In this document: in pieces, positions 1-28,962 of the stretch
Numbering within the stretch: the stretch's first letter is position 1
How the letters are laid out: the number at the start of each line of letters is the position of its first letter
IMG/VR virus record: IMGVR_UViG_3300032093_000630
Location: 1-28,962 of that record
Origin: a virus
Direction: 5' to 3' (one strand)
DNA length: 28,962 bases
Notes under the pieces: generated by a model
What the model saw: the letters and a program-made list of their open reading frames with translations, nothing else
Databases searched by the model: none
Told to the model about the DNA's origin: nothing
Position numbers and translations under genes: made by a program

Positions 1-82
1 GTGAGCATTGATTATCAGCCCAAACTTGTTTGCCATCTGTTTGAACCATTAGTAGTGTATTGTAATACAGAAACTTGCTCAT
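1..82 (-). CDS. Partial hypothetical protein running off the left edge
   Basis: An ATG at 80-82 on the minus strand opens a frame that stays open for 27 codons to the window edge. It begins MSKFLYYNTLLM and continues with polar residues (VQTDGKQVW). It starts 42 bases after the methyltransferase stop, on the same strand, and an AT-rich, A-rich leader precedes it, as is usual for Bacteroidota genes. No domain can be recognised in so short a piece. The main doubt is length: an open frame of 27 codons in AT-rich DNA can occur by chance. The rest of the gene is outside the window. Confidence 0.4.
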   Translation of the reverse strand, partial: MSKFLYYNTLLMVQTDGKQVWADNQCS

Positions 83-124
83 AATCAATGTGTTTTTGTT
101 TGCTTAGTAATAACAATATACGTG

Positions 125-859
125 TTAGGTGCAAGCTATGGCGAAACTCCACTGGTCAGACATTGCCTGTGCTATTCCTGGAAATGTTTTTGACCTTAAC
201 TTGCTCCTTTCTTCTTTTGGCAGTTTCCAAGCATCTGCATACCATTTAGGCATTTTGCAACCGCTTTCAAATTCAACCATTTCACCTTTGCCAACCCAAG
301 TAACATTTTCATCAAACAAATTCGGTGTAGCATTATGGTAAAGCGGTGGCAAATTTTTAAGCCACAAACAAGTCTTTTTGCTTGCTTCATCACCAAACAT
401 ATAAGGCTGTATAATTTGCGTTGGTGGCTTATAAATTTTACTCATAATTCCAACAGGGTTTTCTATTGCTATTCGTGGTATTGGTGCATTTACCATTGCC
501 ATAAAAAAGTCAATACCTTCTTGCTGCCTTCCATCTTTTCGTTTTTGCTCAAACCAAGCTGCACCGGAAACTGCCAAATGGGTGCAAGGTGGAAAAGCAA
601 TCATAGCATCCCAACCATCATTTATAATGTCAAAAACATTTCCTTGATAGTGTTTTGCTTTTGGGTTTCTATTTGGCTGCAAATCACAGCTCCAAGCATC
701 AAAACCATACGCTTCAAACCTACTACGGACTTCATCGCTTTCCTCACAGGCAATGAGAATACGAAAGCCTGCACCTAACATTGCATTGGCAATATTGGGG
801 CTTGACCCTATATTTTCAGCTTGTGTAATTCTATTCATCTTTTGTGCTTGTTTGAACAT
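125..859 (-). CDS. Orphan DNA cytosine methyltransferase-like protein
   Basis: Probable SAM-dependent DNA methyltransferase of the small phage family related to C5-cytosine enzymes. The Rossmann entry is RILIACEESDEV (about residues 33-44), followed by GFDAWSCDLQP. The catalytic-loop-like motif is FPPCTHLAVSG (about 90-100), with Cys in the place of the PCQ nucleophile, and IENP near residue 133 matches the ENV-like motif VI. In phages such enzymes usually protect DNA from host restriction. No restriction gene is adjacent. The start is uncertain: ATG at 857-859 gives 244 residues, but the conserved part begins near residue 32 and a hairpin (791-799 with 806-814) lies in the upstream segment. 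The ATG at 779-781 (218 residues) is therefore equally plausible. The substrate is inferred. Confidence 0.78.
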   Translation of the reverse strand: MFKQAQKMNRITQAENIGSSPNIANAMLGAGFRILIACEESDEVRSRFEAYGFDAWSCDLQPNRNPKAKHYQGNVFDIINDGWDAMIAFPPCTHLAVSGAAWFEQKRKDGRQQEGIDFFMAMVNAPIPRIAIENPVGIMSKIYKPPTQIIQPYMFGDEASKKTCLWLKNLPPLYHNATPNLFDENVTWVGKGEMVEFESGCKMPKWYADAWKLPKEERSKLRSKTFPGIAQAMSDQWSFAIACT

Positions 860-896
860 TTGTAATTCTAATTCCCCAACATCGCCAATGCTTCAA

Positions 897-1206
897 CGTA
901 AGGCAAAATTTGCCATCAGCACTAAGCCATCCCACACGGGGCTACGTTTCTCGTTCCTCGAAACTATCGCCCCTAAATTTTGCCTTACGAGGCGGTTTCA
1001 CCTATGCCGCCCCGTGTAACCTCCGTAAGTTTAAGTTCGTAGCTTCGCTGGCAAACTTCGCCTTACATGGTGTTTGCAAAATGGGGCGTCAAGCGGTGTT
1101 GCTCTCGTGTGTAGGAAAAGGCGGCTTCGCCAAAACTGCCTTTTCTACCCACTTCGCAAACACCCGCCTCGTTACTTCGCACACTCCCAAAACCACACCG
1201 CTTCGC
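897..1206. repeat. Hairpin-dense, GC-richer intergenic block
   Basis: The 384-base gap between methyltransferase and primase (860-1243) holds no convincing gene but several perfect inverted repeats. These are 15 bp at 897-911 with 975-989, 9 bp at 934-942 with 1009-1017, 9 bp at 1069-1077 with 1156-1164, and 9 bp at 1091-1099 with 1195-1203. An inner stem at 1111-1122 with 1138-1148 has one bulge. The hexamer CTTCGC occurs six times (1043, 1056, 1125, 1152, 1175, 1201). Some of the pairs interlock, so they cannot all form in one fold. The block is visibly richer in G+C than its neighbours. Open frames across it have repeat-driven, low-complexity translations and were not called as genes. Confidence 0.7.
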
Positions 1207-1243
1207 AAAACTCCATTCTATCGTGAGGGCAGTAAACATTTGA

Positions 1244-3745
1244 TTAATTACTTAATATCCTAAACTCCACGTGGTTGCCATTCTGCGTATTCCTCCGGCT
1301 TTCATACTTATAACCATATACATCGCAACTGTCCTGCATCGCTTTTTTAAAACGCTTATTACTGTAATCCTTTTTTTCAAAATCATTTTGATTCAAAAAA
1401 GCACTATACTCCGTTCCAAACTGATGCCAGTTAATATGACCGTTACTCATCATGTCAGTAAAATATTCCAAAAACTCATCGCCATAGTTTACTTTGATTT
1501 GCTTCCTTTTCAACCTGTCCGTATGAGGTGGCTGCTTGATACCATTAATCATGTAAATACTGCAACAAAAAAACAAGAAGTTATAAAAGCGATTCCACTC
1601 GTCATTATCCCACTCATCAAACATTAAATGCCCAAAGTAATCAAGTGGTGTATTTGCCGGATTAAAAAACGGTGTAAACTCAAACACCCTACCCCTCCGC
1701 TTTCCATGATTGCCCTTAAGGTTAATCATGTAGTTAGTGCTAAAAATAAATTTTGGGCTGTCTTTGTAGTCTATAAATAACTCGTCTTTATTCTTTTTCT
1801 CAATGGTACTCCCTTCTGTGATTTGACTGTTGAATTTCTCAAAGTCAATACCCTTATCGCAATCCTCAATACTTATCAACTGTGTGTCTAATGTTACACG
1901 TTGTAAGGCAAATGATTTGTCAATTTTAAAGTTCTTTCCATCCAGTTTGACCGTTCTTAATAACTGGCTGATGGCTTTTACAAATATGCCCTTACCTGTT
2001 CCACCGCCATCTTTATCGTTATCCGTTTCCTCTGCCAATATAATTGCATAAGGCTTGGCAGCATCTTTATAGGTATGCAGCAAATAACCTATAATACTCC
2101 AACAATATTTCTTACGCTCATCATCATCACCGCATATCTTATCAATAAAGTTTGCATACTCACATAAGCTGATGTCAAAATCCTGGTCAATCGTTACATC
2201 AAAAGGCACTACCCTATTCTTCCACACCACCCGCTTTAAATCTCCATAAGTCTTTAACTTCACATCATCCCTGCTTATAACCACCACTCCATTTTTGAAG
2301 GGGAAATATTGCTTGTCTTTTTCACTTCTAAGAAAATCGGGGTCAATAGCATCAAAGAACTCAAAGAATGAATCTTGAAAATATGTGCCGCTTCCTTTTA
2401 GCAATACTTCCAGTAAATCATCGGGGGTTACCCCTCCGTCAAAGCTATCCGGCAACCCATTAATATAACTTTTCAGGAACTCTTTAACCTGCTGCGTACT
2501 GCTTTCCTCAATGAACCCATCCTGCAACCTCACCAACTTAAATAAAGTGGATGTCTTGTCATAGAAGTAAATAAAAAAGCCGCCTGTGTCTCTTAAAAAT
2601 CGCATCATCTTATTCCTGTTAATGCTGATGGCTCTGCTTTTCTCATCAATATCCCAAAACGTGCAGATGCGATCACCCCACTGCCGGTCAAGTGTCTCAA
2701 CTATATCCTGTGCCTCTTTGATATTTTTCTGATGGCTCTGCACTACATAGGTAACTAACTCATCACGGCTCATACCATCCTGCTTCCTTTTAAAAACCTC
2801 ACGCTCTAACTTCGCACCAAATGACTGCCGCTTTTCGCCATATCCTTCTGCTGATAATTTACGTGCTGCTTCTTTAAAATCACCGCCACACTCGAGCATG
2901 GCATACACAGCGTAGGGCTTATATGCTTTGTTGGGAAGGAAGCAGCTATTGGTGGTGAACACGCTAAACCAACCGAGCTTCTTATTATAATCTCCCGATG
3001 ACTTACTGTCTGTTGTGCCAGGTCTTTTGAACACCACTTTATCTGCACTCTCCCGCACTACCATCCACCCATGACTTATTAATAACCCGATGACATTGCC
3101 TCTGCTGTTATAATCATCAAAAGGACTTACGCCAAACTCTTTGGTATCTGTTTTGTAAGTAGAGGTAATAGGTTCATCAAACACTTCATTAAATGAACGG
3201 CACACTTCGAGCAGCATCTCCCTTTGATCTACTGTCAATACAGCTAACGTGCCTCTCACCCATTCGTAACCTTTTGTCGGGGATGCTATCACATAACCCG
3301 CCTCGCCTCTTGTCTCTATCACCACCACTTGCTTTAATTGCGGGTTGCTGACTAACTCATCAGCAGTTGCTTTACGCATCGCTAACTTTTGATTGCCTTC
3401 AACAATCTCACAACGGTAAAAAATATGATACCCACCGCTTTTTGTTTTTGCAATCTTGAGGTCATTCCATAACCCCGCTTCCTGTATCTGTGCTGTGAGT
3501 TTATCCCATAGTTCACCGGTGATGTCATTCTTTAAATCTACATCTATCACCTCCAGTCCTCCGCTTACTGCCCCGCACACAATGGCGATGCCTTCAGCTT
3601 TTGGATGCGCCATTTGCTGCTGCAAATCATCATCTGTGATAATCTCGGATTGATATTTTTTCCATTGGAATAAGCTGCGTTTGCTGTTGTCTGTTACAAT
3701 TACGGAAAGCCCGTTTTTTAGATAGTGCCTTGCTTCTTTTATCAT
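1244..3745 (-). CDS. Primase-helicase: prim-pol (AEP) plus SF3 helicase
   Basis: An 833-residue replication protein that should make primers and unwind the phage DNA. The N-terminal third is an archaeo-eukaryotic-type prim-pol domain, with VIDVD near residues 65-69 (metal-binding acids), SGGYHIFY near 104-111 and ETRGEAGYVI near 143-152. The C-terminal half carries a superfamily 3 helicase, with Walker A GGGTGKG near 579-585, Walker B-like LISIEDCDK about 40 residues on, and sensor KFIFSTNY further downstream, followed by a basic KRRGRVFEF segment. A D5_N-like linker probably joins them. The start codon overlaps the stop of the VRR-NUC gene as ATGA (3742-3745), so translation is probably coupled. 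No phage DNA polymerase is seen, so a host polymerase may extend the primers (inference). Confidence 0.92.
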   Translation of the reverse strand: MIKEARHYLKNGLSVIVTDNSKRSLFQWKKYQSEIITDDDLQQQMAHPKAEGIAIVCGAVSGGLEVIDVDLKNDITGELWDKLTAQIQEAGLWNDLKIAKTKSGGYHIFYRCEIVEGNQKLAMRKATADELVSNPQLKQVVVIETRGEAGYVIASPTKGYEWVRGTLAVLTVDQREMLLEVCRSFNEVFDEPITSTYKTDTKEFGVSPFDDYNSRGNVIGLLISHGWMVVRESADKVVFKRPGTTDSKSSGDYNKKLGWFSVFTTNSCFLPNKAYKPYAVYAMLECGGDFKEAARKLSAEGYGEKRQSFGAKLEREVFKRKQDGMSRDELVTYVVQSHQKNIKEAQDIVETLDRQWGDRICTFWDIDEKSRAISINRNKMMRFLRDTGGFFIYFYDKTSTLFKLVRLQDGFIEESSTQQVKEFLKSYINGLPDSFDGGVTPDDLLEVLLKGSGTYFQDSFFEFFDAIDPDFLRSEKDKQYFPFKNGVVVISRDDVKLKTYGDLKRVVWKNRVVPFDVTIDQDFDISLCEYANFIDKICGDDDERKKYCWSIIGYLLHTYKDAAKPYAIILAEETDNDKDGGGTGKGIFVKAISQLLRTVKLDGKNFKIDKSFALQRVTLDTQLISIEDCDKGIDFEKFNSQITEGSTIEKKNKDELFIDYKDSPKFIFSTNYMINLKGNHGKRRGRVFEFTPFFNPANTPLDYFGHLMFDEWDNDEWNRFYNFLFFCCSIYMINGIKQPPHTDRLKRKQIKVNYGDEFLEYFTDMMSNGHINWHQFGTEYSAFLNQNDFEKKDYSNKRFKKAMQDSCDVYGYKYESRRNTQNGNHVEFRILSN

Positions 3746-3996
3746 ACTAAAATTTGGTTCAAATCGTCTATGACGAATACTTGAAATAATTGTTTTCTTA
3801 GCTGTTGAATCCTGTAATCCTGCAACTCACTTGTATGACAGCCTTTTCTTTTCACCTCTATGAATATTGTCTTTCCGTTTTTCAGACACATCAAGTCGGG
3901 GATGCCGTTAGTGTTCGTGCTTATTAGTTTTACCACCACCCATCCGGCTTTCTCAAACTTGCTGATAATCTTTGACTGGAGTTGCGCTTCTGTCAT
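3742..3996 (-). CDS. VRR-NUC domain nuclease
   Basis: An 84-residue single-domain nuclease of the PD-(D/E)XK superfamily, VRR-NUC type. Visible motifs are E3 in the first helix, GIPDL at 31-35 (catalytic D34) and IEVKRKG at 46-52 (catalytic E47 and K49). A helix containing SELQDYRIQQL follows, which fits the conserved Gln region. Phage members of this size commonly sit beside Snf2-type helicases and primases, as here, and probably process branched or recombining DNA. The gene starts inside the helicase gene (overlap 3953-3996) and its stop overlaps the primase start. The three therefore form one translationally coupled unit. Confidence 0.9.
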   Translation of the reverse strand: MTEAQLQSKIISKFEKAGWVVVKLISTNTNGIPDLMCLKNGKTIFIEVKRKGCHTSELQDYRIQQLRKQLFQVFVIDDLNQILV

Positions 3997-5209
3997 TGGT
4001 GAAATAACTTAAAGTGAAGTCTTGCTTTTCTTTTACCACAGCGTATATCTTATGCTCAATACCCCCTTCACTAAATACCCAATACACCTTTGCGGGTTCG
4101 GTTCTGTTAATACTCTGCATCCTTGCTCTTGCTTGCTGATAACTTACACTCGCAAAGTCTATGTTCAGCATCACAAGGGCATCGGCACTGCTTAGATTAA
4201 TACCTTCCCTGCCCGATTGTATCTGTGATACAAATATTTTATTACTGCTGCTGTTGAACAGGTGGGGGTCGGTTGTCAGGCTATCATAGCCGTAAGCCCA
4301 TTGCAGCATATTTAACTCGGATTTAAACTTATAAAATATGGCAATCTTCTTACCTCTGAAATAATCCCTTATAAACTCGGCTTTGCTTTTGTCAAAGCAT
4401 ATCCCTTCGCCATTCTCGCAAATCACCGTTCCGCTATATACCTGGTGGAGTTTGTTCATTAGCTTTACGGCTGTATCAGCTAATACCTCTTCACCGTTTT
4501 TTCCAATAAAGACCTTATCCCTGCGTAATTTTTCCACTAAAAAATAAGTGGATGGCTTCATTCTAATCGTTAATACTTCTTCTTCCACTTCCTGCTTAAA
4601 CCCCGCCTCTTGCTGTGTGTAGCTGATGAACAGATGCTTGGTGTCATCATCTATCTTTTTCTTATTGGCTTTGCTGTAATCATTAATACTTACTCCGTGA
4701 AAATATTTTTTACCTATCGTTACATAGTCGGCTGCCCACTTGTAAAATGTTTTGTACTCTTTAAATGGGCTGAAGCTGCTCACCCATAACTGATGGTACA
4801 ACTGGCTGTAACTCTCGGGGGTTGGTGTGCCGGACAGATATATAATCGGCAATCCCTCACATATCTCTTTTAGTCTTTTGGTTCGTTCTGATGGCTTGGG
4901 GAATGCACCTAATGAGTGCGCTTCGTCTATTATCACTATGTCAGGAGTGCCGGTGTAATTGTGCAGTTGCTCATAATTCAGCACAGATATTGCGCTTTCA
5001 CCTTCTGTCTTGGCATGGTCATCTAATATTGATGAGATTGCTTTTTTCTTTGTTACAAATAAAATATTGGTTGCCCCGTAGTTACGTGCCGTTGCCAGTG
5101 CCGTGAGTGTTTTACCAGTCCTCACTTCCATTGACAGGTAGGCTATTTTACACCACTCTAATAATTTAGCAGCATTGGTTGCAATGTCTATTTGGTAAGG
5201 TCTAAGCAT
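3953..5209 (-). CDS. Snf2-like SF2 DNA helicase / translocase
   Basis: A 418-residue superfamily 2 ATPase of the compact Snf2-like phage type. Helicase motifs in order are a Q-like LRPYQ at 2-6, Walker A EVRTGKT at 28-34, DEAH at 95-98, motif III YLSGTPTP near 125-132, and motif V SGREGINLSSAD. Motif VI is QQARARMQSINR, with the arginines expected to contact ATP. There is no extra nuclease or zinc domain. It is the first gene of the helicase-nuclease-primase unit and overlaps VRR-NUC by 44 bases. A terminator-like hairpin separates it from the ssDNA-binding gene upstream. Probable role: remodelling forks or recombination intermediates during phage replication; polarity cannot be read from the sequence. 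Confidence 0.9.
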   Translation of the reverse strand: MLRPYQIDIATNAAKLLEWCKIAYLSMEVRTGKTLTALATARNYGATNILFVTKKKAISSILDDHAKTEGESAISVLNYEQLHNYTGTPDIVIIDEAHSLGAFPKPSERTKRLKEICEGLPIIYLSGTPTPESYSQLYHQLWVSSFSPFKEYKTFYKWAADYVTIGKKYFHGVSINDYSKANKKKIDDDTKHLFISYTQQEAGFKQEVEEEVLTIRMKPSTYFLVEKLRRDKVFIGKNGEEVLADTAVKLMNKLHQVYSGTVICENGEGICFDKSKAEFIRDYFRGKKIAIFYKFKSELNMLQWAYGYDSLTTDPHLFNSSSNKIFVSQIQSGREGINLSSADALVMLNIDFASVSYQQARARMQSINRTEPAKVYWVFSEGGIEHKIYAVVKEKQDFTLSYFTNDRSATPVKDYQQV

Positions 5210-5217
5210 AGTTTTAT

Positions 5218-5246
5218 AAAAAAGCCCCGATAGTAACCCATCGGGG
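5218..5246 (-). terminator. Intrinsic terminator after the ssDNA-binding gene
   Basis: On the minus strand, a perfect 8-bp stem (GCCCCGAT with ATCGGGGC, at 5239-5246 and 5223-5230) with an 8-base loop is followed directly by five T residues. It lies between the stop of the ssDNA-binding gene (5255) and the start of the helicase gene (5209). It probably lets the binding protein be made in excess of the helicase, nuclease and primase, with partial read-through. Confidence 0.75.
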
Positions 5247-5254
5247 CATAGTGA

Positions 5255-5797
5255 TTAAAAGGGTACGTCATCTTCGTGAACCGCAGCAACTGGTGCTGCC
5301 GCACTTAGCAGCGATAACCAAAATCTCTCAAAGAACTCAAGCTGCTTTGAGTTATCATACACGGTTTTTCCTTTTAACTTTACCGTCTCCAACTGTGGCA
5401 ACTCACCCATATTATCCTTCGTCCATTTCCATTTAAGGGCATGACCCTCTTGATTGACGAAGATGGTGGTCTGTGGTTTGCCTTCCACCTGCTTGCTTGA
5501 TGCTATTAACTTCACCGGCACATCCACATTTGCATTAGCAATACTGTTGGTTAAGCCTCTGAAGTAACCGCTATCGGTACGCACCTGCACTAAGTACTTC
5601 TCATCACCGTCCTGCAATGTGAGCAGCAGCTTACGGAACTTAGTACCTTGATACTCGTCATCCTTAAACTCCACCCCTCTGATGATGCCATCCACCGCAT
5701 CAAATAACTCAATGTCTCCATTTGCGTTTTTACGGGCAAATTTGCCCTGTTTTAAGTTGAGGTAGGTAATCTTCCCACCTGTGTTAGATAAGCCCAT
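5255..5797 (-). CDS. Candidate phage single-stranded DNA-binding protein
   Basis: A 180-residue acidic/polar protein. The centre is beta-rich (GIIRGVEFKDDEYQG, FRKLLLTLQDGDEKYLVQV), and the protein ends in HEDDVPF, which closely resembles the conserved SSB tip DDDIPF that recruits replication partners. The C-terminal linker is short (SAAAPVAAV). Its place between a RecB-like nuclease and a helicase, and the terminator after it, fit an abundant ssDNA-binding protein. The OB fold itself is not evident by eye, so function rests on the tail and context. The start ATG at 5795-5797 lies 18 bases after the nuclease stop. Alternative: another replication accessory protein that borrows the SSB-type tip. 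Confidence 0.65.
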   Translation of the reverse strand: MGLSNTGGKITYLNLKQGKFARKNANGDIELFDAVDGIIRGVEFKDDEYQGTKFRKLLLTLQDGDEKYLVQVRTDSGYFRGLTNSIANANVDVPVKLIASSKQVEGKPQTTIFVNQEGHALKWKWTKDNMGELPQLETVKLKGKTVYDNSKQLEFFERFWLSLLSAAAPVAAVHEDDVPF

Positions 5798-5815
5798 AAT
5801 TAATCGCTGTTGCCT

Positions 5816-6574
5816 TTACACAGCAAGGTTTTTAAATTGGTAACTTAATTGATACGTTGTGCGCTTGGGTTTGGCTGTCTCATTCTCGGCAAGCCATAAT
5901 TGCTGTGTTGCCTTGAATAACTCCCAATCTTTGTCAGTATCTTCTTTGGTGATTAATTGCCACCCAATACCCTGCACCTGACCTTTCTTACCTTCCGTCC
6001 TTGTCTTGGCATTGAGCCATAATATCGCCACCTCATCTATCATGTTGTACCTGTGCATATCGGTGAGCAGTTGCTCATAAGCGGCTAACTGTAACCAGTA
6101 AGAAGCATACACAGCGTTAGAGGTCTTTATGTCCAACAGTATCTTCTTGCCATCCATCTCAATAATCCTGTCCAACGTACCTGCAAAGCCTAACTTCTCG
6201 GACACTATGTTCTGCTCTATCTCTATAATGTCAAACTTGTACCTTGTTCTAAAATCAACATACCGTTCAAACATTGCCCACTCATTTAGCTTATAGGCTA
6301 TGTACCCGTTCTCATCCATCAACTGCACCTCTTCGCCTCTGTCGTAAGCCTCCGTCAGCTTATGCACCACACTCCCCCTGCGCCCCGCTTCATCACGTAT
6401 GGCATCGCTGTCCTCTCCGTTCTTCTTCAGCCACTCATAATAAGCTGCGCCCTTTGGGTATGCTTCCAGTATTGTTGTTACGGATGGCACATAGCCACCG
6501 TTGTCTGTTGCGTAAAACCTGCTGTCCAAAAAAGTCATCTGCTTATTGGGCAGGTCAATGATAAAATTGTTCAT
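5816..6574 (-). CDS. RecB/Cas4-like PD-(D/E)XK exonuclease
   Basis: A 252-residue nuclease of the RecB-like PD-(D/E)XK group, often annotated in phages as exonuclease. The signature residues are all present: H71 in GSVVHKLTEA, D135 in GTLDRI, D148 and K150 in LLDIKTS, and the Q162-x3-Y166 pair in LQLAAY, which defines the RecB branch. No Fe-S cysteine cluster like that of Cas4/AddB is seen. It probably resects DNA ends for recombination together with the ssDNA-binding protein encoded next. Its start lies 20 bases inside the DnaA-like gene (6555-6574), so the two are translationally coupled. Confidence 0.88.
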   Translation of the reverse strand: MNNFIIDLPNKQMTFLDSRFYATDNGGYVPSVTTILEAYPKGAAYYEWLKKNGEDSDAIRDEAGRRGSVVHKLTEAYDRGEEVQLMDENGYIAYKLNEWAMFERYVDFRTRYKFDIIEIEQNIVSEKLGFAGTLDRIIEMDGKKILLDIKTSNAVYASYWLQLAAYEQLLTDMHRYNMIDEVAILWLNAKTRTEGKKGQVQGIGWQLITKEDTDKDWELFKATQQLWLAENETAKPKRTTYQLSYQFKNLAV

Positions 6575-6986
6575 ATTTTCTTGTGATTTTTAGTGGCTCA
6601 ATACCGCATGAATTGTCTTTGCCTCCGGCATACCAATAGATGGAACTGTGGTCTTTGTTGATGTAGGCCATCAACTCACATCGGTTGTACAATATATCCT
6701 TTGTTAATACCATCCGTACAAATAAGCACCTGGCATTGACTATATCTTTGGTTCTTCTTTTGCAGCGCATCTCTTCCAATGAAACACCTGTCTCACGCTC
6801 TACCTGCTGGGCTATTTTGTCAAGGTTAATATCGGGATTGCAGTCCTGCTTGACATACTCTGTCTTGATCTTGGTATTGGTTATCACTACTGGTTGTATC
6901 TTCTTAATCAAATCAATGATTTGACTTTTTAAGTACATAGGCATTATCATTGCCTCTACTTCATTGGCTGCTGAATCTATCGTCAT
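6555..6986 (-). CDS. Stand-alone DnaA domain IV-like DNA-binding protein
   Basis: A 143-residue protein whose residues about 56-118 match the C-terminal DNA-binding domain of the initiator DnaA. It has a helix IAQQVERETGVSLEEM, a basic CKRRTKDIVNAR segment (the KSR-x-IV-x-AR pattern) and the signature loop KDHSSIYW (111-118), equivalent to DHST in DnaA. There is no AAA+ ATPase domain. It is the first gene of the replication operon, which suggests an origin-binding or regulatory role, perhaps bringing the phage primase-helicase to the origin (inference). The N-terminal 50 residues are unrecognised. The start ATG at 6984-6986 follows an AT-rich leader just downstream of a large hairpin. Confidence 0.75.
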   Translation of the reverse strand: MTIDSAANEVEAMIMPMYLKSQIIDLIKKIQPVVITNTKIKTEYVKQDCNPDINLDKIAQQVERETGVSLEEMRCKRRTKDIVNARCLFVRMVLTKDILYNRCELMAYINKDHSSIYWYAGGKDNSCGIEPLKITRKYEQFYH

Positions 6987-7007
6987 AATGTTAATTGTTA
7001 ATTGTTT

Positions 7008-7078
7008 AAAAAAGGGGCGGCTTGTTAGAAACCATTTAGTAACCTTCCAACCGTTTTAATTAAATGATTAACCGCCCC
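7008..7078 (-). terminator. Large terminator-like hairpin before the replication genes
   Basis: Reading the minus strand, GGGGCGG (7078-7072) pairs with CCGCCCC (7020-7014), and the second arm is followed directly by six T residues (7013-7008). Inside the 51-base loop a second inverted repeat pairs 7061-7066 with 7033-7038. The GC clamp plus T run looks like a rho-independent terminator or attenuator with a structured loop. It lies 22 bases upstream of the DnaA-like start. The 187-base gap (6987-7173) also holds a 6-bp inverted repeat, 7116-7121 with 7134-7139. No gene was found there. Confidence 0.5.
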
Positions 7079-7173
7079 AATATTTTTTTAAGCCCTCTGC
7101 TGTTTTTTTAAAGTAGTACCCGATAAGAATAAAGGGTACGTTAACTAAACCTAAACTACTGTATGAGAAAAAT

Positions 7174-7716
7174 TTAATCTTTAAATAGGTTGTAACTCAT
7201 TCCAATTCCGTAGCTGATGAACTTAGGGGAATAAATACCAGTTACATAAAAAGTTCCCCTGTCATAGTAAGCAAAGTGCCATTGACCGCCCACCTGCCAT
7301 GTGTAGTAGTTTTGTTCTTTGTAATCGGTTGACTTCAATACACGAACCCCACCTGCATAAATCAAATACTTATTGTTGCCGTTCTTATTCAATACTACCC
7401 CTGCCCTTGCGTTAAATAGTGCTGGCTGACTTGAATTAATCATTGCCACATAGCCAACAGATGTAAAAAAGTCCCCTACCCTCAAACCTGCCTGTAACTC
7501 CATGCCTAACCTCCCGTTTGTCAAGGTAGGGGCTAACTCCACAAATTGACCATAAGAACTAACTGATAAAACCAACCCAACAACAAAGGCTTTATATTTT
7601 CTCATTTGCTGGCGGTACTTCTTAAACTCCTGTTCAGGTTGAATAACGCCTTTATAGAAGCACCAAATGAATATGGTTATAATTATCGTGGCTAAACCAA
7701 AGATTCCTGTAATCAT
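7174..7716 (-). CDS. Predicted exported beta-barrel-like protein, start ambiguous
   Basis: The frame runs 180 codons from ATG 7714-7716. The first 37 residues form one membrane helix (GLATIIITIFIWCFY) and a charged segment. Residue 38 is Met (ATG 7603-7605) and opens a clear signal peptide, MRKYKAFVVGLVLSVSSYGQ, with a type I cleavage site typical of Bacteroidota. The following roughly 120 residues alternate polar and hydrophobic or aromatic residues and end YGIGMSYNLFKD, as in small outer-membrane beta-barrels. Either the long form is membrane-anchored, or the exported 143-residue form is made from M38, perhaps nested within it. Overlap with the upstream gene is ATGA. An envelope role such as superinfection exclusion is a guess; no family was recognised. 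Confidence 0.65.
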   Translation of the reverse strand: MITGIFGLATIIITIFIWCFYKGVIQPEQEFKKYRQQMRKYKAFVVGLVLSVSSYGQFVELAPTLTNGRLGMELQAGLRVGDFFTSVGYVAMINSSQPALFNARAGVVLNKNGNNKYLIYAGGVRVLKSTDYKEQNYYTWQVGGQWHFAYYDRGTFYVTGIYSPKFISYGIGMSYNLFKD

Positions 7717-8000
7717 GCTACCTCCTTTTGTTTAAGTCCAGTTCTTTCCAGCAGTTCCATGTAGTTGTCAGCTAATGAATCAACCACACGCTCATACACC
7801 GCCTTATTAACTTCTTCCAAGATGTCAAGATGTGCAGTAGGGCGTAATTGTAACATAACTTCAGGGGTAAAGGAAACGTACTCAATAAAATAGTTTATCT
7901 CCTCGAATTTGTAATCAACAATTACAGTGGGTTCTAAAACGAAATTCCAGTTACGGAAATGTGAACGTGAGATAATCAGTTCAAATTGGTCATGTTTCAT
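7713..8000 (-). CDS. Hypothetical protein, early minus-strand operon
   Basis: A 95-residue protein, start ATG at 7998-8000, stop overlapping the next start as ATGA (7713-7716). The N-terminal half looks beta-rich (FELIISRSHFRNWNF, VIVDYKFEEINYF). The C-terminal half is a probable long helix (DILEEVNKAVYERVVDSLA) ending in a basic GLKQKEVA. No domain is recognised. It sits between the Cro-like gene and the exported protein gene in what appears to be one transcript. Its size and place suit an accessory early phage protein; the function is unknown. Confidence 0.6.
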   Translation of the reverse strand: MKHDQFELIISRSHFRNWNFVLEPTVIVDYKFEEINYFIEYVSFTPEVMLQLRPTAHLDILEEVNKAVYERVVDSLADNYMELLERTGLKQKEVA

Positions 8001-8011
8001 GTTTGTAGGTT

Positions 8012-8215
8012 TTAGTTAATGTAATCAGATAATATTTCTTCTTTCTCTTTGTAATACTTAGCAACAGCAGCAATCGCTTCAGGTGTTGAATCCTCACCGC
8101 TTAACACCTGCTGTATCTCGTAACGGGAGCAATCATTAGAATCAATAATCTTTGAAATATCGCCATGACTTAGGTAAGTCTTAGCCATGATTAAAATGTG
8201 TTGAGGAACTTTCAT
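8012..8215 (-). CDS. Small Cro/C1-like HTH regulator
   Basis: A 67-residue protein, nearly all helical, with a probable helix-turn-helix covering HGDISKIIDSNDCSRYEIQQV (about residues 17-37), followed by LSGEDSTPEAI and a charged C-terminal helix. This is the size of phage Cro-type repressors. It is the first gene leftward of the divergent control region, and a 32-bp dyad lies 51 bases upstream of its start, so it is a candidate to bind there. The HTH match is by pattern only; the recognition helix is not diagnostic. Confidence 0.6.
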   Translation of the reverse strand: MKVPQHILIMAKTYLSHGDISKIIDSNDCSRYEIQQVLSGEDSTPEAIAAVAKYYKEKEEILSDYIN

Positions 8216-8256
8216 TTTGATTTTGTGATTTTTGTTATACCTTTATAATTACTTAG

Positions 8257-8308
8257 CAAAGATTCGTAAAGTATTTTGGATTTCCAAATTTCTTTACAAA
8301 TATTTTTA
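8257..8308. promoter_or_regulatory. Divergent control region: 32-bp dyad over two candidate promoters
   Basis: The dyad spans 8266-8297: outer arms GTAAAG (8266-8271) and CTTTAC (8292-8297), inner arms TTTGGA (8275-8280) and TCCAAA (8283-8288), symmetric 3-base spacers and a 2-base centre. Leftward, TTTG (8288-8285) and AATCTTTG (8264-8257) are 20 bases apart, close to the Bacteroidota -33 TTTG / -7 TAnnTTTG pattern. Rightward, TTTG (8275-8278) and TATTTTTA (8301-8308) are 22 bases apart. Each inner arm thus supplies one -33 box. A repressor bound here could block both promoters, as in a Cro/C1-type switch. Confidence 0.5.
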
Positions 8309-8321
8309 AAATATTTTTTTT

Positions 8322-8654
8322 GTGGTTAATCGGGTCAATGAAATATTAGATATTATTCAGTACAAAAAAAAGTACACAATGGAGGATATTGCCTCTGAAA
8401 TCGGTGTTACCCGTCAGGCATTGTATGATGCAAGAAGGAAAGGAACTTCCCGTAAAATATTATTTGCTTTAGAAAATAAGTATTCAGATATTCTTAAAGA
8501 TAAAGTGTACACCACCCCCACCATTAGCACCAAGACTGCTATGAATGGAAACGGAAATGAACCAAACGAAAGGCTTAAGAAAGAAAACGAGGCGTTAAAG
8601 ATTGAGGTAAAGCTGTTAAAAGAGTTAATAGCAACACTCTTAGAAAAAAGGTAA
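8322..8654 (+). CDS. HTH transcriptional regulator with C-terminal coiled coil
   Basis: A 110-residue protein from a GTG start at 8322 (no in-frame ATG early in the gene). Residues about 19-40 form a helix-turn-helix (MEDIASEIGVTRQALYDARR) like XRE/phage repressor families. A Thr/Asn-rich linker follows, and then a heptad-like helix (LKKENEALKIEVKLLKELI) that should dimerise. It is the first rightward gene, only 24 bases from the end of the dyad at 8266-8297, and diverges from the Cro-like gene. It may be the partner regulator of a lytic/lysogenic or early/late switch. Whether it represses or activates cannot be seen. Confidence 0.75.
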   Translation: MVNRVNEILDIIQYKKKYTMEDIASEIGVTRQALYDARRKGTSRKILFALENKYSDILKDKVYTTPTISTKTAMNGNGNEPNERLKKENEALKIEVKLLKELIATLLEKR

Positions 8655-8680
8655 TTTCTACCCCATTGAATTTCAGTACA

Positions 8681-8724
8681 TTTTCTACTAAACCATATTA
8701 TTAATTATGCGATAGTAGAGAAAA
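8681..8724. repeat. Imperfect AT-rich inverted repeat in spacer
   Basis: TTTTCTACTA (8681-8690) pairs with TAGTAGAGAAAA (8713-8724) with one extra G, around a 22-base AT-rich loop. It lies in the 156-base spacer after the HTH gene. It could be a weak transcript-end structure or a regulatory site, but there is no T run directly after the second arm, so it was not called a terminator. Confidence 0.3.
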
Positions 8725-8810
8725 GGAACTCTCATTTCATAATTTATTGGTTTTGTCTTATTTTGCCTCATAACTATCTAATACATAGAACTAAGCAAAA
8801 ACACAGACTG

Positions 8811-9101
8811 ATGAATTATTACAAAAGCCCAAAGAAAATGCCCGTTAGCCGAATTATTAACAAATCAGTAAAACGTTCTATTTCAGAGCGACTAAAAATT
8901 ATCCTTGCTGAATACCAAGAAATGTATCAGTTTTGGCAAGATAACGTTAAGCACAAACTTAACCCCACCCGCCAAAAAGATATGGAACGGAAATACACCA
9001 AACACATTCAAGCAATGAAAATAACCATCCACTTCCTGACACCGTTTTATGAACAAATAGAAGATGAGCCTATGTTTGTAGTCAAAAAAAATAGAAGATG
9101 A
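8811..9101 (+). CDS. Small basic hypothetical protein, C-terminus probably frameshifted
   Basis: From ATG 8811 the frame gives 96 residues, helical and rich in Lys/Arg (KSPKKMPVSRIINKSVKRS, then a helix from ISERLKIILAEYQEM). No family is recognised. It ends IEDEPMFVVKKNRR. The last 33 bases (9057-9089) are a tandem repeat: a second unit starts at 9091 and would encode IEDEPMFVVNK, but an A8 run (9084-9091) puts it one base out of frame. With seven As, or +1 slippage, the protein would continue to TGA at 9130-9132. An upstream TTG at 8763 would add 16 residues; the ATG is preferred. Confidence 0.55.
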   Translation: MNYYKSPKKMPVSRIINKSVKRSISERLKIILAEYQEMYQFWQDNVKHKLNPTRQKDMERKYTKHIQAMKITIHFLTPFYEQIEDEPMFVVKKNRR

Positions 9102-9125
9102 ACCGATGTTTGTCGTCAATAAAAA

Positions 9126-9326
9126 TACATGATTACACGATTTACTACATATTCTACTTCTTCTATACACCCCCATTTTTTGGTGAAAAGTACCCCCCCC
9201 TAACTATTTGAAAAAATCGTGTATATCGTGTATTAAAATTATAAATGCTTGATAGTCATATTATTAACCGCTACATGATTTTTTAAAAATCGTGTATTTT
9301 GAACTTAAAATCGTGTAAATCGTGTA
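9126..9326. repeat. Iteron-like array of ATCGTGTA octamers
   Basis: The 281-base gap 9102-9382 contains five perfect direct copies of ATCGTGTA (9216, 9225, 9289, 9310, 9319) and one perfect inverted copy (9134-9141). Two inverted variants, TACATGAT, occur at 9126-9133 and 9272-9279. Two direct pairs are spaced exactly 9 bases apart. The surroundings are very AT-rich and include a C8 run (9193-9200). Repeats of this size and phasing are typical of binding sites for a replication initiator or a regulator. No convincing gene lies in the gap. Confidence 0.7.
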
Positions 9327-9382
9327 TTATCAACATATCTGATAAATAGGACTTTTTTTGGATAATTTAAAATTTAGTTTTG

Positions 9383-9607
9383 ATGTTGTGCGGTAACTGC
9401 AAATATTGGATCCATAGTGGAGATAGAGTTAAAGCCTTTGATGATTGTCATTATACTTCAAGATTAGGTAAATGCTCTAACCCTGTTGTTAAAGATTTGG
9501 TGTTTGCTGTTCCTAAAGAAAAAGCTGCGGTAGTCATTTTACAACACTCAAACGAATTTGATGAATCATTTGGCTGCATCTATCACGAAAAATCAGATTC
9601 TCACTGA
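9383..9607 (+). CDS. Small Cys-rich (zinc-ribbon-like) protein
   Basis: 74 residues from ATG 9383 (a TTG lies one codon earlier). It starts MLCGNCKYW, with further cysteines in DDCHY, GKCSNP and FGCIYHEK. The spaced CxxC-xW ... C ... GxCxN ... GC-xxHE pattern suggests a small metal-binding fold, seen in many short phage proteins of unknown role. It is the first gene after the iteron-like array, and its end overlaps the sigma-like gene by 47 bases. No enzymatic motif is visible. Function is unknown; a role in protein or DNA interaction is only a guess from the likely zinc site. Confidence 0.7.
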   Translation: MLCGNCKYWIHSGDRVKAFDDCHYTSRLGKCSNPVVKDLVFAVPKEKAAVVILQHSNEFDESFGCIYHEKSDSH

Positions 9608-10283
9608 ATTTTATAATTCAGCTAACCTATGTAAAATGCTTGCCAAGTTTGATGCTGGAGCAGGGCAACAAGACCTCAAATCTGAATTATTCTTAGTCCT
9701 TTGCTCCCAACCTGAAGAAAAAATACAAGACCTCCACTGCAACAACCAACTGATATACTTCGCCACCGGGATAGTCCAACGGATGATATTCCAAAAGTCA
9801 GGCAAGTTTAACAGAACCTACCGCAAAACAAATGTTGAGTTCAACGATGAATTAGACACTTCAACAGAAGATTACGACACCGAAAGAGATCAGAAAGAAA
9901 CCAAAGTAAAAGATTCGATTGAAAAAGACCTGCATTGGGTTGAATCCTCTATGTTGAGTATTTACTTAGAGAAAGGCTCTATTTACAGAGCAGCCAAAGC
10001 CACCGGCATAAGTCAAGACCAGGTAGGCCGAATCTTAAAAAATGCAAGACGAAAATTAAAGACGGGTATGGAAGGCAAGTTAATCGGCAATTACATTGTG
10101 GGTAGTTTGGAAATCGTTTTAGATGTACAGGAAAATGTAAATCCTGAAAACGTTTTAGACATCATGGATGATGTGATGGAGTTTATCAAGTACAAACTTG
10201 AATCCAGTAACATCCCAAGTAAGTCAAGTGCTGGAGCATTCATCAAAGAAGTGAAACCTTTTAAAATCACTAAAATAGTATGA
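9561..10283 (+). CDS. Sigma-70-like transcription factor
   Basis: 240 residues from ATG 9561. The layout suggests a small sigma factor. An N-terminal helical part resembles region 2 (DLKSELFLVLC, LIYFATGIVQRMIFQKSG). An acidic linker follows (NDELDTSTEDYDTERD). A helix-turn-helix then resembles region 4 (MLSIYLEKGSIYRAAKATG, ISQDQVGRILKNARRKLK). The C-terminal 80 residues are not assigned. It precedes the packaging and virion genes, so it may direct host RNA polymerase to late promoters (inference). It overlaps the Cys-rich gene upstream and the next start (ATGA, 10280-10283). It could instead be a plain HTH regulator, since region 2 is weakly conserved. Confidence 0.62.
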   Translation: MNHLAASITKNQILTEFYNSANLCKMLAKFDAGAGQQDLKSELFLVLCSQPEEKIQDLHCNNQLIYFATGIVQRMIFQKSGKFNRTYRKTNVEFNDELDTSTEDYDTERDQKETKVKDSIEKDLHWVESSMLSIYLEKGSIYRAAKATGISQDQVGRILKNARRKLKTGMEGKLIGNYIVGSLEIVLDVQENVNPENVLDIMDDVMEFIKYKLESSNIPSKSSAGAFIKEVKPFKITKIV

Positions 10284-10492
10284 CCGCAATAGCCGCAGCA
10301 TTAACAGCGTGGATATTTATTCACGTATTACGGATGCCTGAACGATGGAAACTGAACTTTAAACCGTTTAACTGTGGGTTGTGTTTAAGTTTTTGGTTGG
10401 CGGTAATTCTATACTTCTGCCCTACTTATTTTGTAAACTTTTTATTCACCGTAACATTAGCAGCATCAATAGGCGCATGGCTCGAAAAGTAA
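10280..10492 (+). CDS. Small membrane protein with CxxC-FW motif
   Basis: A 70-residue, strongly hydrophobic protein with an N-terminal helix (AIAAALTAWIFIHVL), a short basic loop (RMPERWKLNFK) and two further hydrophobic segments, the first opened by NCGLCLSFW. The Cys pair at the membrane edge is conserved in a set of small Bacteroidota phage membrane proteins. It is too small and generic to name: a holin is possible, but no endolysin is encoded nearby. The start overlaps the sigma-like gene stop, and the end overlaps the next gene by 16 bases. Confidence 0.6.
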   Translation: MTAIAAALTAWIFIHVLRMPERWKLNFKPFNCGLCLSFWLAVILYFCPTYFVNFLFTVTLAASIGAWLEK

Positions 10493-10704
10493 CACATCTA
10501 ACTAACAAAGACAAGTTCAAAGAACTTGAACCACACTGGGCAACGGTACGATTAGGCTACCTGCGGGAAATACCAATGGAAGTAAAAAAAGAGATTGAAA
10601 GTATATACAAGAGTGAAATAGATTCTACATTCTTTGCCAACTATTACTGTAAAGGATGCTTTTATAACATCATTGAAAGACTGATAAGATTTTACGATTT
10701 ATGA
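10477..10704 (+). CDS. Hypothetical protein with C-terminal CxxC
   Basis: 75 residues from ATG 10477, in the compact series between the membrane protein and the first glycosyltransferase. The body is basic and helical (NKDKFKELEPHWATVRLGY, EVKKEIESIYKS) and the end carries YYCKGCFYNIIERL, a possible metal or redox pair. The frame is open further upstream (to 10381), but only inside the preceding gene, so the ATG is chosen. It overlaps the preceding gene by 16 bases and the following one by 4. No family was recognised. Confidence 0.6.
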   Translation: MARKVTHLTNKDKFKELEPHWATVRLGYLREIPMEVKKEIESIYKSEIDSTFFANYYCKGCFYNIIERLIRFYDL

Positions 10705-11342
10705 CACATGATATTTTTTGTGCTGTTTATACGCATCAGTCTAAAAGATATTGCGATGACATTTTTTTCAATTCATTATTAACGAATATAGATGGCGATT
10801 GTGTGCATGTGATAGACAACAGCAACGACAGCCAAAGATATTGCAACTCCATAAAGGAAAGGTTTAAATTAAAATTTGTAGAGAATTTAGACATACCGAT
10901 ACATCCGCAACAAACAACCTTCCACAGAAAAGTTACTGAATCCGTATCCTATTTACGAAAAATGTTTTTAACAACAGAATGTAAATATTTTTTGATTGTT
11001 GAAAGCGATGTGATACTCACCAACCAAAACACGGTAAAAACATTGGTAAGCACAATTGAAAACTTACCTGCCAACACAGGGGCTGTTGGTGCATTGTATT
11101 ACGAAGGCTTCCATGATTACACCTTAACAGGAGTTCAGCAAGTGCCGCATGTGTTATCGGGTTGTACGCTTTACAAAAGAGAACTGATTGAAAAGTACCC
11201 ATTCAGATATGACCCCGACAATTTAATACCTTTCCCCGATGCCTGGATTTGTATTGATGCCAAGCATGAATTTTCTTTTTATAACAATCACGAACTTATT
11301 TGCACACACGCACACACTAAAGATGGAACAAGATACATTTAA
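10701..11342 (+). CDS. GT-A (family 2-like) glycosyltransferase
   Basis: 213 residues with a GT-A layout. An N-terminal nucleotide-binding strand and loop (IFCAVYTH, VHVIDNSNDSQRY) comes first. A DxD-like ESDV site (101-104) follows CKYFLIV. A downstream acceptor-side segment reads VLSGCTLYKRELIEKYPF and then PFPDAWICID. It probably moves a sugar from a nucleotide-sugar donor; donor and acceptor cannot be read. It is the first of four overlapping genes for sugar and methyl transfer (10701-13080) placed between the early regulatory genes and terminase. Possible targets are a virion protein or a host surface glycan. It has no membrane segment, so it acts in the cytoplasm. Confidence 0.72.
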   Translation: MTHDIFCAVYTHQSKRYCDDIFFNSLLTNIDGDCVHVIDNSNDSQRYCNSIKERFKLKFVENLDIPIHPQQTTFHRKVTESVSYLRKMFLTTECKYFLIVESDVILTNQNTVKTLVSTIENLPANTGAVGALYYEGFHDYTLTGVQQVPHVLSGCTLYKRELIEKYPFRYDPDNLIPFPDAWICIDAKHEFSFYNNHELICTHAHTKDGTRYI

Positions 11343-11844
11343 AACAAAAGTAATCAACAGTGAAAATCCTTATGAACACTGGAATGACATTTCAGATTTG
11401 TACGGTAAGACTGTACTTGATTTGGGATGCGGTTGGTTGTGGCAACCTCACGAATGCACTCCTGAATACTTTATCAAACGGGGCGCATCCAAAATAGTGG
11501 GTGTAGATGTAACGCAACCCGAATTAGACACGTTGTCTAAGTTATACCCCAACGATACCTTTCTCTGCTTGAATATTACAAAAGCTGAACAACTGCAAGA
11601 ACTGATAAGTCAATACTCCCCCGATGTTATAAAAATGGATATTGAGGGTAATGAATTGGTTTTAAATGAACTTCAGGATTTAGGCACAGCAACTGAAATA
11701 GCAATAGAATACCACAGCCAAGAATGCAAAATAGTTGTACTAAACAAATTAAAAGAGTTTGGTTTTAAAATATTTGCAATCAACAAATTCGGTTATCACT
11801 GTTTAGATGACAATATTATGGGGGTAATACATGCAAGAAAATAA
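11323..11844 (+). CDS. FkbM-family SAM-dependent methyltransferase
   Basis: 173 residues from ATG 11323. SAM-binding motif I is TVLDLGCG (30-37), IVGVDV (58-63) binds the ribose edge, and IKMDIEGNE (103-111) is the hallmark of FkbM-type (Methyltransf_21) enzymes, which usually O-methylate sugars or glycan-like natural products. That suits its position between two glycosyltransferases: it may cap or mark a phage-made glycan. The frame is open upstream to 11239, but that part is inside the previous gene. The chosen ATG gives a normal N-terminus and a 20-base overlap. It overlaps the next gene by 14 bases. Confidence 0.8.
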   Translation: MEQDTFKTKVINSENPYEHWNDISDLYGKTVLDLGCGWLWQPHECTPEYFIKRGASKIVGVDVTQPELDTLSKLYPNDTFLCLNITKAEQLQELISQYSPDVIKMDIEGNELVLNELQDLGTATEIAIEYHSQECKIVVLNKLKEFGFKIFAINKFGYHCLDDNIMGVIHARK

Positions 11845-12388
11845 CATCAGTACAACAGGTTTTTGGGAAGCAAGCACAGCCCACTTGCATCACATTCATA
11901 GCTTAGAACTAAGCCAGTGGCTTTGTGATTTCTTAGACAAAAACACAAGGGTTGTAGATTTTGGTTGTGGGTTAGGATTTTATCTATCCGAATTGCAAAA
12001 AAGCGGGTTTACTAATTTGGTAGGTTACGAAGGCATGATACCCGAAAAACAATTATTTGAAAATATTATTTCACACGATCTCACTAAGCCAATCAAAGAA
12101 AGCGGCAATGTTATTTGTTTGGAGGTGGGCGAACATATCCCGGCTGAATACGCAGGCGTATTCATAGATAACTTATGTAATACCTGCACCCACTATTTAA
12201 TTTTATCGTGGGCTGTAAGAGGGCAGCCAGGCAGAGGCCACGTGAATTGCTTAGACAACCACGAAGTTGTTGAACTGATAGAAAAGAAAGGATTGATTTA
12301 CAGCCCTAAAAAAACAAAAGCAGCAAGAAGCGTTATTAACGAAAATACTTATTGGTTTAAAGACACGTTACTAATATTTGAAAAGTGA
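11831..12388 (+). CDS. Class I SAM-dependent methyltransferase
   Basis: 185 residues. Motif I is VVDFGCGLG (41-49), followed by a post-I acidic loop in LVGYEGM. Motif IV-like ICLEVGEHIP precedes a helix, and GHVNCLDNHEVVELIEKKG follows, as in Methyltransf_11/23-like enzymes. The N-terminus (GFWEASTAHLHHIHS) is of the type seen in methyltransferases of sugar-modification clusters. The substrate is unknown, but the overlapping neighbours argue for the same pathway as the FkbM enzyme. The stop overlaps the next start (GTGA, 12385-12388). Confidence 0.78.
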   Translation: MQENNISTTGFWEASTAHLHHIHSLELSQWLCDFLDKNTRVVDFGCGLGFYLSELQKSGFTNLVGYEGMIPEKQLFENIISHDLTKPIKESGNVICLEVGEHIPAEYAGVFIDNLCNTCTHYLILSWAVRGQPGRGHVNCLDNHEVVELIEKKGLIYSPKKTKAARSVINENTYWFKDTLLIFEK

Positions 12389-13080
12389 TTTCTATTTACA
12401 CCATAGGCTACAATGAGGAACTTTTAGCACAGTTCTTTATTAATCATTACAAAAGTAATTTCCCCGATTGTAAGATTACTTTGTTTGATAATTGCAGCAC
12501 GGACAAAACAAAAGACATATTTGAAAGCAACGGATGCAAGGTCGAAAACTTTGACACTGGGGGGCTGATAAACGAAAACGAGTATCTAAGAATAAAAAAC
12601 AACTGTTGGAAACAATCGGCAACAGATTGGGTTTTAATCTGCGATATTGACGAAATACTCCATATCAACCAACACGAGTTACTGGCAGAACATCAAAAAA
12701 GCGTATCTATAATAAGAACAGAAGCATACGAAATGTACAACAGCTTGCCATACATAGACATAGAAAACATGAAACACGGTGTAAGGCTGCCCATTTACGA
12801 CAAGTCAATACTATTCAACAAACAAAAGATAAAACAAATCAATTACAGTGCCGGATGCCACACTTCAAACCCTGAAGGCGATGTGTTGTATTCGGAAAAC
12901 AAATATAAAATGCTGCACTATAAAGGGCTAAGTGAAGATTACGTTGTAGCAAGACACAAGGAATTTGCGGAAAGATTAAGCGATGAGAACAAAAAAAACA
13001 ACTGGGGCAGTCATTATTTAATACCCGAAAAAGAATTGAGGCTGAATTACAGGAACATAAAAACAGAAAAGGTTATTTGA
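12385..13080 (+). CDS. Family 2 glycosyltransferase (GT2_4-like)
   Basis: 231 residues from a GTG start coupled to the previous stop. The N-terminus ISIYTIGYNEE and DNCSTDKTKDIF (35-46) form the donor-binding part. The metal-binding DxD plus conserved Glu is CDIDEIL (86-92). A C-terminal histidine-containing segment (MLHYKGLSED) and the adjacent ARHKEF helix match the GT2_4 pattern of LPS/O-antigen-type enzymes. It is the last gene of the four-gene cassette; terminase begins 2 bases after its stop. No signal or membrane segment is visible. Donor and acceptor are unknown. Confidence 0.82.
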   Translation: MISIYTIGYNEELLAQFFINHYKSNFPDCKITLFDNCSTDKTKDIFESNGCKVENFDTGGLINENEYLRIKNNCWKQSATDWVLICDIDEILHINQHELLAEHQKSVSIIRTEAYEMYNSLPYIDIENMKHGVRLPIYDKSILFNKQKIKQINYSAGCHTSNPEGDVLYSENKYKMLHYKGLSEDYVVARHKEFAERLSDENKKNNWGSHYLIPEKELRLNYRNIKTEKVI

Positions 13081-13081
13081 T

Positions 13082-13537
13082 ATGGCAAACCAATACAGAG
13101 ATATAGACCCTGTTGAATTGCAGGACATGGCAGATAAGTATTGTGATTATTGTATTGAATCAACTAAAGAAGTACCAACAGTAAAAGGTGCAATCAAGAT
13201 AAAAGAAAGACACTTGCCAACCGTTAATTATTTTTTACTGCATTGGTTGAGACGGCAGCACTTTGATTTCTACAAAAGAACGAATTGGTACGATGCAATG
13301 AAGAAGCAAGAACATCCATTATCGAACACTATAAAAAGCATAGACGAGCAATTTAAAGCACTGGCAGAGGATATTGTAGCCAACGAAGGCAAGGGAATAT
13401 TCTACGCTAAGAACAGGTTAGGAATGACCGACAAAGCAGAAAATAAAAACGATACAACATACAGGCTCATTGATGAATCAGACACAGGACATAAAACTAC
13501 CAATACCACACGAAGCGCAGCATCAGATTCTTTCTGA
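13082..13537 (+). CDS. Terminase small subunit (predicted)
   Basis: 151 residues immediately before the large terminase, overlapping it by 65 bases. The body is helical and charged. A C-terminal segment, GIFYAKNRLGMTDKAENK, resembles the (I/F)xLKNR-like motif common in phage small terminases, and the tail is disordered (TTNTTRSAASDS). An N-terminal HTH is not obvious, although the VPTVKGAIKIKERHLPT part could be the DNA-recognition insert. Call rests on position and the tail motif. It should recognise the packaging site and feed DNA to the motor. Confidence 0.7.
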   Translation: MANQYRDIDPVELQDMADKYCDYCIESTKEVPTVKGAIKIKERHLPTVNYFLLHWLRRQHFDFYKRTNWYDAMKKQEHPLSNTIKSIDEQFKALAEDIVANEGKGIFYAKNRLGMTDKAENKNDTTYRLIDESDTGHKTTNTTRSAASDSF

Positions 13538-14648
13538 AGCCAAACGTTTTAACGTGCTTGATTGTGGCAGACGGTGGGGCAAATCAGTACTGGCATCAAG
13601 AATACTCATAAGGTCAGCATTTAACAGATTTCCAACAGCTTATTTTGCACCTACCTATAAACTTTTAGAAGGAACATTTAACGAAGTTTATCAGCGAGTA
13701 GAACCGATGACAGTAAAGAAACACGATAACCAATTCATTCAGTTGGTTGGCGGTGGTGCGATTGAATTTTGGAGCATGGAAAACCCGTTAGCAGGTCGTT
13801 CCCGTAAATACAAAGTAGTTATCATTGACGAAGCAGCCTTTAATAAAAACCTTTGGCAATCATGGACAGAAGCCATCCGCCCTACCCTTACCGATTTAAA
13901 AGGTGATGCGTGGTTTATGAGTACACCTAAAGGCAAAAATGATTTTTATAAGTTCTTCATGCGTGGAAAGTCAGGCGAAGAAGGTTGGATGAGTTGGCAG
14001 ATGCCGACCTCCACAAATCCGCATATTGATATTTCAGAGATAGAAGCAGCACGAAAAGACTTACCTGAACTTGCATTTAGTCAGGAGTATTTAGCCGAGT
14101 TCAATGATAACGTTGCCAACCCGTTTGGTTACAACTTTATTAAACTCTGTACTATGCCGATGAGTAAAGAGCCGCCTGTGTGCTATGGTATTGATTTAGC
14201 GAAAAGCCAAGACTGGACGGTCATCATCGGATTGGATAAATTCGGGCAGGTGTGTTACTTTGACCGCTTTCAAAAAGACTGGATGGCAACGAAAGGCGAA
14301 ATTCTTAACCTGCCGAAAGCTCCTTGCCGGATAGACAGTACAGGTGTTGGAGATCCTATCGTGGAAGAAGTGCAGAAGAATAGGCAAGATGTGTACGGGG
14401 AAAAATACACCCGTTGGAGTAAGCAGCAGTTAATGGAAGGGCTGGCAGTAGCGATTCAGCAGAGGAAAATAACATTTCCTGAAGGTATAATAACCGATGA
14501 ACTTACTTCTTTTGAATACGAGTACACAAGAACAGGAACAGTGTACACCGCACCGCCTGGACTGCATGATGACTGTGTAAATGCGTTGGCGATGGCGTGG
14601 AAGCAGTATAAAGATTCAAGTACCAATTTTAAGTATGTATTTATATGA
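13473..14648 (+). CDS. terL: Terminase large subunit
   Basis: 391 residues: the packaging motor ATPase and nuclease. Walker A is CGRRWGKS (31-38) and Walker B is VVIIDEAA with D119 and E120. The coupling motif is MSTPKGKN. The RNase H-like nuclease follows with D241 in YGIDLAKSQD, D288 in RIDSTGVGD, and HDDCVNALAMAW with D366/D367. All key residues are intact. ATG 13473 is used; a TTG one codon upstream is less likely. It overlaps the small subunit by 65 bases and the next gene by 4 (ATGA). Confidence 0.95.
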   Translation: MNQTQDIKLPIPHEAQHQILSEAKRFNVLDCGRRWGKSVLASRILIRSAFNRFPTAYFAPTYKLLEGTFNEVYQRVEPMTVKKHDNQFIQLVGGGAIEFWSMENPLAGRSRKYKVVIIDEAAFNKNLWQSWTEAIRPTLTDLKGDAWFMSTPKGKNDFYKFFMRGKSGEEGWMSWQMPTSTNPHIDISEIEAARKDLPELAFSQEYLAEFNDNVANPFGYNFIKLCTMPMSKEPPVCYGIDLAKSQDWTVIIGLDKFGQVCYFDRFQKDWMATKGEILNLPKAPCRIDSTGVGDPIVEEVQKNRQDVYGEKYTRWSKQQLMEGLAVAIQQRKITFPEGIITDELTSFEYEYTRTGTVYTAPPGLHDDCVNALAMAWKQYKDSSTNFKYVFI

Positions 14649-15286
14649 CATGGAATGACTTAACAGTTGAACAATACCAACAGCTTTACCCTATCGTTCA
14701 AAACGATAACGGGTTGGATATGCTTGTGGAAGTGATAAGCATCTTGGAAGGCATGGCGATTGATGAAATAGATTCAAAGCCATACAAATGGTTACTGGAC
14801 AAAGAAAAGGAATACGAGTTTCTTTCTGATTTAAACTTTGACAAGACCGCCAAAAGTTTTATTGATGTAAACGGCAAAAGGTATATGTTCTGCCATGAGA
14901 TTGAGAATATGCCAGCAGCCCGTTATATTGAATCTAAAGTAATGAGCAGCAATATAGCCGAGAACCTGCACAAGTTAATTGCCTCTTGTGTGTACCCTAT
15001 GAAAAAAGGTTTATTCGGGTGGAAGGTTCAGCCTTACAATGTCAAAGACCATGCGGTGTATGCGGAGGACATGAAGAAAGCGAATTTTGTAGATGTTTAC
15101 AACAACGTGGTTTTTTTTTATCATGTATTAAACGATTGGATTCAAAGTTCCCAAGCCTCTATGATGAAGGAACTGGAGGGGAAGATGACAATGGAGGACA
15201 GCCAGCGTTTGGTTCAAATTTTATCCGAGATTATGGATGGTTTTACTCCATCGAAAGGGTTGCAGAGTACGAAAGAATTAGTTTAG
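14645..15286 (+). CDS. Probable tail assembly chaperone, short (0-frame) form
   Basis: 213 residues, starting MTWNDLTVEQYQQL, a pattern found in small Bacteroidota phage proteins encoded ahead of tail genes. The protein is helical and has no enzymatic motif. A T9 run lies at 15111-15119 within codons GTT TTT TTT TAT. Ribosomes slipping -1 there would enter a frame open to 15393, giving a fusion of about 249 residues. That two-product arrangement is typical of tail assembly chaperones (G/GT in lambda), which are made before the tape measure protein. Here three genes separate it from the tape measure. Assignment is by this architecture, not by a clear family match. Confidence 0.6.
   Translation: MTWNDLTVEQYQQLYPIVQNDNGLDMLVEVISILEGMAIDEIDSKPYKWLLDKEKEYEFLSDLNFDKTAKSFIDVNGKRYMFCHEIENMPAARYIESKVMSSNIAENLHKLIASCVYPMKKGLFGWKVQPYNVKDHAVYAEDMKKANFVDVYNNVVFFYHVLNDWIQSSQASMMKELEGKMTMEDSQRLVQILSEIMDGFTPSKGLQSTKELV
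15110..15119 (+). other. Candidate -1 ribosomal frameshift site (T9)
   Basis: G followed by nine T residues, read as GTT TTT TTT in the 0 frame. Both P- and A-site tRNAs would re-pair perfectly after a -1 slip. The -1 frame then runs 91 codons to TAG at 15391-15393. A downstream pseudoknot was not evaluated. Confidence 0.55.
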
Positions 15287-15393
15287 AGCAAGCCTATGAA
15301 ATACCCACGATGCAGTTTTTAAACGATATGCTTTATCTTAAAAACAAAAATCTGTACGAGGAAGAAATGATGAAGAAAGTTTACGCAAAATAG
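15118..15393 (+). CDS. Tail assembly chaperone C-terminal extension (-1 frame)
   Basis: 91 codons in the -1 frame after the T9 run. The first roughly 35 residues are Gly/Asp/Glu-rich, like a linker (GTGGEDDNGG). The rest looks like a genuine protein: FIRDYGWFYSIERVAEYERI, then QAYEIPTMQFLNDMLYLKNK, a helix pair resembling the second halves of tail chaperones. This last half extends 107 bases past the 0-frame stop, where nothing else is encoded. The frame has no good start of its own: the only early ATG (14986) would add about 44 residues that look like out-of-frame sequence. Expression by frameshift is therefore the best explanation. Confidence 0.55.
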   Translation, partial: LSCIKRLDSKFPSLYDEGTGGEDDNGGQPAFGSNFIRDYGWFYSIERVAEYERISLEQAYEIPTMQFLNDMLYLKNKNLYEEEMMKKVYAK

Positions 15394-15415
15394 GTTTTGA
15401 GTTTCATTCTTTTGC

Positions 15416-15443
15416 AGCCCTTCTATTCTTAGAGGGGCTTTTT
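15416..15443 (+). terminator. Intrinsic terminator after the chaperone genes
   Basis: AGCCCTTCT (15416-15424) pairs with AGAGGGGCT (15431-15439), nine pairs including one G-T wobble, with a 6-base loop. The T run (15439-15443) begins at the last base of the second arm. It ends the terminase-chaperone segment just 14 bases before the next ATG. Confidence 0.7.
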
Positions 15444-15453
15444 AGTATTTATA
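15444..15453 (+). promoter_or_regulatory. AGTATTTATA box before a virion gene (copy 1)
   Basis: The decamer AGTATTTATA directly follows the terminator T run and ends 3 bases before the ATG at 15457. The same decamer in the same setting recurs at 24714-24723, and a shorter GTATTTAT form occurs at 22563-22570. It may be a late promoter or translation-initiation element; no -33 box was assigned. Confidence 0.35.
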
Positions 15454-15456
15454 AGT

Positions 15457-16101
15457 ATGCCGAGTATAGCACAAGCACTAGCCAAGTTATTAGGCGGTGA
15501 TTTCTTAGATACATTGGGAGACGAGCAAACAGCCGCACCGAAATTAAACACGGTGGAGGCTATGATTGCTTTGTATGCAGAGGAATTTATAAACAAGGCG
15601 AAGGATAATTTAAACGCAAGCAACACCACACAAACGGGGAAATTAGAAAGCTCCATCCGCTTTGAAACTAAAACATTGGGCAGATCGTACAAGCTCACTC
15701 TATTCGTTGCTGATTATTACGACTACATCAATCAAGGGGTGAAAGGTGTAAAAGGTTCACAGAATACCCCTTACAAGTTTAAGTTCATCAACCCATCTAA
15801 AACACACGTTGAGGCCATACGAAAGTGGATGCGTGAAGGCAGAAAGAAAATACAGGTATCAGATATTAAGTATGGTAAAACAAAACAGGAATCCAAAGCA
15901 ATCGACCCGGTTAAAAAAGAGCGGCAGTTAGCGTATTTAATAGCGAGGTCAATTAAAAGAAAAGGTATCACAGGAACAGGATTTTGGACGAAAGCATTTG
16001 ATTCAACCTTTGCAGATTTTGGACAACAAATGTCCAAAGCATTAGGCGAGGATATAAAGATTGATTTGAGAAACATGGTTAAACGAATAAAGAAGAAATG
16101 A
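15457..16101 (+). CDS. HK97 gp10-like neck or tail completion protein
   Basis: 214 residues, basic at the C-terminus (MVKRIKKK). The segment QTGKLESSIRFETK followed by FVADYYDYINQGVKG and later GFWTKAFDSTF matches the general pattern of HK97 gp10-like proteins (TGxLxxSI ... YAxxxExG ... PFMxxA). Those proteins link head and tail or finish the tail. It directly follows a terminator and an AGTATTTATA box, so it may begin a new transcript of virion genes. It overlaps the next gene by 4 bases (ATGA). The family match is at the level of motif order, and position before tail genes supports it. Confidence 0.6.
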   Translation: MPSIAQALAKLLGGDFLDTLGDEQTAAPKLNTVEAMIALYAEEFINKAKDNLNASNTTQTGKLESSIRFETKTLGRSYKLTLFVADYYDYINQGVKGVKGSQNTPYKFKFINPSKTHVEAIRKWMREGRKKIQVSDIKYGKTKQESKAIDPVKKERQLAYLIARSIKRKGITGTGFWTKAFDSTFADFGQQMSKALGEDIKIDLRNMVKRIKKK

Positions 16102-17228
16102 GTATTACGATTAAGAGTACCCCCGATGATTTCAGTTCAGCACATGAAGAACTGTGGCACGTTGTAGATTCAACCAATAAGAACGGAGACGGGTTTAGAT
16201 ATGTGTTTGACATTTACAAAGACGGTGATATAATTACAAGAGTAAAGAGTGAGCCGTTTGGTACTGATAAGTACGGAGTGATAAACGTGGGTACTATTGT
16301 CCGTTCTACTTTAGATTCCTGCGAGTTAGGCGGCTTTGACATTTATTCCCAAGATGCAGAGTTCACAATGAATACAGATGTTTTCTTTACTGACTACCAA
16401 TTAAGGTACGGGGAGGATGCAAGCGGTGTAATCACTTCTAATTTAGCATCGGGTAATTTCAGGGCATACAACAACTACACAAGATTAAACTTTGAAAAGT
16501 TAGATACCTCTTTAAGCAGTGGGGTTATAATAACTTCCAATAGGCCGACTACTTTAAAATCTTATACAGATTCATTAAGTATATTCCACCCGGTTGTTTT
16601 TTCGCACAGGTTAAACACTGGTGTTAATTACAGGCGGGAGTTTAGATATGCTGACAATTCAACAGAAACAAGGGATGTGTTTGGAAGTGGGCAATGTATT
16701 GTTTTCCCTGTAACAAATACATTATGCAACAGGTTAAGAATTATTAATCAAGATACAAGCGCAGTTATCAAGACTTATGAGATAGAGAATAAGTGTACCA
16801 AATACGAATGCTTTACGCTTGTCTTTCTAAATGCTTTTGGCGGCTACGATTCGTTTACGTTTGTCAATGGTGTATTAATGCAGACAGGCGAAAAGAAATC
16901 GTTTGAAAAACAACGATGGAAGCTGGACGGGTTTACAATGAAGGAAAAATTGTATTCGGGTATCTACAATGAATCTATAATGACTTACGCCAACATGATT
17001 AAGTCAAAAATGAAACTAACATCTGATTTTCTTAGTACGGAAGAATACGCATGGTTAGCAGAGTTGGTTAATTCGCCTTTGGTGTACCTTCTTAGACCGG
17101 GGCAGGATTTAATCCCAGTTAAAATAACCAATACAGACTACGAGTTTACAAACAGCTTACAGAATAAGGCTAAGTTGTTGGAAGTGGAAATAGAATTTGG
17201 CATCGTTAAAAACTCACAATTTAGGTAA
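16098..17228 (+). CDS. Tail structural protein (unnamed Bacteroidota phage family)
   Basis: 376 residues, beta-rich throughout, with few long helices until the end. Notable segments are TLVFLNAFGGYDSFTF near the centre and LVNSPLVYLLRPGQDLIPV near the C-terminus, followed by a strand-rich close. That composition suits a tail-tip, distal tail or adaptor protein. It is encoded between the gp10-like protein and a larger 670-residue tail protein, and overlaps both by 1-4 bases. No enzymatic motif. The precise role is not assignable by eye; a distal tail-type component is the favoured inference. Confidence 0.55.
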   Translation: MSITIKSTPDDFSSAHEELWHVVDSTNKNGDGFRYVFDIYKDGDIITRVKSEPFGTDKYGVINVGTIVRSTLDSCELGGFDIYSQDAEFTMNTDVFFTDYQLRYGEDASGVITSNLASGNFRAYNNYTRLNFEKLDTSLSSGVIITSNRPTTLKSYTDSLSIFHPVVFSHRLNTGVNYRREFRYADNSTETRDVFGSGQCIVFPVTNTLCNRLRIINQDTSAVIKTYEIENKCTKYECFTLVFLNAFGGYDSFTFVNGVLMQTGEKKSFEKQRWKLDGFTMKEKLYSGIYNESIMTYANMIKSKMKLTSDFLSTEEYAWLAELVNSPLVYLLRPGQDLIPVKITNTDYEFTNSLQNKAKLLEVEIEFGIVKNSQFR

Positions 17229-19240
17229 TGTATCAACTATTCGTAGAAAACCAGGAAGTAGATATTGACGAGAAAATAGGCATACAGTTGAGTTATGCCA
17301 TAGATGATATTGCACGTTTTGCAAACAGAGATACTTCTTTTAGCAAGCAGATAGTTTTAAAAGGAACAAACAGAACGAACAACGCTTTAGGTTTAATCTT
17401 TGAATTGGGCAATGCAAACCCCTATGTAATCGGTCAAAGGAACATCGGCAAGAATTTTAATGTAGCACAAACAGCAAGAGCCGAGTTAAGACTTTACGGG
17501 TTGCAGGTTTTAAAAGGTGTATTTAGACTGATAGGTATTCAAAGGACAAGAGATATTATAGAATACGAAGGTGTTTTATTTGGCGAATTAGGCGGTTTGA
17601 TTGCTGCTATCTCAAACAAAAAAATAGAAGAATTAGACTTTGGTGCTTACGACCATGTTTTCAATACGACAAACATCACAGCGAGTTGGGATGCAGTACA
17701 AGGTTCAGGATATTTTTACCCGTTGATTGATTACGGCACTTACTCAAGCAACAAAGTAGATTATGACATTCGCACTTTAAGACCTGCGTTTTATGTAAAA
17801 GAATACTTAGATAAAATATTTGAGGATGCAGCCTATGAATACGAGTGCGACTTTTTTGACACTGCAAGGTTTAAGAGTTTTATCATTCCGAACAACACAA
17901 AAGAATTAAAGTCAGCCGGGCAAAGATTACTGGAGGCAGAAGATACCGATGTGGCGATTACTATTCCCGCAGGAAGTAAATTCTATTTGGACTACGATAA
18001 TATTATCAACAACTCATTCATACAGATTAATTCTTCCACGTTTGAGTTTGACAGTCCTGTTTCTATACCTGCAAAGATTCGGGTTTCAATTACAGCAAGC
18101 GGTTCAGGTATTCCCAACGTATCAATTAACGTAGAAAAGAACGGGTTAAGGTTAAACGGTATTATTGTAGGTTTTGCTTCTGCTTCGACCTTTGAAACAC
18201 AGACCACTTTAGTAGATGGCGATGTGATAAGAATCTACTACCAAAACCAAGACCCGTTTAATGCAAGAAGTTTTAATATTTCAGCTAATACGCTAAACAT
18301 AATTTCTACAACAGATATACAAGTTCCCGTAAGTGTAGGCGATACCATAAGAGTAAACGACACTATTCCAAAAGGAATCTTTCAGCGAGACTTCTTAGCC
18401 TCTATTTTAAAGATGTTTAACCTGTACGTGGTTGAGGATAGGATAGAAGAAAAAAGGCTTATCATCAAACCATACATAGATTTTTATTCAGGCGAAAATG
18501 TGGATTGGACGTACCAGGTAGCAAGAGATAAAACGTGGAACATCATGCCGATGGGTAATCTGAACGGCAGAATCTTTGAATACAAGTATAAAGAGGACAG
18601 CGATTTCTACAACGATGAATACCGCAAGAAATACAATATTACCTACGGGTCAAGGCAGTTTGATACTGGATTCCAATTCTCTAAAGACCGACAAACAACC
18701 GATGTAATATTTGCAGGTAGCCCACTGATAAAGTATTCAGGAACAGACAAAACACTGACCGCAATCTATAAAAAGTCAAAAGGTAATTCAGTAGATCAGG
18801 AAGAATTGACCGAATCCGTATTAAGAATACTCACTTGCAAGAAAATAACAGGTGTTACAAGTTGGAAAATCAAAAACGGTGTTTCAGACTTAGCGACTAT
18901 CACAAATTACGGTTATGCCGGGCATTTGGATGACCCCACTACCCCAACGTTTGATTTGAACTTTGGCGCACCCAATGAGATATACTGCGACCCCGACCAG
19001 TACACATCGAATAATCTATTTAACGTTTACTGGAGTTCTTACATCGCAGAGATAGCAGATAAAGATTCCAAGCTGTTAAAGTGCCATGTGTACTTAAGGC
19101 CAATTGACATTGCTAAGTTAAATTTCTCTAAAGATGTATTTATTGACGGGGTACGGTTCAGGATAAATAAGATTGACGATTACGATGGTTTGAATAACGA
19201 ATTAACAAGAGTAGAACTTTTAAAAGTGATAAATGGCTAA
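17228..19240 (+). CDS. Large tail protein (hub / tail-tip candidate)
   Basis: 670 residues. The N-terminus is MYQLFVENQEVDIDEK, then DTSFSKQIVLKGTNRTNNALG, a sequence style common to large tail proteins of Bacteroidota phages. A middle beta region (SVGDTIRVNDTIPKGI, then DFLASILKMFNLYVVED) resembles hub-like folds, and the C-terminal part has repeated Asp/Tyr-rich strands. No hydrolase motif was identified. It overlaps the upstream stop by a single base and the tape measure start by 8 bases. Size and location fit a baseplate hub or tail-tip protein, but host-range function is not shown. Confidence 0.55.
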   Translation: MYQLFVENQEVDIDEKIGIQLSYAIDDIARFANRDTSFSKQIVLKGTNRTNNALGLIFELGNANPYVIGQRNIGKNFNVAQTARAELRLYGLQVLKGVFRLIGIQRTRDIIEYEGVLFGELGGLIAAISNKKIEELDFGAYDHVFNTTNITASWDAVQGSGYFYPLIDYGTYSSNKVDYDIRTLRPAFYVKEYLDKIFEDAAYEYECDFFDTARFKSFIIPNNTKELKSAGQRLLEAEDTDVAITIPAGSKFYLDYDNIINNSFIQINSSTFEFDSPVSIPAKIRVSITASGSGIPNVSINVEKNGLRLNGIIVGFASASTFETQTTLVDGDVIRIYYQNQDPFNARSFNISANTLNIISTTDIQVPVSVGDTIRVNDTIPKGIFQRDFLASILKMFNLYVVEDRIEEKRLIIKPYIDFYSGENVDWTYQVARDKTWNIMPMGNLNGRIFEYKYKEDSDFYNDEYRKKYNITYGSRQFDTGFQFSKDRQTTDVIFAGSPLIKYSGTDKTLTAIYKKSKGNSVDQEELTESVLRILTCKKITGVTSWKIKNGVSDLATITNYGYAGHLDDPTTPTFDLNFGAPNEIYCDPDQYTSNNLFNVYWSSYIAEIADKDSKLLKCHVYLRPIDIAKLNFSKDVFIDGVRFRINKIDDYDGLNNELTRVELLKVING

Positions 19241-20888
19241 AGAAGTAATTGGCGGGGAAGTCGTCATAGAATATAAATCGGTAGGCGAGTTACGCAAAGC
19301 GATTAAAGAGGCAACAGGTGATGTTATTAAGATGCAGCAACAATTTGGGGCTACATCTAAAGAAGCATTAGCAGCCGCCAAACGAGTAGCCGAATTAAAA
19401 GACCGTGTTAAAGAAGCAGGCGAAGTAGCTGCACTGTTCGACCCAGGTAATAAGTTCAAAGCAATTGGCAATGCAGTAACAGGACTTGCAGGAGGTTTCA
19501 CAGCTTTAACTGGCGCAATGGGTGTATTAGGTATTAAGTCAGAAGATACCGAAAAAGCACTGTTAAGAGTTCAATCCGCTTTAGCATTAACACAGGGTTT
19601 AAGTACGATTGCCGATGCGGGTAAAGACTTTGGAAGATTAGCAAGCATTATTAAAGGCCCGGTAATAGCAGCGTTTACCACTCTTAGAGGTGCGTTCATG
19701 GCTTTAGGCATTGGATTGATTACAAGTGCCATTGCTTTTCTGATTACCAATTTTGAGAAAGTTAAAAACGTTATCTACGATTTATTCCCTGCTACAAAAG
19801 GTTTGTTTGATAACATGGATAGAATCAAACAAATAGCAATGGGTGTAGGTAATGCTATTTTAAAATTTGTATTAGCTCCTGCAAAGGCTTTAATCAAATT
19901 AGTACAAGGTGATTTTCAAGGGGCTTTAGATGCAGTAAAAGAAAGCATCCAGTTTACTAAAAACTTTAGGGAGGGCGAAAGTAAAGAGATAAAGAGCCAA
20001 GCCGATGAAAGGGAGGCGGCAAGGCAGGAAGAATTAAGGAAAGAACGTGAAAAAAACAAAGGTAAGTTAGAAGAACAAAGACGGGCAGCAGCAGAAAGGG
20101 AAAAAGAAAGAGCGGCAGAAAGAGAACGAATAAGAAAAGAGGAAGAAGAAGAAGATAGGCAAAGGCTAATAAGAATGTGGAAGGCTGCGGTGGAGCGAAT
20201 GGAAATGTTTAAAAAAGTTCGTAACGACATTTCAACAGAAGAAGATTTTGGAAGGGAAGAAAGAAGAACAAGAGAAGCTGAATCGTATGCTAAATGGTTG
20301 GAGGACAGAAAGGCTCAAAGGGAGAAAGAAAAGCAATTAGAGTTAGATTATAACCATGCTTTGAAACAAGCAGAGATTGATTTGCAGAATGCAAAATTTG
20401 AGGCAGCCTCCGCAGGTTTAAATCTGCTTGCAAGTTTAGCAGGTAAAAACAAAGCACTTCAAAACACTTTGTTTGCTTTGGATAGGGGTTTGGCTATTGC
20501 AAAAGTTGTTATTGATACGCAAAAAGAAATTGCAGGTTACTATTCAAACCCTACATGGTCATTACTTCCTGATGGTGGTCTTGCCTTAAAATCAGCAGCC
20601 GCATTAAAAGCTAAAATAAGAGCAGGTGTAAGCATCGCTACAATAGCAGCCGCATCCATTCAGAAGTTTATGAATGGCGCAAGTGCAGGCGCAGGTAATG
20701 CAGGAGGTGGCGGTGGTGGAGTATCACCATTAACTCCTGCCCTATCACCACAAGCACAGGCCACAAGTTTAAACGCTGCTGCAATTAACAATTTAGGGAA
20801 TAACGCAATCAGAGCGTATATATTAAATGCAGACATACAGAATCAGAATCAGATAAACGATATTTTAAAAAGAAACAGTACCATATGA
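19233..20888 (+). CDS. Tape measure protein
   Basis: 551 residues. It has an N-terminal helical section (VGELRKAIKEATGDVIKMQQ), a hydrophobic Gly/Ala part with two likely membrane segments (AAFTTLRGAFMALGIGLITS), and a long charged coiled coil (about residues 240-390, dense in Lys, Arg and Glu). A Gly-rich stretch (NAGGGGGG) precedes the end, which has the polar RAYILNADIQNQNQINDIL. This organisation is that of tape measure proteins, which set tail length and enter the host envelope. By the rule of thumb of about 1.5 angstrom per residue, the tail would be near 80 nm. It overlaps both neighbours by 4-8 bases. Confidence 0.85.
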   Translation: MAKEVIGGEVVIEYKSVGELRKAIKEATGDVIKMQQQFGATSKEALAAAKRVAELKDRVKEAGEVAALFDPGNKFKAIGNAVTGLAGGFTALTGAMGVLGIKSEDTEKALLRVQSALALTQGLSTIADAGKDFGRLASIIKGPVIAAFTTLRGAFMALGIGLITSAIAFLITNFEKVKNVIYDLFPATKGLFDNMDRIKQIAMGVGNAILKFVLAPAKALIKLVQGDFQGALDAVKESIQFTKNFREGESKEIKSQADEREAARQEELRKEREKNKGKLEEQRRAAAEREKERAAERERIRKEEEEEDRQRLIRMWKAAVERMEMFKKVRNDISTEEDFGREERRTREAESYAKWLEDRKAQREKEKQLELDYNHALKQAEIDLQNAKFEAASAGLNLLASLAGKNKALQNTLFALDRGLAIAKVVIDTQKEIAGYYSNPTWSLLPDGGLALKSAAALKAKIRAGVSIATIAAASIQKFMNGASAGAGNAGGGGGGVSPLTPALSPQAQATSLNAAAINNLGNNAIRAYILNADIQNQNQINDILKRNSTI

Positions 20889-21466
20889 CACTACCAATAT
20901 TTGAATTAAGAATAAGCGAAGATGAAAACAGTGAAAGGGGAGTAAACGCTGTTGCATTAGTAGATAAACCCGCTATCGGTGAGGGTTTCTTTGCATTTGA
21001 TAAACAGGAAAGATTCGCAGTAGTAAGCGAAGATGAAAGGATTGTTGTCGGCCCGGCTATGATTCCCAATATGCTTATTTACCGTCAAGACCCTGACGGT
21101 TCGGAGTACAACGTAACCTTTTCTGCTGAAACCATACAAGCGATTGCAGAGAAATTCTTTGCTAAGAACTTTCAGAAGAACGGAAACGAAATGCACGATG
21201 AAACAAAACCTGTTGATTTGGTATTCTTTCAGAGTTGGATAGCGGACGAGAATAAAGGTATTCCTAAGATGAAACAGTTTGAACATTTACCCGATGGTAC
21301 TTGGTTTTTGGGTGCGAAAGTAAAAAGCGATAACACTTGGGCAGATGTAAAGAACGGCACGTTTAAAGGTTTTAGTGTAGAGGGATATTTTGAAATGAAA
21401 CCCTTAAAAATGAGAACAGAGGAAAGTACACTGAATTTAATAAAAACACTTTTAAAAGATTATTAA
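20885..21466 (+). CDS. Capsid maturation protease, XkdF/S78_2-like
   Basis: 193 residues matching the putative serine-protease family of phage capsids (XkdF, Peptidase_S78_2). In order: VNAVALVDKPAIGEGF, then RIVVGPAMIPNMLIYR, EYNVTFSAETIQAIAEKF, a catalytic-type histidine in MHDETKPVD (H104), LVFFQSWIADENKG, GTWFLGAKVKSDNTW and the nucleophile-type GFSVEGYF (S164). It should trim scaffold and capsid proteins during head assembly. It starts ATGA-coupled to the tape measure gene and precedes a glycosyltransferase, then the assembly and capsid genes. Confidence 0.85.
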   Translation: MTLPIFELRISEDENSERGVNAVALVDKPAIGEGFFAFDKQERFAVVSEDERIVVGPAMIPNMLIYRQDPDGSEYNVTFSAETIQAIAEKFFAKNFQKNGNEMHDETKPVDLVFFQSWIADENKGIPKMKQFEHLPDGTWFLGAKVKSDNTWADVKNGTFKGFSVEGYFEMKPLKMRTEESTLNLIKTLLKDY

Positions 21467-21479
21467 TTACTAATACAAC

Positions 21480-22505
21480 ATGAAAATACTCGCTTTAGGT
21501 CATCGTTTCTCCGGCTGTTTCTATCATCGCATTTGGCTTCCTTCTATGTTAATGGAAGGCAAAGAACGTGCAAGAGTAACCGATACCATCACAGAAGATA
21601 CATTTAAAGAAAGATGGGATATTGTTTTTGTAAACCGAATGTGGGCAAAAGATGATCTATTTAAACTACGAGATGAGTACGGATTCAAACTCGTACTTGA
21701 TATGGACGATTACTGGGTACTTGACCACCATCACATGGACTACGACCATTACACAGATGGAGGTTATGATGTAAAAGTAACCCAACACTTGCGAAAAGCA
21801 GATTTAGTTACCTGCACACATGAAAGATTAGCAGAACGCATAAGACCCTATAATGAAAATGTTGTTATTTGCCCTAATGCCATACCCTACGGATTTGGGC
21901 AGTACATTGACCAGGTAGAACCAACCGAAAAGATAAAACTCTTTTGGGCGGGTGGTATTTCTCACGAACTGGATTTAAAAGTAATAGCCGACCCTATGAA
22001 AAAACTTTTTCCTCACATAAAGGATAAGGTAAAATGCTACATCGGAGGCTATGCTGATGGGAATCCTTACGAAGCAGGTATTTGGGGGAAGATGGCTGAT
22101 TATTTTATGTACAACGGTAACTATGATGGAACAGCTTTACGAGGTATGCCAGTAGATGAGTATTATCAACTGTTCTCCTATGCCGATATTATGCTGATAC
22201 CTTTAAAGAAAAGTAATTTCAATCAGTACAAATCGAATCTGAAAATATTAGAAGCAGCAGGAAAAAGAATTCCGGTGGTAGTGAGTGCAGTACACCCCTA
22301 TCTTGGATTTCCTGAAGATTTAGTAAACTATGCTTCAGATAGTCAGATGTGGATTCATTGGGTTAATAAATTAGTCAATGACAAAGGATTCCGATTAGAG
22401 CAAGGCGAAAGGCTATACGAATACTGCAAAACACACTACAACTTTTTTGAGATTAACAAAAAAAGACAGGAAGCGTTTACTTCTTTGATTCCTGTAAATA
22501 CTTAA
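21480..22505 (+). CDS. GT-B fold glycosyltransferase inside the head module
   Basis: 341 residues, with GT-B layout: an N-terminal Rossmann half (MKILALGHRFSGCFYHRIW, LVLDMDDYWVL, VICPNAIPYGF) and a C-terminal half (KLFWAGGISHELDLK, FSYADIMLIPLKKS, then LKILEAAGKRIPVVVS) holding the donor-binding, E-containing motif typical of GT4-like enzymes. It is placed between the capsid protease and the assembly protein, 13 bases from the former. Such a position suggests the acceptor could be a virion protein (inference). It has no membrane anchor or signal peptide. Confidence 0.8.
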   Translation: MKILALGHRFSGCFYHRIWLPSMLMEGKERARVTDTITEDTFKERWDIVFVNRMWAKDDLFKLRDEYGFKLVLDMDDYWVLDHHHMDYDHYTDGGYDVKVTQHLRKADLVTCTHERLAERIRPYNENVVICPNAIPYGFGQYIDQVEPTEKIKLFWAGGISHELDLKVIADPMKKLFPHIKDKVKCYIGGYADGNPYEAGIWGKMADYFMYNGNYDGTALRGMPVDEYYQLFSYADIMLIPLKKSNFNQYKSNLKILEAAGKRIPVVVSAVHPYLGFPEDLVNYASDSQMWIHWVNKLVNDKGFRLEQGERLYEYCKTHYNFFEINKKRQEAFTSLIPVNT

Positions 22506-22576
22506 AATACTATATTTTCAAAATTTCCTGAAAGTTTAAATGCGGCTATTTAATAGGGTTGGGTATTTATGCCTGT

Positions 22577-23116
22577 ATGAACCCAATAGAAACATTAAAA
22601 CAGATAAAGGCTATCGTTTTTAACGAAGCCCCTGCACCAGTTGCAGAGCCTGTGCAATTCAGCGATTATCAATTAGCTGACGGCACTATTGTTTCAATAG
22701 ACAAATTAGAAGTGGGCGGCATGGTAAAGATTGCCGATGCTCCTGCTCCTGCCGGTTCTCATACACTTGCTGATGGTACTGTAATAGAAGTAAGCGAAGG
22801 CGGTTTAATTGCTGCCGTAACTGCTCCTGTTGCTGAAGAACCTGCAAGTGAAGATATGAGTTCAAAGTTTGCAGCTATTGAAGCTAAGTTCTCCGCTTAC
22901 GAATCGCAATTCGCACAAATCACAGAAGCACACAACAATTTAAAAACTGCTTTTGAAAAGCAAAACGAAGCCATGCAAGGGCTTGTGAGTTTAGTTGAAA
23001 CACTCGTAAAAGAGCCTTCAACAGAACCAAGCGTTGCGCCTACAAGTGGTTTTCGTGCATTCACAGAAACAAAACAAGACAAATTAAATAACGTACTCAA
23101 ACTTTTTAAAAACTAA
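22577..23116 (+). CDS. Head assembly / scaffold-like protein
   Basis: 179 residues from ATG 22577 (a TTG start at 22559 would add six residues and is less likely). After MNPIETLKQIKAI come two beta modules that both contain LADGT (33-37 and 64-68), separated by Ala/Pro linkers (APAPVAEP, APAPAG). A long helical coiled-coil segment follows (roughly 92-145), then SVAPTSGFRAF and a basic end. The coiled coil, the disorder and the position directly before the capsid gene fit a scaffold or capsid assembly protein, probably cleaved by the protease encoded two genes upstream. The beta modules are unusual for a plain scaffold. Confidence 0.65.
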   Translation: MNPIETLKQIKAIVFNEAPAPVAEPVQFSDYQLADGTIVSIDKLEVGGMVKIADAPAPAGSHTLADGTVIEVSEGGLIAAVTAPVAEEPASEDMSSKFAAIEAKFSAYESQFAQITEAHNNLKTAFEKQNEAMQGLVSLVETLVKEPSTEPSVAPTSGFRAFTETKQDKLNNVLKLFKN

Positions 23117-23119
23117 GAA

Positions 23120-24091
23120 ATGGCATATTTAGTAACAGGTTTAACCGCCTATACAAAAGAAAACGTTGATCTGCTGGTAAAGAACTCAACGTTTGAAGCA
23201 AGAACACAAAGAGAAATTCTTGCACTCGGAAATGTTCGTGTTGATATTAAATCAAGCGAGAAAATTAACCGCATGGACACAGATGTGTTCTTTCAGGACG
23301 ATTCAAATTGCGGATTTAACGCAAGTGGAACAACTGAATTTACACAGCGCACTTTGGAAGTTGGTAAGATTAAGGTAAATGAAATCCTTTGCGATAAGGA
23401 TTTAGAGCCTCACTATACACAGCAGGCTTTGAAAGCAGGTGGCGAATACACTACTGCGGCTTTTGCTTCTGACTATTCAGAATTAAAAGCGAAAAAAATT
23501 GCCGAAGCCTTAGAGGTTGCATTATGGCAAGCAAGCAAAGCAGGTAGTGCAGGCTCAAACGGTTTGTTAAACAAATTTGACGGTATTAAAAGACATATCA
23601 CTGTTGCAGGTGGAACAGTAGTTGATGCAAACACAACAGGTTATTACGGTACTCCTGCAACTGGCATTACTACTTCAACAGTAGCTATCAATGCAGTAAA
23701 AGCAATCATCAAAGCACTTCCGGCTAAGATTAAAGGTAAGAGTGATGTTCGCATCTTCATGGGATGGGATGTGTTTGGTCTTTTGGTTGATGGTTACATT
23801 GAGAAAAACCTTTTCAACTACGCTAAAGGCGAAAAGTACGATGATGACAATGCAAGTTTCGTAGTACCCGGCACTAACTATGTAGTTGTTCCTGTACATG
23901 GCTTGGATGGTTTGAATGACATCTACGCTTTCCGTATGAGCAACATCTTCTTAGGTACTGACCTGGCAGGAGAAGAAAATAACTTTTGGATTCGCTATTC
24001 AGAAGATGATGAGAACATCAAAGTTACTGTAAGAACTAAGATGGGTGTTCAATTCGCCTTCATGGATGAGATTGTGAAGTTTGAAGCATAA
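23120..24091 (+). CDS. Major capsid protein
   Basis: 323 residues. Placement (after protease and assembly protein, followed at once by a hairpin) and composition fit a major capsid protein. Segments include an N-terminal arm AYTKENVDLLVKNSTFE, KVNEILCDKDLEPHYTQQAL, a helix EYTTAAFASDYSELKAKKI (spine-helix candidate) with EALEVALWQ, a Gly/Thr-rich loop (TTGYYGTPATGITTST), and RIFMGWDVFGLLVDGY in an A-domain-like part. The C-terminus is strand-rich (VTVRTKMGVQFAFMDEIV). HK97 fold is inferred. It starts 3 bases after the assembly protein stop. Confidence 0.8.
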   Translation: MAYLVTGLTAYTKENVDLLVKNSTFEARTQREILALGNVRVDIKSSEKINRMDTDVFFQDDSNCGFNASGTTEFTQRTLEVGKIKVNEILCDKDLEPHYTQQALKAGGEYTTAAFASDYSELKAKKIAEALEVALWQASKAGSAGSNGLLNKFDGIKRHITVAGGTVVDANTTGYYGTPATGITTSTVAINAVKAIIKALPAKIKGKSDVRIFMGWDVFGLLVDGYIEKNLFNYAKGEKYDDDNASFVVPGTNYVVVPVHGLDGLNDIYAFRMSNIFLGTDLAGEENNFWIRYSEDDENIKVTVRTKMGVQFAFMDEIVKFEA

Positions 24092-24096
24092 TTATC

Positions 24097-24125
24097 GGGG
24101 AGGTAACACTCCCCTTAACCTTTTA
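24097..24125 (+). terminator. Hairpin after the major capsid gene
   Basis: GGGGAG (24097-24102) pairs with CTCCCC (24109-24114) around GTAACA, followed by TTAACCTTTT. The T tract is interrupted, so this is a weak terminator or an mRNA-stabilising hairpin. It could separate high capsid expression from downstream genes. Confidence 0.5.
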
Positions 24126-24135
24126 AATTAAAAAA

Positions 24136-24654
24136 ATGGCTTGTGCATTAACAAGCGGTTACTCGTTAGACTGTAAGGATTCCAGTGGTGGCATCGTGGA
24201 GGTTTACTTCATGGAGAAAGCCAACGCTACTACGATTGCCACAGCAAGTGGTGTAGTAACAGGAATCACTAAGGCATCGAATAAACGCTTTTACAAATAT
24301 GAACTTCCAAAGCAGACAGGAGCATTGACTGAAACAATTAACGGTTCTGTTGAGAATGGAACAGTTTTCTATTCTTCTGAATTGCAGATTGTGGTTAATA
24401 AACTTTCAACTGCTGTAAGAAATGAAATTAAACTACTCGCCCAAAATACTTTATTGGCGGTGGTGAAAGATAACAATGGAAAATATTGGATGGTAGGCAA
24501 GAGCAGAGGTGTTGATTTAACAACCGGGACACTTGGAACAGGTACAGCTTTTGGAGACAGAAGCGGTTACTCACTGACATTCACAGGTCAAGAGCCTGAA
24601 CCGATGATTGAAGTTGATTCAACCACAGCAGCAGCTTTAGAAACACAAGGATAA
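24136..24654 (+). CDS. Probable major tail (tube) protein
   Basis: 172 residues, starting MACALTSGYSLDCKDSSGG and continuing with strands and loops: GIVEVYFMEKAN, KASNKRFYKYELPK, TETINGSVENGTVFYSSEL, RNEIKLLAQNTLLAVVKDN, then GTAFGDRSGYSLTFTGQEPEP. This family is recurrent beside capsid genes in Bacteroidota phages, where it is a structural protein. The beta-rich fold, the size and the terminal TFTGQEPEP segment suggest a tail-tube protein. A head decoration protein is the alternative. A hairpin before it and a terminator after it would allow it to be made at its own level. Confidence 0.6.
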   Translation: MACALTSGYSLDCKDSSGGIVEVYFMEKANATTIATASGVVTGITKASNKRFYKYELPKQTGALTETINGSVENGTVFYSSELQIVVNKLSTAVRNEIKLLAQNTLLAVVKDNNGKYWMVGKSRGVDLTTGTLGTGTAFGDRSGYSLTFTGQEPEPMIEVDSTTAAALETQG

Positions 24655-24682
24655 TTTTCATGTTGATTTTAGGAGTAAGACA

Positions 24683-24713
24683 CCCTGCCTTTTTAGGTGG
24701 GGTTTACTTTTTA
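24683..24713 (+). terminator. Intrinsic terminator after the tail-tube candidate
   Basis: CCCTGCC (24683-24689) pairs with GGTGGGG (24696-24702) around TTTTTA, with two wobble pairs, then TTTACTTTTT. An outer stem of GTAAG (24675-24679) with TTTAC (24703-24707) can extend it. It is followed by the AGTATTTATA box and the next gene. Confidence 0.6.
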
Positions 24714-24723
24714 AGTATTTATA
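24714..24723 (+). promoter_or_regulatory. AGTATTTATA box before a virion gene (copy 2)
   Basis: Same decamer as at 15444-15453, placed after a terminator T run and ending 4 bases before the ATG at 24728. The recurrence in the same context suggests a function in late expression rather than chance. Confidence 0.35.
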
Positions 24724-24727
24724 GACG

Positions 24728-25114
24728 ATGATTAAACTCACCAAAGGAACAACGGGAACAATAATCTGTACACTCACAGAAAAGCAAACTATTGTGGATG
24801 CGAATTATCTGTTTGTGTTTACCAATCGTTCAACGAATGAGAAAGTAAAGTTTGTGCTTGTAAACAGTTCTGATGTAAGCACAAATAAAGAGCGATGGAA
24901 TGAGTTTAGCCTGGTAGTTAATAGTCAGTTCAACACACAAAAAGAAGGGTGGTTTGCTTATAAGGTTTACGAACAGGCAAGCACTACCAACACAGACGAA
25001 GATTTAACTGGGGATCTGTTGGAAGAAGGGTTGATGTTTTTATCCGATGGTACAGATGTTTCGTTTGAACAATATTCACAAGAAGTAACATTTAAGACTT
25101 ATGATGCAAGTTAG
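24728..25114 (+). CDS. Conserved Bacteroidota phage protein of unknown role
   Basis: 128 residues, beta-rich, starting MIKLTKGTTGTIICTLTEKQ. It continues with NYLFVFTNRSTNEKVKFVL, a polar RWNEFSLVV strand, EGWFAYKVYEQAST, acidic TDEDLTGDLLEEGL and a C-terminal strand. The style recurs in Bacteroidota phages next to structural genes, but no function can be named. The position between the tail-tube candidate and the portal, with a 14-base overlap into the portal start, points to a virion or assembly role. There is no signal peptide or membrane segment. Confidence 0.65.
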   Translation: MIKLTKGTTGTIICTLTEKQTIVDANYLFVFTNRSTNEKVKFVLVNSSDVSTNKERWNEFSLVVNSQFNTQKEGWFAYKVYEQASTTNTDEDLTGDLLEEGLMFLSDGTDVSFEQYSQEVTFKTYDAS

Positions 25115-27041
25115 TTTTATAAAATTCGCTGATTTCAAGTTGCCTGAATTGGTTGAAATGAGTGGTAAGGCGTGGATTTATTACGGTGAGGATAATCTTT
25201 ACCCTAATGAATTATTGAGGATGTTTAACAAGTCAGCAAAGCACAATGCTATTGTGTTGGGTAAGGTGAATTACATCACCGGGAACGGCATCGGAACGAA
25301 AAGCGGAGCAAAGACAGACTTTACCAAGAATACAAACAAGTTTTACAACATTAACGACCTGCTGAAAAAAACAGCATTGGATTTAGAAGTGTTTGAAGGT
25401 TTTGGATGGGAAGTGCATTGGAACGCATTGGGGAATATCGGTGCGGTGTATCATGTGCCTTTTCAGAAGATACGCAGCAATAAAGAAAATACACAGTTCT
25501 TTATTAAAGACTGGACAAAGGACGAAAGAAAAGAAAAGCCCAAAGTAGTTAATGCGTTCAATCCTGCCAACCCACAGGGAGTGCAGTTGTACTATTATAA
25601 AACATACAGACCAGGTGTTGAAGTGTACCCCTACCCTTCATACATCGGTGCTTTAAATGCGATTGAAACGGATATTGAGATTAGCAGGTATCATTTATCA
25701 ACGATTAAAAACGGGATGTTTAGTTCTAAGCTAATCAACTTTAATCAAGGTGTACCAACAGAAGAAGAACAGAAAGACATCGAAAGACGATTTAAAAAGA
25801 AGTTCACAGGTTCAGATAATGCAGGTTCTATTGTAGTTACATTCAATCAAGACCCTGCCAAAGCACCAACTGTTTTGGATTTATCCGGTACAGAATTGGA
25901 CAAGCATTTTGACATCTTAAATAAAAAGATTGAGCAGGATATTTTCGCAGGGCATCAGGTAACAAGTCCTGTACTTTTTGGAATTAAAACAGAAGGGCAA
26001 CTCGGAGGCAGAACAGAAATGCGTGATGCTTACGAAATCTTCAAGAGTACTTATTGTAATGACCGCCAACAGATTTTAGAGCGTGTATTTACAGAAATTT
26101 CTAAATGGTGGGGCTTTGAAGAAGAAATGGTAATCACTCCAGTTGAACCGATTGCAGTAGAGTTTTCAGAGCAAACACTTTTACAGATAGCCCCGAAAGA
26201 ATACTTACTTGACAAATTAGGAATTGACCTGTCTAAATACCCATCCGTAACACAACCAACAGCAGTACAGAACGAGGCTTTAACAAACGTAAGCGGCAGA
26301 CAACAGCAACAGCTTTTACGGATTGTAAGACTGTTTACCAAAGGTCAATTAACGAAGGCACAAGCAGCTTTACAATTAAAGGCATTTGGATTGAGTGATG
26401 AAGATGTGAACGCTTACTTAGGTTTAGACGATGACCCCAATACACATGATGGTCTTTTTTCAAGTCAAGATGAAGATGAGAAACTGTTGATGGAGTTTTC
26501 TGCTTGTGGTGAATCAAAAGACGAATACCAGGTGGTTTTCAACCGCAAGGTTCACAAGTTTGATGAGATTATGGCAACCGATGCTGCTATTTTGGATTTG
26601 ATACAGAAAGACAAAAGAATCACCCCTGAAGTAATCGCCTCTACTTTGAAAATAGCACAAGATGATGTACGGGCTAAAATAACCCAATTAGAAGAAGATG
26701 GTGTATTAACAGCGAAAGCGACAAGAGTTGGGCAGGATATAATCATTGAAAGGTCATTATCAAAACCATTAAGCGAACTGACCGATAAGAAACCAAAGAC
26801 TTTGGAATATAAAGTAATGTATTCCTATGAAGGCCCGGAGGATAGCAGAAACAGAAAATTCTGTGCGAGGCTATTACAGTTGAACAGGTTTTTTTCCCGT
26901 TCGGACATTGAAAGTATTTCAAGAAGGTTGGGATATAGCGTATGGGATCGTAAAGGTGGATGGTGGACAAAACCTGACGGAGAAAGAAGTGTGAGTTGCA
27001 GACATCATTGGAAATCAAACTTAGTAATTAAAAAGAAATGA
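25101..27041 (+). CDS. Portal protein fused to winged-helix and Mu gpF-like segments
   Basis: 646 residues (ATG at 25101; a second in-frame ATG at 25104). Residues roughly 1-400 are a portal protein: SGKAWIYYGEDNLYPNELL, ISRYHLSTIKNGMFSSKL, an EEEQKDIERRFKKKF clip-like helix, and KIEQDIFAGHQVTSPVLFG with GQLGGRTEMRDAYEIF in the stem/crown part. Residues about 490-555 form a winged helix (AILDLIQKDKRITPEVIAST, then DDVRAKITQLEEDGVL). The last 60 residues (FCARLLQLNRFFSRSDI, LGYSVWDRKGGWW, SCRHHWKSN) match the C-terminal part of Mu gpF-like minor head proteins. The portal is thus a three-part protein. It overlaps both neighbours. Confidence 0.82.
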   Translation: MMQVSFIKFADFKLPELVEMSGKAWIYYGEDNLYPNELLRMFNKSAKHNAIVLGKVNYITGNGIGTKSGAKTDFTKNTNKFYNINDLLKKTALDLEVFEGFGWEVHWNALGNIGAVYHVPFQKIRSNKENTQFFIKDWTKDERKEKPKVVNAFNPANPQGVQLYYYKTYRPGVEVYPYPSYIGALNAIETDIEISRYHLSTIKNGMFSSKLINFNQGVPTEEEQKDIERRFKKKFTGSDNAGSIVVTFNQDPAKAPTVLDLSGTELDKHFDILNKKIEQDIFAGHQVTSPVLFGIKTEGQLGGRTEMRDAYEIFKSTYCNDRQQILERVFTEISKWWGFEEEMVITPVEPIAVEFSEQTLLQIAPKEYLLDKLGIDLSKYPSVTQPTAVQNEALTNVSGRQQQQLLRIVRLFTKGQLTKAQAALQLKAFGLSDEDVNAYLGLDDDPNTHDGLFSSQDEDEKLLMEFSACGESKDEYQVVFNRKVHKFDEIMATDAAILDLIQKDKRITPEVIASTLKIAQDDVRAKITQLEEDGVLTAKATRVGQDIIIERSLSKPLSELTDKKPKTLEYKVMYSYEGPEDSRNRKFCARLLQLNRFFSRSDIESISRRLGYSVWDRKGGWWTKPDGERSVSCRHHWKSNLVIKKK

Positions 27042-27613
27042 AAGATACACTATTCATAAGCCCGGAGAACATTTACGAAAGAACGCAGGTGCATTCTAAC
27101 ATAGATTCAAAGATGATTGTACCTGTGATTAAAGTTTGTCAGGATATGTACATACTTCCCATTTTGGGAACGGATTTGTATGTAAGACTTCAGGAAGGAA
27201 TTGAGGGCGATAATCTGACTGCTGATGAAGTTACCTTATTAAAAAACTACATCCGGGATTGTTTGATTTATTACGTGGTTAGTAAGTTGCCCGATACATT
27301 AAGTTATCAGTTTTGGAGTAAGGGGGTGTTAAGAAAAACCAACGAAGGCAGCGAAACCGCCAACAGTACGGAGTTGATAGACTTGAAGAATGAATATAAG
27401 AACTGGGCAGAGTTTTACGGCACAAGGTTGATGCAGTATTTAATAGAAGAAGCAAACGGTTCAAACAAATTCCCGCAATACATCAATTATTCATCACGAG
27501 TAGATACCGTAATTCCTAAAAAGGCTGTGTATGAAACAGGCATCTATTTAGGCGGTAGTGATTGCAGAGGCTGTGATGATTCAAGAGAAGAACAATATGG
27601 CAAAAAACTATAA
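27038..27613 (+). CDS. Head-tail connector-like protein (DUF6712-type)
   Basis: 191 residues. It begins MKDTLFISPENIYERTQVHS, then a helix SKMIVPVIKVCQDMYILPIL and GTDLYVRLQEGI. This pattern (an N-terminal peptide followed by helices containing LLPxLGxxLY-like residues) is typical of gp6-like connectors in Bacteroidota phages. The middle is helical (RDCLIYYVVSKLPDTL) and the C-terminus has a Cys pair in DCRGCDDS. It follows the portal with an ATGA overlap, as expected for the ring that joins portal and tail. The family name is assigned from pattern memory and context. Confidence 0.7.
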   Translation: MKDTLFISPENIYERTQVHSNIDSKMIVPVIKVCQDMYILPILGTDLYVRLQEGIEGDNLTADEVTLLKNYIRDCLIYYVVSKLPDTLSYQFWSKGVLRKTNEGSETANSTELIDLKNEYKNWAEFYGTRLMQYLIEEANGSNKFPQYINYSSRVDTVIPKKAVYETGIYLGGSDCRGCDDSREEQYGKKL

Positions 27614-27734
27614 TCTAAAAACCATCGAAAAGCTAAAGGCTTATTTTAATGACAAGAAATCAAATAGCGAAAAAGTTACAAGAGATAGCCCAAAGCCATC
27701 GGCAAGTAAGAACGGCAAAGGTCGTAAGGGCTGA
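27597..27734 (+). CDS. Small basic protein, overlapping gene pair (tentative)
   Basis: A 45-codon frame from ATG 27597 to TGA 27734. It starts MAKNYNLKTIEKLKAYF and ends in a Lys/Gly/Ser-rich tail (KPSASKNGKGRKG). Its start overlaps the connector stop by 17 bases, in the coupling style used throughout this operon. Its last 86 bases are shared with the next gene in another frame. The N-terminal 17 codons lie mostly in the 35-base gap between neighbours, which would otherwise be empty. The helical start and basic tail look protein-like, but with such overlap the evidence is limited. Confidence 0.4.
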   Translation: MAKNYNLKTIEKLKAYFNDKKSNSEKVTRDSPKPSASKNGKGRKG

Positions 27735-28365
27735 CTATTTCCTGAATAACGAGATAAAAGATGTTTCCTATCCTGCTGTGTGGTTTACCATGAACGGAGT
27801 TGAGATACGGGAGAAAGCAAAGATTGTAAATGTCATTGTAACCGTTGCTGATATTATCCATCATCCTGAAAATCAGAACCGGGTAATGGAAGTGCAGAGC
27901 GACATGGAACGTGTAGCTGATGACATGGTGGCGCAAATTAATTGGGATAAACACGGATGGGATTTAGTCAGGAGTACGAGTTATGAGTTTTTTGAAGATA
28001 GCTACGAGGACGAGTTAGCGGGAGTAACCTTTCAGCTTCAGTTAGAGTTCCCGTTTGTTTATGATGCCTGTGATCTGCCGAGTGATTATGAGCTACCCAA
28101 TGGAAATTTTGTATATATAAACACAAACAGATTTATGACGGTAGTTGATTTTATTGTGGGTACAGGGCAGCCAATGACAGATGGAGCAACAGACTATCAG
28201 AACAACCTATTGACTGTACCGCCTTTTGTATTTATCGGTGGTCAATTATTAACTTATCAAACAAGAACAGACAGAAGATATGTATCACATAATGCAAATA
28301 CTAAAACGATTACGGTTCATAATGGCGGTGTTCTTGATGGTGAGCATGTGTTCATCATCATTTAG
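27649..28365 (+). CDS. Tail completion / terminator-like protein
   Basis: 238 residues. An N-terminal helix (NQIAKKLQEIAQSHRQV) leads to strands SYPAVWFTMNGVEI and IVNVIVTVADI, a central NQNRVMEVQSDMERVADDMV helix, and FQLQLEFPFVYDACDLP. The alternation of a helix pair with a four-strand sheet resembles tail terminator or completion proteins (gpU/gp11-like). The C-terminal 70 residues (FIVGTGQPMTDGATDYQNN, then LDGEHVFIII) look like an added beta domain. It follows the connector gene and precedes the fibre gene. The fold assignment is tentative. Confidence 0.55.
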   Translation: MTRNQIAKKLQEIAQSHRQVRTAKVVRADYFLNNEIKDVSYPAVWFTMNGVEIREKAKIVNVIVTVADIIHHPENQNRVMEVQSDMERVADDMVAQINWDKHGWDLVRSTSYEFFEDSYEDELAGVTFQLQLEFPFVYDACDLPSDYELPNGNFVYINTNRFMTVVDFIVGTGQPMTDGATDYQNNLLTVPPFVFIGGQLLTYQTRTDRRYVSHNANTKTITVHNGGVLDGEHVFIII

Positions 28366-28962
28366 CCAGGTTATCAATGGAAGGCAATACAACTATGTAG
28401 GGAATTGGTATAACTGGCAGGGTGGGAAGTTTATCAACAATTTAAACCTGCCGAAAAGTGCAGCGAGTACCGGCAAAGATACAGGAGCGATTTATTACAA
28501 ACTATCCGACAGCAGTCTTTATATCTATACCGGAAGCCAATGGATTAAGATAGGCGGCACTTCAACTGATTCCACTATTTACGCTACAAAATGGTTTGTA
28601 GGGCAAAATTATGTTCCTTATACAGGTGCAACATCTGATGTAGATTTAAATGGCAACTCACTTAATGCCAAAAGTTTATCAATTACAGGAACGGGAGGAA
28701 ACGGGTATTTGCACATGAGGTTTCAAAGTTCAACACCGAGTGGAATAGGCAATCATACAACTATTTACGCTGATGCAACGGGATTACCTTATTACAAAAT
28801 AGATGGAGCAAGTCCAGTTCAGTTTCAAAGGCAAATCAGTTTAACAACTACTGGAAGCAGTGGGGCTGCTACTTTTAATGGCACTACATTAAATATTCCG
28901 CAATATTCTGGCGGCGGTGATAGCTCATGGGTTTCAACTGAAACAGGAGTTATGCCGTCTAA
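28346..28962 (+). CDS. Tail fibre / receptor-binding protein, cut by the right edge
   Basis: From ATG 28346 the frame is open for 205 codons and two bases to the window end. It starts MCSSSFSQVINGRQYNYVG. The segment ASTGKDTGAIYYKLSDSSLY with YTGSQWIKIGG is a pattern of fibre N-terminal regions. NYVPYTGATSDVDLNGNSL and SLTTTGSSGAATFNGTTLN, followed by IPQYSGGG, are repeat-like sequences common in phage fibres and adhesins of Bacteroidota. It overlaps the previous gene by 20 bases. The missing C-terminus would hold the receptor-binding part. No stop or frameshift is seen. Confidence 0.75.
   Translation, partial: MCSSSFSQVINGRQYNYVGNWYNWQGGKFINNLNLPKSAASTGKDTGAIYYKLSDSSLYIYTGSQWIKIGGTSTDSTIYATKWFVGQNYVPYTGATSDVDLNGNSLNAKSLSITGTGGNGYLHMRFQSSTPSGIGNHTTIYADATGLPYYKIDGASPVQFQRQISLTTTGSSGAATFNGTTLNIPQYSGGGDSSWVSTETGVMPS

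Follow-up and report, generated by a model that had tools for sequence, protein, structure and literature searches.

The cassette and its operon

What do four overlapping genes for sugar and methyl transfer make in a tailed phage, and on which surface does their product end up? The genes in question lie in the window, which is the whole stretch of DNA analyzed here: an entire linear record of viral DNA, 28,962 bases long and a fragment of a tailed phage, for which a megablast search of public phage records gave no close match. The phage probably infects Bacteroidota, judging solely from a homolog of the first cassette gene (g1) in a Chitinophaga prophage. A preliminary description had read the four genes as co-translated and likely acting on one product, with a methyl-capped glycan on virion proteins or a changed host surface polysaccharide as the main ideas. 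Our analysis indicates that the cassette is most likely a swappable locus for a coat glycan, a new arrangement of a type of phage gene set that is already known. The cassette is real and not due to chance, and its comparative setting is more informative than the four genes alone. The genes concerned are the following.

9558..10283, + strand: sigma-like protein at the head of the operon, upstream flank of the slot (TIGR02937, E 0.0019, below cut-off; conserved upstream of the slot)
10280..10492, + strand: o70, small hydrophobic protein, conserved upstream flank (by synteny; maximum KD19 1.93)
10477..10704, + strand: small protein with a 4-base overlap with g1 (ORF listed as 10381-10704, likely ATG at 10477; conserved in L002-L009)
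10701..11342, + strand: g1, predicted GT-A-fold (GT2-like) glycosyltransferase of a nearly phage-specific family (213 aa; from a fold model)
11323..11844, + strand: g2, provisionally a class I SAM methyltransferase, FkbM-like (173 aa from the ATG at 11323; VLDLGCGW and KMDIEGNE motifs)
11831..12388, + strand: g3, class I methyltransferase, Methyltransf_23 (185 aa; PF13489, 28.4 bits, above the cut-off of 27)
12385..13080, + strand: g4, Glyco_tranf_2_4 glycosyltransferase (231 aa, GTG start; PF13704, 31.1 bits, above the cut-off of 27.5)
13082..13537, + strand: TerS, downstream flank of the slot (PHROG 606, E 0.0018; synteny in relatives)
13470..14648, + strand: TerL, downstream flank of the slot (PF03237/PF17289 over cut-off)
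21480..22505, + strand: GT4, GT-B-type (group 1-like) glycosyltransferase in the head module (PHROG 7162, E 5e-60; PF13524/PF13692 weak, below cut-off)

All four reading frames of the cassette, described earlier as overlapping by 4 to 20 bases between 10701 and 13080, are present and intact on the + strand; the overlaps are 20 bases (g1/g2), 14 bases (g2/g3) and 4 bases (g3/g4). The spacing is equally tight from the sigma-like gene through TerL: the small gene upstream overlaps g1 by 4 bases, and a gap of 1 base separates the end of g4 from TerS. Translational coupling of the cassette genes is plausible, but it is not special to these four. Because tightness is a property of the whole operon, the overlaps alone do not show that the genes serve one product, and we rejected them as proof of it. 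The replication genes of the window form a separate module on the opposite strand.

Three further features of the operon were observed. The weakly sigma-70-like protein that heads this late operon is kept in relatives and is a possible regulator of late genes. The order of the structural genes (15457-27041) is unusual, in that tail-type genes, including a tape-measure-like ORF, separate the terminase from the head module of protease, capsid and portal. The portal protein (25101-27041) carries a C-terminal extension in which a winged-helix HTH_24 match lies just above the Pfam cut-off.

Enzymes encoded by the cassette

The g1 protein has no family match in Pfam or PHROG. An AlphaFold (AF2) model built on seven homologs reached moderate confidence (pLDDT 68.5, pTM 0.75). 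Foldseek matched this model to 5ggi (E 1e-6) and, with E about 1e-6, to protein O-mannose GlcNAc-transferase among others. The model could be aligned with SpsA over 183 residues (VIA Z 11.9, rmsd 3.9 A) and with many GT-A enzymes at VIA Z 11-13. The residues E101-S102-D103 (ESD, a DXD-like acidic motif), D180 and H203 are invariant across the seven homologs. With the modeled fold and this motif, g1 is a predicted GT-A glycosyltransferase; since the similarity is at the fold level only, the presence of protein glycosyltransferases among the best matches is no firm guide to the acceptor. Only one of 246 sampled Chitinophagaceae genomes contains g1, and there the gene lies within a prophage.

Of the identities proposed earlier, the glycosyltransferase assignment of g1 thus stands on the model and those of g3 and g4 on curated family matches, while g2 falls below both curated FkbM cut-offs (TIGR01444, 19.3 bits, E 0.0012, cut-off 37.7; PF05050, 14.1 bits, cut-off 22.7). 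We call g2 FkbM-like only, because it has the KMDIEGNE motif but misses these cut-offs, and its enzyme class is assigned provisionally from sequence motifs. A fold computed from its single sequence (pLDDT 40) was too poor for use and was discarded. No close relatives of g2 occurred in the viral and phage collections searched. A search for g2 in 296 Bacteroidota genomes found no match, a result which shows little as the search had no positive control. Searches of phage records by tblastn with g1, g2 and g3 gave no match.

The further glycosyltransferase announced for the head module is present as GT4, between an XkdF-type protease gene and the probable major capsid gene; the position between protease and capsid recurs in L010. 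Neither g1-g4 nor GT4 has a clear membrane segment.

An exchangeable slot beside the terminase genes

The interval bounded by the sigma-like/o70 genes on one side and TerS/TerL on the other is called the slot here. Loci were retrieved via TerL and g1 and were then mapped gene by gene. Lineages were defined as TerL groups at 80% identity, three of which have a complete slot. Glycosyltransferase genes are present in every complete slot, that is in 17 relatives and the window, and the gene set differs from lineage to lineage. The comparison with related phages that the preliminary description had suggested therefore shows a slot that keeps glycan genes in changing sets:

Lineage A (L011-L028): GT4, a hexapeptide acyltransferase-type protein, GT2-like
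Lineage B (L002-L009): GT4, small protein, g1, class I methyltransferase, GT2-like
Window: g1, g2, g3, g4, with GT4 placed in the head module instead

The GT4 homologs thus sit in the terminase-side slot of L002-L028. A weak Glyco_transf_4-like gene is found upstream of the terminase even in the outlier L029. No match to TerL was found in 395 Bacteroidota genomes; this search, too, lacked a positive control and shows little. As a side observation, a single viral contig (49,966 bases) contains the late region with g1 twice, as L006 and L008; assembly may have joined two related phages here.

From this exchange arises a wider proposal, which we put forward tentatively and hold to be a little less probable than its opposite: phages of Bacteroidota may carry a dedicated locus for a coat glycan beside the terminase, in which sets of glycosyltransferase, O-methyltransferase and acyltransferase genes recombine and so give sister phages chemically different virion surfaces.

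Recurrence of the cassette parts in other phages

Relatives of g3 were found on 24 viral contigs (36-54% identity). In 18 of the 24 a g4 homolog lies near g3. In most of these a Methyltransf_24 gene separates the two and GT4 is close by, and the g3-g4 pair is nearly always accompanied by GT4 and a second methyltransferase. Including the window, the contigs with both genes form nine clusters at 80% g3 identity. The pairwise identities of g3 and g4 are correlated (r 0.84 over 36 pairs of cluster representatives), a descriptive value only, as the pairs are not fully independent. In L031 a g4-type glycosyltransferase and Methyltransf_24 are fused in one ORF. The companion methyltransferases in the relatives match families of sugar and small-molecule O-methyltransferases (RMNT_CmcI, TylF).

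Seven contigs carry the cassette a few genes upstream of a Terminase_3-type TerL. A cassette of the same kind in L045/L047 lies away from structural genes, next to a DNA methyltransferase-like gene in a region of early type, and in phapecoctaviruses GT4 homologs belong to a cluster of four glycosyltransferases beside replication genes (helicase, DNA polymerase). The notion that all such cassettes sit in structural modules was rejected on these grounds.

Two loci in this set deserve mention in their own right. L034 (7065-13488 of a 152-kb phage contig) is a large glycan cluster with a Polysacc_synt_2 sugar-nucleotide dehydratase, two g4 copies, a GT92-like enzyme and methyltransferases. The ORF of the g3 homolog in L043 (9317-10564) also has NUMOD3 and weak GIY-YIG matches, which suggests an inserted or fused homing element.

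The earlier claim of a single product can now be placed on other ground than gene overlap. The recurrence of g3 with g4 on 18 contigs and the fusion in L031 speak for joint action on one glycan, as do the parallels with the Chitinophaga prophage and mycobacteriophage Che8 described below.

Probable target of the proposed glycan

The explanation which we favor, at somewhat better than even chances, is that the cassette is a late-expressed, exchangeable unit that builds a methylated glycan on a virion protein. In this model g1, g4 and GT4 would work in the cytoplasm with nucleotide sugars of the host and assemble a short glycan on at least one virion protein. The g2 and g3 enzymes would O-methylate sugars of this glycan and so cap or diversify it, and the swapping of slot genes among related phages would furnish sister virions with different coats. 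A virion protein is favored as target because of the position of the cassette, the soluble, cytoplasmic-type enzymes and the Che8 parallel. The data show the enzyme classes (provisionally for g2), the position, the exchange of gene sets and the repeated co-occurrence of the parts. Late expression is suggested by gene order only, and we infer the protein acceptor, the identity of the sugars, the order of the steps, the capping role and the biological benefit. A survey of the structural proteins for Ser/Thr-rich C-terminal tails gave nothing striking and no candidate acceptor. The cassettes of L045/L047 and the phapecoctaviruses outside structural genes count against a virion glycan, as does the absence of significant similarity to Che8 proteins.

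The second target named in the preliminary description, the host surface, fares less well than the virion and is in our view unlikely. The cassette would alter surface polysaccharide during infection, for example by transferring methylated sugars onto precursors of the LPS core or capsule in the cytoplasm, with the proposed gain that other phages cannot attach or that released progeny are not trapped on debris. Homologs of g4 do occur in two Bacteroidota genomes, adjoining other glycosyltransferases in one of them; on contigs L034 and L054 such genes are paired with sugar-nucleotide dehydratase/epimerase or transketolase-like genes; and a survey of jumbo phages interprets variable clusters of glycosyltransferases and O-methyltransferases as a means of host-surface change (PMC7824862). 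However, a GtrA flippase was found neither in the window nor in 11 relatives with a search whose control was positive, and the family records searched gave no match to an integrase; all of these records are fragments. The four cassette enzymes also have no obvious membrane segments, and their position adjoining terminase and capsid suggests expression too late for polymers that are already exported.

It is improbable that the cassette hypermodifies phage DNA, with sugars added to a hydroxylated base and then modified by the methyltransferases as a protection from restriction. DNA glycosyltransferases are known in phages (literature cited in PMC12619734), the GT4 homologs of phapecoctaviruses adjoin helicase and DNA polymerase genes, and the distant relative L029 has 6-pyruvoyl-tetrahydropterin-synthase-type and GTP-cyclohydrolase-I-type genes (4847-6496) upstream of its terminase, possibly for a 7-deazaguanine DNA modification. 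But no thymidylate-synthase-type hydroxymethylase (PF00303) was detected in the window or 11 relatives, where the control was positive and the fragmentary records could miss a hydroxylase; the replication genes of the window are set apart on the opposite strand; and the companion methyltransferases resemble enzymes acting on sugars. A search for Tet_JBP (TET/JBP hydroxylase) gave no match, and none in the control genomes either.

About equally improbable is that the phage acquired these genes from host polysaccharide clusters as mere passengers (morons) that share no single product, a view with which the uniformly compact operon, the differing gene sets of even related phages and the isolated g2 would agree, but against which stand the glycosyltransferases in every complete slot seen, the pairing of g3 with g4 across divergent phages, the near absence of g1 from sampled host genomes and the four intact reading frames.

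Significance and comparison with known systems

The virion is thus the better supported of the two targets considered at the outset. If the product is on virions, phages outside Actinobacteria also wear methylated glycans of their own making, and gene exchange at a single fixed position alters the type of coat. Such a locus would offer a tractable system for the roles of virion glycans in the environment (adsorption, particle stability, diffusion), and many glycosyltransferase and methyltransferase genes of viromes that are now read as auxiliary metabolic would be reassigned. Our literature search found no paper on FkbM together with a phage glycosyltransferase as an auxiliary metabolic gene.

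The suggestion of an unreported pathway was too strong. According to the account in PMC12363180, virion glycosylation by phage-encoded glycosyltransferases has been published for mycobacteriophages (Che8 gp108-gp110, Corndog gp38; Freeman et al. 2023); that account reports glycosylated virion proteins in Che8, with gp110 being essential. The kind of system, phage-encoded virion glycosylation, is hence known, while its composition, position and modular exchange as seen here were not found described in the papers searched.

In the Che8 locus gp108 is a fusion of GT2 and TylF/Methyltransf_24, gp109 is GT2-like and gp110 is a GT25. Che8 and the window have in common small phage-encoded glycosyltransferases (in Che8 largely of GT-A type: GT2, GT25), an associated methyltransferase and overlapping genes. 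They differ in that the Che8 locus lies at the right genome end and the cassette beside the terminase, in that the window has two separate methyltransferases plus a GT-B-type enzyme, and in that virion glycans are reported for Che8, whereas for the window they are a prediction. A phmmer comparison of gp108, gp109 and gp110 with the window proteins was not significant (best gp110-g4, 8.3 bits, E 0.0032 in a set of 37 proteins), and none of the three matched any ORF of the fetched loci at E 1 or better. The parallel is one of enzyme kinds and not of detectable homology; distant homology may exist at the fold level.

Another parallel is found in a prophage of Chitinophaga sp. YR573, where the order is TerL, GT2-like, RMNT_CmcI/Methyltransf_24, g1 homolog, GT4-like, portal. 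As in the window, a g1 homolog (about 43%) occurs with GT4-like, GT2-like and sugar O-methyltransferase-type genes in a structural operon. Unlike in the window, the set of this unrelated prophage is inserted between terminase and portal, and the sequences of terminase and portal differ.

The cassettes of L031-L049 (g4, Methyltransf_24, g3, GT4) have g3, g4 and GT4 genes homologous to those of the window. Their order is g4-methyltransferase-g3 as opposed to g3-g4, and the window is without the Methyltransf_24 gene and has g1 and g2 in addition. With seroconversion modules of the gtrABC type the window shares phage-borne glycosyltransferases, but it differs from them: the searches gave neither GtrA nor an integrase, and no membrane glycosyltransferase is evident. 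If the interpretation as a coat-glycan locus is true, the slot would be comparable to an O-antigen locus, but one that serves the virus particle.
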